Assembly: GCA_949710005.1 (NCBI GenBank)
Contig: OX453282.1
Coordinates: 19,702,561-19,766,560 of the forward strand
From: Ricordea florida
Taxonomy: Eukaryota; Cnidaria; Anthozoa; Corallimorpharia; Ricordeidae
Length of the DNA stretch: 64,000 bases
Direction of reading: 5' to 3'
Below, piece after piece: positions 1 to 64,000 of this stretch. The number at the start of each line of letters is the position of its first letter. Within the stretch, counting starts at the first letter, position 1. A program made the translations under genes and the position numbers. The notes beneath the pieces were generated by a model that saw nothing but the letters and a program-made list of their open reading frames with translations, made no database searches and was not told where the DNA came from.

Positions 1-119
1 CAAACAACTCAATATATTTTCATTCCCTGCACAGTTGGCGATATTTGCCTGCGGTTTGATTACTGAACCCGGGAGAAAAATGGGAAGAGAGAGTATGAAA
101 TTTATATAGCGCAAAACGT

Positions 120-700
120 GGATAAATTTTTCCTATTGCGTTGTTTATTTTTATTTTACCTTCCATCGTGTTTTTAAATTTTTTTATATATGAATTGCGT
201 ACAGGTAAGAGGTATCTCATTAATTTTACAACTATATACATATTCTTTATTAAACTGGATGAGTAGATCTAGTCGGCGTCTAAGGTTATCAGTTATAGGA
301 CTAGGGACATATTTTTGCAACAGAATTAGCTCATGGGAATGATTTATGGAAGTGTTATGGAACACACATTAAGTCATAATCAGATTTCATTATAAAATTG
401 AATTTTTGTAGGGCATTGCAAGAAAGTATGTTCCAGTGAATCAGGCTCTTAACACTGAGCGCAAAGATAATCATTTCTGATTTTGAATTTCTTGAGTTCT
501 TTATTGGTTACTATGGAGAATTTTGCAACCAAATTCTCTTTATGTATCGTCTTTCGTCGATTTATAAACTGTGTTAAATGACTGTTCTCAACTAGTAGCG
601 AAGTAAGGATAGAAGCTAGACCAGCTTTTAACAGCGGTAGGCACTGTCGTTCTACACCCCTGAAATAAATTGTACTAATCGTCACATCGCAATTTAGACA
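120..700 (-). pseudogene. L1-like LINE ORF2 C-terminal relic
   Basis: Read on the minus strand this is the C-terminal end of a non-LTR retrotransposon reverse-transcriptase protein. A stretch at about 449-685 ends in a CxxC pair (LCAQC). After an in-frame stop the same frame continues with DSLEHTFLQCP, the usual spacing of the zinc-knuckle region that closes L1-type ORF2 proteins. A further C-terminal piece (RRRLDLLIQFNKEYVYSC) lies in another frame at 174-365. Stops and frame changes show it is dead. The family assignment rests on motif appearance only. Confidence 0.5.
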
Positions 701-1077
701 AGGAGAGTGGACTGTTGTCGGAAAAGTAGAAATCCTCCTGTTCCTTAAGTATGTCTCTTATCATTGCGGCAATTTCTTCAGCTTTTTTCTTCAAGCAACT
801 TGAAATCGCAGCAATAAGTTGAAAAGATTGAAAAAAATCAAGCGAATATTAAATTTAACTTGTAAATCACCATTTACAAGTTAAAGCGTAAACGAGATAA
901 GTTAATAGCGGTATTTAAAGCTACAACTCCCACAGTTCCACGTTTCTGCGCATGCACCCGTAGTTGAAGAATGAAAGTAAAGAAGGAAGGGTGATAGAAA
1001 TGACTGCTCTTACAGTCACGCACTCCTGTAGTCGATGGATTAAAAGAACCAGGGATGCATTGACAATATTACAATTT

Positions 1078-1735
1078 TTTAGCTGGTAACAAGACCATCG
1101 AGATTGAGCCGACTCTCAAAATTTTAGGTGTTACATTGGATCGGGATTTGTCTTTTAGGCCCCACGTTACAATCATGCTAAAAAAAGCGTATGCTGTGAT
1201 AGCTGCGTTACGAAGGATTAAACGTTTAGTTCTTTTAGACGTGATGATCTCCCTGTATAAAGCCTACGTGTTACCACATATTGAATACTGCTGCCCATTG
1301 CTGCTGGGAATATCTAAAACTTTGAAAAACACCAATGAACGTTCTAATCACTTTGCGATTAAGTCACTACTGAATCTGAGTAACTCGGCCAGCTGTGATC
1401 TATGCCTAGTTATGGCTGCTATGGACACGTTAGAGCAAAGACGTATCGTGCAATCGCTCATTTTATTTTTCAAGTGCTTTAGACTCGATGGCCCAAATTA
1501 TATTTCTCAGGTTTTTACACCTAGGTTAACTAATTACAATTTACGAGGTAGAGGCTCAAATGTTGTACAGCCCCCATATAACAGAGTTGTCATGCACAAC
1601 TCCTTTCTGTATTTAATTGCCCACTTGTGAAACCAGTTGCCGGCTTATGTCAAATCCTGGACCACTTTAGCACAATTTCGCGCTTGTCTAAATGGTATGA
1701 AGTTTGCCGGGTGCCAGTGTATGAACTGTATATAA
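1078..1735 (+). pseudogene. CR1/L2/Jockey-like LINE reverse transcriptase, 3' fragment
   Basis: This is the C-terminal part of a LINE reverse transcriptase. The frame opens near 1078 and shows the thumb motif LKILGVTLDRDLSF and the YKAYVLPHIEYCCPL block typical of CR1/L2/Jockey-group elements. One TGA (1628-1630) interrupts it where the family usually has a Trp, in the segment NQLPAYVKSW. The same frame then runs to the natural-looking C-terminus CQCMNCI and a TAA at 1733-1735. The catalytic domain upstream is absent, so the copy is 5'-truncated, as is usual for LINEs. Confidence 0.65.
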
Positions 1736-2034
1736 TTTTATTCTCATTTTTATATTTGCACATATATATTTCTATACTTCTAGTACTACTCATATATTTC
1801 TAATATTAGGATTAGTTGTATTTAAGAATATAGTTTATATTTTAGTTCTAGATTTACCTTAGCATTTCCCTTTATTTTCCTTTTATCTTTATGATATAAA
1901 TGTAATAGTAATGTAATGTAGCTATGCCTTTATTGTAGATAGTCGTGCGTTTTTAACATGAGCCCCTGGCTCGGGAGACTGGGCAACCATTTCCAACGTC
2001 TACGAGTTAAAATAAATATCATCATCATCATTGA
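1736..2034 (+). repeat. LINE 3' UTR with ATC-repeat tail
   Basis: AT-rich sequence following the LINE stop codon ends in AATAAATATC and a short ATC microsatellite (about 2017-2031), a common way for L2/CR1-type elements to end. The tail marks the 3' boundary of the LINE at about 2034. Confidence 0.5.
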
Positions 2035-3731
2035 CGAAGCAATCATTTCGTGCAAGGCTAATGAAAATAATACTGTTCCCTTAGTTCCGCACCCCTTTCG
2101 ACCAAAGATGTGTTGTCGACTTTGACACTTCGCAAGCATTATTTGGAGAGGCATTTAAAAAAATGGAATATTGTTTAGCGTGGTCTGTACAAAGATATTT
2201 GTCTTCACAGTGGTCAAAATGTTGTGGATTCACGAGGCGTCAACTAACTGTCCAATGAAGAGATCGTGTGGTGACAGCGTTGGGTAAAAGTGACGCCCGA
2301 CTTCGCTTTACATTGTTCTTTGTTGATATTTCAAGATGGCGCCAACGTGTTAGTTTAGCAGCATTGACGAATGTGGGTATAAAGGAGAATGTGGAAATGT
2401 CAATAATCAATAAGAGATGAAGTTCATCCACTGGAACTGAATTCTAAGCAATGTGCAATGTTTTATTGGGTGACATTGGCATGCTTTATTGTCGCTTTGC
2501 CATACTTTGGTTTCGGTGTATTCTTGAAAGGAGGCGTCATTCAAGGCTTTTAATTCCCTGACAGTATACATGTATATTGATCGGCCGGAAACCATGCAAA
2601 CGTTTTTAGCCCGGCTTTCTGCAAACGCAGCAACACTTCCAGATAGAAACGTTAATTCATAAAATCGGAATGGATGTCCAAAAATCTTACCAAAAAATTT
2701 TTTGTAAGAATTCTGATTTGCTATTGACGAGGATGGACATAAAATTACATTGTACATGTTTGTTTCACCTCTATTCAACATTATACTTGTAAGCAGAAGA
2801 CGTAATGGAATCTTACAAAGTTGAAATTGTTGTGTAGAATGCAAAGTATAGATTCACACTATGAAACATTCGGGTCATGCCCGGTGTAATATAATTTATT
2901 CAGTTTCTTTGTTAGTTAGGATTAGGTACATTGATAAGAATGTTTTGTGTCCTTTGGTTTACGTTAGTTGTGTGAACCAATTATATTACTCTTGAGATGA
3001 GCCAATTATTCATTGCATTGTTGTTTTGGGTGAAGTTATTTGTTCACAAAATGTATATTTTGTGTGCCCTATTCGCTGGGGCCCTTGGCTTCTTACTTGG
3101 GCTTGCATGTGGTTGGTGAATTTTACAGATTTATTTGGCTTAAAAGTATTCATGCCTTCCTCTTTGCATTGGCTTTGGAGTTGTTAGCAATTTTGACAAA
3201 TTCATTGTATTCGTTAAATTTGCCATATTCGCCGCTTGCAAAGGGGCCCCTGTTCTATTTTGGCAAATTTGGCCCTTTCACCGTGTTTGCCATATTCGTC
3301 AAATTCACCACTGATAATCGCCATCGGCCATCATTTGCAGGGGCCTTAAAATTGTTGGAGATTTTGACGAATTCACCATATTCGCCGTTGCATGCATGCA
3401 AGTGAAGCAATGGAAAAATTGTATTTGATCAGGGCTCCTAAGCATAGCAGAAAAGAAAGGCAAGATGTTCAAAATGCGAACCAGTGAAAAGATTCTGAAA
3501 TTCGATTACCTTGTAAACAAAAGGATTGAATAATACTTTGTCTCGCGGCCCCTCCGTTAGCGATTTCGGCTGGTTATTTGTGAAAGCCTCTATGTTAATA
3601 CTGGATGGAAGCATACTTTTTTCCTTTGTGTGAATCTCTTGAAAACTCCCTGTGTGAACAGTGCTCATGTTAAGCAGTTTTATAATTGCCTGTAAGAATA
3701 GTTTCGTATTGATAACTCCTGTTCTTGAATC
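2035..3731. other. No gene recognised
   Basis: Open frames here are short, AT-rich and resemble no family I know. Around 3160-3400 short phrases built on 'ttgacgaattcaccatattcgccg' type words recur imperfectly, suggesting a decayed local repeat. It forms the left flank of element 1. Confidence 0.4.
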
Positions 3732-3736
3732 TCTGT
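3732..3736. repeat. Target-site duplication of element 1, left copy
   Basis: TCTGT directly abuts the AGAGAG terminus at 3737 and matches TCTGT at 19627-19631. The match can be extended to TCTGTAG if the first element bases are counted, so the true length is 5 to 7 bp. Confidence 0.8.
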
Positions 3737-3915
3737 AGAGAGTGGTAAAACTACGGGACTAGGACAGCAAAATTTCGTGAAAAATTTCGTGAAAAATTTC
3801 GTGAAAAAATCCGTGAAAAATCCGTGAAAAATCCGTGAAAAAAATTTGAGTTTTTAATTACGGTTTAAAGATAAAATTATAATTAATTTAAATAATGGAA
3901 AACGCGAATATCAAC
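3737..3915 (+). repeat. E1 left terminal inverted repeat (179 bp)
   Basis: It matches the reverse complement of 19448-19626 over its whole length. It contains subterminal iterated words (three of about 12 bp with TTTCGTGAAAAA, then three of about 11 bp with TCCGTGAAAAA), then TTTAAAGATAAAATT, and ends seven codons into the first gene. The start codon of the terminal gene therefore lies inside the repeat. Confidence 0.9.
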
Positions 3916-4188
3916 ATACCAAATGAAATTATATTATCCAAAGTAAAAAATAAATATAATTGCGTTCATGGAAAGTATAAATATCGATGTAAAGAGTGTG
4001 GAGGATCTCAAATGTGCATTCATGAGAGATATAAATATCGATGTAAAGAGTGTAAAGGATCTCAAATATGCGAACACGGAAAGGTTAAATATCAGTGTAA
4101 AGAGTGTGGAGGATCACAAATATGCGAACACGGTAAACAAAAAGCTTCTTGTAAGGAATGTAGATTAAAAATTAGAAATGAATTATGA
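3895..4188 (+). CDS. CxH/CxxC zinc-ribbon repeat protein
   Basis: This 97-residue protein is built from four ~18-residue repeats of the form C-x-H-(G/E)-(K/R)-x-K-x3-C-K-E-C-(G/K)-G-S-Q. Each supplies Cys and His ligands for a small zinc-binding module. Similar repeats occur in proteins of protists and large DNA viruses; their function is not established, and nucleic-acid binding is a guess. The first seven residues come from the terminal inverted repeat and are identical to the start of the polymerase N-terminal frame at the opposite end. The E2 counterpart (37133-37534) has four repeats plus an N-terminal helical domain missing here. Confidence 0.7.
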   Translation: MENANINIPNEIILSKVKNKYNCVHGKYKYRCKECGGSQMCIHERYKYRCKECKGSQICEHGKVKYQCKECGGSQICEHGKQKASCKECRLKIRNEL

Positions 4189-4220
4189 TTTAAAGATAAA
4201 AATAAAATATAAAAAAAAAT

Positions 4221-4757
4221 ATGGATATAGATAGAAAGATTGAGTTGAAATATCTTAATGAAAAAAGACTGGGTGTTCATGATTTTATAGAATCAATCAA
4301 GACAGATTTGTTATACAATATCTCAAAAAACCGCGATTTTATTGATGAAGAAAGTAAAATAATTTATTTTGAAATTTGGCATACTGATAATAATAATGAT
4401 AAATGGTTTCTTAGTTTTTTCAATGGTATAAAAAAATTTGATGAAGGTGACATATGTACTGATAAGTTTGCTAGAGATTTATTACATTATGCTAATCATT
4501 ATTATTCTATATGGTTGGATATTGTTGATTTTAATGTTGAAGATTATAAGATAGAACATAGTATTAATGATTTTATTATTATTTCATTTAAGGTTACCTT
4601 ATACATAGATTATTATAAGATATCACATAAACGTAAATTTTACAAAGACTTGTATAAGGATTTAATGGAAGTAGCGTGGGATACAGATAGAGTTTTAGAT
4701 TGGTGTCTTGATTTTGAGGGGTCAAGGGATTTGAAAGAACGTTGGAGGAAAAATTAA
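4221..4757 (+). CDS. E1 accessory protein, 178 aa (paralogue A)
   Basis: I do not recognise the family. The protein is acidic and rich in aromatic and Ile/Asp residues, with no signal peptide or membrane segment. Its C-terminus carries HKRKFYKDLYKDLM followed by AWDTDRVLDWCLDFE, closely mirrored in the next gene, so the two are diverged tandem paralogues. A closing W-x2-x-R-x3-W-C-x-D-x-E pattern reminds me of short C-terminal motifs in nucleocytoplasmic large DNA virus proteins, but this is unverified. It has its own upstream box GATTTAAAGATAAAAAT (from about 4188). Element 2 has no counterpart, so it is a cargo gene. Confidence 0.6.
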   Translation: MDIDRKIELKYLNEKRLGVHDFIESIKTDLLYNISKNRDFIDEESKIIYFEIWHTDNNNDKWFLSFFNGIKKFDEGDICTDKFARDLLHYANHYYSIWLDIVDFNVEDYKIEHSINDFIIISFKVTLYIDYYKISHKRKFYKDLYKDLMEVAWDTDRVLDWCLDFEGSRDLKERWRKN

Positions 4758-4769
4758 GTTATATAAAAA

Positions 4770-5333
4770 ATGAATTATGATTTAAAATATAAAATAAATA
4801 AAATGAATGTTAAGTTGAATAGAAAAATAAAAAAAATAAATATTGGTTTTACTATTGAATATTTTAACACTGAAAGAATTAATAATATGAATTTTTTGAG
4901 ATTAATAAAAAAAGATTGTTTATACACACTATCAAAAGCACTTTCTATTAAATATGAGGATAAAGAACTAGTGGATTTTCAAATTGAGTATACTCAAGAT
5001 AATGGGGTTAAATATTATTTTCCTTTTTCTTTTACCCCAAAATGTGATATGAGTGGTATATTCCCAGCTGATGAATTTTCTAATGATTTTTTAAATGACC
5101 GTGAGGAAGCTACAAAATTTAGAAATGCTTTAATTGATAATAAAAAAATTTTTATTGATTCTTTTTGGGTATGTATACATACAAACACAGATAAAGTATT
5201 ACATAAAAATAAATTCTATAAAAGTTTACACAATGAAATAATAAAAGCAGCATGGCATCCGAGTAGGTATTTAAATTGGTGTGTTGATATAGAGGAGTTA
5301 AAGTTTTTGAAAGAGTTATGGGGTGAAGATTAA
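4770..5333 (+). CDS. E1 accessory protein, 187 aa (paralogue B)
   Basis: Unrecognised protein, paralogous to the gene 12 bp upstream. The two share HK-x-KFYK near residue 150 and a C-terminal AWHPSRYLNWCVDIE block. The N-terminus is Lys/Asn-rich and may start later, at the Met of MNVKLNR or MNFLRL. No membrane segment is evident. The short spacing and shared orientation suggest co-transcription with the upstream paralogue. The pair is absent from element 2, where the penton gene lies directly beside the zinc-ribbon gene. Confidence 0.6.
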   Translation: MNYDLKYKINKMNVKLNRKIKKINIGFTIEYFNTERINNMNFLRLIKKDCLYTLSKALSIKYEDKELVDFQIEYTQDNGVKYYFPFSFTPKCDMSGIFPADEFSNDFLNDREEATKFRNALIDNKKIFIDSFWVCIHTNTDKVLHKNKFYKSLHNEIIKAAWHPSRYLNWCVDIEELKFLKELWGED

Positions 5334-5347
5334 TTAAAACTAATTAT

Positions 5348-5376
5348 GTTATATAACCCAAAAATGGTTACATAAC
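5348..5376. terminator. Paired 10-bp palindromes at a convergent junction
   Basis: GTTATATAAC and GTTACATAAC, separated by 9 bp, lie between the accessory gene ending at 5333 and the penton gene ending at 5385, which converge. The same paired arrangement occurs next to the penton gene of element 2. The position fits a bidirectional terminator or processing site; function is inferred. Confidence 0.45.
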
Positions 5377-5384
5377 AAAAAAAT

Positions 5385-6020
5385 TTACCTAAATCTTAAA
5401 CTAAAAGTTATGGGAGAACCCTTAAGATCAAGTTTTTTCCATTCATTGTCTAATATGCTTAAATCAAAGTGGTTTATAACGCTATCATATTTTCTAACCG
5501 GAATTGTTGGATAATCTTTTGAGGGTATGTTTGCAAGTAGGGTTGATGGTGAGAGTTTCACAAGTTCTCCATATTTTGTTTTATTCATATATGAAGACTT
5601 ATTATCCACTATACTACACATAAGTCTCAGTGGTTCCTTAATTTGTATATTTATAGGGTATAATTTACCAGGATTTATAATTTCAGGCACCCCCAAACCA
5701 ATCGACAACGCTCTAGTAAGTTTAATGTTAAAGTTCTTATTTGAATATAGATAGTCAACAGTATCAGTCTCAATTATTGTTATCTTTTCCCTATCAGTAT
5801 CTTTTAGAAAGATCGATTGAATATCACGCAACGAATATGTGCCGGGTTGTATTATTATGATGGCTTGATTCTTTTCATTGTATAATACCTGTTGATCCTT
5901 GAAATTAATCAATCTTTTGGTTTTTATATTACAATCCAGGAGTTGTATCTCTCGAAGATTTTTAAGTGGGGGATCTAAATATATCCTAGTTTCAGACTCA
6001 TACATGGTAATGCTCAACAT
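5385..6020 (-). CDS. Penton-like minor capsid protein (single jelly roll)
   Basis: This 211-residue protein matches the size and texture of the Polinton/adintovirus minor capsid (penton) protein, which forms the five-fold vertices. It is beta-rich, with IIIIQPGTYSLRDIQSIF near residues 54-71 and the closing signature W-K-K-L-D-L-K-G-x-P-I-T-F-S-L-R-F-R, typical of the last strands of these jelly rolls. Element 2 carries a counterpart of equal length (36461-37096). The start MLSITMYESE is conserved in both; a second Met (residue 6) is possible. It follows the conserved non-coding block at 6074-6269. Confidence 0.75.
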   Translation of the reverse strand: MLSITMYESETRIYLDPPLKNLREIQLLDCNIKTKRLINFKDQQVLYNEKNQAIIIIQPGTYSLRDIQSIFLKDTDREKITIIETDTVDYLYSNKNFNIKLTRALSIGLGVPEIINPGKLYPINIQIKEPLRLMCSIVDNKSSYMNKTKYGELVKLSPSTLLANIPSKDYPTIPVRKYDSVINHFDLSILDNEWKKLDLKGSPITFSLRFR

Positions 6021-6028
6021 TTTGTTTT

Positions 6029-6039
6029 CAGCGAAGCTG
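6029..6039. repeat. GC-rich triloop mini-hairpin
   Basis: CAGC-GAA-GCTG, a 4-bp stem with a three-base loop, lies just upstream of the penton start and directly beside TCTTTAGATC. It belongs to a dispersed set found in both elements. Confidence 0.5.
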
Positions 6040-6073
6040 GTCTTTAGATCTGATTACTCCATATTCATCTTTT

Positions 6074-6269
6074 AAATTTTGCATTGACGTAATCACATTC
6101 CTGAGCGACGTTAGAAACCGACCTTTTAAAAGTAAACATAAAATCTACTTTCAAACTTTAAAACCACTTTACATTTTTCTTGTTGCTATGTCGTAAAAGT
6201 ATGCAATCTATTGTTCTACACGTGAACACTAATTTACAAACAATGATAATCACGTGAAATACTCATGAA
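6074..6269 (-). promoter_or_regulatory. Conserved non-coding block of E1
   Basis: This intergenic block between the tail-anchored protein gene and the penton gene is about 95% identical to E2 36146-36340. The part at 6179-6260 is identical over 82 bp, although neighbouring coding DNA is visibly more diverged. It contains two CACGTG palindromes about 36 bp apart and an ATTACGTCA site resembling ATF/CREB targets. It could be a promoter/enhancer, an RNA, or a packaging or replication signal. Confidence 0.65.
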
Positions 6270-7829
6270 CTACCGAAATAGATACCACGCTAAACAACCA
6301 GCGATAATTATAAATGCTAATATATTCTTTTCATGTTGTGTTGTTTCAATATCGGATGATCTATTTTCCTGCTTCATCGAGTCTGTTTTCGTTGAGGGTT
6401 TTGACTCCTTAGTTTCAGTTTTTCCTCCAAGGAGAATATGAGGTAACTTTAACTTTGAAGATCCTAAGTTATGATTTATTCCAACCTGTTTTGTTTCAGT
6501 GTTTAGGGAATTATTCACACCAAAATTCATATCATTACTCGCTTTCATAAGTTTGTTGTTAAAACCTGTCACGCTTTCAGTATTGATTATCATATTACTC
6601 GGCATCAACCACACACCAGGAGCAACAGCTAAATCAAGCCGTAATTTCGCTTCTTGTACAGCTAATTGATACCTTTGGATAGAACTAGAAATGTCATTCT
6701 CGATCACACTACTTTCAAATAAAGCCAAGAATTCTTGTTGTGTTTCGATTGCGCCACCACCATTACCATAAATCGAGTTTCTAGTGTTAACTTGTGCTCC
6801 CAATATACAATAGACAAAAGCTTCAGCAGATCTATTCAATCTACCAAGCCCAGCTTTAGTGAGCCCATGTCCGCTTGTTGGGATAAACCAAGCATATTTG
6901 AAATCAGCAAAGTCATCGTTACGGATAAATGAAATGAGATTACCCTTTTCTTTCTTACCCCCTTCATCAGCGAATTTTCCACCCTCACCTGGCCATTGAT
7001 CTGCTTCAACATCATAATTCCTTACAACATGTACGTTTTGATATCCCCCTCCTTTTCCATGATATCCCGCGCCATAATCAAGGAATATATCTCCCAATCC
7101 TCCATTTCTTCCTCCTTTCCATCTAAAATCGGAATTATTATCAATTCCAAATTCAGCGCACAATCGTTGATATGCAACTTTACTATATGGATTATTATTT
7201 ATCACAAAAGGTTGCTCATCAGGTAAAGGAAGGCTTAATTCATACAGTATTCGCCTTATTGTGAAATACACATGAAACTTGATAAAGCTACTCACTACTT
7301 TGGGATAATTTAAACTTTCAAAAGGACTAATCCCACAACCAGATGTTGCACACCAAACTGCAAAGTTAAGTTGTTGCGGCCAATAATTCATATCAGGGGC
7401 GTTCAACCATTTTCTACTCTTCTTTCCAAATTTGAAAGTTACAACTTGTGATGTAAATATGTTTCTCATCTTTGCTGTAAATTTCTTCGTATTTGACACG
7501 TATATATCAAGCGAGGTTAGCATTTTTGTTATATCAGTTGAAAAGTCATCAAAATTAACAGCCGGTATTGGATAAGTTCGATTAGTCAATGTTAAACTTT
7601 CAGGAAATGAACTAAATTCTTCGTCATTCAAACCCAAATCTTTCCATAAAAGCCTTTTAATACTAGGTGATATGTCATCAGTCCATGTTTTTCCAGTAGG
7701 ATCATCATTTGTCATTATTGTTGTTCCATCAACTTTCCATTTAATATAACCACCATACGAATCATTAACAAATGTAAATTTATCAAGGTTAGACTTTGGA
7801 TATCTATTTCTAAAATCATTGAGTAACAT
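6270..7829 (-). CDS. Tail-anchored conserved element protein, 519 aa
   Basis: I cannot name this protein but it is among the best conserved between the two elements. It has a globular N-terminal two-thirds with YWPQQLNFAVWCATSGCGIS around residues 145-165, a Gly-rich central stretch near 235-290 (GGRNGGLGDIFLDYG, GEGGKFADEGGKK), and helical VQEAKLRLDLA. After a Ser/Thr/Lys-rich linker it ends in one hydrophobic helix with a short basic tail (ILAFIIIAGCLAWYLFR). There is no signal peptide, so it is a tail-anchored membrane protein. Lying between penton and other membrane genes, it is likely a virion component; a role at a membrane or vertex is inference. Confidence 0.6.
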   Translation of the reverse strand: MLLNDFRNRYPKSNLDKFTFVNDSYGGYIKWKVDGTTIMTNDDPTGKTWTDDISPSIKRLLWKDLGLNDEEFSSFPESLTLTNRTYPIPAVNFDDFSTDITKMLTSLDIYVSNTKKFTAKMRNIFTSQVVTFKFGKKSRKWLNAPDMNYWPQQLNFAVWCATSGCGISPFESLNYPKVVSSFIKFHVYFTIRRILYELSLPLPDEQPFVINNNPYSKVAYQRLCAEFGIDNNSDFRWKGGRNGGLGDIFLDYGAGYHGKGGGYQNVHVVRNYDVEADQWPGEGGKFADEGGKKEKGNLISFIRNDDFADFKYAWFIPTSGHGLTKAGLGRLNRSAEAFVYCILGAQVNTRNSIYGNGGGAIETQQEFLALFESSVIENDISSSIQRYQLAVQEAKLRLDLAVAPGVWLMPSNMIINTESVTGFNNKLMKASNDMNFGVNNSLNTETKQVGINHNLGSSKLKLPHILLGGKTETKESKPSTKTDSMKQENRSSDIETTQHEKNILAFIIIAGCLAWYLFR

Positions 7830-7859
7830 TTTATTCTTTATGTTTACTTCGCTTCGCTC

Positions 7860-7873
7860 AGGTCTTTAGACCT
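7860..7873. repeat. Palindrome AGGTCT-TT-AGACCT
   Basis: Perfect 6-bp stem with a 2-base loop upstream of the 519-aa gene. The TCTTTAGA core is also the complement of the promoter-like TCTAAAGA box, so it may be regulatory. Confidence 0.45.
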
Positions 7874-7960
7874 AGAATAAGATGTAAAGTCTTTAAAACA
7901 GTTCTTTCCGATAACCAGTAAAACAATTAAATCCCACATCTGTTCTCTCATATGAAATTT

Positions 7961-8584
7961 TCAACGATCTCGACTTACCAATTCCTTTAATATTTCCTCT
8001 CGAACCTCTGTTCTTATCTGATTCATATTTAAGTTTTTTTCTGTATCTTTCCTGGTTTTTTGGCGGATTTCTAGTTTTAGTTTTTCAAACTTATCCACCT
8101 CCGATAAAATTAGAGAAAATTCTTGGTCTGATATAGCGTTATCTTTTAGAGCCTTTGAAACCAAGCCGTGAATGGTGTTTACTTTTGCTTTTGCCAAAGA
8201 AACTGTCTGTTCATGTTTACTAACTTTATGAGAAAGCTGTTTAGAAGCCGCACCGAATCCAACCGATATTCCTCCACAAATACCTCCCACAGCTCCTAAT
8301 GGTATGCCAACAACAGCACCAAAACCAGTAAGGGAAGTTCCAAGCCCACTTGCAGATAGAATAACTGAAAAAACCCCACTACAAACACTGATTTTTGTAA
8401 ATATACCTCTTGCTCTATTGTATTTTTTCCTAACATCCTCGTAATGTTTAATTTCTTTCTCAAGATTTTGTAATACTTCACTCGATTTTTGTAGTCTGAA
8501 ATTAACTGCTTGATTGGCATTATTAGGTAGTTGAGGATAAATCGAGGGCTCTGCTTTACCGTAAATTCTATTGTACTCATCCAT
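7961..8584 (-). CDS. Coiled-coil protein with Gly-rich membrane hairpin, 207 aa
   Basis: Unnamed but conserved in both elements. Residues ~30-62 form a charged helix (NLEKEIKHYEDVRKKYN), ~63-120 a Gly/Ser/Val-rich hydrophobic double segment (GVFSVILSASGLGTSLTGFG, PLGAVGGICGGISVG), and ~120-205 another charged helix. The layout is that of a membrane hairpin between two helical arms, as in pore-lining or membrane-remodelling proteins; no function can be assigned. It is preceded by a TCTAAAGAT box at 8607-8618 (minus strand). I infer a virion membrane protein. Confidence 0.6.
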   Translation of the reverse strand: MDEYNRIYGKAEPSIYPQLPNNANQAVNFRLQKSSEVLQNLEKEIKHYEDVRKKYNRARGIFTKISVCSGVFSVILSASGLGTSLTGFGAVVGIPLGAVGGICGGISVGFGAASKQLSHKVSKHEQTVSLAKAKVNTIHGLVSKALKDNAISDQEFSLILSEVDKFEKLKLEIRQKTRKDTEKNLNMNQIRTEVREEILKELVSRDR

Positions 8585-8623
8585 ATTGTATTTTACTGAT
8601 CAACACGATATCTTTAGATCTAC

Positions 8624-9649
8624 TTACTTTCTCTTCTTTTTAAACTGTTCCACAAAATATATAACCACAGCCATTATCAACAACCAAGCATTCTTACCTA
8701 AAAAGCTAATAACCTCACCCGCTGTTTTGAATAAAAAGCTTACAATAGCACCAACCATCCCTGGTAATATTTCACCTAGTTTTTTACCTATAGCTTTCAA
8801 TCCATTTCCAACGCCTTTCCCTAAAGTAGATAGACCTTTAGAAAGATTAGAAACTATAACACCAATAACCACCCCTGCAGCACTTACAACTGAAAATAAT
8901 GTAAAACCATACTTTTTGAATATGTATTTTATCTTATCTCTTAATCCCATTCTTTCCCAAACTCTTTCTCTCTCATTCTCTAGGCTGGCTATCTCATTTC
9001 TCTCTTCAGTATTTTCTATACTCAGATTTTCAAGTTCGTTTTCTTCTTGTATACTTCTATTATTTTTGTTTTCTAGAGATTTTTCCCTCTCAATATTTTC
9101 TCTTTGTGCTTCTTTTCTTTTTTCTATTTCATTATCATAAGCTTCAACAATTTTTGGCGCTCTTTCACCTAAAGCTTTTTTCAATTGAGCAGGAAGTTCC
9201 CTATTCTTACGCTTTAATGCCCTTACTTCGCCATTTACAAGAATATAATCAGCAGGATTACCTCTTTTTAAATTAATAACTGGTATAACAATTTTTGTCA
9301 CATCATCTCTTTTCAATTTTATGATTATTTCAAAGAGGTCTACATTAGGGTAGTTATTTTTTAGTTCTTTTTCAAAATCATCTATTATAATTTGTTCATC
9401 TTTGATTTTTTCTTCAATAACATTCATCTCTATTTCTTCTACTGTTAATTTTGTATATCCTTTTTTGGTTTTTGGTGTAGCGCCCTCATCCTCATAACTC
9501 CTTTCACCTCTGGTTGTAGATGTTAATCGAACTGATGATTTTGATGGTTTTCTACCAAGTAGTGAATTTTTGTCATCAAAATCATCAGGATCATCTTCTT
9601 CCCCCAATCCAATAGGATCGTCTTTTGGTACTTCTGGTAATTCTGCCAT
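8624..9649 (-). CDS. Coiled-coil, triple-hydrophobic-segment protein, 341 aa
   Basis: The N-terminal ~80 residues are acidic and disordered. Residues ~80-230 are charged and helical with coiled-coil character (EREKSLENKNNRSIQEENEL). The C-terminal 100 residues hold three hydrophobic segments (FSVVSAAGVVIGVIVSNL; PGMVGAIVSFLFKTAGEVI; NAWLLIMAVVIYFVEQ) separated by Gly/Lys linkers such as LGKGVGNGLKAIGKKLGE, and a basic tail. The C-terminal block is nearly identical in E2 while the N-terminal part differs in length (341 against 399 residues). This suggests a conserved membrane module carrying a variable stalk. Its role is unknown; a virion membrane protein is inferred. Confidence 0.6.
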   Translation of the reverse strand: MAELPEVPKDDPIGLGEEDDPDDFDDKNSLLGRKPSKSSVRLTSTTRGERSYEDEGATPKTKKGYTKLTVEEIEMNVIEEKIKDEQIIIDDFEKELKNNYPNVDLFEIIIKLKRDDVTKIVIPVINLKRGNPADYILVNGEVRALKRKNRELPAQLKKALGERAPKIVEAYDNEIEKRKEAQRENIEREKSLENKNNRSIQEENELENLSIENTEERNEIASLENERERVWERMGLRDKIKYIFKKYGFTLFSVVSAAGVVIGVIVSNLSKGLSTLGKGVGNGLKAIGKKLGEILPGMVGAIVSFLFKTAGEVISFLGKNAWLLIMAVVIYFVEQFKKKRK

Positions 9650-9665
9650 GATTTTTTACTCATCA

Positions 9666-9681
9666 GTAAGAAATCTTTAGA
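9666..9681 (-). promoter_or_regulatory. TCTAAAGATTTCTTAC box upstream of the 341-aa gene
   Basis: On the minus strand the box TCTAAAGATTTCTTAC is followed by TGATGAGTAAAAAATC and the ATG. The same layout precedes several E2 genes. It is probably a promoter element. Confidence 0.55.
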
Positions 9682-9745
9682 CCTAAAAGTTATGTTTGTA
9701 AATAATTATGATTTAAATATATAAAATAAAATATAAAATATAACA

Positions 9746-10063
9746 ATGGAATTTAAAATGTTTAATAACCTTAATGATTTTAGTGAACATCTTTGGTTTG
9801 ATACTCTAAGAAAAATTAGTAATGAACAAAAAATTTCATTTGATGACTTGTTATTGTTACGAAATATTTCTGTTTGTTTAAAAGATAGAGAAAAACTAGA
9901 AAAATTATTTACCTTAATTAAAATGATTCCTGAATCAAGTGAAAATGGAGAATATATTTGTCGCGGGGATGAAAAAATAGAAAAAATTTTTAAGTTGGTG
10001 GATAATGATATTAATTCTGAAACTTGGGGTGAAACTTTATTGGAAGAAGAGATTAATTTCTAA
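9746..10063 (+). CDS. E1 accessory protein, 105 aa
   Basis: Unrecognised acidic helical protein, encoded opposite to its neighbours in a pocket between two minus-strand genes. In element 2 the equivalent junction (32550-32602) is only 51 bp, so this gene was inserted into E1 or lost from E2. It has its own AT-rich upstream region (AAATATATAAAATAAAATA). No membrane segment, signal peptide or known motif is visible. Confidence 0.5.
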   Translation: MEFKMFNNLNDFSEHLWFDTLRKISNEQKISFDDLLLLRNISVCLKDREKLEKLFTLIKMIPESSENGEYICRGDEKIEKIFKLVDNDINSETWGETLLEEEINF

Positions 10064-10098
10064 ACTTTAATTATAAAACAATTAATGTTTTTTATAAT

Positions 10099-10491
10099 TT
10101 AAAATAATTTACTAGCTGCATACCCCAACGCCAACATTCCTCCACCAACATATGCCATTTCACCCATCTTTTGATTGTTACTAGGTCTATAATAATCTGA
10201 AAATTTTGGTTCGTGCATTTGACTATACAATTCTAATGCTTCATCAGTTTTTGAAAGATTTTTTGAGGCTTGGTATTTATCATCTTTTTGTTTAATTTTC
10301 CAATCAATTAGTTTCTGTCTATTTTCCTGATATTCGGCGTAATCTTTTTGATACTTTTCTAGTGCTTTATCATGTCTTATTCGTTCTGTATCGGTTTTAT
10401 CACCAGATAGATATTTTGCAAGATATGATCCACCAACAAAAGCTGTTGCATTTAATACAGCCCCACCTAACATCATTGCTATTGTTGCCAT
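10099..10491 (-). CDS. Membrane protein with two terminal hydrophobic helices, 130 aa
   Basis: The N-terminal helix (IAMMLGGAVLNATAFVGGSY) and a C-terminal helix (MAYVGGGMLALGYAASKLF) flank a charged helical middle rich in Lys/Gln/Asp, with the motif FSDYYRPS-x-NQKMGE before the second helix. The counterpart in E2 is 136 residues. It lies 2 bp after the 72-residue gene in both elements, indicating coupled expression. I do not recognise a family with known function; a virion membrane role is inferred. Confidence 0.6.
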   Translation of the reverse strand: MATIAMMLGGAVLNATAFVGGSYLAKYLSGDKTDTERIRHDKALEKYQKDYAEYQENRQKLIDWKIKQKDDKYQASKNLSKTDEALELYSQMHEPKFSDYYRPSNNQKMGEMAYVGGGMLALGYAASKLF

Positions 10492-10493
10492 AA

Positions 10494-10712
10494 TTATTTT
10501 GGTAAAATATTTTGATCCTCTAAATATGTTTTTAGATACATACTACCAGACAATACAGCTACCCATTTTGCATAATTTGTAATACTTGATGATGGGTCGT
10601 TCATAAATGATTCTTTCATAGCCTTTTTTGCTACATAGCCAACAGCAGCCGCTAAACCGATAAGTACTGCCGAATCAGTAACAGTTTTCACAAGTTTGTT
10701 TTCAGTTGACAT
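10494..10712 (-). CDS. Small two-helix membrane protein, 72 aa
   Basis: A short protein with two hydrophobic segments (SAVLIGLAAAVGYVAKKA and AKWVAVLSGSMYLKTYL) linked by SFMNDPSSSITN, ending EDQNILPK. The E2 counterpart differs at only a few positions, so it is a real, selected gene despite its size. It has the conserved promoter-like box at 10729-10744 and is tightly spaced to the next gene. Function unknown. Confidence 0.6.
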   Translation of the reverse strand: MSTENKLVKTVTDSAVLIGLAAAVGYVAKKAMKESFMNDPSSSITNYAKWVAVLSGSMYLKTYLEDQNILPK

Positions 10713-10728
10713 AATTTTTACTGTATCA

Positions 10729-10744
10729 GTAAGAAACCTTTAAA
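10729..10744 (-). promoter_or_regulatory. TTTAAAGGTTTCTTAC box
   Basis: Followed on the minus strand by TGATACAGTAAAAATT and the ATG of the 72-aa gene. The E2 equivalent at 31885-31900 has the same downstream TGATACAGTAAAAA. It is probably a promoter element. Confidence 0.55.
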
Positions 10745-10749
10745 CCACA

Positions 10750-11268
10750 TCATATCATTCCTATTTTTGGTCGATCTAGCGGTTGCGATGCTGTAGGACA
10801 AGCAGGTATTCTATTTTTATTATCCTCCTTTTCAGCTTTACCGGTCTTTAGACTTTGTTGGTATCCGCTTTGCGGGGAGGGCTCCGCCCGATATCTCATA
10901 AAAATGTCAAATGCTGTAAACCCTATTCCAATAATGGATAATACAGTAGTAAAAGATAATTCTGGAATCCATGCCTTATTAGACTCACTTTCTCTATTTT
11001 CATTTTGATCTTGCTCCGCAGCCCTCAGGGTCTCTTCTCGTTTCATCTCCCTAGCCAATGCTTCTTTCGCTTTTTTGTTATATTCTGCTAATTTCTTACC
11101 AGCAGCAACCTTTTTAGGATCTTTTACCCTCTTTTTACGTTCTTTATCTTTAACAACAGGATCCGCCGTAATTTGCTCCGCATAGCGGGGAGGCCCTTCG
11201 GGCCGATCAACAACTTCTGTTCCCCCTTCACTCCGGCTTTGCTCGATTTGTTCAGTTTGGTCAGACAT
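10750..11268 (-). CDS. Basic single-pass membrane protein, 172 aa
   Basis: A Lys/Arg-rich helical domain (KKVAAGKKLAEYNKKAKEAL, residues ~50-70) is followed by a charged stretch and one hydrophobic segment (FTTVLSIIGIGFTAFDIFM, ~108-126). Element 2 has a 149-residue version (31426-31875). The extra residues in E1 near the N-terminus (RPEGPPRYAE) and after the membrane segment (AEPSPQSGYQQS) are encoded by GC-rich hairpin insertions, so small palindromes have entered the gene in frame. The basic domain suggests contact with DNA or an acidic partner at a membrane; this is inference. Confidence 0.6.
   Translation of the reverse strand: MSDQTEQIEQSRSEGGTEVVDRPEGPPRYAEQITADPVVKDKERKKRVKDPKKVAAGKKLAEYNKKAKEALAREMKREETLRAAEQDQNENRESESNKAWIPELSFTTVLSIIGIGFTAFDIFMRYRAEPSPQSGYQQSLKTGKAEKEDNKNRIPACPTASQPLDRPKIGMI
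10865..10889. repeat. Double GC-rich triloop hairpin inside a gene
   Basis: CCGC-TTT-GCGG is immediately followed by GGGC-TCC-GCCC. Both lie within the 172-residue protein gene and are absent from the E2 copy. Confidence 0.6.
11178..11204. repeat. Double GC-rich triloop hairpin inside a gene
   Basis: CCGC-ATA-GCGG then GGCCC-TTC-GGGCC, near the N-terminal end of the same 172-residue gene. The E2 gene lacks both and is shorter there. Confidence 0.6.
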
Positions 11269-11287
11269 TATTATTTTATTTCACAAA

Positions 11288-11303
11288 GTAAAGAATCTTT
11301 AAA
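11288..11303 (-). promoter_or_regulatory. TTTAAAGATTCTTTAC box
   Basis: Upstream of the 172-aa gene; followed by TTTGTGAAATAAAATAATA and ATG, as at E2 31391-31425. It is probably a promoter element. Confidence 0.55.
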
Positions 11304-11313
11304 TCAGTTGTGC

Positions 11314-11907
11314 TCAGTAAACAGTATCAGACCCGCTTGCATCTTGCTTACTAGTCTTCTCGGTTGTGTTTGAAATCTCTTGATTTTTATGTTCAGTTGT
11401 ACTTGTAAATTGTTGATTTTTGTTGAATTTAATGTGTTTAGCAACCTGAAATAGCCCACTAGCAAGTGCTGCCAATCTTCCTGCTTTCAATGCTAAAAGC
11501 CCTACAATGTTTGTTAGTTCACGATTAACCAGATCATCATTCTTCAAATCATCACAAAGAGCTTCTATATCATCCACAGGAACCATGTAAGAAATAACTT
11601 TAGAAACTAATTGAAGAGATGAATCTACCAACCCGCCATTAATTTTCTTACCCAATACTGCTTGGTATCGATTATAATATTTATCAACATCTTTCACTGA
11701 TAATTTTTTTATATCACCTAGACTCATATCAACACCTAAATATTCTTTTGTGGTTCCAAGAGCTGCTAGAATAGCCAGTGATTCTTGTTTGATTTCAAGT
11801 TCATGTTCCTCTCTTCGTTCGGTATCATAATTATCTTTTACTCCAGTCTTTTCTTCCTCTATATCCTTCAGATCAGCAGAGCCGATATAATCTTCTACAC
11901 CTGTCAT
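11314..11907 (-). CDS. Conserved helical element protein, 197 aa
   Basis: Not a family I can name. The N-terminal ~45 residues are charged and variable, and the C-terminal ~40 are polar. The middle (~50-160) is strongly conserved with E2: KQESLAILAALGTTKEYLGV, YYNRYQAVLGKK, VISYMVPVDDIEALCDDL and LKAGRLAALASGLFQVAKHI. The last is an amphipathic or weakly hydrophobic helix. It sits between the packaging ATPase and the membrane-protein block in both elements, which suggests a morphogenesis or virion role. Confidence 0.6.
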   Translation of the reverse strand: MTGVEDYIGSADLKDIEEEKTGVKDNYDTERREEHELEIKQESLAILAALGTTKEYLGVDMSLGDIKKLSVKDVDKYYNRYQAVLGKKINGGLVDSSLQLVSKVISYMVPVDDIEALCDDLKNDDLVNRELTNIVGLLALKAGRLAALASGLFQVAKHIKFNKNQQFTSTTEHKNQEISNTTEKTSKQDASGSDTVY

Positions 11908-11945
11908 CTTATAATTTTCTAATAATACAAAGATTCTTTTAAATC

Positions 11946-11954
11946 GGCTACGCC
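11946..11954. repeat. Triloop mini-hairpin at the ATPase 3' end
   Basis: GGC-TAC-GCC encodes or overlaps the ATPase stop region. The E2 ATPase instead ends in a longer set of hairpins (30729-30784), which changes its C-terminus. Confidence 0.45.
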
Positions 11955-12574
11955 CCGTTTGGAACTTCCAAATAACAATTAAATGGGTGACGTAAAGATA
12001 AGCAAAGTCTAGAGTATTTTTCAGTTTTCAGGAGTTGTACAAACTTTTTACTAGTTTCAGGGTCTAAATCACCCCCATAATCTTCAAAAAACATCTTCAT
12101 ACCTTTCTGAGAGGGATTATGAAATGAAACAACGCAAGCTACATTTTCACGAAATGGTTTTGCTATCGATGTTAATTGCTGAGTGAGAACCCAAACTGAT
12201 AATCCATGATGCCTTCCAGAAAATGCTAAATCTATAAACTTGTTTGATCGCTTCTTCAAATCATTCGAAACAGCACAATCATCTAAAATTATTAGTGTAT
12301 TTGTTCCAGAGAATAAAGTTTGACAAGCAGTTAATAACTCATTAATCTCATCAATGTTACTAGCATCTGGTGATAATACAAAGAAATTTTTATCTCCTCG
12401 AGCAAAATTATGATATGTTTTATTTTTAGAATAAGTTGGGCATATTAAAACAATGAATTCAAACAATTTTCGAAATGGACCCCGTAGTTGATCTATAATG
12501 TACTTTGTCTTTCCACAATTTGTTGGACCTGTTATAATACAGTGAAAAGGAATTTTATCTCGCAATTCTTCCAT
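11948..12574 (-). CDS. A32-like (FtsK/HerA superfamily) DNA-packaging ATPase
   Basis: This 208-residue P-loop ATPase is expected to pump the element genome into preformed capsids. Walker A is GPTNCGKT (residues 16-23). Walker B is LIILDD (94-99), with the two acidic residues at 98-99. A downstream VLTQQL (~129-134) supplies the polar sensor typical of this superfamily. Length is normal for Polinton/adintovirus ATPases. It is transcribed after the major capsid gene with a 33-bp gap. The E2 copy is clearly orthologous but has a longer C-terminus. Confidence 0.85.
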   Translation of the reverse strand: MEELRDKIPFHCIITGPTNCGKTKYIIDQLRGPFRKLFEFIVLICPTYSKNKTYHNFARGDKNFFVLSPDASNIDEINELLTACQTLFSGTNTLIILDDCAVSNDLKKRSNKFIDLAFSGRHHGLSVWVLTQQLTSIAKPFRENVACVVSFHNPSQKGMKMFFEDYGGDLDPETSKKFVQLLKTEKYSRLCLSLRHPFNCYLEVPNGA

Positions 12575-12607
12575 GATTTTTTTTGTATCATAACATAAGG
12601 TTTTAAG

Positions 12608-13891
12608 TTAATACATGATTGATCTTAAGTTTGAATTCATAACCTCCATTAATGCGTCAGCTACAACAAACATATAACAAGTAATAACACCAGACCCACC
12701 AACTTTTCTTCTCATTTCTATTTTTATACCATCTTGTGCATTGTTTAAGGCTAGACCACCTCCATGAATACCATTATCTGGGTGAGTTCTCAAATCTATC
12801 CACAGGGCAAACTTGTTATTATAAAAATCCTTTTCTTTTACCGACCAACGGGAGGAACCTGACCATCGATCAAATCCGGAATGGGAGGAACCTTCTGGAA
12901 GAACGAAGCGTTTCTTTATTGACTCGCAGAAGTCTGAAGGCGCCATCCCCTTAGAGTAAAAACGGTTTGGCACGCCATTAACATCAATATTAATTGAGGT
13001 GAAACCTGGATTTAAAAACCTCTCAGAATTTTTTTCCCCTCCCGCGTATGGTAATATAAACAAACATAATATCCCTGTAATTGACCTTCTGGGGAGATTA
13101 ATATGTTGATTTATAACACCGTCATTAGGTCTGGATATGGTGAAAGTTTTGTGTAGAGTGACATTCTCGTACAAGAATCCTTTACCAACCTGATAAGCTG
13201 CCTGTGCCTCACGAGCTAAGTATTCGCTTGATATACAAGAATATTCCAACTCAAGGTTTTTGATTTTATAAGTTGGAATCTTGGTCGCGTCAGAATAAAC
13301 AACAATATCGTTAACTGGAGCTAGTGTAATCTCAAAGATTAGTTGATGATCTAATGCCTTTGGGTAGAAAACTCCATGATCTTTGAGTATAGGATGATTT
13401 AGCGGGATATGGTACTTGGTGTTATGTACTGCTGCAAGAGCCACTTCATTTGCATCTGTGTCTACTTTATCACCTGCATTTGTCCGGAGCTTCCTCATGT
13501 TTCTAGAAGAAATACCTTGTTTTAATCTATCCTCACGTTCTTCATCTGTTAAGAATAAGTCATGGTATGTTTGAAAAAGATCGTATCTTTGAGTATCCTG
13601 TAGTGTTTCACCCCCAAAAAGAACTTTGAGTCTGGATACAAGGTTACTACTTACATTATTCACAAGGGTGTTATCTTCATGACCATCAACAGTCAAGTTA
13701 AATACTAGATATACACTTCCTGGTACAATCACTAAATTTTCAGAAAGTTTAGGAATATTTATATATAGTGTTTCTCCCGGATTAGCTGATGAAGGATTTA
13801 GTGTAACTCGGTTTAATATTGATTCCGCTTTCAACCCTAGTGGATCTCTTGGAATCCTGTTTGGGTTAATTTTTTCAGATACGGTTGTCAT
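12608..13891 (-). CDS. Major capsid protein, double jelly roll
   Basis: This 427-residue protein is the best candidate for the hexon-like capsid subunit. The N-terminal strands (ETLYINIPKLSENLVIVPGS) and the phrase VNN-x4-L-V-S-R-L-K-V-L-F-G-G followed by DTQRYDLFQTYHDLFL have the shape of the first jelly-roll barrel and its clamp loop in Polinton and polinton-like virus capsid proteins. A second beta-rich half follows from about residue 230. It is shorter than many Polinton capsid proteins. Its position beside the ATPase and divergent from the integrase supports the call. No transmembrane segment is seen. Confidence 0.75.
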   Translation of the reverse strand: MTTVSEKINPNRIPRDPLGLKAESILNRVTLNPSSANPGETLYINIPKLSENLVIVPGSVYLVFNLTVDGHEDNTLVNNVSSNLVSRLKVLFGGETLQDTQRYDLFQTYHDLFLTDEEREDRLKQGISSRNMRKLRTNAGDKVDTDANEVALAAVHNTKYHIPLNHPILKDHGVFYPKALDHQLIFEITLAPVNDIVVYSDATKIPTYKIKNLELEYSCISSEYLAREAQAAYQVGKGFLYENVTLHKTFTISRPNDGVINQHINLPRRSITGILCLFILPYAGGEKNSERFLNPGFTSINIDVNGVPNRFYSKGMAPSDFCESIKKRFVLPEGSSHSGFDRWSGSSRWSVKEKDFYNNKFALWIDLRTHPDNGIHGGGLALNNAQDGIKIEMRRKVGGSGVITCYMFVVADALMEVMNSNLRSIMY

Positions 13892-13924
13892 ATTTATTTA
13901 TAAGATACTTTGGTTAATCTTTAA
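13892..13924. promoter_or_regulatory. Divergent capsid/integrase intergenic region
   Basis: Only 33 bp separate the divergently transcribed major capsid and integrase genes. It contains TTAATCTTTAAA next to the integrase ATG, read on the other strand as TTTAAAGATTAA. The equivalent E2 region (28788-28821) keeps the same box, so it is a likely shared promoter core. Confidence 0.5.
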
Positions 13925-14941
13925 ATGAGTAACGAAAACATATCCCAAAGGTTATCAAAAAATTTTAGTAGGATATATTATTCAACTGAAGGGTATTGGA
14001 AAGGATATTCTGCAATTAATAAATTAGCTGAAAAGACTAAAGTAAGTGAAAATTATGCAAAACAATGGCTTCAGAAACAAGCAATATGGCAAATATATCT
14101 TCCAGCTCCAAAATATATCCCTAGACCGCACTGGGTTGTAGATAAACCTAATCAGATTCACCAAGCGGATTTATTATTTTTACCGCATGATAGAGTTGGA
14201 AGAAAAACATATCGATATGCATTAGTTGTGGTTGATGTAGCCTCTAGATACAAAGATGCACAGCCATTAACCTCAAAAGAAAGTCGAGAAATTTCAAATG
14301 CTTTTGAAAAAATATATTCAAGGAAGTTAAAATACCCAAAAACATTAATGGTTGATCCTGGAAGAGAATTTATGGGTGATGTAACAAAACTTATGAATTA
14401 CCATAATGTAAACATTCAAAGAAGTGAAGCTGGAAATCATAGAGCACAGGCTTTTGTTGAAAGGGCAAATAAAATATTAGGTGAAAGATTATTTAGTCAT
14501 CAATATGCACAAGAAATGCTTCAGAATGAAAGGTCAAGAGTATGGGTGAAACTATTACCATATATTTTAAAAACTTTGAACAATACACCAACAAGAATAA
14601 CTGATAAAGAGCCAGATAAAGCTATAAAACAGAAAGAAGTGGAACTTGAAACCAAAAGATATAATCGAGTTGTTGGTGTTGATGAGGTAAGATTATCTCC
14701 TTTTGTTAGAGTTAGATATTTATTATCTCCTGGAGAACTTGAGGGCGGTGAAAAAAGACGGGCTACTGATCCTATTTGGAGCATCAAAGTTTATGATATT
14801 TCTAGAAGTGTTATTTCACCTAATCAACCAGTTTTGTATTATTTAGTAGACGGTCCTAGACGAGGATTTGTAAGGGAAGAATTGCAGGTTATTCCTTATG
14901 ATACTGAGTTACCTCCTAATTCTGTTTTGGAACGGGTGTAG
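13925..14941 (+). CDS. Retroviral-type DDE integrase
   Basis: This 338-residue rve-superfamily integrase would cut and join the element ends and make the short target duplication seen outside the terminal repeats. An N-terminal helix-turn-helix-like part (~25-52) precedes the RNase-H fold core. Catalytic residues are visible as D82 (HQADLLFLP), D144 (LMVDPGREF) and E179 (AFVERAN), with 34 residues between the last two, the classic D-x34/35-E spacing. The C-terminal ~90 residues form a small beta domain. The 3' end overlaps the polymerase 3' end by 26 bp, convergently, as in E2. Confidence 0.9.
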   Translation: MSNENISQRLSKNFSRIYYSTEGYWKGYSAINKLAEKTKVSENYAKQWLQKQAIWQIYLPAPKYIPRPHWVVDKPNQIHQADLLFLPHDRVGRKTYRYALVVVDVASRYKDAQPLTSKESREISNAFEKIYSRKLKYPKTLMVDPGREFMGDVTKLMNYHNVNIQRSEAGNHRAQAFVERANKILGERLFSHQYAQEMLQNERSRVWVKLLPYILKTLNNTPTRITDKEPDKAIKQKEVELETKRYNRVVGVDEVRLSPFVRVRYLLSPGELEGGEKRRATDPIWSIKVYDISRSVISPNQPVLYYLVDGPRRGFVREELQVIPYDTELPPNSVLERV

Positions 14942-17900
14942 CCCTCCCCAGCTTAGCTGGAAAGATAATATTACAATCATCATCTATTTTTATATCCAAA
15001 CTATAATGTCCATATGGAAGAGTATTTATTCCATCTTCTTCAACATATCTCTTATCATCGGTTGGGTTTAGTGCAATTTTATTAATGATTTGTGTGTAAA
15101 CATTATGTTTTTCTGTTCTAATTAAGTTCTGTTTTCTCATTTGTGATTTTCTATTTAATACACAATCTCTGAAATCATTAAAACTCATATCTTTCTCAAT
15201 TACTGATTTCTTTGTTCCTTTATTCTTTTTTATCTCTTCACCATTAGCCATTTTTACACTATATTGTTTAGCACCAGACCCTGCAAACTCTTCAGCTATC
15301 ATTCCACCAAACTCATCTTTCATAATTCCAATTACTTTTTTGTTTACGCCAGTCTCAATCCCGGAAGGGTGATATTTGGGGTAATTACTAGTATCAAACA
15401 TTTCTCTGACGTCAGGGTTAATATCTTTGTAGAAATCTTCTGTTTCTATATGATAAACAAGGCTATCTGTATCTGTCATAAGTAATTTTGCTTTTTCTCC
15501 ATATTTCTTTTTAATATAATTATAATGAAAATCATACATTATTTGTTTGCTTCGATCTAAAATGCAAAACCCCACATAAATTGGTTTATTAAAATTTATC
15601 TTTATTTTCTTCATCTTTATTCCAACTAGATTATCAGAAAAGATAGTAAAACCATCAAAGCTGGGTTTTTTTACTAGTTTTTTTGCTTCTTTTTCATTAG
15701 TAACTAATCTAAAATCTATCCTTTTTCTTACATTTTCCATCGTTTTACCAAATACAGAATTGTTCATTAACTTGAAGAAATCTTTTTCAAAATCATTCTT
15801 TGCTTGAGATCTTAGTTTAGTATTCAAATCAATGTAGGGTTTTAACCACGCTGACTCTTTGAATTTGAGAACTTTATGTATCTTTGTTATTTCTAATCCC
15901 TCACTTTCATAAAATTTTAACGTTTCATGATGAACAACATAATATTTCTTATCAAATAAGTTTGGAATTAATTTCTGTACTTTATTAACAGTTAGTTTTT
16001 CTGGAGCTAGGGGGTAATCTTTATGTAAATCATGGAGATGTTTTGGGTATTTCAAATCAACCATAAGTATGCAGGGATTATCTCTCCAATTTTTAAACTC
16101 CTCTTTTTTCACCCATTCAAAACCATGGGTGGGAAGATTTCCACTCATTCCTGCTCCATATAAGTTATTTGCATCAAGATAAATAATATATGATGTGATT
16201 AGACTTGATATAAAATTTTCCATATATGGATTGTTGGCTTTAGCATGTCTCTTTGATATTTGTGCAACTCCACCTCTAATACCTTTCTCAATAAAAAGTA
16301 ACATATCAACATCAGTAAACAACTCCAATTTAACTTTGGTTAATTTTAACATTGCATCCCATGCCAGTCCTGGTGATGTAAAATAGTGGGCCGGATCTAA
16401 ATCATAATTCTTTTGACAAATATCTCTGAAATTCTCAAATACATCAGCTAAAAATAATGTGTCTGTCATAAGATAAAGATCGTGATATTCTCGCATTGAT
16501 TTAATGTTAAAGATATCAAATATATTTTGTGCGTGTTTGTAATCTTCTTCATTTATATCTTCATCATTTAGTTTTGAGTAAAATGCCTCCTTTGGCGGAA
16601 GTTTAGTTTCATTAAGCTTGTTAAGACTGTCAAAATAATCATAAGGAAATACCCCCTTCCTCAACAATAAATATGTCTTATCTCCAAATACTTTTTTTAT
16701 TTCTTTTAATTCATCATCTTTTGGGGAAAGACATCTTTTATCAACTAACATACATGTATCACATTTTTTGCATCTACCAATACCTTTATACTCTTCAACT
16801 TTCCCGTCTTTTTCATATATCTTCAAACAATCACCTGGTTTGCAAGTTTTACACTTTCCACATTTTGTAAGATTTTCAACTAATTTTCCAAGGCTGGTGG
16901 ACATAAATTTTAAAGAATCAATAAACCTTATAGTTATATTAATAGGATTACCATTATCATAATGTCCCATTAAAATTTTCTTTGAAAAACTAATATACCT
17001 TTCTTCAGTATTGGCTATACATTCTATTTTTCCTTTTGTTGAACAAAGATTCTTAATAAATAAATGTGAATCATATCCAGACATATTATGAGCTATTACT
17101 GGTATGAAATTAGGTATTTTATAATTTATATTGCAACTATCATGTGCCGCACCTCTATACTTTCCTGTAAGATGACAATGATCTATTACTTTTTTATGTT
17201 TTTTATTTTTACTTTCTGTAAATTTACCCTCGCAGATATGGCAGTGAGATGCATTTTCATATTCATTCTTAATTTCTTCCGACATGTTTTTCTTATCATA
17301 GAATCTAAACTTTTCTTTTCTTTCTTCCATTATTTTGTGAATTTTTCTAATATCCCCTTCCAAATATTCTACAAATATCTTTCCCACATCATCCTCATCA
17401 GATTTTGCAGTATATTGTACAATTTGATTAAAATCTGGCGGTAATAGGCTATCATCAAAACAAACGATTTTATAACAGAATCCAGATGCTTTATGTAGTT
17501 GATATTTTTTAGTAAAACTTTTAATATCTCTTGGTGAACATGTATGTATTAGTATTAGTCGACTTTCAAAGTCCAAATAAATAACAAAGGGTGCTCGCAT
17601 TTTATGTTTAAAATTTTTAAAAATAACGAATTTTGGGCTTCCATCTTTATTCTTTACCATATCAATTATAACTTCTCCGTTTGTATCACAATATTTTCTA
17701 TGTTCGTATAAATGTATTTTTTCATAAAATGAATTGAAACATCTGAGGCAAAAATATTTTTTGTTTTTGTTTTTATCAATTTCAGAGGATAATAATCTAC
17801 TAATATCCGTTATTAGACAATAGTGGCTTGCTCCATCATCATAAGATACCAAAAGCAGATTTAGAACTTTACAGCTACATAGTTTACATTCATCTTTGTT

Positions 17901-18845
17901 ACAATCACATTTATTACATCCACATTTCTCACATTCTTGTTTTATGCATTCTTTCTTACATTCTTTTTTGTTTCTGTTACATTCTTTTTTCCTACACCCA
18001 CAATTCTTACATTCTTGTCTTTTCTTACAATCACATTTATCGCTTATTCTTAGCGGATATAATTTATCATCTTCATATCCCAATACATTAACAACAAATG
18101 GGTTTTGTTTTTCAAATATGCTAATATCTTTTAATTTCATGGGTATGCTCATTCCGCTGAAATTTAACTTTTTGGAATTTTCTCGCAATTCATCATTTAT
18201 TCTCTCTCTATGATGTTTTCTAGGAAATGCAGCTTCTGTTAATGAGTTTTGTCCGCAGTTCTGATCCTTATTCTTTATGTTAATAGCAGCTTTTTTTGAT
18301 GCTAATCTGGGAGGTAGTGGCCGATATGAACTTCCAGAAATAATTTGATATGGAACTGTACCGATTTCAAAACATACTATGGAATCTAATTCATAAACGC
18401 CTGAAGGGTTATTAGTTAGAAATTTTTCAATCTTATTAATTATATTTTTAACCATATTATCATATAATTCTGATAAATTGCTTGCTTTAGTAATTATTTC
18501 TGAAGGGGGGTGAAAGTATTTATCTTCTTCTACTTTAATTTCATTTTTAAGTAGCGACTTTCTTATCATTTTACATGTTAATATAAATTTCCCCTTTATT
18601 GGTTTCTTTTCTTGATTAATTATATCTATAACTTTTTGTTTTATTTTTTTCAAAAATTCTTCAGGATAATATCCTTTCTTTCCATCTATTTTGTAAGTTT
18701 TCAAATATCCTTTAATCGCTTTTTTTTCATAAAATGTTAACTCTTCCTCATTTTCCTGTTCATAATTTTTTACATTTCCTTTTGTTTTAGATCTAGCACC
18801 TTCTTTCTCATAATCTCTATCTATGATTTGATCTTTTTTTTCTTT
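14916..18845 (-). CDS. Protein-primed family B DNA polymerase, main part
   Basis: This frame carries the replicative polymerase that would copy the linear element from a terminal protein primer. Visible motifs in order are a C2HC finger (FCLRCFNSF...HRKYC), Exo I YLDFE (17565-17573), an endonuclease VII/HNH-like zinc motif (DHCHLTGKYRGAAH), Exo II SGYDSHLF (~17063-17084), Exo III YHDLYLMTD, palm motif A DANNLYG, motif B NNSVFGK, motif C MTDTDS (15462-15479) and KQYSV. A Cys-rich insertion (17868-18043) is absent from E2. The frame is open up to a stop at 18846-18848. Its first residues continue, in another frame, the N-terminal part at 18821-19468. No ATG suits the start, so it is the downstream half of a broken or frameshifted gene. 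Confidence 0.85.
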   Translation of the reverse strand, partial: KEKKDQIIDRDYEKEGARSKTKGNVKNYEQENEEELTFYEKKAIKGYLKTYKIDGKKGYYPEEFLKKIKQKVIDIINQEKKPIKGKFILTCKMIRKSLLKNEIKVEEDKYFHPPSEIITKASNLSELYDNMVKNIINKIEKFLTNNPSGVYELDSIVCFEIGTVPYQIISGSSYRPLPPRLASKKAAINIKNKDQNCGQNSLTEAAFPRKHHRERINDELRENSKKLNFSGMSIPMKLKDISIFEKQNPFVVNVLGYEDDKLYPLRISDKCDCKKRQECKNCGCRKKECNRNKKECKKECIKQECEKCGCNKCDCNKDECKLCSCKVLNLLLVSYDDGASHYCLITDISRLLSSEIDKNKNKKYFCLRCFNSFYEKIHLYEHRKYCDTNGEVIIDMVKNKDGSPKFVIFKNFKHKMRAPFVIYLDFESRLILIHTCSPRDIKSFTKKYQLHKASGFCYKIVCFDDSLLPPDFNQIVQYTAKSDEDDVGKIFVEYLEGDIRKIHKIMEERKEKFRFYDKKNMSEEIKNEYENASHCHICEGKFTESKNKKHKKVIDHCHLTGKYRGAAHDSCNINYKIPNFIPVIAHNMSGYDSHLFIKNLCSTKGKIECIANTEERYISFSKKILMGHYDNGNPINITIRFIDSLKFMSTSLGKLVENLTKCGKCKTCKPGDCLKIYEKDGKVEEYKGIGRCKKCDTCMLVDKRCLSPKDDELKEIKKVFGDKTYLLLRKGVFPYDYFDSLNKLNETKLPPKEAFYSKLNDEDINEEDYKHAQNIFDIFNIKSMREYHDLYLMTDTLFLADVFENFRDICQKNYDLDPAHYFTSPGLAWDAMLKLTKVKLELFTDVDMLLFIEKGIRGGVAQISKRHAKANNPYMENFISSLITSYIIYLDANNLYGAGMSGNLPTHGFEWVKKEEFKNWRDNPCILMVDLKYPKHLHDLHKDYPLAPEKLTVNKVQKLIPNLFDKKYYVVHHETLKFYESEGLEITKIHKVLKFKESAWLKPYIDLNTKLRSQAKNDFEKDFFKLMNNSVFGKTMENVRKRIDFRLVTNEKEAKKLVKKPSFDGFTIFSDNLVGIKMKKIKINFNKPIYVGFCILDRSKQIMYDFHYNYIKKKYGEKAKLLMTDTDSLVYHIETEDFYKDINPDVREMFDTSNYPKYHPSGIETGVNKKVIGIMKDEFGGMIAEEFAGSGAKQYSVKMANGEEIKKNKGTKKSVIEKDMSFNDFRDCVLNRKSQMRKQNLIRTEKHNVYTQIINKIALNPTDDKRYVEEDGINTLPYGHYSLDIKIDDDCNIIFPAKLGRATPVPKQN
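14948..14960. repeat. Triloop mini-hairpin CCAGC-TTA-GCTGG
   Basis: Five-bp stem, three-base loop, inside the extreme 3' end of the polymerase frame and just past the integrase stop. It may help end both convergent transcripts. Confidence 0.5.
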
Positions 18846-19468
18846 CTATTCCTCCTCTTTCTATTCCTCCTCTTTCTTTTTTTTGTTTTATCCTCGCCTA
18901 TAGTTGATTCTTCTTCTTTTTCGGGTTTTATTTTAGGTTTAACACCTTCTTTCTCATAATCTCTAAAACTTTCTGTAATTGTTGTATTGGTTTTTTGTAA
19001 CTGAGCTTGTAGTCTTTGTATTTTTTCTTGATTTTTTTGTATTTGTTCTTCTTGTTGTTTTATTTTAGTTTGTTCTTCTATTTGTTCTTCTAGTTTTCTT
19101 ATTTGTTCTTCTTGTTGTTTTATTTTTTGATTATAATAGGTTTTTGATTGATAAATATTTTTCTCAACTCTAGTTTTAGGTTTTGAAATAGGTCTAGGAA
19201 TAAGACTTGCTTTTTTAGTATTTAAAACATCTTGGGTTTGTTTTCTTGGAATACGAGGTCTTGGATTTAATATCTCTGGTGTTTGCGGTCTATCATCAAT
19301 AAGTCCTCGCCGGTGATTTTCCAAATCTTCAATTGTATGAATTCCCAATTCACCCAATGCTTCAATTTTTCTTGCTTTACGCATTTCATGCCAATTAGGT
19401 AATTTTAATTCTTTTACAATTTTCTTCAATTCAGCATCTTTTAATTGGTTGATATTCGCGTTTTCCAT
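18821..19468 (-). CDS. Polymerase N-terminal part, frameshifted
   Basis: This 215-residue frame begins in the right terminal repeat. It has a SAP/Rho-N-like helical N-terminus (LKDAELKKIVKELKL, MRKARKIEALGELG), a Pro/Arg linker, a long Gln/Glu coiled coil (~115-165) and a basic tail (KKRKRRNRKRRNRKKKK). It stops at 18821, overlapping the polymerase frame by about 25 bp at an A8 run (18834-18841, minus strand). In E2 the same region is continuous with the polymerase, so this is its N-terminal domain. Either one base was lost from the run or a -1 ribosomal slip at A-AAA-AAG joins the frames. Confidence 0.7.
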   Translation of the reverse strand: MENANINQLKDAELKKIVKELKLPNWHEMRKARKIEALGELGIHTIEDLENHRRGLIDDRPQTPEILNPRPRIPRKQTQDVLNTKKASLIPRPISKPKTRVEKNIYQSKTYYNQKIKQQEEQIRKLEEQIEEQTKIKQQEEQIQKNQEKIQRLQAQLQKTNTTITESFRDYEKEGVKPKIKPEKEEESTIGEDKTKKRKRRNRKRRNRKKKKIKS

Positions 19469-19626
19469 TATTTAAATTAATTATAATTTTATCTTTAAAC
19501 CGTAATTAAAAACTCAAATTTTTTTCACGGATTTTTCACGGATTTTTCACGGATTTTTTCACGAAATTTTTCACGAAATTTTTCACGAAATTTTGCTGTC
19601 CTAGTCCCGTAGTTTTACCACTCTCT
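19448..19626 (-). repeat. E1 right terminal inverted repeat (179 bp)
   Basis: Inverted copy of 3737-3915. On the minus strand it carries the same promoter-like sequence, start codon and first seven codons (MENANIN), here leading into the polymerase N-terminal frame rather than the CxH repeat protein. Confidence 0.9.
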
Positions 19627-19631
19627 TCTGT
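19627..19631. repeat. Target-site duplication of element 1, right copy
   Basis: TCTGT directly follows the CTCTCT terminus and repeats the left flank at 3732-3736. Staggered-cut duplications of this size are made by retroviral-type DDE integrases; Polintons are usually described with 6 bp. Confidence 0.8.
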
Positions 19632-21022
19632 AGTTTTTAATCTTTGGTGATTTGTAGTGTAGCGCTAGCAAACTAATTGAGCTGAAAATCAGCTTGACTT
19701 TGATTCGCTTTAATATCAAAGCTAACATGTAAAGGTATTGGCCTGGTATCAGCTGATTATAGGCTGGGCGCCAATTTGATTTATAAACTAGACGCTCTCG
19801 GGAGCGTTGACTCGGACTACACTTTATAATACGGCTTCGAACAAACGTGAATGTCAGTTTACGCCTAAGGTTTGTATATGTTGTATACTATATGGCTGGT
19901 TCCACGACCGCAAAAAACCTACACACTGTATATCGCACCGTAATTCTTGTCGCCGTCGTGTTTAAGGATACCGTATACCTTCGAGAGTCGATTTTTTGCA
20001 AAAAAAAATTTGAGGCCAAATTAAACATTACTGTTGTCGCTTCATTTTCCCAAAAAAAAAAAAGTTTAAATCTTGAAACGCGCGCGAGTTATCAACAAGA
20101 ACGTTTTTTCAAATGAAATTCTATCACCCACCAGAGTGCTATAAGCCAATTAAAATGTGTCAGCGCCAGGACTTCCCGTGACGTTTTTCGCGTTAAAACA
20201 TCCGGGGTCGTTCATTTCACGTCGCTTCTCTTTCTTTTGTTTACGTTTGCAACTTGTGATTTATTCACACTAAGTTTTCGCTTATGTTCGTTTTGCGTAT
20301 CGTGTATGGAGGAAAATAAGAGAGAAAAGAGTCCCTGGTGGAAATCTAAGAAGAAAACCGGTCCTAAGAAAAAGAAGCAGAAAGTTTTCGATGAAGGATG
20401 GCGAAAGACTCTTGCCGAAACCGATAAAGGCTCTTGGTTTAACCAGTCTTCGCTCCTCGAAGATGATCAACCGTCGTGGCCACCGCAGTCTTCCTTTTCT
20501 TAGAAGAATTCTTTCTGCCCGGCATTGTGCAAGGAAATCCGACAAAATTCGACTGACTGGAAATAGAGCAGCGATCACGCACTCAACTATTTTCCCGCGA
20601 GTTGCTTACCGACACTAGTAATCTCAGGGGACTCAGCAGTAGGTCTCCTGTCATTCTATTGGCTGTCGACATCGGCGGCATCCACAGTGTTGAAATATGG
20701 CGCAGCAAGGGCGTGAAATTTTTGTAAACTTTTAGAAGCGAAAAAAACCTACTTCGTTTTTACGCGAGTGTGCTTTCTTTAAAGCAATTTATAGGGTACG
20801 AGGATTTGACGGATTGCCTTGAAATTTGGCCCGACGATTCCCAAGACATCGAACAAAAAAATCGTGTGAGGGATTTCCGTTTTTCAAAATTGATCTCCCG
20901 CAATGGCCTACGCCGTAAAACGTATCGGTAAGTTTTTGATCATCAAAATTGACAGAAAAATTGCGAAGCAACCAATAGAAATATCGAAAAAGCCTCACAC
21001 GGTTTTGAAGATTAATGCCTTG
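19632..21022. other. Spacer between E1 and the hAT element
   Basis: About 1.4 kb of host-like DNA with no recognised gene. A short Lys-rich open frame from the ATG at 20306 (MEENKREKSPWWKSKKKT) to 20503 could be an exon but has no recognisable domain or supporting context. A sequence resembling a small tandem of AT-rich and GC-rich patches follows. Nothing here relates to the two elements. Confidence 0.4.
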
Positions 21023-21038
21023 CAGGGGCGGATCCAGA
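21023..21038 (+). repeat. hAT left terminal inverted repeat
   Basis: CAGGGGCGGATCCAGA, matched in inverse at 38299-38313 with one change. Confidence 0.75.
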
Positions 21039-21486
21039 GTAGTTCAAGTGATTTCCAGAAATCACTCAAATGTTTCCAAATCTGGGTTTGTTATTTCTCA
21101 GGTTGTTTCTTGAAGCTCAAGAAATCAATTATCCTTCTTGTTGCAGTGTTTATTATGAAATAAAACAAAGAAAAAAATCGTCGAATCTCGTTTTACCGTC
21201 GATTACACAGCAAACCCAGTCCATTCCGAACGAATTTGACGAATCTCCGTTCGCGCGCTTTCGTCCTTTGTCGAGACTTCGGAGAACAACACGAAAAAAT
21301 TCGTAGGCACGACCGGACAAAATTTGTACGCAGTGGGTGGGAGTGGTTAGTTTATCGATCTTTCCACAAATCACTCAAAACCCTCCTCTATTGGCCAGAA
21401 TCACTCGCATTGTCTTGCGAACTACTCAAACTCGCTTGTGATTGGCTATCCAGGACGCAAACTACCGTGCAAACTACTGACAATCG

Positions 21487-21496
21487 TATATAAAGG
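21487..21496 (+). promoter_or_regulatory. TATA box of the hAT transposase
   Basis: TATATAAAGG lies about 110 bp before the transposase ATG at 21599 and is a good eukaryotic TATA match. The gene itself is dead. Confidence 0.5.
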
Positions 21497-21598
21497 GAAG
21501 CCTCTCCCCGAAAGTCCCTCGTTTGTTCTTGCTCAGATCAGAGTTCATTGTTAAAGTAACTTGCTACGGAAGGAAGACAAGGGAAATTTTAATTATAA

Positions 21599-22886
21599 AT
21601 GATGGTTCGAGGCGATCCAGTTTGTCGGAAGGAGGACTGTTCACAGTATGATGTTGCTTTGGTTTTCAAGGAAATCAACTCATATTCGGACCAGGACAAG
21701 TTCATAGAGAATGTGTGGAAACCAGGTGAGCTATTTGATTTCCCAGCGTCAATGGAATGTTCGAATTGTAGCCGTCATTTTGTGCGGAGCTGGCTGAAAA
21801 GATTTCCCTGGCTAGCATACTCTAAATATGTCGATGGTGCATTTTGTTTATCGTGTGTTTGTTTTGGAGTCCAGTGTGGGCGAAATACGAATAAGCTAGA
21901 CAAATTGTTCAAGTCTCCACTCACACTTTGGACGTCCGCCGTTTTACGTTTTACCAAACACGCCAGCGGGAAATGTGAGATGCATTGATCGCAGTGGAGA
22001 ATTTTCTGAGAAACATGAGAAGAGAAGCGGTTCCAATTGATCAGGAGATCAACAATTTACTTCAAGGTAAGATTTCCGCACAGGTCCCTACTTCATTATG
22101 CATTCTGTAACTATAATATTTCGTTCTTCGAACACAAGAAATATTTGCACGTGCATTACACCAGACAAGACAGCTTTAGCATGCATAATGAAGTAGGGAC
22201 CTGTACGGAAATCTTCCCTACTTCAACAGCAAATTAATAGAAATCGCGAAATTCTGAAATCCCTTTTTAAAACAATAATTTTCTGATGAAAAAACAACGT
22301 AGCCCTCAGAGGTACACGAGATTATGATCGAGGAAATGGGAGTCTTTCCGGTAATTTCCATGCACTGTTAGAAGCGGCGACCAAACACTAAAACATCACC
22401 TGGAAACCGTTCCCAGAAATGTGACTTATATTTCTAAAACCATTCAAAATGAGATGATTTCAACTGTGGGTGCTATCATAGTGAATAATTTGTCACAGGA
22501 AATCAGGGACAGCAAATATTTTTCTATTATGTCTGACGAAGCAGCTGACATATCAAATAAACAAAACCTTTCAGTGGTGATCAGATTTCTCGACTCGACC
22601 AAAACAGTCAGAGAAGAGTTTGTAGGATTCTGCCTTTGTGAGGATATACTATACTTCTTAAATCCTGATCACTATTCCCATTTCATCGGCATCTTGCGAA
22701 AGGTCCATTTCAACCCTCCGAAATCTGAAGACGTATTTGAGAAGTACAATGGTCCAGGATAGACTGAATGGATTAGCACTGATGCATGCCCATAGGGAAA
22801 TGGAATTAGATCTTGAACAAATTATAGATTTATTTGCTAATTTACATCCCAGAAGAATGAGAATGGAAAATATTTTAAATGAATAA
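21599..22886 (+). pseudogene. hAT transposase relic (ZMYM/TTF-finger type)
   Basis: The N-terminal frame (21599-21988) has a TTF-type zinc-finger region (WLKRFPWLAYSKYVDGAFCL followed by CVCFG). A frame change near 21985 shifts it. The reading is then cut by a MITE (22066-22218) and resumes. The DDE-domain N-terminal part at 22421-22762 includes YFSIMSDEAADISNKQNLSV, the first catalytic Asp region. The C-terminal dimerisation end (LFANLHPRRM) closes at a TAA, 22884-22886. Much of the middle of the catalytic domain is deleted. It is similar in kind to host zinc finger MYM-type 1-like proteins derived from hAT elements. Confidence 0.75.
22066..22218 (+). mobile_element. 153-bp MITE with 8-bp target duplication
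   Basis: The ends GGTAAGATTTCCGCACAGG and, inverted, GGGAAGATTTCCGTACAGG are flanked by TACTTCAA at 22058-22065 and 22219-22226. Removing it and one TACTTCAA restores an open hAT reading. The 8-bp duplication points to mobilisation by a hAT transposase. Related copies are at 56304-56438, 56445-56594 and a partial one at 62110-62136. Confidence 0.8.
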
Positions 22887-23149
22887 TTTTGTACCAGGCA
22901 GTCATTAGTGTTTTCAGAGTACTTGTGAGTTATGTTCCATCTGGATGTAATCCTTAAACTGATAGAGAACAGTACAGATACATAACTGGTGTCTGTGGTA
23001 CAATTGTATTAATACTTATATCTGGACAAAAAAAGTCATTCTTCAATAGTTTTTAGAGTTATTTTTCCACTGACACTGGGTATTTGAAAAGCTTAAATGG
23101 TTTTCGCATATTCTCTCAGTCTGAGCTCATTGGACCACATCAATTTATA

Positions 23150-23154
23150 CACTG
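23150..23154. repeat. Target-site duplication of element 2, left copy
   Basis: CACTG (CACTGA if the first element base is included) matches 37814-37818. Confidence 0.8.
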
Positions 23155-23423
23155 AGAGAGTATATAATGCCGATTCTAGGCCAGTTTTGTGAAAATTGTG
23201 AAAATTGTGAAAATTGTGAAAATTACGAAAAATGTGAAAAATTGTGAAAAATTATCCAAAGATTTATCAAGGATTTATCAGAGAATTTATAGGGGGGGGG
23301 AAATTAATCATAAATTTACAAAAAAAATTCAACGTAAATTTATCAAGGATTTTATCAGAGGTGGTAAAAATAAAATTTTGAAATTGTGATTTAAAAAAGA
23401 AGAATTATTTTATAAAAAATGGA
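23155..23423 (+). repeat. E2 left terminal inverted repeat
   Basis: Contains three full GAAAATTGT units and a variant, a G9 run, GATTTAAAAAAGAAGAATT and the start ATGGA of the polymerase. Compared with the right copy it has two fewer 9-bp units and three more G, which explains its 15-bp shorter length. Confidence 0.9.
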
Positions 23424-25623
23424 ACAAACCCTTAAACATTTAGAAAGATTGACTCGTGATCAATTAAGACAATTTGCTAAAGACTATGGTGTTAAAAAAT
23501 ATTATGATTTACGTAAAAAGCAACTATTTGAAGCGCTGACTAATAATCAAGAATTTATGGAAGAGATGCGTAATCGTGTGGAACAAGTACAAATACCTGA
23601 TACTAATCCTCCTCAAACTCCATCAGATTCTCCTCCACAATTATCATTACCAGGTACACCGCAGGATACACCTCCACCAACTCCGCCGCCAACCCCAAAA
23701 CCTAGAAAAAATATAATCAATCAAAAGAAAAGTCTTATTCCAAGACCTATCCCCAAACCTAGACCTAGACTTAGAAAAAATATTCCTACACCACAAACAC
23801 AACCTCAACCTACTTTTCAACCACAATATTATCCACCATATCCTCAACCTCCATACCACCAACCACAATATTATCCACCATACTATCCTCAACAATATCC
23901 TCCACATCCTCAACAATATCCACCATACTATCCTCAACAATATCCTCCATATCCTCAACAATATCCACCATACTATCCTCCATATCCTCAACAATATCCA
24001 CCATATCCTCAACAATATCCACCATATCCACAACAATATCCACCATATCCACAACCTCCACACCAACAACAAACACAAACACCACATCAACCGCAAATTC
24101 AAAGATTTAATCAGCTGCAACAACCACAAAGACCTAAAACTAAACCGAGAAAAAATAAACGTAGAAAAAATAAAAATAAAACATCTACAAATAACACACA
24201 ACCTTCAACATCTACAAATAATGATAATAATGATGAAAGTGTAGAAGATTTAACGCCAAAAGAAATGGAATCAGCGTTTAATGACTATCTGAAAAGTTAT
24301 AGAATAAATGGTAACAAAGTTGATGATCCTGAAACGTATATGAATAAAATAAAACCAAAAGTTATAAATCATATTGAACAAGAAGAAGGAAAGCCAATCA
24401 AAGTGAAATTTGTATTATCAACTAAGTTAGTGAAAAAGTCTTTACTTACAAAAAAAGTTGATGAAGAAGAAGAAAAATACTTTCACTCACATGTGGAAAC
24501 AATAACTGAATCAGATGATTTATCTGAATTATTCGATGATATGAGAGAGAGCTTACTCAAGGCTTATAAACAATATATGTCTAATGGTTACAAATGGGAA
24601 TTCAGTCATATAGAATATTTCGATATATACATTGATCCTTATAATCCTATTTCCGGTGGTTCATATATTCCAACGCCAGAAATAATAGCAAACAGAAAAG
24701 CAACTATAAACCCCCAGAATTTTAATGATGATAAATGTTTCATGTATGCAATAACCTTAGGTGCATTTCCTATAGAAGGTCATCCGGAGAGAATAAGTAA
24801 AAAATTGTTAGAAAATTGTGAAAAGTTTAATTGGGAGGGAATAGAGTACCCCGTTACATTAAATCAGGTTGATAAGTTTGAGAGGCAAAACCCAGACTAT
24901 AGGATTAACGTACATGGATTTGGTAAAGTCAAAGATTGGGATAAAATAGAGAAAGTATACCCTCTAAGAATTAGTAGGAAAGAAAGTGGTATTTTAATTG
25001 AATTACTTTTAATATCTAATGAAGAAACAAGCCACTACCTTTTGATAAAGAATTTTGGAAGACTTGTAACAACTCAAGTTGATAACGGTCAACATAAACG
25101 TTTTTATTGTCACAGATGCTACAACTCATTTCGTAAAGAAGAATCATTAAAAAAACATGAAGAATATTGTAAAACAAATGAAGAAGCAAAGGTTATTATG
25201 CCAAAAGACAAAGACGGAAATCCTGTATATCTTACATTCAATAATTATGGAAGACAAATGAGAGTACCGTTTGTTATAACTGCCGACTTTGAGTGTACTA
25301 CAGAACCAATAGACACATGCTCACCAGATAAAAGTAAAAGTTTTACAAAAAAATACCAAGAGCATAATCCGTCTGGTTACAGTTATTTTATAAAGTGTTC
25401 TGATGATGAAATATTAAATGATGTAATGTTTTATGATGAAATATTTATAAATAAACCAGTACATTACACTGCTAAATCTCCAGACGAAGATGTTGGACAG
25501 AAATTTGTTAATGAAATGGAGAAAGTTACCAAAGTTATTTATAATGAGATTGTCAAACCTAAAGTTTATAAATACAAAAATAAGAAGCTAAAGGATATGA
25601 GTGAAAATGATAAAAATGATTAA
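23419..25623 (+). pseudogene. Protein-primed DNA polymerase, N-terminal part to nonsense codon
   Basis: The 734-residue frame starts in the terminal repeat. It has a SAP/Rho-N-like helical domain (~1-50), a Pro/Thr linker, then a Pro-Tyr-Gln repeat tract (~131-215, QQYPPYPQQYPP units) replacing the coiled coil of E1. A basic stretch follows, and from ~290 the domain shared with the E1 polymerase, including a C2HC finger (YCHRCYNSF) and Exo I TADFE (25285-25293). A TAA at 25621-25623 ends it just before the endonuclease VII-like zinc motif. The same frame continues immediately after, so one point change separates the two halves. Confidence 0.85.
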
Positions 25624-27837
25624 AATAGTGCTACACATTGTCATATATGTAAGTATAAATTTTTGAAGAAAAAAGATAAGGTAATGGATCATTGTCATCT
25701 TACAGGGAAGTATAGAGGAGCTGCGCATAATAGTTGTAATTTAAAATATAGAATTCCAGATTTTATTCCAGTTATTATTCACAATTTATCTGGATATGAT
25801 TCTCATCTTTTTATTAAAAATCTTGGTGCAACAGAAGGTGAAATAAGCTGTATAGCTAATAATGATGAAAAATATATTACTTTCACAAAAAAGGTTGTAG
25901 CTGATATATACTATAGTAAAAAGAATAAAAGGTATGAAAAAGTAAAACGAGGTCTTAGATTCATTGATTCATTTAAATTTATGAAAACCAGCCTAGATAA
26001 TTTAGTTGACAATCTTACAAAATGTGGAAAGTGTGATGTTTGTAAAGGTGTGTTATCTGAAAGCAGATGTCTTTCTCCAAAAGATGATAAATTAACTGAA
26101 ACGAAAAAGGTATTTGGTGATAAAACATATATGATGTTGAGAAAAGGTGTATATCCATATGATTGGTTTACTAACCTTAATAAACTTAATGATACTCAAC
26201 TTCCGTCAATAGAAGCGTTTTACTCAAAACTAAATGATAAAAATATAACACAAGATGATTATAAACATGCTGAAAATGTGTGGAAAATATTTAATATGAT
26301 AACAATGAGAGAATATCATGATCTATATCTTATATCAGATGTGCTATTTTTAACAGATGTATTCGAGAACTTTAGAGATGTTTGTATGGAGAATTATGGT
26401 TTGGATCCTGCCCACTATTTTACAGCACCTGGACTGGCTTGGGACGCCGCATTAAAAACTACTAATGTTAGATTACAGTTGTTAGTTGATGTTGATATGC
26501 TTCTTATGTTTGAGAAAGGTATTAGAGGAGGTGTAGCACAAATATCAAAAAGATATGCTAAAGCTAACAACCCATACATGAAAGAATATGATCCCAACCT
26601 ACCACCAATATATATTATAGATCTTGACGCAAATAATTTATATGGAGGAGGAATGAGTGTACCACTACCCACTCACGGTTTTAAATGGATTAAAAATAAA
26701 GATCTTAAAAATTGGAGAAACATACCAGGTGTATATGCGGTTAATATGGAATGTCCCAAACATCTTCACGATTTACATAATGATTATCCTCTTGCTCCAG
26801 AGAGAGTTGTAGTTAATAAGGTTGAAAAGCTAATCCCAAACCTAAACAATAAGGAAAAGTATGTAGCTCATCATAATATCTTGAAACTTTATGAAAGTTT
26901 AGGATTAAAAATAACAAAGGTTCATAGGGGTATTACATTCAAAGAGTCTGCATGGTTAAAACCCTACATCGATTTGAATACTAATCTCAGAGCTAAAGCA
27001 AATAATGATTTTGAAAAAGATTTCTTCAAACTAATGAATAACTCTGTATTTGGTAAGACTATGGAGAATATTAGAAAACGGGTTGATGTGAAATTAGTTA
27101 CAAATCAAAAAGCTGCAAAAAAATATATAATAAGACCTAACTATCAACATCGTACTATCTTTTCTGAAAATTTGGTTGCTGTTCATATGAAGAAAACTGA
27201 AATAATATTCGATAAACCTGTTTACTTAGGTACATGTATTCTAGATGAAAGTAAAAAAGTAATGTACGATTTTCATTATAATTATATCAAAACAAAATAT
27301 GGAGATAAAGCTAAATTACTTATGACTGACACGGATAGTCTTGTATATGAGGTAAAAACACCAGATTTCTACAAAGATATAATTCCTGATGTTAGAGAAA
27401 TGTTCGACACTAGTAATTATCCTAAAGTTCATCCTTCTGGAATTGAGACTGGTGTAAACAAAAAAATAATTGGAAAGTTTAAAGATGAGTTTGGTGGTAA
27501 GCCTATAAAAGAATTTATTGGACCAAGGCCTAAACAATACTCTATATTAACGGATGACAATGAAGAGATAAAAAAGTGTAAAGGAGTAAAAACATCAGTT
27601 GTAAAAAATACAATAAGTCATAATGATTATAAGGATTGTCTATTCACTGGAAAACCTCAAATGAGACCGATGAATGTAATTAGAAGTTATAAGCATGTTG
27701 TTAATACTGTAACCATTAATAAAATTGCACTATCTGCTGATGATGATAAGAGAATAATTTGTAAAGATGGAATACATACTTTAGCTATTGGGCACTATCG
27801 TTCTAAAATAGAATTGGGTGGGAGTTCAGTATCATAG
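25624..27837 (+). pseudogene. Protein-primed DNA polymerase, catalytic part after nonsense codon
   Basis: In the same frame as the preceding part. It carries the HCHIC...DHCHLTGKYRGAAH zinc motif, Exo II SGYDSHLF (~25791-25810), Exo III YHDLYLISD, motif A DLDANNLYG, motif B NNSVFGK, motif C MTDTDS (27322-27339) and KQYSI. All expected catalytic residues are present, so the nonsense codon looks recent. Internal TTG or ATG codons near 25663-25690 offer only a poor restart. The 3' end overlaps the integrase by 43 bp convergently. The C-terminus differs from E1 after the shared HYRSKIE/HYSLDIK region. Confidence 0.85.
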
Positions 27838-28787
27838 GTTATAACCTGCAGTTCCTCCCTTACAAATCCACGTCTAGGCCCATCTATTAAATAATATAAA
27901 ACTGGTTGATTATGTGAAATCACACTTCTAGAAATATAATAAACTTTGATACTGCAAATAGGATCAGTAGCTCGCCTTCGTTCACCACCCTCAAGTTCGC
28001 CTGGAGATAATAAATATCTAACTCTAACACCAGGAGGTAGTCTAACTTCATCAGGTCCAACAACACGATTATAATTTTTAGTTTCAATATCAACCTCTTT
28101 CATTTTTATAGCTTTATCAGGTTCTTTACCAGTTATTCTAGTTGGTGTATTATTCAAAGTTCTCAAAATATCAGGTAATCGTTTCACCCATACTCTTGAT
28201 CTTTCATCACTAATCATTTCTTGTGCATATTGATGACTAAATAATCGTTCACCTAATATTCCGTTTGCTCTTTCAACAAATGCTTGTGCTCTATGATTTC
28301 CAGCTTCACTTCTCTGGATTTTCACATTATGCGAATTCATAAGTTTTGCCAGTTCACCCATAAATTCTCTTCCAGGATCAACCATTAATGTTTTAGGATA
28401 TTTTAACTTTCTTGAATATATTTTTCTAAAAGCATTTGAAATTTCACGACTTTCTTTTGAGGTTAATGGTTCTGCATCTTTATATCTTGAGGCAACATCA
28501 ATCACAACTAATGCATATCGATATGTTTTTCTTCCAACTCTATCATGTGGTAAAAATAATAAATCTGCTTGGTGAATCTGATTAGGTTTATCCACAGTCC
28601 AGTGCGGTCTAGAAATATACTTTGGAGCTGGTAGATATATTTGCCAAATTGCCTGTTTTTCAAGCCATCTTTTAACCTCATCTTCACTAACTTTTGCTTT
28701 TTCAGCTAATTTAGTAATTGCAGAATATCCTTTCCAATAACCAAAAGTTGAATAATATATTTTTGATAATATTTTTTCGTTACTCAT
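27795..28787 (-). CDS. Retroviral-type DDE integrase
   Basis: This 330-residue orthologue of the E1 integrase is shorter at the N-terminus. Catalytic residues are D75 (HQADLLFLP), D137 (LMVDPGREF) and E172 (AFVERAN), with identical spacing to E1. The C-terminal beta domain contains PVLYYLIDGPRRGFVREEL. It is intact, so E2 integration would have used it or a close relative. It is divergent from the capsid gene across a 34-bp gap containing TTTAAAGATTAA. Confidence 0.9.
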   Translation of the reverse strand: MSNEKILSKIYYSTFGYWKGYSAITKLAEKAKVSEDEVKRWLEKQAIWQIYLPAPKYISRPHWTVDKPNQIHQADLLFLPHDRVGRKTYRYALVVIDVASRYKDAEPLTSKESREISNAFRKIYSRKLKYPKTLMVDPGREFMGELAKLMNSHNVKIQRSEAGNHRAQAFVERANGILGERLFSHQYAQEMISDERSRVWVKRLPDILRTLNNTPTRITGKEPDKAIKMKEVDIETKNYNRVVGPDEVRLPPGVRVRYLLSPGELEGGERRRATDPICSIKVYYISRSVISHNQPVLYYLIDGPRRGFVREELQVITYDTELPPNSILER

Positions 28788-28821
28788 TTAAAGATTAATC
28801 CACCCTTCCTTAAAATAAAAT

Positions 28822-30090
28822 ATGACAACCGTATCTGAAAAAATTAACCCAAACAGGATTCCAAGAGAGCCACTCGGTTTGAAAGCGGAATCAATATTGA
28901 ATAGAATTACACTAAATCCATCATCAGCTAGTTCTGGAGAAACGTTATATATAAATATTCCAAAACTTACCGAGAATTTAGTTATTGTACCTGGAAGTGT
29001 ATCTCTAGTATTTAACCTGACTGTTGATGGTCATGAAGATAACACCCTCGTGAATAATGTAGGTAGTAACCTTATATCTAGACTCAGGGTTCTTTTTGGA
29101 GGCGAAACACTGCAGGATACTCAAAGATACGATTTATTTCAAACCTACCATGACTTATTCTTAACAGATGAAGAAAGAGAGGATAGATTAAAACAAGGTA
29201 TTTCTTCTGAAAACATGAGAAAGCTTAGGACAAATGCAGGCGATAAGGTAGACACAGATGCAAAGGAAGTAGCTCTTGCAGTAGTACACAACACCAAGTA
29301 TCATATCCCACTAAACCACCCTATTCTAAATGATCACGGGGCTTTCTATCCAATGGCTTTAGATCATCAACTAATATTTGAGATTACACTGGCTCCAGTT
29401 TACGATATTGTTGTTTATTCTGATACGACAAAGACTCCAACTTACAAAATCACAAACCTCGAGTTGGAATATTCTTGCATATCAAGCGAATACTTAGCTC
29501 GTGAGGCGCAGGCGGCTTATCAGGTTGGTAAAGGATTCTTTTATGAAAATGTCACTCTACACAAAACTTTCACCATATTCAGGCCTACTGACAGTGTTAT
29601 AAACGAGCATATTAATCTACCTAGAAGGTCAATTACGGGGATATTATGTTTGTTTACATTACCATACGGTAAAGGAGAGCGAGACTCAGAGAATTTTTTC
29701 AATCCAGGTATCACCTCAATAAATATCGATGTTAATGGTATGCCAAACCGTTTCTACTCTAAGGGAATGGTGCCGTCAGACCTATGGGAGTCGGTGAAGA
29801 AACGTTTCGGAAGAGATGGTGGTTCCGTTTCTCCCTCCAGTCGGTCGTTTCACTCGGTAAAGGAAAAGGATTTTTATGGCAATAAGTTTGCTCTGTGGAT
29901 AGATTTGAGAACTCACCCTGATAATGGTATTCACGGAGGGGGTCTAGCCTTAAACAATGCACAAGATGGTGTAAAAATAGAAATTAAAAGAAAACTTAGT
30001 GGGTCTGGTATTATGATCTGTTACATGTTTGTGGTAGCAGATGCGTTAATGGAGATAATGAATTCAAACTTAAGATCAATCATGTATTAG
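28822..30090 (+). CDS. Major capsid protein, double jelly roll
   Basis: 422-residue orthologue of the E1 capsid protein. The N-terminal 25 residues are almost identical and DTQRYDLFQTYHDLFL is unchanged, whereas the region around residues 290-350 (tip loops) is the most diverged, as expected for surface-exposed loops. The start ATG lies about 25 bp after a TTTAAAGATT box. The frame is intact. Confidence 0.75.
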   Translation: MTTVSEKINPNRIPREPLGLKAESILNRITLNPSSASSGETLYINIPKLTENLVIVPGSVSLVFNLTVDGHEDNTLVNNVGSNLISRLRVLFGGETLQDTQRYDLFQTYHDLFLTDEEREDRLKQGISSENMRKLRTNAGDKVDTDAKEVALAVVHNTKYHIPLNHPILNDHGAFYPMALDHQLIFEITLAPVYDIVVYSDTTKTPTYKITNLELEYSCISSEYLAREAQAAYQVGKGFFYENVTLHKTFTIFRPTDSVINEHINLPRRSITGILCLFTLPYGKGERDSENFFNPGITSINIDVNGMPNRFYSKGMVPSDLWESVKKRFGRDGGSVSPSSRSFHSVKEKDFYGNKFALWIDLRTHPDNGIHGGGLALNNAQDGVKIEIKRKLSGSGIMICYMFVVADALMEIMNSNLRSIMY

Positions 30091-30117
30091 TTAAAAGAAA
30101 GACCCGAAGGAAAAAAG

Positions 30118-30768
30118 ATGGAAGAATTACGAGATAAAATTCCTTTTCATTGCATTATAACCGGACCAACAAATTGTGGAAAGACAAAGTACATCATAGA
30201 TCAGCTTCGAGGACCATTCAGAAAAGTTTTTGAATACATTGTTCTAATATGTCCAACTTTTCCTAAAAATAAAACCTATCATAATTTTGCTAATAAAGAT
30301 AAACATTTCTATGTATTATCACCTGATGCTAGTAACGTTGATGAGATTAATGAATTGTTAACTGATTGTCAAACTTTATTCTCTGGAACAAATACACTAA
30401 TAATTTTAGACGATTGTGCTGTTTCGAATGATCTGAAGAAACGATCGAACAAGTTTATAGATTTAGCATTCTCTGGAAGACATCATGGTTTATCAGTTTG
30501 GGTTCTCACTCAGCAATTAACATCGATAGCAAAACCATTCCGAGAAAATGTGGCTTGTGTTGTTACATTCCATAATCCATCACAGAAAGGTATGAAGATG
30601 CTTTTTGAAGATTATGGAGGTGATTTAGACTCTGAAACATGTAAAAAATTTGTAGAAATGTTGAAAACTGAAAAATATTCTAGACTCTGTTTGTGTTTGC
30701 GTTATCCATTCCAATGTTATTTAGAGATCCCTTCGGGGTGTTCTTTTCATGCGGTGATTTCAGCGTAG
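30118..30768 (+). CDS. A32-like (FtsK/HerA superfamily) DNA-packaging ATPase
   Basis: 216 residues. Walker A GPTNCGKT (16-23), Walker B LIILDD (94-99) and VLTQQL are identical to E1. The last ~10 residues (after LEIPSG) are encoded by GC-rich triloop hairpins at 30729-30771, which replace the short E1 C-terminus. The hairpin insertion therefore changed the protein end without harming the domain. It lies 27 bp after the capsid gene. Confidence 0.85.
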   Translation: MEELRDKIPFHCIITGPTNCGKTKYIIDQLRGPFRKVFEYIVLICPTFPKNKTYHNFANKDKHFYVLSPDASNVDEINELLTDCQTLFSGTNTLIILDDCAVSNDLKKRSNKFIDLAFSGRHHGLSVWVLTQQLTSIAKPFRENVACVVTFHNPSQKGMKMLFEDYGGDLDSETCKKFVEMLKTEKYSRLCLCLRYPFQCYLEIPSGCSFHAVISA

Positions 30769-30784
30769 CTGGTCGGCAAAGCCG
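30729..30784. repeat. Cluster of three triloop mini-hairpins
   Basis: CCC-TTC-GGG (30729-30737), CAGC-GTA-GCTG (30761-30771) and CGGC-AAA-GCCG (30774-30784) span the end of the ATPase gene and the following gap. Confidence 0.6.
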
Positions 30785-30821
30785 TTTTAAAAGAATCCAT
30801 GTTTTATTACAAAATTAAAAG

Positions 30822-31379
30822 ATGACAGAAGTTGAAGATTATATAGAAGAACACCCAGAGGTAAAAGATGAGGTAAAATATAATGATGATATCCCGAAGG
30901 GGGCCGGCTACGCCGAAGTTGAAATAAAACAAGAATCACTAGCTATTCTAGCATCTCTTGGAACTACAAAGGAATATTTAGGTGTTGATATGAGTCTAGG
31001 TGATATTAAGAAACTAACGGTAAAAGATGTTGAAAAATATTATAATAGATATCAGGCAGTATTGGGTAAGAAAATTAGTGGTGGATTAGTTGATTCCTCT
31101 CTTCAATTAGTTTCTCAAGTCATTTCTTACATGGTTCCTGTGGATGATATAGAAGAGCTTTGTAAGGATTTGAAGAATGATGATTTGGTTAATCGTGAAC
31201 TAACAAACATTGTAGGTCTCTTAGCATTGAAGGCAGGAAGATTGGCAGCACTTGCTAGCGGACTATTTCAGGTTGCTAAACACATTAAAATCAACAAAAT
31301 ACAAGAAGTTTCAAGAACAAATACAGATAATGCTAACACAACTGAGCAGGCTGCTAGTGGGTATGATACTGTCTACTAA
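30822..31379 (+). CDS. Conserved helical element protein, 185 aa
   Basis: Orthologue of the E1 197-residue protein. The central block (KQESLAILASLGTTKEYLGV to SGLFQVAKHI) is nearly the same. The N-terminal region differs and includes DIPKGAGYAEVE, encoded by two triloop hairpins (30893-30915), an in-frame insertion not found in E1. Its upstream spacer has TTTTAAAAGAATCC. Role unknown, probably morphogenesis. Confidence 0.6.
   Translation: MTEVEDYIEEHPEVKDEVKYNDDIPKGAGYAEVEIKQESLAILASLGTTKEYLGVDMSLGDIKKLTVKDVEKYYNRYQAVLGKKISGGLVDSSLQLVSQVISYMVPVDDIEELCKDLKNDDLVNRELTNIVGLLALKAGRLAALASGLFQVAKHIKINKIQEVSRTNTDNANTTEQAASGYDTVY
30893..30915. repeat. Double triloop hairpin inside a gene
   Basis: CCC-GAA-GGG (30893-30901) and CGGC-TAC-GCCG (30905-30915), in frame in the 185-aa gene; E1 lacks them. 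Confidence 0.6.
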
Positions 31380-31390
31380 GCATGATGTGA

Positions 31391-31406
31391 TTTAAAGATT
31401 TCTTAC
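31391..31406 (+). promoter_or_regulatory. TTTAAAGATTTCTTAC box
   Basis: Located 20 bp before ATG 31426. The E1 equivalent is 11288-11303. It is probably a promoter element. Confidence 0.55.
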
Positions 31407-31425
31407 TTTGTGAAATAAAATAATA

Positions 31426-31875
31426 ATGTCAGAAGAAGTTGTTGAACAAATTACAAGAGATCCACCAAAAGAAGAAAAAACCGGAGGTAATGTTCCTAAA
31501 AAGAAAGAGAAAGATCCTAAAAAAGTCGCTGCTGGTAAGAAATTAGCTGAATATAATAAAAAAGCAAAAGAAGCGTTAGCTAGGGAAATGAAACGAGAAA
31601 GGGAACAAGCAGACACCAAAAAGGAAGAAAATTCCAATGAAGAAGAAGAAACCACAAAGGCCTGGATTCCAGAGCTATCTTTCACTACTGTTTTATCTAT
31701 TGTTGGAATAGGATTTACTGCATTTGATATGTTTATGAGATATTATAAGAAAGACCCGAAGGAAAATAGAATACCTGATTTATCACAAGTTCCGACTAAA
31801 GTTCCACCCTCAAATATTCCCACACAACCCTCCCAACCACCACCTCAACCAACTCCGAAAATAGCAATGATCTGA
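31426..31875 (+). CDS. Basic single-pass membrane protein, 149 aa
   Basis: Orthologue of E1 10750-11268. It keeps the basic KKVAAGKKLAEYNKKAKEAL helix (~30-50) and the membrane segment FTTVLSIVGIGFTAFDMFM (~86-104), then has a Pro-rich tail. It lacks the hairpin-encoded extra residues of the E1 protein, so it shows the simpler form. Function unknown. Confidence 0.6.
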   Translation: MSEEVVEQITRDPPKEEKTGGNVPKKKEKDPKKVAAGKKLAEYNKKAKEALAREMKREREQADTKKEENSNEEEETTKAWIPELSFTTVLSIVGIGFTAFDMFMRYYKKDPKENRIPDLSQVPTKVPPSNIPTQPSQPPPQPTPKIAMI

Positions 31876-31884
31876 GGAAAGTAG

Positions 31885-31900
31885 TTTAAAGATTTCTTAC
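31885..31900 (+). promoter_or_regulatory. TTTAAAGATTTCTTAC box
   Basis: Located 18 bp before ATG 31919, followed by TGATACAGTAAAAAAATT, as in E1 upstream of the same gene. Confidence 0.55.
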
Positions 31901-31918
31901 TGATACAGTAAAAAAATT

Positions 31919-32137
31919 ATGTCAACTGAAAACAAACTTGTAAAAACTGTTACTGATTCAGCCGTCATTATCGGATTAGCTGCTGGAGTTGGATATGTAG
32001 CTAAAAAAGCTCTGAAAGAATCATTTATGAACGATCCATCCTCAAGTATTACAAACTATGCTAAATGGGTAGCTGTATTGTCAGGTAGTATGTACCTAAA
32101 AACATATTTAGAGGATCAAAAGATTTTACCAAATTAA
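31919..32137 (+). CDS. Small two-helix membrane protein, 72 aa
   Basis: Orthologue of E1 10494-10712 with identical length. Two hydrophobic segments flank the unchanged SFMNDPSSSITNYAKWVA. It is 2 bp from the next gene, as in E1. Function unknown. Confidence 0.6.
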   Translation: MSTENKLVKTVTDSAVIIGLAAGVGYVAKKALKESFMNDPSSSITNYAKWVAVLSGSMYLKTYLEDQKILPN

Positions 32138-32139
32138 AC

Positions 32140-32550
32140 ATGGCAACAATAGCAATGATGGTTGGTGGAGCTATATTGAATGCAACTACATTTGTTGGTG
32201 GATCATATCTTGCAAAATATCTCTCAGGTGATAAAACAGATGCAGAACGAATACGACACGATAAGGCATTAGAAAAATATCAAAAAGATTATGCTACATA
32301 TCAGGAAAAAAGACAGAATCTCATTGATTGGCAATCTCAACAGAAGGATGCTAAATATCAGGCTTCAAAAAATATTTCGAATACCGATGAAGCTTTGAAA
32401 TTTTATAGTCAAACACATGAATCTAAAGATGAAATTGAACCAAAATTCTCTGATTATTATAGACCTAGTGACAACCAAAAGATGGGTGAAATGGCATATG
32501 TGGGTGGTGGTATGTTAGCGTTGGGTTATATGGTTAGTAAATTCTTTTAG
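32140..32550 (+). CDS. Membrane protein with two terminal hydrophobic helices, 136 aa
   Basis: Orthologue of E1 10099-10491, six residues longer before the conserved FSDYYRPS-x-NQKMGE motif. N- and C-terminal hydrophobic helices and the charged middle are retained. It is probably a virion membrane component. Confidence 0.6.
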   Translation: MATIAMMVGGAILNATTFVGGSYLAKYLSGDKTDAERIRHDKALEKYQKDYATYQEKRQNLIDWQSQQKDAKYQASKNISNTDEALKFYSQTHESKDEIEPKFSDYYRPSDNQKMGEMAYVGGGMLALGYMVSKFF

Positions 32551-32568
32551 GTGCTTGTATGAGACTAG

Positions 32569-32584
32569 TTTAAAGATTTCTTAC
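32569..32584 (+). promoter_or_regulatory. TTTAAAGATTTCTTAC box
   Basis: Located 17 bp before ATG 32602, followed by TGATGAAGTAAAAAATC. The E1 equivalent is 9666-9681. Confidence 0.55.
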
Positions 32585-32601
32585 TGATGAAGTAAAAAAT
32601 C

Positions 32602-33801
32602 ATGTCAGAAGAAGATCCATTAATACCAAAATTTGGACCCGCTGATCTAGGTGATGAAGGGAATGAAGAATTTAATTTGCCACAAATCCCAAATACATCC
32701 ACCACTTATCAAAATCCTGGTTATGAGGAGGGGGTGGCTGAAAGCTCGTTTGGTGGTAAAACACAACCCCATTTAGAGGAAAATTTGGAGGGAATTGAAA
32801 TTAGAAAAGATGAAGCTTTGGTTAGAATTCATGATAAATTTCCTGACTTTAATCCTGCTGAATCTCCATTCACGTTTAGTTTAGATGAATATGATCGGGT
32901 GGTTGTTAAACTAAAAAGAGAAAAGGGTAAGCCTCACACTTTATTCATAAATAATGGTAAATTGAATGATAAGTTACCAGATACTATCTTAAAAGCTCTA
33001 GGTGCTGATTATGAAACCATGCTTAGTAAAAATGAAGAGCTTAAGTCTCAGGTTAATGAAGCTAATGAAGAAAAAAGGGATTTACTTAATGCACTAAATG
33101 GGTTAAGAGCAGTTGTAGAAACAGGTGAAAATGAGATAGAACGTTATGTTACAATTGATAGAAAAGAGTTGAGAGCTATAATTGAAAAACAACAAACCAG
33201 AATCGCGGAAAGTGAAAGCTATTTAGATGCAGCTGTTAAACAGAAGATAGAAGCTAAAACAGAGGTTGATAAACTTAAAGTTGAATTGAATCGACACAAA
33301 GATGAACTCGAAAAATATAAGAAGGGATCATCCAATTTAAAAAATCTAGAACAAAGTAATGCCCGGTTACAAGACAGGATCGATAAATTTGAAGAACTAA
33401 CGAGAAAGCAGATAATTTTAAGTCAAGAACAAATAAGTGAAATCGAGGGACGAAATGATGAAATACTTAAAAATATGCCTCTTCGTGATCGGATAAAGTA
33501 TATATTCAAAAAGTATGGTTTTACAGTCTTTGCTGTTGTAAGTGCTGTTGGTGTTGTTATTGGTGTTATCGTTTCTAATCTTTCCAAAGGTCTAACAACA
33601 TTGGGTAAAGGTGTTGGTAATGGTTTGAAAACTATTGGTAAGAAACTCGGTGAAATATTGCCTGGAATGGTTGGAGCTATAGTGAGCTTTCTGTTCAAAA
33701 CAGCGGGTGAGGTTATTGGATTTTTAGGTAAGAACGCTTGGCTTTTGATAATGGCTGTGGTTCTATATTTTGTGGAACAGTTTAAAAAGAAGAGACGATA
33801 A
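32602..33801 (+). CDS. Coiled-coil, triple-hydrophobic-segment protein, 399 aa
   Basis: Orthologue of E1 8624-9649. The C-terminal ~105 residues with three hydrophobic segments are almost unchanged. The acidic N-terminus and the coiled coil (~155-290) have diverged strongly and are longer. A conserved membrane module with a fast-changing stalk fits a surface-exposed or partner-specific region, which is inference. Confidence 0.6.
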   Translation: MSEEDPLIPKFGPADLGDEGNEEFNLPQIPNTSTTYQNPGYEEGVAESSFGGKTQPHLEENLEGIEIRKDEALVRIHDKFPDFNPAESPFTFSLDEYDRVVVKLKREKGKPHTLFINNGKLNDKLPDTILKALGADYETMLSKNEELKSQVNEANEEKRDLLNALNGLRAVVETGENEIERYVTIDRKELRAIIEKQQTRIAESESYLDAAVKQKIEAKTEVDKLKVELNRHKDELEKYKKGSSNLKNLEQSNARLQDRIDKFEELTRKQIILSQEQISEIEGRNDEILKNMPLRDRIKYIFKKYGFTVFAVVSAVGVVIGVIVSNLSKGLTTLGKGVGNGLKTIGKKLGEILPGMVGAIVSFLFKTAGEVIGFLGKNAWLLIMAVVLYFVEQFKKKRR

Positions 33802-33819
33802 CAAACCTTTCCGAATTCA

Positions 33820-33830
33820 TTTAAAGATTT
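33820..33830 (+). promoter_or_regulatory. TTTAAAGATTT box deciding a start
   Basis: Its position 19 bp before ATG 33850 matches the spacing at other genes. This supports that start over the in-frame ATG at 33832, which would lie inside the promoter spacer. Confidence 0.5.
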
Positions 33831-33849
33831 CATGTTGAGTAGTAAAAAA

Positions 33850-34446
33850 ATGGATGACTACAATAGAATTTATCCACAATTACCAATAAATGGTGATCCA
33901 AATAATTTCAGACTACAAAAGTCATGTGAAGTACTACATAATCTTGAGAAGGAAATTAAACATTATGAGGAAGTTAGAAAAAAGTATAATCGAGAGAGAG
34001 GAATATTTACTAAAATCAGTGTTGGTAGTGGGGTGTTTTCAGTTATCCTATCTGCAAGTGGATTGGGAACCTCTCTTACTGGTTTTGGTGCCCTTGTTGG
34101 TATTCCATTGGGAGTTGTCGGAGGTATTTGTGGGGGAGTATCGGTTGGATGCGGTGTGACTTCTAAAAAACTTTCTCATAAAGTTGGTAAACACGAACAG
34201 ACTGTTTCTCTAGCAAAAGCAAAGGTAAACACCATTCAAGACTTAGTTTCAAAAGCATTGAGAGATAACGTTATATCCGACCAAGAATTTTCTATAATTT
34301 TAGAAGAGTTGAAAAAGTTTGAAAAACTAAAACTAGAAATCCGTCAAAAATTTCGGAGAGATACAGAAAAAAACTTAAACATGTCACAGATAAGGAGAGA
34401 TGTTCGTGCGGACATATTAAAGGAGCTAACCGGTCCCGTACGTTGA
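33850..34446 (+). CDS. Coiled-coil protein with Gly-rich membrane hairpin, 198 aa
   Basis: Orthologue of E1 7961-8584. I place the start at the ATG of MDDYNRIY, because E1 starts MDEYNRIY and the promoter box lies just upstream; an ATG at 33832 would add six residues. The Gly/Val/Ser hydrophobic hairpin (GVFSVILSASGLGTSLTGFG) and both charged helical arms are kept. Function unknown. Confidence 0.6.
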   Translation: MDDYNRIYPQLPINGDPNNFRLQKSCEVLHNLEKEIKHYEEVRKKYNRERGIFTKISVGSGVFSVILSASGLGTSLTGFGALVGIPLGVVGGICGGVSVGCGVTSKKLSHKVGKHEQTVSLAKAKVNTIQDLVSKALRDNVISDQEFSIILEELKKFEKLKLEIRQKFRRDTEKNLNMSQIRRDVRADILKELTGPVR

Positions 34447-34527
34447 AAATGCAATTTGAGAAAACGCCTGTAGGGTGGAATTATGAGATTGGTATCAGAA
34501 AAGAACGGTGTTGATTTAAAAACATAT

Positions 34528-34548
34528 CGGCGAAGCCGGTCTAAAGAC
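34528..34548. repeat. Triloop hairpin beside a promoter-like box
   Basis: CGGC-GAA-GCCG (34528-34538) runs into GTCTAAAGAC, a small palindrome containing the TCTAAAGA core. Confidence 0.5.
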
Positions 34549-34579
34549 TTTGCATCTTATTCTAAACATAAAGAATAAA

Positions 34580-36145
34580 ATGACACTCAAGGATTTCAGA
34601 AATAAATATCCAAATGCTGATCAAAGTCAATTTGAAGTTGTAGCTGATCCGTATGGTGGATACATTAGGTGGAGATTCAATGGAATGACAATCATGTCTA
34701 ATGATGATCCAACCGGAAAAACATGGACTGATGACCTGTCACCTCGTTTGAAAAAACTTTTATGGAAAGATTTAGGATTGGATGATGATGAATTAAGTTC
34801 ATTCCCAAAAAGTTTAACTATGACTAATCGAAGCTATCCTATACCAGCTATTAACTTTGATGACTTTACAAGTGATATAACAAAAATGCTTACCTCGCTG
34901 GATATATACGTGTCAAATACTAAGAAATTCACAGCAAAAATGCGTGATGTTTTTACCAATCAAGTTGTAACTTTCAAATTTGGTAAGCAAAGTAGAAAAT
35001 GGTTGAACGCACCTTATATGAATTATTGGCCACAACAACTTAACTTTGCAGTATGGTGTGCAACATCTGGTTGCGGTATAAGTCCTTTTGAGAGTCTAAA
35101 TTATCCTAAAGTAGTGAATAGCTTCATTAAGTTTCATGTGTATTTCACAATAAGGCGGATATTATATGAATTAAGTCTTCCCTTACCTGATGAACAACCT
35201 TTTGTAATAAACAACAATCCCTATAGTAAAGTAGCATATCAACGATTGTGCGCTGAATTTGGGGTTAGTAATAATTCCGATTTTAGATGGAAAGGTGGAA
35301 GAAATGGAGGATTAGGAGATATATTCCTTGATTATGGTTCTGGATATAATGGGAAAGGCGGAGGATATCAAAATGTACATATGATAAGGAATTACGATCA
35401 TGAAGCAGATCAGTGGCCTGGTGAAGGTGGTAAATTCGCTGATGAAGGGGGTAAGAAAGAAAAGGGTAATCTCATCTCATTTATCCGTAATGATGACTTT
35501 GCTGATTTCAAATATGCTTGGTTTATCCCAACAAGTGGTCATGGGCTCACTAAAGCTGGGCTTGGTAGATTGAATCGATCTGCTGAAGCTTTTGTTTACT
35601 GTATATTGGGGGCGCAAGTCAACACTAGAAACTCGATTTATGGTAATGGTGGTGGAGCGATCGAGACTCAACAAGAATTCTTAGCTTTATTTGAAAGTAC
35701 TGTGATTGAAAATGACATTTCTAGTTCCATCCAAAGATATCAATTAGCTGTACAGGAAGCGAAATTACGACTTGATTTAGCTATTGCTCCTGGTGTATGG
35801 TTAATGCCAAGTAATATGATAATTAACACTGAAAGCGTGACGGGTTTTAATAACAAGTTGATGAAAGCGAGTGATGATATGAATTTTGGAGTGAATAATT
35901 CCCTAAACACTGAAGCAAAACAGGTCGGAATAAGTCATAACATGGGTTCTTCAAAGGTAAAGTTACCACATAGAACTGAAACGAAAGAAAACCCCGGAGG
36001 GAAACCAAAACCACTAATTAAAACAGACTCAATGCAAACAGACACAACGAAACATGAAAATAATATTGACTCAACGCAGCATGAAAAGAATATATTAGCA
36101 TTCATGGTTGTCGTTGGTGGATTAGCGTGGTATCTATTTCGGTAG
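34580..36145 (+). CDS. Tail-anchored conserved element protein, 521 aa
   Basis: Orthologue of E1 6270-7829. The start is the ATG of MTLKDFRNKYP, matching E1 MLLNDFRNRYP and preceded in both by AAACATAAAGAATAAA; upstream in-frame codons are not used. The large middle region is very highly conserved, while the Ser/Thr/Lys linker before the C-terminal membrane helix (ILAFMVVVGGLAWYLFR) varies. It is followed directly by the conserved non-coding block. Family unknown. Confidence 0.6.
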   Translation: MTLKDFRNKYPNADQSQFEVVADPYGGYIRWRFNGMTIMSNDDPTGKTWTDDLSPRLKKLLWKDLGLDDDELSSFPKSLTMTNRSYPIPAINFDDFTSDITKMLTSLDIYVSNTKKFTAKMRDVFTNQVVTFKFGKQSRKWLNAPYMNYWPQQLNFAVWCATSGCGISPFESLNYPKVVNSFIKFHVYFTIRRILYELSLPLPDEQPFVINNNPYSKVAYQRLCAEFGVSNNSDFRWKGGRNGGLGDIFLDYGSGYNGKGGGYQNVHMIRNYDHEADQWPGEGGKFADEGGKKEKGNLISFIRNDDFADFKYAWFIPTSGHGLTKAGLGRLNRSAEAFVYCILGAQVNTRNSIYGNGGGAIETQQEFLALFESTVIENDISSSIQRYQLAVQEAKLRLDLAIAPGVWLMPSNMIINTESVTGFNNKLMKASDDMNFGVNNSLNTEAKQVGISHNMGSSKVKLPHRTETKENPGGKPKPLIKTDSMQTDTTKHENNIDSTQHEKNILAFMVVVGGLAWYLFR

Positions 36146-36340
36146 TTCATGGTCATTTCACGTGATTATCATTGTTTGTAAATTAGTGTTCACGTGTAGA
36201 ACAATAGATTGCATACTTTTACGACATAGCAACAAGCAAAATGTAAAGTGGTTTTGAAATTGAAAAGTAGATTTTATGTTTACTTTTAAAGGGTCGGTTT
36301 CTAACGTCGCTCAGGAATGTGATTACGTCAATGCAAATTT
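36146..36340 (+). promoter_or_regulatory. Conserved non-coding block of E2
   Basis: Counterpart of E1 6074-6269, starting right after the stop codon of the tail-anchored gene. Positions 36155-36236 are identical to E1 over 82 bp, and 36297-36340 over about 44 bp. It has two CACGTG sites and ATTACGTCA. Confidence 0.65.
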
Positions 36341-36342
36341 TT

Positions 36343-36372
36343 GTTATGTAACACTGGCTTGCGTTATATAAC
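36343..36372. promoter_or_regulatory. Paired palindromes upstream of the penton gene
   Basis: GTTATGTAAC and GTTATATAAC separated by 10 bp. A near-identical ~46-bp segment recurs at 37097-37142, so the penton gene is bracketed by direct repeats in E2. Confidence 0.45.
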
Positions 36373-36460
36373 TTAATGTTTTACGAATGTCGTTGTAGGA
36401 TCTTTTAAAGTATCGATTATATAAATTTAAAGATGAATATGAAGTAACCAAACAAAAAAA

Positions 36461-37096
36461 ATGTTGAGCATTACCATGTATGAGTCTGAAACTAGGATTT
36501 ATTTAGATCCTCCGCTGAAAAATCTTCGGGAGATACAACTCCTGGATTGTAATATAAAAACCAAAAGATTGATTAATTTCAAGGATCAACAGATATTGTT
36601 CAATGATAAGAATCAACCTCTCATAATAATACAACCTGGTACATATTCGCTGCGTAATATTCAATCGATCTTTCTTAATGATACTGATAGGTCAAAGATA
36701 ACAATAATTGAGACTGATACTATTGACTATCTATATTCCAATAAGAACTTCAACATAAAACTTACGAGAGGGCTGCAAGTTGGTTTAGGATTGCCTGAAA
36801 TTATAAATCCTGGTAAATTATACCTCATAAATATACAGATTAAGGAACCCCTGAGACTTATGTGTAGCATAGTGGATAATAAGTCTTCATATATGAATAA
36901 CACCAAATATGGAGAACTTGTAAAACTCTCACCATCACACCTACTCGCCAACATACCCTCACAGGAATATCCATCAATTCCGGTTCAAAAATATGAGAGT
37001 ATAATAAACCACTTCGATTTAACCATCTTAGACACTGAATGGAAAAAACTTGATCTGAAGGGTTCTCCCATAACTTTTAGTTTAAGATTCAGATAA
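36461..37096 (+). CDS. Penton-like minor capsid protein (single jelly roll)
   Basis: 211 residues, the same length as E1 with the same start (MLSITMYESE) and closing DLKGSPITFSLRFR. The IIIQPGTYSLRNIQSIF segment is kept. It is intact. The upstream region has TTTAAAGATGAATATGAAG. Confidence 0.75.
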   Translation: MLSITMYESETRIYLDPPLKNLREIQLLDCNIKTKRLINFKDQQILFNDKNQPLIIIQPGTYSLRNIQSIFLNDTDRSKITIIETDTIDYLYSNKNFNIKLTRGLQVGLGLPEIINPGKLYLINIQIKEPLRLMCSIVDNKSSYMNNTKYGELVKLSPSHLLANIPSQEYPSIPVQKYESIINHFDLTILDTEWKKLDLKGSPITFSLRFR

Positions 37097-37102
37097 ATTT
37101 TT

Positions 37103-37132
37103 GTTATGTAACACTGACTTGCGTTATATAAC
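37103..37132. terminator. Paired palindromes between penton and zinc-ribbon genes
   Basis: GTTATGTAAC and GTTATATAAC fill the 36-bp convergent gap between two genes, a position suited to a shared terminator or RNA-processing signal. Function inferred. Confidence 0.45.
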
Positions 37133-37534
37133 TCAATGTTTTTGTTGTGTATCTTGTGTTTTACGACACTCTTTACAATGAGCTTTCTGTTTGTTGTGTT
37201 CGCATATTTGAGATCCTTTACACTCTTTACAATGCGGCTTCTGTTTATTGTGTTCACATATTTGAGATCCTTTACACTCTTTACAAAAATATTTAATTTT
37301 GTTGTGTTTACATACTTGTGATCCTCCACACTCTTTACAATAATATTTACACTTTCCGTGAATACAAATATAATTAACAGTATCTTTTGGAATTAACTTA
37401 ATTATCTCCTCATCTGTAAATTTTTCCAACGCTTTAATAAACTCTGCTTTACGCATTCTAGATCGACCTTTAATTTTCAAATCTTTAGAAATTTTTCTCA
37501 ATTGTGCAACATTTAGTCTATATAACTCCTCCAT
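37133..37534 (-). CDS. SAP-like plus CxH/CxxC repeat protein, 133 aa
   Basis: The N-terminal ~48 residues (LNVAQLRKISKDLKIKG, MRKAEFIKAL) form a SAP/Rho-N-like two-helix DNA- or RNA-binding fold, resembling the N-terminus of the E2 polymerase. Four zinc-ribbon-like repeats follow (C-x-H-(G/N)-K...C-K-E-C-(G/K)-G-S-Q). The start codon lies within the right terminal repeat. The E1 protein at the same place lacks the helical domain. Its role could be binding element ends or host nucleic acid, which is inference. Confidence 0.7.
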   Translation of the reverse strand: MEELYRLNVAQLRKISKDLKIKGRSRMRKAEFIKALEKFTDEEIIKLIPKDTVNYICIHGKCKYYCKECGGSQVCKHNKIKYFCKECKGSQICEHNKQKPHCKECKGSQICEHNKQKAHCKECRKTQDTQQKH

Positions 37535-37813
37535 TTTTTATAAAATAATTCTTCTTTTTTAAATCACAATTTCAAAATTTTATTTTTACCACCTCTGATA
37601 AAATCCTTGATAAATTTACGTTGAATTTTTTTTGTAAATTTATGATTAATTTCCCCCCTATAAATTCTCTGATAAATCCTTGATAAATCTTTGGATAATT
37701 TTTCACAATTTTTCACATTTTTCGTAATTTTCACAATTTTCACAATTTTCACAATTTTCACAATTTTCACAATTTTCACAAAACTGGCCTAGAATCGGCA
37801 TTATATACTCTCT
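37530..37813 (-). repeat. E2 right terminal inverted repeat
   Basis: Inverted copy of 23155-23423 with five ACAATTTTC units. It carries the start codon of the zinc-ribbon gene on the minus strand. Confidence 0.9.
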
Positions 37814-37818
37814 CACTG
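37814..37818. repeat. Target-site duplication of element 2, right copy
   Basis: CACTG, followed by A as on the left, directly after the terminal CTCTCT. Confidence 0.8.
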
Positions 37819-38297
37819 ATCTAAACGGCTGAAAAAGGCAAGTATGATTCCAACTTTTCAGTTTTGCTGATACATTTCCACAACAATGTTTCTTAATATT
37901 CACTAATAAATCCTTATTTTTTTCCTCCATTCCCAGCTAACTGACCTGATTCCCATTGGAAAGTTATTGGCACCCCCACAAGCATCCAAGACAGCAATCC
38001 AGGCAACAGATCTACTACATTTTCAAAAGTAGCCCTCAATCTTAATTCACATGCTAGACTCCTTAGACAAAAAAAAATTTAATGTTAGTCTGGTTTGTCT
38101 GTGTAAATACACAGAATTGATTTTTTTGTACAGAATTATGCCTTTCTGAGGAGGTACTGTTAATGTGTCTGAATGGCTTAAAGTGCTACACAACCGAATT
38201 GCATTCTGGGAGCACTAAATTTCAAATTTTCTTGGAGGGGGGGGGGCATGCCCCCAAACCCTCCTAGTTAAGGTGCTGCAAATCACTCATGTAAAAT

Positions 38298-38313
38298 CCT
38301 GGATCCGCCCCTG
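38298..38313 (-). repeat. hAT right terminal inverted repeat
   Basis: Read on the minus strand it is CAGGGGCGGATCCAGG. It lies 17.3 kb from its partner because E2 is inserted between them. Confidence 0.75.
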
Positions 38314-38318
38314 CCTTG

Positions 38319-39928
38319 TGATTGATATAATGCAGTAGTTTTCATTCTAAGGTCGAATTCCATACCCGATAAATTCGCTCAAAGAGACGTCGGTCGTTTT
38401 GGGGTTTTGGGACGCACTCTCCTTACGGTTAAAAAAAGTCAAAGCGAAATAATTTTTACCGGATAGTGCATTTCGTTAGCTTTGTACTGATATATAGTTT
38501 GTGGTTGTTACATTTAAGACAGCGCGCAAATATTTTTTTTCGCGAAGGACACCCGCGAAGGTATACGGTAACAAAAAGCTGAGGGATTTTATCAGAAAGA
38601 TTTCTAAGGTTTTACAGAAATTTCAGTGATAATTGGGTTTGTTTACTAATCGGATTAGTGTTGACCAATCAGCTTTCTTGGCTCCGACGGTAGAAAAACA
38701 ATTGTGAAACTTGATGCCATTCATCGTGATTCCAAGATATACTATTCTTCCGATTTAGGCTCATTGGCCCTGTTCTCGCTAATGTCTTTCCACACGACCA
38801 CGTAGAAAAAAAACTTGAGTTTGAATAAGAAAAGATCCAGAGATGATCTTGAAAAGAGGCCCGAGGGAATTCGGGCTGACAAACATAGTCACCGAGTTAA
38901 TAGCTTTGTTAGCCGTTTTGCGGTCCTAATTACCAAGAACTTTATTATAAACAAACAACAAGTTCAACAGATTTTAGAAACAGTCTTAAATAACATTATG
39001 TCTAGCAATCCATTGTAACGTCAACCGTTTCACCTGCAAGCGCAATCAAAGTTTGAGCGTTATTAGAATGGGGTCGCAAATTTTCGAATTTTGGGGGTAA
39101 ATAGGGAATCAAAATGGGAGGATTCTATGTTAAAAAGATCAGAAATTTGCTTATTAAATTTAACAATAAGCTTGCATTGACCGCATTACATTTCGTTCTT
39201 GAAACCACAACTTAAATATTAAACAGTTACTCAATAGCACGAAACCACGTGTCCAGAACAAAGTCCACCGAAACATCAGTACTACGGCATTTACTTTTCT
39301 ACTGGATTGTTATCGTCCATCGAAGATAATACAACGTGGATCTTCTTTTGCATTAGCGAGCGTTTGATCTCTTTTGCTTTTGGACTTGTCTGCTTTGAAT
39401 GTGACATTTACAGGAACATTTATACCACCACCAATACGCCAGCGACCTTTGACATCATCATACGGCTCTCCGGTAACAACGCTATCAGGTAAGACATATC
39501 GAAGCATAATTAATGCTTAGTTTTATTGTGTCAATTCGTTTTTGGATGACCCGGCTTTTTAAAGGATTGACAAGGTAGATGCATAAATAGAAAGTGACTA
39601 AGTTGGGATCGCAGAAATTACATTTTCCAAAAAGTGACTAAGATGGGGTCTATAATTGGCTCTGAGAGGCCAGCGGTACATACCCAGCAAACCTTCACCC
39701 AAGTACCAGCCCCCCCCCCCCCCCCGCGTTATCACGCTTTTGTTGTCAAGTCTTTGTCTTGCAACTACTTTCCACGCGACCACGCGTACGCATGACACAG
39801 ACCGTAATTGAGAAAACTTCATCCAAAAATGCTTCAAAATTTAAATTACATGAAAAAAAATCCTTATAACCTTTATTCGCGTAATGTTGTCTTGCACAAA
39901 TTGTTGACTCGAGGCATCCAACGACGCG
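38319..39928. other. No gene recognised
   Basis: Right flank of the hAT element. It contains short unconvincing open frames, a C16 homopolymer near 39710-39726 and no recognisable domain. Confidence 0.4.
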
Positions 39929-39937
39929 TCTGTCTTG

Positions 39938-39999
39938 TAGCCTCCTGCGCAGACGTCCTTAGGGCGTTTCTCCCCTAAGGACGTCTGCGCAGGAGGCTA
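39938..39999. mobile_element. 62-bp fold-back MITE with 9-bp flanking repeat
   Basis: Two perfect 27-bp arms (TAGCCTCCTGCGCAGACGTC... and its inverse) are separated by 8 bp. They are flanked by TCTGTCTTG (39929-39937) and TCTGTCGTG (40000-40008), a 9-bp duplication with one mismatch, the size made by Mutator-like transposases. Confidence 0.7.
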
Positions 40000-40313
40000 T
40001 CTGTCGTGTCGCTGTACAAAATTCGTGTATTAACTTCAGCTTTTGGATGACAACAGTAGCTGACCATACAAGAGTAAGTAGTGTTCATGTGCATAACATT
40101 GGCTTTCAAAGATAGTTCAGAGTTTGTCATAGCTTCATATTTTGCTTTCATGGCTTTCATTGAGTTCTCTTTGAGTTCGCGGAACGACCTGGCCGAAATG
40201 TGCGCACTGTTGTAGTTTTGGATAGGTCTACCGCGAACGACGTGTGCGTTTGTAAACAATGTAAGCATTCCAAGGAAAAACCCTAACATAAGCAGAGAAC
40301 ACATCTCTCGCAT
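39975..40313 (-). CDS. Possible small secreted protein, 112 aa
   Basis: From the ATG at 40311-40313 the frame opens with a good signal peptide (MREMCSLLMLGFFLGMLTLF, then TNA as a possible cleavage site). It is followed by a ~85-residue charged mature part with three Cys (C-x5-CC). The last eight codons and stop lie in the fold-back MITE, so the C-terminus was set by that insertion. No family recognised; an untested single-exon prediction. Confidence 0.35.
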   Translation of the reverse strand: MREMCSLLMLGFFLGMLTLFTNAHVVRGRPIQNYNSAHISARSFRELKENSMKAMKAKYEAMTNSELSLKANVMHMNTTYSCMVSYCCHPKAEVNTRILYSDTTDSLLRRRP

Positions 40314-40417
40314 CAAACATCGATGGTGCAATAACTTGATGACCTCGTGCCCAGCCTCGTTTTCATAATAGCAATACCAAAGGCCTCTGCGGGTAGTCCG
40401 ATTTGCGACGTTGTCGA

Positions 40418-40451
40418 TAGATAGATTGAGAGATTGATAGATAGATAGATT

Positions 40452-40490
<39 letters not shown>

Positions 40491-40628
40491 GATAGATAGA
40501 GAGATAGATAGACTGATAGATAGACTGATAGATAGACTGATAGATAGACTGATAGATAGATACACTGATAGATAGATACACTGATAGATAGACAAATAGA
40601 TAGACTAATAGATAGATAGACTGATAGA
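40418..40628. repeat. (GATA)n/(GACTGATA)n microsatellite
   Basis: About 210 bp of GATA-type tetranucleotide repeat with interspersed GACT units. Open frames across it are artefacts of the repeat. Confidence 0.9.
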
Positions 40629-41264
40629 CCGAAAAGGTAAACCTAGACTCGGGCTACCTGTGGTAGTAGCCCGAGTAATGATGATGTCATTCGAGTAAAG
40701 AATTCATCTTTGAGTTTTCATTCGCGCTATCGGACTTTGTCAGAAGACGCCAGAAATGGTCTGTGTTAGTCGTTTTATTTCATTCTTTTCCCGAACCTCA
40801 AGGATAAGAAAGCGGCCAAAAATATAACAATTGTACCCTTGATGACATTAACCAGAAACTCAGTCTACAGTGGGCCAACTATCTACAACGGACCACAAAA
40901 CTCCACACAACGTAAATTATTCTCGATTTCGACAACAAGTTTAATTCTCAAAAACTGTTATGCATTTATTTTCTAAATCTACAACAGCTTAAATGTTTTT
41001 TATACTCTACTTGACATTCTAAAACAATGTGAGATTCGTTTCTCAAGCTCAGACTACACAGGTTTGGACTTTGAAGCAATCTCTAAACAAATTTCTGAAC
41101 TGACAATGTCAAAAGCTAAATCCTACCAAATCACTCAAGGGTTGCTTTTTTTTTCACTTGTCTATAACTGAGTCAAACTAATCCAGCTAAATGAAGCGTT
41201 CTAGACCTAATTTAAAAAACGTGGTTCGATTAAATGCCTTGTTGTCTCCTTGGGTTGTTTGCTT

Positions 41265-43058
41265 TTATGCCTTTGCTTGGCACGGTTTCTCCAGAGGAGA
41301 GTAGTGGGCTACAGCATTTTCGTACAGCTCAACCACGTTGTAATCGTCCTGTTGACCCGTTATCTCAATGCAGTGGTCGACAAAATGGTAAAGTGGCATC
41401 TTGACATTCTTGTTGGGTCTGACATATAAATAAATATATTTGCATAAGTCACGCTTTGCTGTGTGTATAGGCATCTTAAAGCGATCGAAATTCGAACGAC
41501 AAAAAATGACTGCCCGCGGCTACAAACCCGACAAACTATTTCAACACCGTCGTCTGATTTGAGAATAGTTTTGCACAGTTTTGAAGATAACAGGTTAACC
41601 AAAGTGAGAACACAATTAAAAGAGGGATCGGTCATGGGCGTGTGGGCCTGAGTGAGTGTCACGCAACGACAACAAACATCATCAGTATAAATACTTTGCC
41701 TTTACAGTCAAGACCAGAGTCAATGAGTCAAGGCCAAGAGAATAACCACGTTCTGTCTGTGAATAAGAAGTAAGTTGCAGCTGCTTTTAAATCCTTAACA
41801 GCTGTAAAGAACAAATTCACCCTTTGATGGTAAACGCGAGTTTTGTTTTTTTGAACGCGGCTATGCAGGCTCTGGACAGTAGTTGCCAATTTGTACCCCA
41901 TGCGCTATCATATTAACAGGTTCTTGGGATGTAATTCATGAATAGTATGAGAATTCGTTTTTATAGATTACAATTTTGGTGCTCACTATCCATGCCCAAT
42001 GTCATCAGGGTTAGAAATCCGAACGTTGTATTGTACTTTTGTATTTTCTGTTTTTTTCACCACCATGCAGTCTTTGCAATGACCGAGAAAGACATTACTG
42101 ATTACTGTCAGATGGCGACCACTAAAAATAATTAGTTTACTGGATTAAGCCCAGTTATTTAGTTATCATGACACATTAAAACTTACGTAAAAATGGTCTT
42201 AAAGTCACATCGGTAATGGCCGCCTCCTTTCAGCAGCAGAGACATGATAATGTCACCCCTCAGCAATCCATCACGTTCAAACATTATCTCAGTGGATGGC
42301 TCCCATTTCACTGTTCTTTTCTGCATCACTGGACCATTAGGAGGAAAATTGGCTCCAAAAAAGTGAATGTCATAATTGAAAGTGTCGCCATTCACGCTTT
42401 TAAGAGAGAAGTGAGAGCACACAAAGAAACTGAAACGATTTTGTCAAGAGGCATAGTTATATCAATGATTGATTGATTAATTGATTGATTGAGTGAAAAC
42501 GCAATTTTGTAAATAACTAGATTCATAAGCCCTGTCACAAAGGGTACATACTATTGAATTTATTTTATTCTTCAATTTTCTTCGTATGGTTCTACAAAAC
42601 TAGACGCAAGTATTTAAAGCATTGAGAAAAGGGAAAATTTGTCGATGTTGCTTAAGGTATTCCATGGAGGAACGTTCCAGAATTTAGGAATCAAGAAGGA
42701 AACACGAACGTGATGGCCAAGCCAATTGATGTATGAATAATCGATAATGAAGTAGTTTAAATGAAAGTACTCAGATATAAATTATACTTTTTTTTGTTTC
42801 CTTCAAAGAGAGTCACTATGCTAAGTTTTTCCCTAAAGTAGACATTGGTTATACATGTTGCTAACCTGATGTGGCTTGTAGCAGTACAAACGCCTCCGTC
42901 TTCAAAGGTCATGGTCCTTTGCCAAGAATAGCCGGCATCAGGACCAGAACAGGTCTGCTTGAAAATATCTGGTATGTCCTTCGGATAGTTTACGAATACC
43001 CTGTTACCATAGTGAACTATCGTTGTCAGGATATCATAAGAGAAAGGCAGAGGCCCGC
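41265..43058 (-). CDS. GFP-like fluorescent protein, exons 3' part (N-terminal exons not found)
   Basis: Three exons give a continuous 185-residue reading: 43058-42866, 42396-42187 and 41418-41265 (stop TAA 41267-41265). Introns have AG acceptors at 43059-43060, 42397-42398 and 41419-41420 and GT donors after 42866 and 42187 (GTAAGT). Family landmarks are [11 protein letters not shown], chromophore His-Tyr-Gly (codons 43014-43006), W-x-R-T-M-x-F-E-D-G-G with the catalytic Arg, [20 protein letters not shown], and VELYEN with the catalytic Glu. His-Tyr-Gly is the triplet of green-to-red photoconvertible coral proteins. A loop near KQTC is two or three residues longer than usual. AATAAA lies at 40970-40965. 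Some 45-50 N-terminal residues are missing upstream. Confidence 0.85.
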
Positions 43059-43300
43059 CTAGAAGACAGAAAAAAGGGACGTTGAGTGAAATAGAAGACA
43101 TAAAATAGTACGCGGCTGTGTTAAAAGCGCAAAACTAATATGCTTATAATTGGTCTTGCACCTTTATTTGAACTTTCATTTTCTGGGCGTTGCCTACGAA
43201 GTCAGACAAATTTATTGTTATGTGACATGCGGCGGCTTCAAGTCAGATAGTTTAATAACCAAAGAAAGCTGGTTTCAAATAACACATTAAATGATAATAT
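43059..43300. repeat. Intron sequence with inverted copy downstream (copy A)
   Basis: The intron 5' of the chromophore exon matches, in inverted orientation, 45051-45330, with a further partial copy at 46018-46070 and a weaker one at 45330-45440. The LINE relic sits between A and its inverted partner. Confidence 0.65.
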
Positions 43301-43303
43301 TAA

Positions 43304-44620
43304 GTGCTTATTTTGACTTCGATACTAATGTATGACTGGGAGAAGTTTAAGGGATATACAGCTGATTGGTTTGATAAAGATATGTCTGAAGTCCCGCGGT
43401 CCTTGCTGGATATTTTTGATGATGCAGGGGACAAACTATATACTTTTGATATTTTGTTCAACGATATTCTCCGACATGATATATGGCCGACACACACACA
43501 CACCTTTATTGATATTCATTATCTTTATCAGTTAATTATAATTGGAAAATCTAAAGATAGAAATTTGAATTTCATAAAAGACAATGAAACACACAGACAT
43601 CCCCTATTAAGATTTTAAGTGCGATTGATAAAAAGCACCTGACAGCAGCAATTCTGCTTGAGGTGAGCAAGGTCTTTGACAGTGTAGATCACAACTTGCT
43701 TCTTGCCAAGCTGCAAGACGTCGGTGCCTCGCCTTTAGCTTTGCAATGGTTTGGTAGTTCTTTAACCGCTCGATATCAGGTTGTTCACAGCATCATGGCC
43801 ATGCTGGGACAGCATCATCGGCCAGTGGAGTGCCTCAGGGGAGTATATTAGGACCACTCCTCTTTAGCATTCATATGAGTGATTTACCATCAGTTCCTCA
43901 GTATTGTTGTGTCCAGTGCTACGACACTAAGCTCCTGCTGTCTTTCCGACTTCAAGACAAATGACGCATAGTAGCAGAAATAAATCAAGACCTTACAAGA
44001 ATATGTAACTGGTGTTTCAACAACCAGCTACCGTTAAACCCTGACAAGACAAAGGTCTAACTTTGTGGCAGTAAACTTGGAGCCGCCAAGACTCACAACT
44101 TCAAGCTCTCGTTCCTTGGAAAACAGCTTGCTCCAGTGGAGGCTGCCAGAGATCTTGGTGTTATATTAGATACAAGTTTATCTTTTGACGATCATGTCAC
44201 TGCAACTGTCGCTTCTTGTATGTCGCGACTAGGCCAGATAAACCGTGTGAAACATTGTTTCGACAACCGTACCTTAATTATTAATATCAACGCGTTAGTT
44301 TTCAGTAAACGTTTTTATTGCTATTCAGTCTGGAGCAATACTTCGTAATCTAACATTGCTAAACTCCAAGCTGTTCAGAATTTTGCCTGTAGAATCGTAA
44401 GTGGGACAAAGAAATACGGTCGTGTTACTCCCATTCTCAGACAACTGAACTGGTTCCTCGTGAAACAACGTATGTATTATCGCGATTCAATTATGGCATT
44501 TGAATGCATGAATGGCCTTGCTTCGGGGTATCCATCTGATCAGTTTATTTAGCGTTCATCAATATCGACACGCAAAACTAGAAACTCACAGCTGTTAATT
44601 ATTCCGTTATTTAAGCTTCT
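43304..44620 (+). pseudogene. LINE (CR1/Rex-like) relic
   Basis: The frame at 43304-43480 (SEVPRSLLDIFDDAGDKLYT) looks like the linker between the endonuclease and reverse-transcriptase domains of CR1/Jockey-type LINEs. From 43640 it has the RT motif VFDSVDHNLLLAKL, and at 44136 the thumb block AARDLGVILDTSLSFDDHV. Stops and frame changes throughout mark it as dead. It lies antisense to, and just upstream of, the fluorescent-protein exons. Confidence 0.7.
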
Positions 44621-45050
44621 TCATGTCGCCGTTTCAAGGCCATATCGCGTGTCGGAATTAACCCCTAACAGGGCCTCGCTAATTGTCCTCTTAAGCTACA
44701 AAATCATTACAAACTCTGGCAACGGTACGATACACTTTCAGGGTGAACTTTGATCAACAGACTTCGATGACGACAAATACGCTTCGCGTATCCACGAGTT
44801 AAAAAGATCCTTATGGACAAATGGCATCTAATAGAATCACAACCCTTGCTTAAATAAATCTATAAAGAACTGACCTCATCTTGTTTCATACAAGAGGGGT
44901 AAATCTTTAAAAGACATACTGGTTAGAGGCAAAACTGTGAAAGTCAAACAAACCTAGCGAACAAAGGTGCGAACAAAGGTCTGAACAAATGCAGAATATT
45001 CGCCAGGCCTATCAATACCTTCAAACCATTTCATACATCAATATCGAATG

Positions 45051-45330
45051 TCAAAATTAGCACTTATTATTGACAATAAATGTGTTATTTGAAAGCAGCT
45101 TTCTTTGGTTATTTTTAAAAAAGCTATCATTTGTAGTAGCCGCATGTCACATAACAATAAATTCGTCTGAGTTCGTAGGCAACGCCCAAAAAACGAAAAT
45201 TCAAATAAAACTGCAAGACCAATGTATAGGCATATTAGTTTTGCGTTTTAACACAGCCTCGTACTATTTAAGATCTTCTACTTCCCTTAATTAATATCCC
45301 TTTTTTTCTGTCTTCCGCAAAGATCAGACA
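45051..45330. repeat. Inverted copy of fluorescent-protein intron (copy B)
   Basis: Carries the words TATTAGTTTTGCG, TTAACACAGCC and CGTACTATT and ends with TTTTTTTCTGTCTTC, the polypyrimidine tract of the intron in copy A, but the exon that should follow is missing. Confidence 0.65.
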
Positions 45331-47815
45331 AATGTGTTTATTAAATGTGTTATTTGAAACTAGATTTTTTTGGTGTGTGAACTATCATGAGCCGCAGGTT
45401 ACATAACAACACACTAGTCTGAGTCAAGGTGCAAACCATAAATCTAGAAGATATAAAGAAAAAGAAAAATACGCTTCGACTCTATCCTTCCGTTTGTGAC
45501 CAATTGTGCGTGATTGTAAGACTAGCCGCTTGGAGCCCCAGAGTGGAATTCTACAGGTTTTTAAAGCTGAGCCTTCAGAGACGAAGCGACCACTTTGTTA
45601 TGCAACAAGGGTTGCCGCTTATGAGAGAGTTTATTGTATTGATATTCAGATGCGTCAATCTTGCCAACGGAGATCACAGGGGATTAAGAACTTTTTTCCT
45701 GCTGATAATTTCAGACTCGCCACCGCTTGTAACAATAGGGAGCTAAAGGAAAACGGCTAGTAAAGCCGCTACGGCCCTAAAAGAACGAAAATCTCATTAA
45801 AAACTGAATCTTTCCTTGCGGAACATTACACAAGAGGAAGTAAATGAGTTTAATAAACAGGGGAACAGACATCACGTGCACGCTACAATCAAAGTTTGAG
45901 CTGATATTTGAGAAAAGAAGTTATTTCGGTAGACGCGCATTTACAAAGGAGCAAGATTCGAGAAAGAGTCCGCCATCCTTAATAAGCGCACTTATTCTAA
46001 ACTAACTGAGATTTTAGTAAGACCAATGTATAAGCATATTAGTTTTGCGTTTTTAACACAGCCTCGTACAAGTTTAAAACTGAGCCATCAGAGACGAGTT
46101 CCCTTTCACCTCGGTGATTTGTAAGAGGAAGGATCAGAACAAGAGAAGAGCTGTGAAAGTTAACATTTTACTTTACTTCTACCAGCATGGTAAGTATTGA
46201 ACAGGAGAGAAAGTTGCTATTTTGCACTACATGTAAGTGTTATAGTAATTCTTCTTTAACCTGGTTTGGTCCTATTTTCAATTTACAGAGTGCACCCAAA
46301 GAGGAAATGAAAATCAAGCTTATATTGGTTGTAGCGTTACGTTCTTAACGGGCACCCATTCAAGATCAATGGGGGCGGAAAAGGCAAACCTTATGAGTAA
46401 CTAAAGTTTGAAAATGTTTAAGAATTGCATTCAGTTTGTAAGCAATGCTGATTTCTTTGACAAAAAACCCGCTTCATTTACGAGAAGCTTCCATGCAATG
46501 TTTGATGTTGCTAGTTGAGCTGTAAATTATCGAACATTGATCTGAGATCCTAAGTTCCTTACGGGAATCGTTTCATAACGTGGGAGTCTTGATCTTAGCA
46601 AAGAACAATTTCTCTTTGTGTATTATTCATTGGCTAGAAACATGTTTGTTTTCTTTTAATTGATAAGTAAGATTTGAAGGGATTTGTAGCCTTCCGAATC
46701 TGGTTTTAATGCCAGGTGAACAACAGGGACTATGCTGTTCAGTAATTTTAAGCTTTTCTAAAGTTACATGCCAACAAAGGACACACCTATTTGGTGTAAC
46801 TGCCCAGTTAGTTGTATGTAGTAGCGATAAATTAAAAGATTACCGCTTGATGTTGAAGTAAGACAAGTTATTGAAACGACAGGATATCTCTGAAATTATA
46901 GGGAAGCGAAAGCCTGCTGCAATTACTAGATGAGAAGAGACACAATCAAAGAATGAATTAAGCGAAGTAGATTTATAGCGTCATTACTTCCAGAGACGTT
47001 CTGCATTCATTTATGAACCTTGCGTTTTCTTGCGTTTAAACACTCGACAGTTCCATACTTTCGTTTGCTATTCTGATCCTTTGAACCTTGATCCATTAAT
47101 GAGACGTGAGGCCCTTCATCAGTAGAGTAACCGGTTTTATTAAACTAAAATTTTACGTTGAAACGAGAATGCTTTTTAACCGTCGAGCACAACTAACTCC
47201 AATTCCCGTTAAAAAAAAGAAAGAAAATTGAGGATGTGATCCTTACATGGTATAACCCGAGCACGTGATCCTTGCTTAATATAATACAATGAGTAACACA
47301 ATGAAGAGGTATTTGTAACGCACTCTGCGTGACAGAACATTTACCAACGAAGAGCTTTTGCCCGCCGGCGACTGTAATTTTTCATAATTACACGCCACAA
47401 ACAGAGCAAAGATCCCTTTTTTACCTTGGGTCAAATACTCGAGAATAAATGTGCAAGGGTGGAAATTTTCAGACTTTCATATTTCGAAGGAAGAATTTTA
47501 AAGTGGTTTAAAAATTTAGAAAAATACATGGATTTGATCATGAGTGAAAACAGGAGCTCCTGGTAAAAATCATTCAAGCGTTACTGGGTGGCAAAGCGTC
47601 CTTTTCTCGTACAAATCCTTATAAATTCTTTCAACTGTAATAACACCAGTTTAAACGATATATTAACGAAAACGGGCAGAGTAGCATATTTTAAAGTGCT
47701 CTTTTATTTTTTACATTGTTTTATTTCTGTTAAAGTCATTTCATAGAATCAACAGAATCATCATGTTATGAAAACAGGTCACGCCACGAAGTGTTACAAA
47801 AAGACATACCGTTGT
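45331..47815. other. Non-coding, repeat remnants
   Basis: No gene recognised. Two related segments containing TGAGCCWTCAGAGACGA (about 45565 and 46080) and the partial intron copies suggest duplicated pieces of the fluorescent-protein locus. No N-terminal exon of that gene was found here on either strand. Confidence 0.35.
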
Positions 47816-48819
47816 ATTTCGGCATAGTCTAAAAGCTGGACTGGACCCTGGACTCTGGACTCTGGACTCTGGACTCCAGATTACAAAAAACATAAAAAAA
47901 ATAAAATAAAACTGAAAAAAAAAATTAAAATTGTTGTTCATATCAAACGAATTAAAGTGTTACAGCCGTTTTCTAGAATGTCACGCAACGCCACCACCTC
48001 CGGGTAAAAATAAAAAATAAAAAAAACAAAAATTGAAATAAATTGAAAAAACAAAAAAATCTATATTGAATAAAGATACTGGGTTACAAACATGTTTTTT
48101 TGTGTATAACACCGGGTTTTTGCCTCACTATAACATGGGGGGTGGGGGCGGGGTGGAGAAGGGAGGGTGCATGCACATTTTTGGCAAAGTATTATATTTT
48201 GTTTTTTGATCTATGGTGCAAAAGGGGTGGATGATAGAAAACAATTGCTGATTGTTAGCGAGCCCCTAAAACATATTGAAATGATCGTTGTAGGATATGT
48301 TGCGACAGTTTTAATATTAAAACGTGACTATACGTTAGCCTGCTATTACAATATTTCCCAGTACACATGCTCTGGGTGTCAACTGAACGATTTTATCTTT
48401 ATGTTAGAAACTGTAGTTAAGATATGGTAACCAACTCTTGTCGGCACGCACCAGTTTAAACAGAACAACCGCGACATTTCTATTACCCGTACAACAAAAA
48501 GTGTTTATCTTTCAAGGTAAATGGAATTAAAGAATGTTTCCTATAACCCAGAAAGCTAGCTACGAGTAAAGGAAGCGACGCCCCCAACAACACGTGATAA
48601 AATATCAAATCATTCTAGAATTATATCTAAAAATGTTCATTCCATCATTTATAGCACGAAGACCTGGAAAAGACTTAAAGAAAGCTTTGCAAGATTCATA
48701 TTCTCAAATTAAGAACAAACGATTTTGATGGCATCGGCTGTAAAAGTACCAACTGGCGTTTTAATTCCTTCTTTCCCTCTCCTCCTTAACACCCTTAACA
48801 CACACATGCGCTCACCCCA

Positions 48820-50450
48820 CTAGAATAGATCCGGCGACATTTCTAATTCTTGTGCCAGGTGCTGGTTGTGCACTGGCAACAGGTGACGACGGAGGGCAGT
48901 TGGAATTACCACAAGAAAGGGCAGAAAAGCTGCTTGCATAGCTTGCACGCATTTCACGCGGCAATGAAAATACACGTTTGACAGGCTACCCCGCTTCTGC
49001 ACACCGTTTTGCCAGTAGGGCCTTCTCATGGCCGTGATAATCACGAGGTCATTCGGGGCTGGTGGAATATGCCTCTGACCATCTCCTCGCTGCATTTTTA
49101 ACAACTGGCCGCAACCGTAGCATTTCTTAACTGACGGATGGCAACAATTTAATTGGAGAAGGCCAAGTTGGAAGGCACCCTCTTGCATTTTCGGAGGGGA
49201 CAACGCTGTTTTATCCGCCACGCACGCATTTGGTGGAGCTGCACTTATCGAGGGAACCTGATTATGTTTTAAGGAGATAACGTTAGTTCGACCTGTATAT
49301 CAGTATTTAAATTACTTTTTTTAACCTCCGGCAAGGGGCCTTAATAGCTTGGTGGAAAAGGGGGTTGGGGTGTGGGGGAAAAGTCATCTTGTAGACCAAG
49401 GCTTTCTACTCAATGTATAAATTAACTTCTTTGTGCCCTAATAGGACGACAACCTTGGGAGGGGGATTCCAGCGTTTGCGTTCCCGTCCGAGTATGAGAG
49501 ACGCTCGAATCTTGATCGGATGGTGTTGCAACGGAAGGCCCGCTGTTTTGGTCAATATACCCTTCGACAACGGTCTTCGCTCTTTTGTTGCTATTGACGG
49601 ATCCCTTTCGCACCTGTGTCGATTTGGTTCGCTTGGTTCCGCGACCTGCTGGCAAATCCATCTGGGAAAGCGTTGAAAGGCTTGCGTGTTTCTGTTTTTT
49701 AACTTATACCAACTGATGAATGTTTGCGTGTTGTCCTCCGATCCAGTTCTGCTACAGCTATGGTATGTGCGCACAAGCTGTAAGCCGCATAGTGGATGCA
49801 GTTACCGTCGCATTCGTAGTAAGACCCCAAACACCTGGACGTTTTGGTCTTTACCGCGTGGGGAGAGCCTCGTTCTGATTCAACATAATGTTCTGGAACT
49901 GCATTCGTTCCAGGTACTGCGACAATGGCTTCTTCTTTGCGTCCAAGAATAGCACCAGCTTTTTTAAAAATTTGTGTCAAGACTGTAAACGGGACACGAA
50001 CAATTCCGCTTTCTCGCGCAATGATGGATTATGGATTGGTTTTATCGTCTTCATCGTCATCTTCATTTGGCAGTACTTCCTGTGCGGCTTTTACGTCTTC
50101 ACTGTAGAATCTCTTTAGTAAAGCTTGCTTTTGCGCTTGTGATTTCCGATAGCAGACGGTCTCAGGAACCGCAAGGTTAACATACATTGGATCCAGCTTT
50201 AAATCTCCAATACCAAGCAAGGCAAGCTCCTCTTCCGTTCTCTTTCGGTGTACTGTTTTTTTAAGAAGACGAACACAGCCAGGCAAGGACAGCCGCTTCT
50301 TACCAATGGTGGCTTTCTCCCGTTGTAAGACCGAGTTCATACATTCGTTTCCGTTTTGGTCGTAAACACCTGGTGGAAATCCAAGGCCGGACATTTTAGC
50401 GCTAATCGTATGGCCCCCAAAATATAAAACACGCAATTCTGCAATTTAGG
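48820..50450 (-). pseudogene. SWIM zinc-finger (MULE-related) gene relic
   Basis: The pieces are, in 5' to 3' order on the minus strand: 50436-50029 (MSGLGFPPGVYDQNGNECMN), 49980-49699 with the Cys/His cluster ECDGNCIHY...CAHTIAVAEL of a SWIM-type finger, 49661-49422 (GTKRTKSTQVRKGSVNSN) and 49221-48820 (CYGCGQLL). They lie in different frames, with shifts near 49990 and 49670, so the gene is broken. SWIM fingers of this kind accompany Mutator-like transposases, and multi-copy relatives are common in anthozoan genomes. The transposase core is missing. Confidence 0.55.
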
Positions 50451-50572
50451 CGTTTTTCGTAACGTACGCCTACAGCATGTATATGCTATTCCCACGGGAA
50501 GTTTCACGCTTACACGTGTGTATTACGTAACGTTATTTTATGTATATATATGCTATCCTAAGTTGTAACATT

Positions 50573-50616
50573 CATTCCCTGAAGAAGTCTCCGTTTGAGA
50601 CGAAACGCGTCGGAAT
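50573..50616 (+). ncRNA. Hammerhead-ribozyme-like motif
   Basis: Stem I ATTCC (50574-50578)/GGAAT (50612-50616), core CTGAAGA (50579-50585), stem II GTCTC (587-591)/GAGAC (597-601) with loop CGTTT, GAA (602-604), self-complementary stem III ACGCGT (605-610) and C611 at the cleavage position. One extra A (50586) lies between the core and stem II, which may abolish activity. Tiny stem III hammerheads are known in Penelope-like and other retroelements. Confidence 0.4.
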
Positions 50617-50852
50617 TAAAACTGACAGTTACAACTACAAAGGTCTCCTTTGTGCTGCTCACTAGTCCTCGATCGTTAAAAAAATTAAAAAAAATTAAAA
50701 AATTAAAAAATTAAAAAAAAATTTAAAAAATTAAAAAAAATTAAAATAAAATAACAATGTACTTCTTGTGACAAAGAAAATAAAGTAAAAATCAACTAGT
50801 TTTGATACTGACCTTACACTGTTACATGTAAAATTGTAATTGATTGCTCTAC

Positions 50853-51260
50853 CTTTGATCCGGACTTTCCCTTGAGTACTTTATCCAGCCCAAACTGACT
50901 AAATCCGGGCGTAGGAACCTCCAGAGATGCTTCCGAGTCCAAATCACCAATCTCCTCTGCATCCTTTGGGAACATCACAAGTATGTCAATTTTCTTTCGA
51001 GTCAGACCTTTTTACTTGCGAAAATAATTAACTCAAACAGAAGAGAAAAAACCCACTTTTGCAGCTTCAAGGGATGCCTGTAAGGCCTTATCCATGGCTT
51101 CGTCTTCGTCTTCTGCCTGAAAACGTCGCCACCAGCCATGTTTCAGGGGACTTTTTGTCTTAACAATATCTGCATAGGATGCATGACTTGCGAGGGCAAC
51201 TTGTCTTCCGGGGCTTTGCGTGACTGAATCCATCACAAAATCAAACTCGAAAGGTAGCAA
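50853..51260 (-). CDS. Two-exon fragment with UIM-like helix
   Basis: The exon at 51260-51050 encodes MDSVTQSPGRQ... and an acidic helix EDEDEAMDKALQASLEAAK resembling a ubiquitin-interacting motif. A following exon of about 120 bp (ending near 50853) reads DAEEIGDLDSEASLEVPTPG with AG and GT borders. It is either the 5' part of a host gene or part of the SWIM-type repeat gene. Family and activity unknown. Confidence 0.35.
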
Positions 51261-51597
51261 TGAGAGAGCTTAAAATGGCCTACAAAAGAGCTCACTAAAC
51301 TCAATTAACAATGTGCCACGATGTTGTCAGTTTCCAGCAGATATATTAAATGGACAACTGGTATTTGTTAACTGTTAGGCCGACGCCTTTTTGGATAATT
51401 TACGATTATTGACGGCTGAATATGTTTTCAGATGAAAAGATTAGAGGGAGCGTTGTGTGACAGATCACGCTGTGGTGCCAACCTTGTACAATTTTAATTT
51501 TTTCAGGAGTCCATAGTTCAGAGTCCATAGTCCAGAGTCCAGAGTCCAGGGTCCAGTCCAGGGTCCAGTCCAGCTTTTAAACTATGCCGTGTATTTC

Positions 51598-52660
51598 TTG
51601 TTTGTTTGTAGGGGATCACAGGATTTACCTCTTACGGTTGTGGAATTAAGGCGGGCCTCTGACAAGTTTCTTGAGTCTATTGTTACGGCTTCCAGTCGAG
51701 CTTCTCGTAAACCTGTCAAGAAGACAAAGCCCATTATTCCGAAAATCCTTGGTTTAATTTTCAAACAACTTACTTGATATCAGGTTTGTTTGTACGAGTT
51801 TACTTGCGTATGATGTTTTTTTTTCGCATTTCTGAGCCATTCTGAACTAAGCATAAGGAGATCTAACATTGTAACTGAAGATCTTTATCATAAGATTTTT
51901 GTAGAAGCCAACAACACTGATAAGTGCAGGGAGTGTTCCTGGGTATTTATTGCTAAGACTGGCAATTCTAGTTGTTTTTATACATATCTTATGAAGTACT
52001 TAGAGGCTGCCACGATTCCTTCGTCTTCTCAAACTCTCATTTTCAGATCCTTAAGGTACGACAAGAAATCGAAGGGCATTGTTTTGTCTTCCACACCCCT
52101 CACTGCTAGCAGAGCGGGAGAATTTCTTAAAGAAAAGTTGGAAGCCATTGGTTTAGCCCCCTCTAGGTTAAGTAATCACAGCTTTAGGGACGGACCATAA
52201 GAAAAGTGATGGGGGTGGGGGGTGGGGGTGGGGAATTTTTAGCTTGCACGAATTTTTTTTTTAGCTCACTGCATGTGCAGGAATTTTTTTTTTCAGGTAA
52301 ACCCCTCTGCGCGAATTTTGTTTTAATACGTTTGAAAAAGTCACAATTGGACCTTCCTTCTGCATGAATTTTTTTTTACCTCCTTCTTTGCATGAATTTT
52401 TTTCTTGGCATTTTCCTTTACATAAATTTTTTTTGGGTTTTTCCCCTCCCCCCACCCCCCCCCCCCGCCCCATCACTTTTCTAATGGTCCATCCCTTAAA
52501 TCCGGAGCAGCTACTTCCGTTGCAAATCTGAACGTTCCAGATCGGCTTTTCAATGTTCACGGAAGGTGAAAATTCGACAAACTCAGCTAAAGACGGCTAT
52601 GTTCGTGATAAAGTCGACTCGCATCGTTATGTACCTTTGCACATTGGAATTTAATTTATT
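51598..52660 (+). pseudogene. Tyrosine-recombinase (XerD/Crypton-like) relic
   Basis: Conceptual pieces RASRKPVKKTKPII, WVFIAKTGNSSC, SSTPLTASRAGEFLKEKLEA and LSNHSF match the layout of the tyrosine recombinases repeated in anthozoan genomes, with NHSFR as the His-x-x-Arg box. The frame is cut by a MITE (52187-52495) between HSFR and SGAATSVANLNVP, and stops occur before and after it. Confidence 0.55.
52187..52495. mobile_element. 309-bp MITE with TTA target duplication
   Basis: The ends GGGACGGACCAT and ATGGTCCATCCC are inverted repeats continuing through AGAAAAGTGATGGGG. TTA lies on both sides (52184-52186, 52496-52498). Inside are repeated 'tgcatgaattttttt' words and G- and C-rich tracts. 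The 3-bp TTA suggests a PIF/Harbinger-type mobiliser. Confidence 0.6.
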
Positions 52661-52789
52661 CAGTTTTTGTAAGAGTGAGTTTAGACTTGCTTTGTATTTT
52701 CTACCACTTATACTTCTGCATAATGTAACCTGTGTTGTAGAGGTCGTATGGTATGGCACTGCTCGACCTATTACTCCAATACAATAAAT

Positions 52790-54174
52790 TCATTATTGTT
52801 TATCTCTATGTGTGTTTCGGGATTTTAGAGTTTAGAGCATAAATAAGTTATTTTCGGTACGCAGTTTAGAAAGTAATACCAACCATTAGCATGAACTGAC
52901 ACATTCAAGTTTATTTGAAGACGTAACATAAGGAGTGAAGCCCGAGTGTACGCTTTCTAGAACGTCTGGCTACAACTAAAAATCAATTTCCCTCCTAATT
53001 TTCTTATAAAATGTGAAATAAGAATTTATGGACCACTCGCTAATCGAAAACACTTTAAATCCCAGAGATTCTTAAAAACGTTAATGTCCGCCAATACTCG
53101 TTAACGGGTTGATTAAAGAGATTCTAGTTACATTATCGGAACCTTTTCACAGGAGTTTGTATATCAACCTCTCCATTCGTTTAATGATTTCTTTCGGGGT
53201 TTTAATATGGAACTGAAACAAGAAAGCTTTGGTATAAGAAATGATGTAAAAACGGTCACTCATCACAGACATCAGAGCTATTAAGACAGCTGATACAACT
53301 CAACATTGCTCATTATGTGAGAATCATTTTAAAACGGAAAAGATTTTACTTAAGAATTGTCTTTAGATTTGCTTAGAATTTGCTAGATTTTGATAGATTA
53401 CAAGAGGAAAAATACTAAACATGATATACTTAGGATATCGGAACGGTTCATTGGGCGTAACACATATTTGTTCACAGAATAAACACAATTCACTTACGTT
53501 CCATCAAACTGAAACAATTTTACAAATTGTGTCAGTTGTTCAATAGAACGAGGTGCCTATTTGCCCGGCACAAGCATCACTAGAGCTTAACTTCACATCA
53601 CTCATTTTTCCAAAACGGCCGACTCAAGGCGCGTTGCAGGATGCTTAAATTCCATCAAGTTCAAGCGACAATCTCTGCAAGTGCCACACCTACCAACACC
53701 CGTATTTCATAACCCCAACACAAGAAAATATCCGGTTAATGTACTGTTTTGAAAGGGCAGTTTCCATGGAAACGGTCAAAGGATGTTATTATGCTTCAGT
53801 TCCGCCTGACTTGAAGAAGTGTTGTTCCTTAAAGTAATGCAGTGCGGTCAAATCTTTTGAATTTTCTTTCATAAACGGGCGAGCGACCCCATAATTGCAC
53901 CAACTCCCTAAAAATCTTACAATTCAAAGAATCAAAATCATGAATAGAAAATAAAAATGTATGTAAGAGATCAATGCTATGCACTTCAAATATGTCAAAT
54001 ATTGTAAATTTTGGTGAATTTTCGGTAACTAAATTGACCATTTCATTAAGAAGCTCATACTGTCCACGATTAAACTGTTCTAACTATGGTATAAAATAGG
54101 AGCGAATTGCCACAGACGTAAAATACCCGTACCATTTTAAACTGATAAGATCGAACTTAGACATGTTCGTCTGA
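52790..54174. other. No gene recognised
   Basis: AT-rich intergenic DNA. Open frames are short and without recognisable motifs. Confidence 0.4.
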
Positions 54175-54653
54175 GCGCAATCCTACTTTGAATCAAGTCC
54201 GACTTAAATGATCTGGATGAACGTAACGTGGTTCACTACATGTTGTAACTTTCTTTTATTTGTTGTAAATAGTATGGTGTCCATTTAAACCAGCGTAGTT
54301 GATTTGACCCTCCAATGCAAATACTTCTAAAAGATGCACAACATAGAGCTATCAACTTGAAACTTCAAAAAGGAAGATTTTAATTCTTGCACGTGTTACG
54401 GACCTATGACGTTTTTGTCTTGGCGCAATCCTACTTTGTATCAAGTCCGACTTAAATGATTTGGATGAACGTAACGTGGTTCACTACATGTTGTAACTTT
54501 CTTTCATTTGTTGTAAATAGTATGGTGTCCATTTAAACCAGCGTGGCTGATTTGACCCTCCAATGCAAATACTTCTAAAAGATGCACAAAACAGAGCTAT
54601 AAACTTGAAACTTCATAAAGGAAGAATTAAATTTTTGCACGTATTACGGACCT
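54175..54653. repeat. Tandem duplication, two units of about 248 bp
   Basis: Starts at GCGCAATCCTACTTTG (54175 and 54423) and ends at TTACGGACCT in both. The units differ at only a few positions, so the duplication is recent. No coding content is seen. Confidence 0.8.
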
Positions 54654-56303
54654 TTGAAACTGTGAAGCACTCTTTGTGATTGGTTACTCCGGAGATCGCT
54701 TTCGGGGTGAATAATCAGTCACGTTATACTGCGTCAGTTCTAGTTTGGCGGGAAATTTGAAATGCAAATGTGTGTCGCTCATTATGCATTCTGGTTCTCG
54801 TTGTCACTTCTTCGCATGAACTGTGAGAAACCATGTTGCATTTTTGACGTGAGAAAATGCTCTCATCTTGCTTTAGAAATTGGAAATTCTGTCCTAACTC
54901 GTTTCCAAAGAGTTTCCTTTCGCAAAGAAGAACAAAATTCGTCGTTTGCCCCTGAAACAAGGAAGAAGCGAAGGTCGCAGAGGCGAGAATGATTCTTGCA
55001 CGTGGTCGGTTGAAGTTTCGTCTTCGTGTCCAAAAGGTAAGAAAAGTTACTGCAATTTCTTTCTGTATCTCATGTAGGATATGTCCATATTATACCGAAC
55101 ATCGTTTTGTGTCGACATGAAAAATGTGCCGGGCAAGTGTAAACGAAAACTGCTCAGAACTGGAACCAGACCGGTGCGCCGAAACAAAAATCGCTCAGAA
55201 ACTAGTGTTTCGTGTGTGGACAAAATGGTCTTCTGATGTGGTGTTTGTGTCAACGCAAGTGCTATTCAGTAAAGTGCAGTTGAAGCCTCTGTTTGGCTCC
55301 CAGTTTATGCATGTGAAGTTGTATTTATTGCCCTGTGCAATTTCAGCTTGGCCTTTTCCTTTGCAAATAGAAAAGAGTGATTTTATGCATATTACTCTGT
55401 ATTACGCTAGATGATTTTACTCGTCACAAGGAGAGAACTTCGGGCTAAGAATGAATTGATTTTACTCTTGCTAACGCCAGACGATTTTACTGGTCACAGG
55501 GAGACCCCTTAGGGCTTAAAGGGTTCATTTCTCCATGATATAGTGTACTGTTCAAGTCGTCATAAGACGTTAACTTAGCTACACGAATTAGTGTGTAAAC
55601 GAACAACCTGTCTCATACTTTCTCTACTCTTTTCAGTAACATTGAGAACAAGACACACAACGTTCGAGACTGCGCATTTTCCTGGTGGGAAAATAACCTG
55701 GAAAGTGGTAAGTAAATCTCGTAACAGCCCTGGCACTAATCGCGTTTGCAACAAAGCGCACATCTTTCTCTGCTAAGCCGATATAACCGATATTTAGAAC
55801 TCTGCTAAAGCTTTGAAAAAGGAAAATGATTGTCGCAAAAGTGTGTTCCAAAAGAAACTTTTATTTTTTGAGAATCGTAGATGACATTGTGAGCTCACTT
55901 TCTGGAAAATTTTTATTTATTTATTCCCTATTCGATTTCGGCCAAACCAGGTTGGAATAAACTGTGTACAAACTTTCTCATGAAAAGTTCATACAAATCA
56001 CTGAATATCGGTTTTTTCAGACAACCTCAGCTCACGGGCAGTACACACGCACACAATTTAAATATTTTGCTTCTGTTCTTCTGTAACTTCAGTTCATTAA
56101 GCCTTGTGTTAACTCTTGTTTTCGTATCTTGTTCTCTAACAGAGAAGATATTTCCTTGGCTCACGTTGGACAGCACTCTTACATTCTGACTGACAACTGG
56201 ACCGCAACTGGACTTTTGTCTAAGGTGAGAAAATCTATAGGTTGTTCTATTAATAATTTATTTTTTCACACGCATCTATGAAATAAAGATATAAAATAAA
56301 AAG
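54654..56303. other. Non-coding with short repeats
   Basis: Around 55370-55530 a phrase with AGATGATTTTACTCGTCACAAGG occurs twice in diverged form. Open frames on both strands have no domain. Confidence 0.35.
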
Positions 56304-56438
56304 CGGAATGATTTCCGCACAGGTCCCTACTTCATTATGCATGCTTTAGTTGAATTGTCTTGGGAAGTGCGCGTGCAAACATTTCTTGTACGGCTACAGA
56401 ATGCATAATGAAGTAGGGACCTGTGCGGAAATCTTACC
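56304..56438. mobile_element. MITE copy 2 (GTAAGATTTCCGCACAGG family)
   Basis: The inverted ends GATTTCCGCACAGGTCCCTA and its complement enclose about 60 bp. Same family as 22066-22218. Confidence 0.75.
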
Positions 56439-56444
56439 GCTGTC

Positions 56445-56594
56445 GGTAAGATTTCCGCACAAGTCCTTCTTCATTATGCATGCTGAAGCTGTCTTGTCTG
56501 GTGCAATACACGTGCAAATATTTCTTGTGTTCGAAGAACGAAATAATATAGTTACAGAATGCATAATGAGTAGGGACCTTTGCGGAAATCTTAC
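56445..56594. mobile_element. MITE copy 3, adjacent to copy 2
   Basis: Starts 6 bp after copy 2. The interior ATTTCTTGTGTTCGAAGAAC is the complement of that in the 22 kb copy, so it is inserted in the opposite orientation. Confidence 0.75.
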
Positions 56595-56850
56595 TAACAG
56601 CTTCACGGCATGCATGAAGAAATGTGAGGTGATACAGAAACTAGTTCAGAACTGACAATAAATTGAAACATTTAGTTGAAAAAAGGGGAATTAGTACTTA
56701 CATCAAGAGGTTACCCAGAGAGCATTCATGATCACCCGACATACATAGCTTGCGACTCTGCTATTTTCTCGTTATCTGCAAACATGTCGCCTTCAATAAT
56801 TTTTTTCAAATTTTCTCTTATTGGCGCTCAGTAACGGGACTATCTTATAA

Positions 56851-57230
56851 AGTAAAATAAACAGTACCACAGTAGAGTACTGTTCAGTAACTTTCCAAAG
56901 AATGGTCACACATGGTTTGATCCACAGATGAAAAAGTTAGAACCACACTGTATAGTAAAACAAACAGTACCACAGTACAGCTGTTCAGTAGCTTTACAAA
57001 GAATGGTCACACTGTATGGTTTGATCCACAGATGAAAACGATAGAACCGCACTGTATAGTAAAATAAACAGTACCACAGTACAGAACTGTTCAGTAGCTT
57101 TACAAAGAATGGTCAAACTGCATGGTTCGATCCACAGATGAAAAAGTTATAACAACATTGTATAATAAAATAAACAGTTCCACAGCACAGTCACTGGCGT
57201 TCCAAAGAATGGTTCATACAGTGAGACACT
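56851..57230. repeat. Minisatellite, ~105-bp unit, 3.6 copies
   Basis: Units contain AACAGTACCACAGTA, CAAAGAATGGTC and TTTGATCCACAGATGAAAA; the last unit is partial and diverged. Confidence 0.85.
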
Positions 57231-60200
57231 TTGACACGTAATGTTTAAAACAGTCTCAAGACACGCCTCACATGCCGGGAGTATCTAGATGAGCTAGAGG
57301 AGAAAAAGAGATTAAAAACTTTTTGGGTGCTTAGGCACATCTGAAACGCCGCATACGCAATTTAGGTTTTAGCCACGTAATGAGCGCGTGTTCTCCTCTG
57401 GTTTATCAAAATACGTTGCTCTTCTGTGGGGCTTGTTCTACAACTGCGGGGACATAACATCTCAAAGGGCGATTTCTTCAACTCTTCAACGCAAAGAAAA
57501 AACACATAACAAACAAAAATCATTCAAGACATTTTTACATTTTTTACAAGCCTCTAGTCTCTGTTTTCTTTCCCTTAAATTCAAACGTACCCTCCTAAAA
57601 ATTTTTAGCACGAAAAATCAAGGGTTAGAACTCTACCCGAAAAAATTAATTCCCAAGGGAACCAGTCTCTCTTTGTTGAACTCTGTTAAGTATGCTAATT
57701 AGTAACGTCACCATAAACAATGGAGGCCTGTTAATTACACTTCTTTTTAACTGACAAATAAAACAAGAAACAAAACATTGCTGTTTTATCAATTTTTTTT
57801 AGGTTCCACGTGAAAATGCCTCTCGAGACAGTACGCCCTTCTTAAAAGACAGGAGTCATGGTGTTTACTTCTGGTCAAAGACAAGAATCTAGTTAATGAC
57901 TTCAAAGGTAGAAATTTTTATTGAAGTTGTTTTGTGAAACTTGAAGAGGAACTTTATTAAGCAAACCATGATGCTAGTCAAGGCTAGTATTATCTATGGC
58001 GCGGCCAGTAAAAATGTGCAGCGCCCTTGAAGCTGCATAATTTAACACGCACGAAGCAAAGATACCCGCCCATATCCAAGTAGCGGAAAGGTTTTGTTTT
58101 GATTGGACGCAGCTTTTCCTTGGATCACGAGAATAAGTCATACGGACTATTTACCATGTTTACCTTTATTCTGGAGACCGTCGTGTGCATACACATCTAC
58201 AATACACTGCACGAAAAAATGGATTTAAACAGGTTTGCAACAGAAGTAAATATGATGCAAATTTAGCCCTCTAAATTTGACCAAAATTATCACCAGAAGT
58301 AATTATGATGCAAACACAGATGTTTATTCTGTTGAAATTACGTGCAAATACGATGTAAACCTTAAATCTACTTTATATTTGCTTCGTATTTGATACCTCC
58401 GTAAATCAACAAATCCGGTGTACATTTACTCCAGATTTGTTCTCTGTGGAAAAAAAATGTTTGCTTTCTGCAAAAATCTAAGCAAACATGTTGCAAATTT
58501 ATATGTACGCATCACTGTTTTCCAACGTTTACCCAAACTACATCCAAAAACGTTCGCGTACGTTTTACTCATGTAGCATGTGCAAATATTTACTTTTGGA
58601 CAAAATTTGCATTACTTCCAAATAACCAGATTTGCCAGTGTTTTTGCACATTTGCTTTCGGCATACTGATAGTATTCGTTATGATGAGGGATGAACGTTC
58701 GAAACGCCATCTTTTTGACGTGACAATGTCAGCCTAGTTGACTAAACAATTTTCCAACTTCCACTCCGCATCTGACAGAGCATCAGTCCACTTTAAAGGA
58801 AAAGTAACCTCTTAACAAATTTTGACCATGAACTGAGGAATTGCAAAGGCAATAAAGAAAGGAAAGAAGGGTAATCTAAAGTGTGTATAATGAACACAAG
58901 TCATGGGGTGGATAAAGATCCCCCCTGAAAGCATAAACTTTATTTCCAAGAGAATTTGGAATTAACACTATTTTACATCAGTTCAATTATAGCATGTGAT
59001 AGAAAATACAATCAATCAGAGTACAGATCAACTAGTTGACGGTTTTTTAAAGAATCGGTTTGAGCAATGTCACCGCCAAATTTTTCCACTCGCATTTATT
59101 AGTCTTGTCTTGTATTTTCTTTAAAACACTGCATTACACTAAAAAAGAGTGACATTGGGTAAGCCATTCAAACAATTTTTCTTTCCAAAACGTAGAAAGC
59201 ACGTCAGCAAGATAACGAAGTTTTACTAAATTTCAACGAATTAGTAAAAAATAAAGATAAATTCAAGTTTAAGGTAAAAATGATCTTAAGAAACTTGAGA
59301 ATTATGCACTATGAAACCACACTTATTGACGTACTAGCAACAGTCATGTCTCTGTTCTTGTCACACAAAATTCAAGATTTGAATTAGCTTTTGTACTAAG
59401 TAATGGTAGGTACTAGCTCAAAGTACACGAAAGAACAATGAACAGTAACTAGTTGTTTGATTACAATGTAGCCTTCTCCTTTGGCAAAGTCCACTGTGAC
59501 TTGGCATGATATATTTACTAGACTGGACTAAGGTACCATTCATATTACCACATGCTCATCATGCACATGAGCTCCTCTATTTGCCGTACACTGTCCTTTC
59601 CCAGTCAGTTCTCTTAGGGCTTCGGTTCATTCACAACAGCGTTTTTTTCCCTCCCACCCACCTTTTGCTCTGACTGGAACCTTTGTTTAGCTCTTTCGAT
59701 TATCAATTATGTTCACTATATATTTAGCATGACTAGAATGTATTTCAAGCAGATCATTATTTTATTCTTCTACATCTAAATGTATGTTAAAGATTAATCA
59801 TTTATATTATGGTGTTATACTGGACTAGGTCTTATTCCTTCATTAAGTTCCTGGGATGTGAAACTACTGTCTTGCTTCCCAATAAAAGTAGTGGCAGGGA
59901 AGTGTAACCCCTAGCTGCACTTTACCCCACAGTAAGGCTTAGCCCTTGGAGACAGGTCTGGAAAAATGTCCACTCCAGGGTGTGGACCCCCAGTCACACC
60001 TGATCTGTACTCCACCCAGAATGGCCACCGCTCCTGGTTCCCCTTAGTTCCTAGTGACTGGGGGATATGGGCCTCACCCCCAGAGACTACCAGGACTCCT
60101 GTGTAGGGTGGCTTTCCCCAGTACCACTCAATCTTGTTTCCCCCCAGGAGGGCTTCTCTCCTGGTCCCCTTACCCCTAGATTTAAGTGCTTCCCTGCCAC

Positions 60201-60709
60201 CAGAGTTTTGCCCATTACCTATTGTGTGTTTTCTGCGTGGTACCTGGCATAGAGCCTTTATGCAAAAACACTGCAAATTGGAAGAGTCTATTAACTCAGT
60301 CATTAAAAAATGATAACTACAGTGTTCATGTAGTGCTACTGTTGCCATGGCCAAAATCTTAAAAGAAGAAAGAAAATCATAAGAGCACAACATGCTAAAT
60401 CCTTTGTTAGAAGTCTTCCAGTCTAGACCAAAACTGATCCCAATACAAAAAAGCTATCTAGTTTGTGAGTGCTGATACACCAGGGATTCACCATCAGGTC
60501 TTGACACCTCATTTCACTGCCATTTTAAATAAGTAAAGTGATGTTCAGCAGTGATTAAAAGCAATAGAACCAGATCCACTCTCCATCATGTCTTTTGGGA
60601 TCCAGAGCTTCTCTTTCAAATGACCCACACGGGAATGGTATTTACTGCAGAAATAACATGGTCCATGACCAAAACTTGTCGCCCATTATTTGTATTCACT
60701 ACAAAGTTT
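57231..60709. other. No gene recognised
   Basis: Non-coding. A GC-richer patch at 59890-60230 gives long but unconvincing frames. Around 58230-58640 'gatgcaaattta' type words recur loosely. Confidence 0.4.
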
Positions 60710-61060
60710 GCTTCGGCTAACTTAACAGATGAAACATCTGTCCTGTCCCGTTTCCGGTGCACTGCCTAAAGATGAAAACATCTGGGCAACTACAAGCTTC
60801 CACCTACTTTGCAGTCAACACACACTTGTGAAATTTAAGTGATTGACCAATGTTGAGTTTAGCCTTTGGTATTTACCTTTCTAATCATGATGATTTCATA
60901 CAGTGAGTCTGGAAAAATTACTACCTCCGCCAATCATTGAATTTACCTTACAAGGGAAGCTTCCGCTAACTTAACAGATGAAACATCTGTCCTGTTCCGT
61001 TTCCGGTGCGCTGCCTAAAGATGAAAACATCTGGGCAACTACAAGCTTCCACCTACTATA
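60710..61060. repeat. Direct repeat pair of ~103 bp, offset 249 bp
   Basis: 60710-60812 and 60959-61060 share GCTAACTTAACAGATGAAAC through CAAGCTTCCACCTACT with few changes. Confidence 0.75.
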
Positions 61061-62109
61061 TATGTAAGGAAAACTGAATTTAAGGTAAATATTTCACCAT
61101 CACTTTTCTGTAGTTCCAAGCTCGCAAAGGAGGTCATTTGAAAAAAGAAACCCTGTTAGTATGACCAGAAACAGTGGTTTTGGCTTTCAATTGAGCCTGA
61201 AGTAAATAACAATTCTCCCACAGAATGTGAAATCCTTACTTGTGCAGTAAAATATGTCGTACAATAGTCAAATCCACATTATTAATTCAAATTTATAGCC
61301 AGGTCATTTTAAAAACAGAAGAAAATAACCTAAGATCGAACAGAGTGGACTTGGCTTTCAGTCAAGCTAAAGCAAAACTTCAGTAACTTATCAGTAATTT
61401 TATTAGAAAGCTATTTTTTTAAAATAAAGGTCTCAATATTAAAATCATTAAAACACTTTTACCCTTTAAGCCCCAATATCCAAAGACAAAATTTCCCTAA
61501 TAATCTCCACGCATTAATTGAGAGAATTAACTTGTTGAAAGATGAAACCCTTCTCCTTGTGGTGTTTATTTTGTTGTCATAATCTTTCCTTTAATGAAGT
61601 AATGATGTTGTGACGGGAAAACTGTTTTGGGTGATTCTTGGGGCTTAAAGGGTTTGTAGCCCTGCCACAGTGTCCTTGACAGTGTGATATAAAGTTTTAG
61701 TTAGTGGTGGTATGACAACCAATAGAGAGAAGGAGTATGATGTCACTTTACCATGGTAGCAACATTTCTGGATCACAACAGTGGGGAGCTTAAGCAACAA
61801 CCATAGCGATGGCAACGAATGGCAAAAAAGAAATCAGTTTATTATATAAACACCAATGAAATACTAGGTGAGCTTTCTTGCAAAAACCTGATATCTTCAC
61901 AGGTGAAAATAACATGTTATCTTCACATGTGAAAATATCACCTTTGCTATGGCTAGATAATAAATTGGGCCTTTCACAAAACTGTTAAAGTGAAATGGTT
62001 TGGTATTTCATTGGTGTTTACATAATAAATAGGACATTACATGGCCGCTTGGAGATACAAAATTTCTCTTCTTGTTCAACAGTTGAAGAGAAATGTCTTA
62101 TCTCTGCAC

Positions 62110-62136
62110 AGTAGGGACCTGTGCGGAAATCTTACC
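62110..62136. repeat. Solo end of the MITE family
   Basis: AGTAGGGACCTGTGCGGAAAT then CTTACC, matching one terminus of the 56 kb copies without a partner end nearby. Confidence 0.6.
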
Positions 62137-62440
62137 CTTAATTTTGCTGACGCACCCATTTCATTGTAAACATGGTGTAAACAAATGACGTTCCTACCCT
62201 TTCACGAAGATGTAGAGCATGCCATTTAGCGTAATACTTCCTCGCAAGATGGAGCAATCTTTCATTCTTCGCTAAGGTCATCGCTCGCTCATCTTCAAGT
62301 GCTAACAAAGCTTTTCTTCTTTTATCTTCTTTGTTCGCCGCCCTGGCCTTTCTCTTTCGCTTTCTTCTTTCGTTCTGCATTGCTGCTCTTTCTTTATGGG
62401 TATTCTTTCTCCAAGAAAATGGCTGGTTTGTCTTAATTAA

Positions 62441-62541
62441 CAATTATTCGCCTCAGGCTCAGTGATTATCGGTGAATATTCACCGAGACGAAGTCGAGGT
62501 GAATATTCATCGATAATCACTGAGCCTGAGGCGAATAATTG
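62441..62541. mobile_element. Fold-back element, near-perfect 101-bp palindrome
   Basis: CAATTATTCGCCTCAGGCTC at one end is the exact complement of the other end; arms meet around GAGACGAAGTCGAGG. Directly abuts the next MITE. Confidence 0.75.
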
Positions 62542-62741
62542 TTTTAGTATAAATACATAGGTGATTATTTCAAAAAAAGAAAAAAGCATTGTACAACACG
62601 AAAAAATTATATTTCATCAAAAGCGCGCGAACGACTGGCAGCCATTTTGTTCGTCGAGGTGATTATCGGCTGATAATCCGAGATAGCGAACCAATCAGAG
62701 CGCGCGGTTTTGTATAATCACCTGAGTATTTATACTAATAA
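62542..62741. mobile_element. MITE with AGTATAAATAC ends
   Basis: The inverted ends TTAGTATAAATACATAGGTG and, on the right, CACCTGAGTATTTATACTAA enclose GC-rich sequence with CCAATCAGAGCGCGCGG. Confidence 0.7.
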
Positions 62742-64000
62742 TATTTATACGCTGCTTATTGCTGCCGTCCATATTTCCCGCCTCAGAGCCTTTTCCCGCG
62801 TAAAATTGGGTCAGCAATGATGCTCAATTAGATAATTATTTCATTTATGACACGCGAAATCTCCATAACGGGTGAAACTTTGGCTTGGTTGGATTAATTG
62901 ATACCTTTTAGGGAATGTAATCGTTCATCAACGACTTAATTTGTCCAACAATTCCAACATTTGACATATTTTACTCTGTAATACAATAGCTCTTACACAT
63001 TTCAAGGAGCCAGGATGTGTTCTTTAATTTATATTAACTTTTGCATAGATTTTAACATGATAGAAGAAATTGTGTGCACTAAAACTGGTCTGAAAAAGAT
63101 TATGCATAGGCTTTATGTCAAACCTGTGCATTAATAATCAAGTTATAAGAAAATATTCCAAGGGTAGGGTGACTCCTGATGTAATTTTAATAAATTCATT
63201 TGATCCTGTTAGCCCTTAAACCAAACAAAAAATAACTATAAGTTTCCAAACCCTGGGCCTTTTAAAATACTTCAAAAAATTGAATTCCAGCCCTTTCAAA
63301 TACCTGAAGCCTGATTGTGTATAAAGGAGATATCGTTCACTTCTCCTCCGTCTGCTCCAGTCCTTTATCAGAGGCAACTGGAGCATTGTTCTGGCACCCA
63401 TTCACAATGCACGGAGTACATTTTTCAGTTAAAATGTATGTGGGTTTGTTTCATTCTTGACTGAAAATAGATTACTATGAGCAGGGTACTTTTTTGCCAA
63501 GATCACCTAATTGGATTTGAGTAAGATAGATGCAAGGTAGGTTTCAAGAACTGAAAATCGTTCCAAGCCCACAATTTGGCAACATCACCCCCCCCCCCCC
63601 AACACACACCACGGCTACCTTCTCACCCCTGGTCTGCAACCCCATTCACATAAGGAAACAAGAAATCACTACATTCAGTTTCTGTTGAATAGGTTGAATT
63701 TATTATCACCAGATCATGATCATAACAATAAATACACATGTATAGACTAAACATATTATTATTCACTCAAAATATTTCCCCAATTCTGATTGGCTAAAAG
63801 CACATGTTTAATTCACCATAACCAGTTAATGATGACCAAATTTAGAAAAATTTTGTGTTTAATGAGAAATGATGTCAAAAATGTAGCCTACAGGTTAATG
63901 AACAGTTAACTGAGAAGACCTGGGGACAAGGTTGAGTTGCTTTGGTTGTGAAAAAAAAAATTGCCGACACTTCACCCGTTTCCAGAGTAATAACTACTGC
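62742..64000. other. No gene recognised
   Basis: AT-rich intergenic DNA with a C14 run near 63586-63600; nothing else recognisable. Confidence 0.4.

Follow-up and report, generated by a model that had tools for sequence, protein, structure and literature searches.

A conserved non-coding block in Polinton-type elements of Ricordea florida, a candidate enhancer-like regulatory module

The adenovirus major late promoter offers a described parallel to the DNA block analysed here. According to the excerpts of the account on which we draw (PMC10570711), a USF E-box, the palindrome CACGTG, lies near a core promoter of virion genes in adenovirus, and in our elements CACGTG likewise lies near a candidate core promoter. 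Adenovirus has a double-stranded DNA genome and a complement of capsid genes comparable to that of our elements. The same excerpts describe USF as able to tetramerise and to loop DNA, which would suit the two E-boxes of the block. The adenovirus promoter has one E-box close to a TATA box, whereas the block has two at 32 bp together with other long conserved stretches, stands at a variable distance from the core promoter and has binding sites that are predicted only. In mavirus and the EMALEs a TCTA motif in AT-rich surroundings recurs before genes, much as TYTAAAGA recurs in the two elements described below. The mavirus and EMALE motifs match a giant virus promoter, and the sections of that paper used here (PMC8547959) describe no long upstream module. 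Unlike these short motifs, the block is about 190 bp long and is found before one gene only. Polintons, also called Mavericks, share with our elements an integrase, an A32-like ATPase, inverted repeats and short target duplications, and in the part of the main text considered (PMC8097293), where ‘promoter’ occurs twice and ‘noncoding’ not at all, no conserved non-coding module is mentioned. Within the portion of the literature on Polinton and adintovirus promoters and conserved non-coding DNA that was covered, no cis-acting control DNA beyond short promoter motifs was found.

The near-absence of change in these non-coding bases, beside genes that drift, suggests a control switch bound by proteins. 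We favour the reading of the block as a cis-regulatory module acting at the DNA level, most likely a transcription enhancer or an upstream activating region, and give this reading roughly an even chance of being correct. Hundreds of block-bearing and block-free relatives at graded distances provide a natural footprinting set for such a control module.

The two elements and the block that they share

The window, that is, the whole stretch of 64,000 nucleotides that was analysed, lies at 19.70 Mb of contig 11 in a genome of 538 Mb. It contains two integrated elements, E1 and E2 (Table 1), each with terminal inverted repeats and a 5-bp target duplication, in agreement with the terminal inverted repeats and 5-6 bp target duplications of Polintons. 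The rve integrase of E2 (5.5e-9) is above the Pfam cut-off and is of the retrovirus type, and that of E1 (1.3e-7, 32.2 bits) falls slightly below the cut-off of 32.6. E1 also encodes an A32-like packaging ATPase (2.6e-11), and its candidate for a double jelly-roll major capsid has a weak match to Capsid_N, under the cut-off (5e-4), and no PDB match. A protein-primed DNA polymerase B was sought in the 1262-aa ORF at 14916-18704, which had no Pfam match, no polymerase match in PDB and weak matches to endonuclease VII among PHROG. E1 and E2 are taken as Polinton/Maverick-type elements. They are 79-89% alike over most of the capsid side (window 5336-14934) and 66-76% alike at the end away from the penton gene (window 15021-18720), an unevenness as in mosaics that result from recombination.

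The block has on one side the stop of a 519-531-aa gene, for which no family match was found in Pfam or PHROG, and on the other a 211-aa gene that we call penton-like (minor capsid), or penton gene for short, on the basis of a predicted structure. The AlphaFold model (pLDDT 80.6, pTM 0.56) matched penton and minor capsid proteins of MELD virus, giant viruses, mavirus and adomaviruses in Foldseek, with TM-scores of at most 0.52. Intact penton genes are very numerous genome-wide: a penton-start pattern has 2226 matches (control 0), and in four penton searches 150, 147, 149 and 147 of the 150 rows scored in each were stop-free. Pieces of the penton also occur inside open frames of 1919 aa (residues 1-160, C7:1819523-1820002) and 1884 aa (residues 1-185, C6:30414592-30415146), compared with the usual length of about 216 aa, and these are possible fusions.

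Table 1. Positions in the window of the two elements, the block and its motifs, and the adjacent genes
Feature	Position	Strand	Basis or remark
Element E1, Polinton/Maverick-type	3737..19626		inverted repeats, TSD TCTGT, rve, A32-like ATPase
Element E2, Polinton/Maverick-type	23155..37813		inverted repeats, TSD CACTG, rve
Block in E1, beginning just after the stop of the 519-aa gene	6074..6269	-	10/194 differences to E2
Block in E2	36146..36340	+	alignment to E1
First E-box CACGTG	E1 6251..6256; E2 36159-36164	- (E1)	motif scan
Second E-box CACGTG	E1 6219..6224; E2 36191-36196	- (E1)	32 bp from first
20-bp core used for counting	E1 6179..6198; E2 36217-36236	- (E1)	855 exact genome copies
TTACGTCA site in the second conserved core	E1 6085..6092; E2 36323-36330	- (E1)	motif scan
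Tail after the block in E2	36341..36405	+	absent from E1
Core-promoter-like motif TTTAAAGA, E2	36426..36433	+	35 bp before penton ATG
Two core-promoter-like motifs, E1	6041..6076	-	-56 TTTAAAAGA and -28 TCTAAAGA before penton ATG
Penton-like (minor capsid) gene, E1, 211 aa	5385..6020	-	AlphaFold model and Foldseek
Penton-like gene, E2, 211 aa	36461..37096	+	alignment to E1 gene
519-aa gene, E1, stop abuts block	6270..7829	-	no Pfam or PHROG match
519-aa gene counterpart in E2, 531-aa frame from TTG	34550..36145	+	reading frame

An earlier note on this DNA had put the difference between the two copies at about nine of 195 positions. Their near-identity holds, and the exact figure is 10 mismatches in 194 aligned columns plus one gap column. 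The identical run of 82 bp that it reported is present (6179-6260 in E1, 36155-36236 in E2), and the block does contain the two CACGTG palindromes and the TTACGTCA site that it named. Within E1 and E2, CACGTG is found only at the two block sites of each element. The looser pattern TKACGTMA, to which the TTACGTCA site belongs, has further matches in both elements and shows no enrichment over the window, 9 of 100 shuffles reaching the observed 7 matches. The greater divergence of the flanking genes is likewise real: between E1 and E2, fourfold sites differ at 52 of 161 (32%) in the upstream 519-aa gene and, in the penton gene, at 16 of 59 (27%), against 10/194 positions in the block. Gene conversion spanning coding DNA, which could have explained the identity of the two blocks, was not seen: the likeness of E1 and E2 falls outside the block, being 82% just upstream (36068-36117) and 38-59% at 35968-36067, and the region directly 3' of the block is mostly unalignable. 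The tail that follows the block in E2 also occurs in locus L131 and, 3' of the block, in penton-less copies such as L133. In an alignment with 28 copies that were retrieved for their resemblance to the E1 block, the other 28 rows lack it, and its region 36356-36385 consists of about 74% gaps in 27 copies selected by gene.

Constraint on the block in other copies

A search with the block as query, in which the best 40 of 1107 candidates were scored (97-100% identity), yields a sample biased to block likeness. Claims about rates are made on copies picked by their penton gene, or by their position among the places of the exact 20-mer, with the 20-mer left out. With the E2 penton gene as query the best 40 of 3258 candidates were scored and 30 loci cut out, of which 28 have a block match and two (L067 and L069) do not. 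The penton frame is intact in 66 of 69 oriented sequences, E2 being included twice, as E2 and as L041.

The mean pairwise difference of the block is 0.046 in 27 of the gene-selected copies (L066 was left out of the 28). In these same copies the 519-aa gene, which was not selected, differs by 0.179 at third positions and 0.077 at first and second positions, and the penton gene, which was selected for likeness, by 0.105 and 0.024. For the 518 pairs (of 2145 pairs among 66 rows) with a penton fourfold difference of 0.3-0.4, the block difference is 0.065. Seven position-sampled copies of the penton type, with the core left out, differ by 0.067 in the block and 0.287 at penton fourfold sites. The block therefore changes at about one quarter of the fourfold or third-position rate in other family members, which upholds the functional constraint proposed earlier and goes against the possibility that it evolves as fast as synonymous sites. 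The constraint, to whose strength the note had pointed, is patchy. In the 27 copies the mean pairwise difference of 30-bp windows ranges from 0.002 to 0.099, so that parts of the block are no more conserved than coding DNA. Most of the change falls outside cores with sharp limits. When changes are placed on the penton tree, 135 of 205 block columns never change and others have nine or more changes (variance 7.5 around a mean of 1.29), the 205 columns being the block plus five bases on either side, with the last few poorly aligned. Strict fourfold sites (n=23) undergo 4.65 changes on average on the same tree.

Spacing within the block is nearly invariant in the 62 rows with both anchors readable. 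In 58 of 59 rows the stop and the core are 71 bp apart, and in 61 of 62 the core and the block end are 117 bp apart, whereas the distance from the block end to the penton ATG takes 29 different values between 35 and 152 bp. Both CACGTG sites are kept in 66 and GATTACGTCA in 68 of 75 copies. Conserved non-coding cores that resemble protein-binding sites are thus present in the block, the binding itself being predicted. The same deletion of about 19 bp in the block's variable linker is seen repeatedly, in copies both with and without a penton gene (L133, L134, L135, L137, L049 and L063).

The earlier note had also listed a structured RNA among the possibilities. A structured or small RNA is, in our estimate, highly improbable. 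RNAalifold on 80 distinct rows gave -12.8 for the strand opposite to the genes compared with -4.9 (sd 2.4, lowest -11.0) for two-column shuffles, beating 60 of 60, but -6.9 against -4.2 (sd 2.6) for the gene strand, and the z-scores of single sequences are -1.0 and +0.53. The paired columns are nearly invariant, a search for compensatory changes found none on both sides among the listed pairs (80 rows), no Rfam family reached its gathering score, and several copies carry the deletion of about 19 bp within the block. A dyad symmetry in the block was rejected (259 of 500 shuffles score at least as high), as was a small coding gene, the longest stop-free stretches in 198 bases having a median of 19-39 and a minimum of 11-27 codons, depending on the frame. 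An antisense frame at the block edge, whose ATG is present in 68 copies, is closed after 24 to 125 codons in 57 of these and was also discarded.

Distribution of the block and copies without a penton gene

The 20-bp core has 855 exact copies in the genome and its reversed control none. Upstream of more distant pentons the block was absent in 20 of 20 loci (L071-L090), 20 of 20 (L091-L110) and 13 of 20 (L111-L130), the last two sets overlapping in four places. In many block-free loci the stop of the upstream gene is, by eye, about 50 bp before the penton ATG with a core-promoter motif in between, and in others a different gene precedes the penton gene. At L071-L075, L080, L082, L086 and L102 this different gene is, also by eye, in the opposite orientation and takes the place of the 519-aa gene; gene order near the penton gene seems to be modular. 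No relatives of the block outside this genome were confirmed in viral contigs, and the exact 20-mer was not found in prokaryote genomes.

In an 88-tip penton tree, most of whose tips were chosen because they carry the block, a single crown of 78 tips (support 0.90) takes in every one of the 73 carriers, E2 being counted twice, and support within the carrier crown is often low. Five crown tips are not carriers. L116 and L117 have nothing at the site, L069 has other sequence, and in L067 (upstream of 1500) and L128 tandem repeats with units of roughly 50 bp form a cassette at the block's place upstream of the penton gene. The histories of block and penton agree only in part: the block shows 264 changes on the penton tree, 177 on its own tree and a mean of 479 with shuffled labels. 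Since the sampled sister lineages lack the block, it appears to have been gained in this clade and retained afterwards, and one gain with later losses or replacements is the simplest account.

The partial agreement of the two trees, and the fact that the site takes other inserts, would be consistent with a neutral segment recently spread through the family by recombination, without functional constraint. However, a young neutral segment should vary evenly, and the strongly uneven change among columns argues against neutral spread and has already largely refuted it. The confinement of carriers to one crown and the spacing that is fixed inside the block and free outside also count against this explanation, which we consider very unlikely.

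The block is not always followed by a penton gene. Among the 43 block places in the first 18.7 Mb of contig 1, a same-strand penton start lies within 600 bp of 22, and at one more (L132) a penton is present though missed by the pattern, which leaves 20 of 43 without a penton, a count that rests on the penton-start pattern and would include pentons too divergent for it. There is no pattern match within 16 kb of 19 of these 20 places, and at the remaining one the pattern matches the opposite strand at a distance of 13 kb. With 20 of 43 places lacking a penton downstream, promotion of the penton gene was rejected as the sole role of the block. In all 12 position-sampled loci (L131-L142) the end of the 519-aa gene precedes the block (by eye). 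A penton gene follows in seven and a convergent gene in five (L133-L137), which in four of these is a relative of the E2 SAP gene at 37133-37534 and in L136 a relative of the E1 genes at 4221-5333. A penton match of 26% identity in L136 overlies the block itself and was taken as chance. The L134 element ends in terminal-repeat sequence, where no penton was found (best tblastn E 0.20). Probes deeper into that element brought up the gene for a major capsid protein (76% over 264 aa) as well as the 519-aa gene (93%). L135 also has the 519-aa gene, and none of the 17 proteins tried there matched the capsid probe. Either element could still carry a penton gene elsewhere.

These arrangements bear on the main rival to the enhancer reading, which is that the block is a 3'-end element of the 519-aa gene: a signal in the mRNA 3'-UTR, a terminator, or a boundary to the downstream neighbour. 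The same gene end stands before the block in 12 of 12 loci whatever comes next, its stop lies at a constant distance, and the next gene is convergent in 5 of 12. Descent from one insertion would, however, give the same linkage, the same gene end occurs without the block in sister lineages, the conserved parts include palindromic DNA sites, and neither the E1 nor the E2 block shows an AATAAA. On balance a 3'-end role appears unlikely.

Constraint with and without a penton gene was compared over the interval from the first E-box to the second core, leaving out the 20-mer. Block differences are 6/141 for E1-E2, 14/121 for E1-L134, 15/122 for E1-L135 and 4/121 for L134-L135. The corresponding fourfold sites, taken from about 166 codons of the 519-aa gene, differ at 16/57, 29/58, 24/53 and 10/52. 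The resulting ratios, 0.15 to 0.27, show no clear rise without a penton, few copies being compared. The first E-box and its context have stayed intact in 19 of 23 copies with a penton and in 15 of 20 without one. The similar constraint in the few copies compared argues against a role limited to that of a penton promoter. Since sister lineages do without the block, it is not needed for penton expression as such, and its conservation without a penton fits an element acting at a distance.

Retention of the block without a nearby penton, at similar constraint ratios, would also be expected if the block were a cis-acting signal of this clade for packaging, replication or mobilisation, one that matters to the DNA itself. 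This is rather improbable, given the many relatives that have an intact penton gene but no block, and given that the block is some 2.2 kb (E1) and 1.5 kb (E2) away from the closer end of the element, outside the terminal repeats. A packaging or replication signal, one of the options in the earlier note, could in any case be specific to the clade, while the sister lineages that lack the block speak against a family-wide one. We also regard it as doubtful, though conceivable, that the block is a clade-specific mobilisation tag (a packaging, replication or expression signal) in a helper-satellite system inside one host genome. Penton-less Polintons would then keep the tag because it allows them to multiply with the help of penton-bearing relatives in the same genome. 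Whether penton-less elements live on helpers can be tested in this genome.

An enhancer-like module and a core-promoter-like motif

Among the functions raised in the earlier note, a regulatory DNA module fits best. Under the enhancer reading, one clade of an abundant Polinton-type family would have acquired the block between the 519-aa gene and the penton gene, where it would add an upstream region to TYTAAAGA core promoters and so raise transcription. With two palindromic E-boxes 32 bp apart, TTACGTCA and long stretches that do not vary, the block resembles a set of binding sites for several proteins. Host factors, presumably of the bHLH type, would bind both CACGTG sites, and a factor that we take to be bZIP (CREB/ATF-type) would bind TTACGTCA. 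The target would be the penton gene where one is present and, elsewhere, other structural genes of the same element; we favour the view that the enhancer-like block can act on more than one promoter. We count for this reading the 10/194 differences in the block against 32% and 27% at fourfold sites, the fixed inner spacing, the E-boxes kept in 66 of 75 copies and the promoter motifs at 17 of 23 genes. Against it we count the 12/12 linkage to the 519-aa gene, which also fits a 3'-end role, the sister lineages that manage without the block, and the fact that TTACGTCA-type sites are not rare in the window.

The motif TYTAAAGA, with up to three more A, is found 10-60 bp before the ATG of 17 of 23 genes, in the same sequences in which it was first noticed and with four of 27 starts left out (three TTG starts and 4770). 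Shuffles gave a mean of 0.59 and a maximum of 4 in 1000, and the other strand gave 1. We regard the motif as a candidate for an element-wide core promoter. Places of this motif type include 8611, 9674, 11296 and 13918 in E1 and 28787, 31391, 32569 and 36426 in E2.
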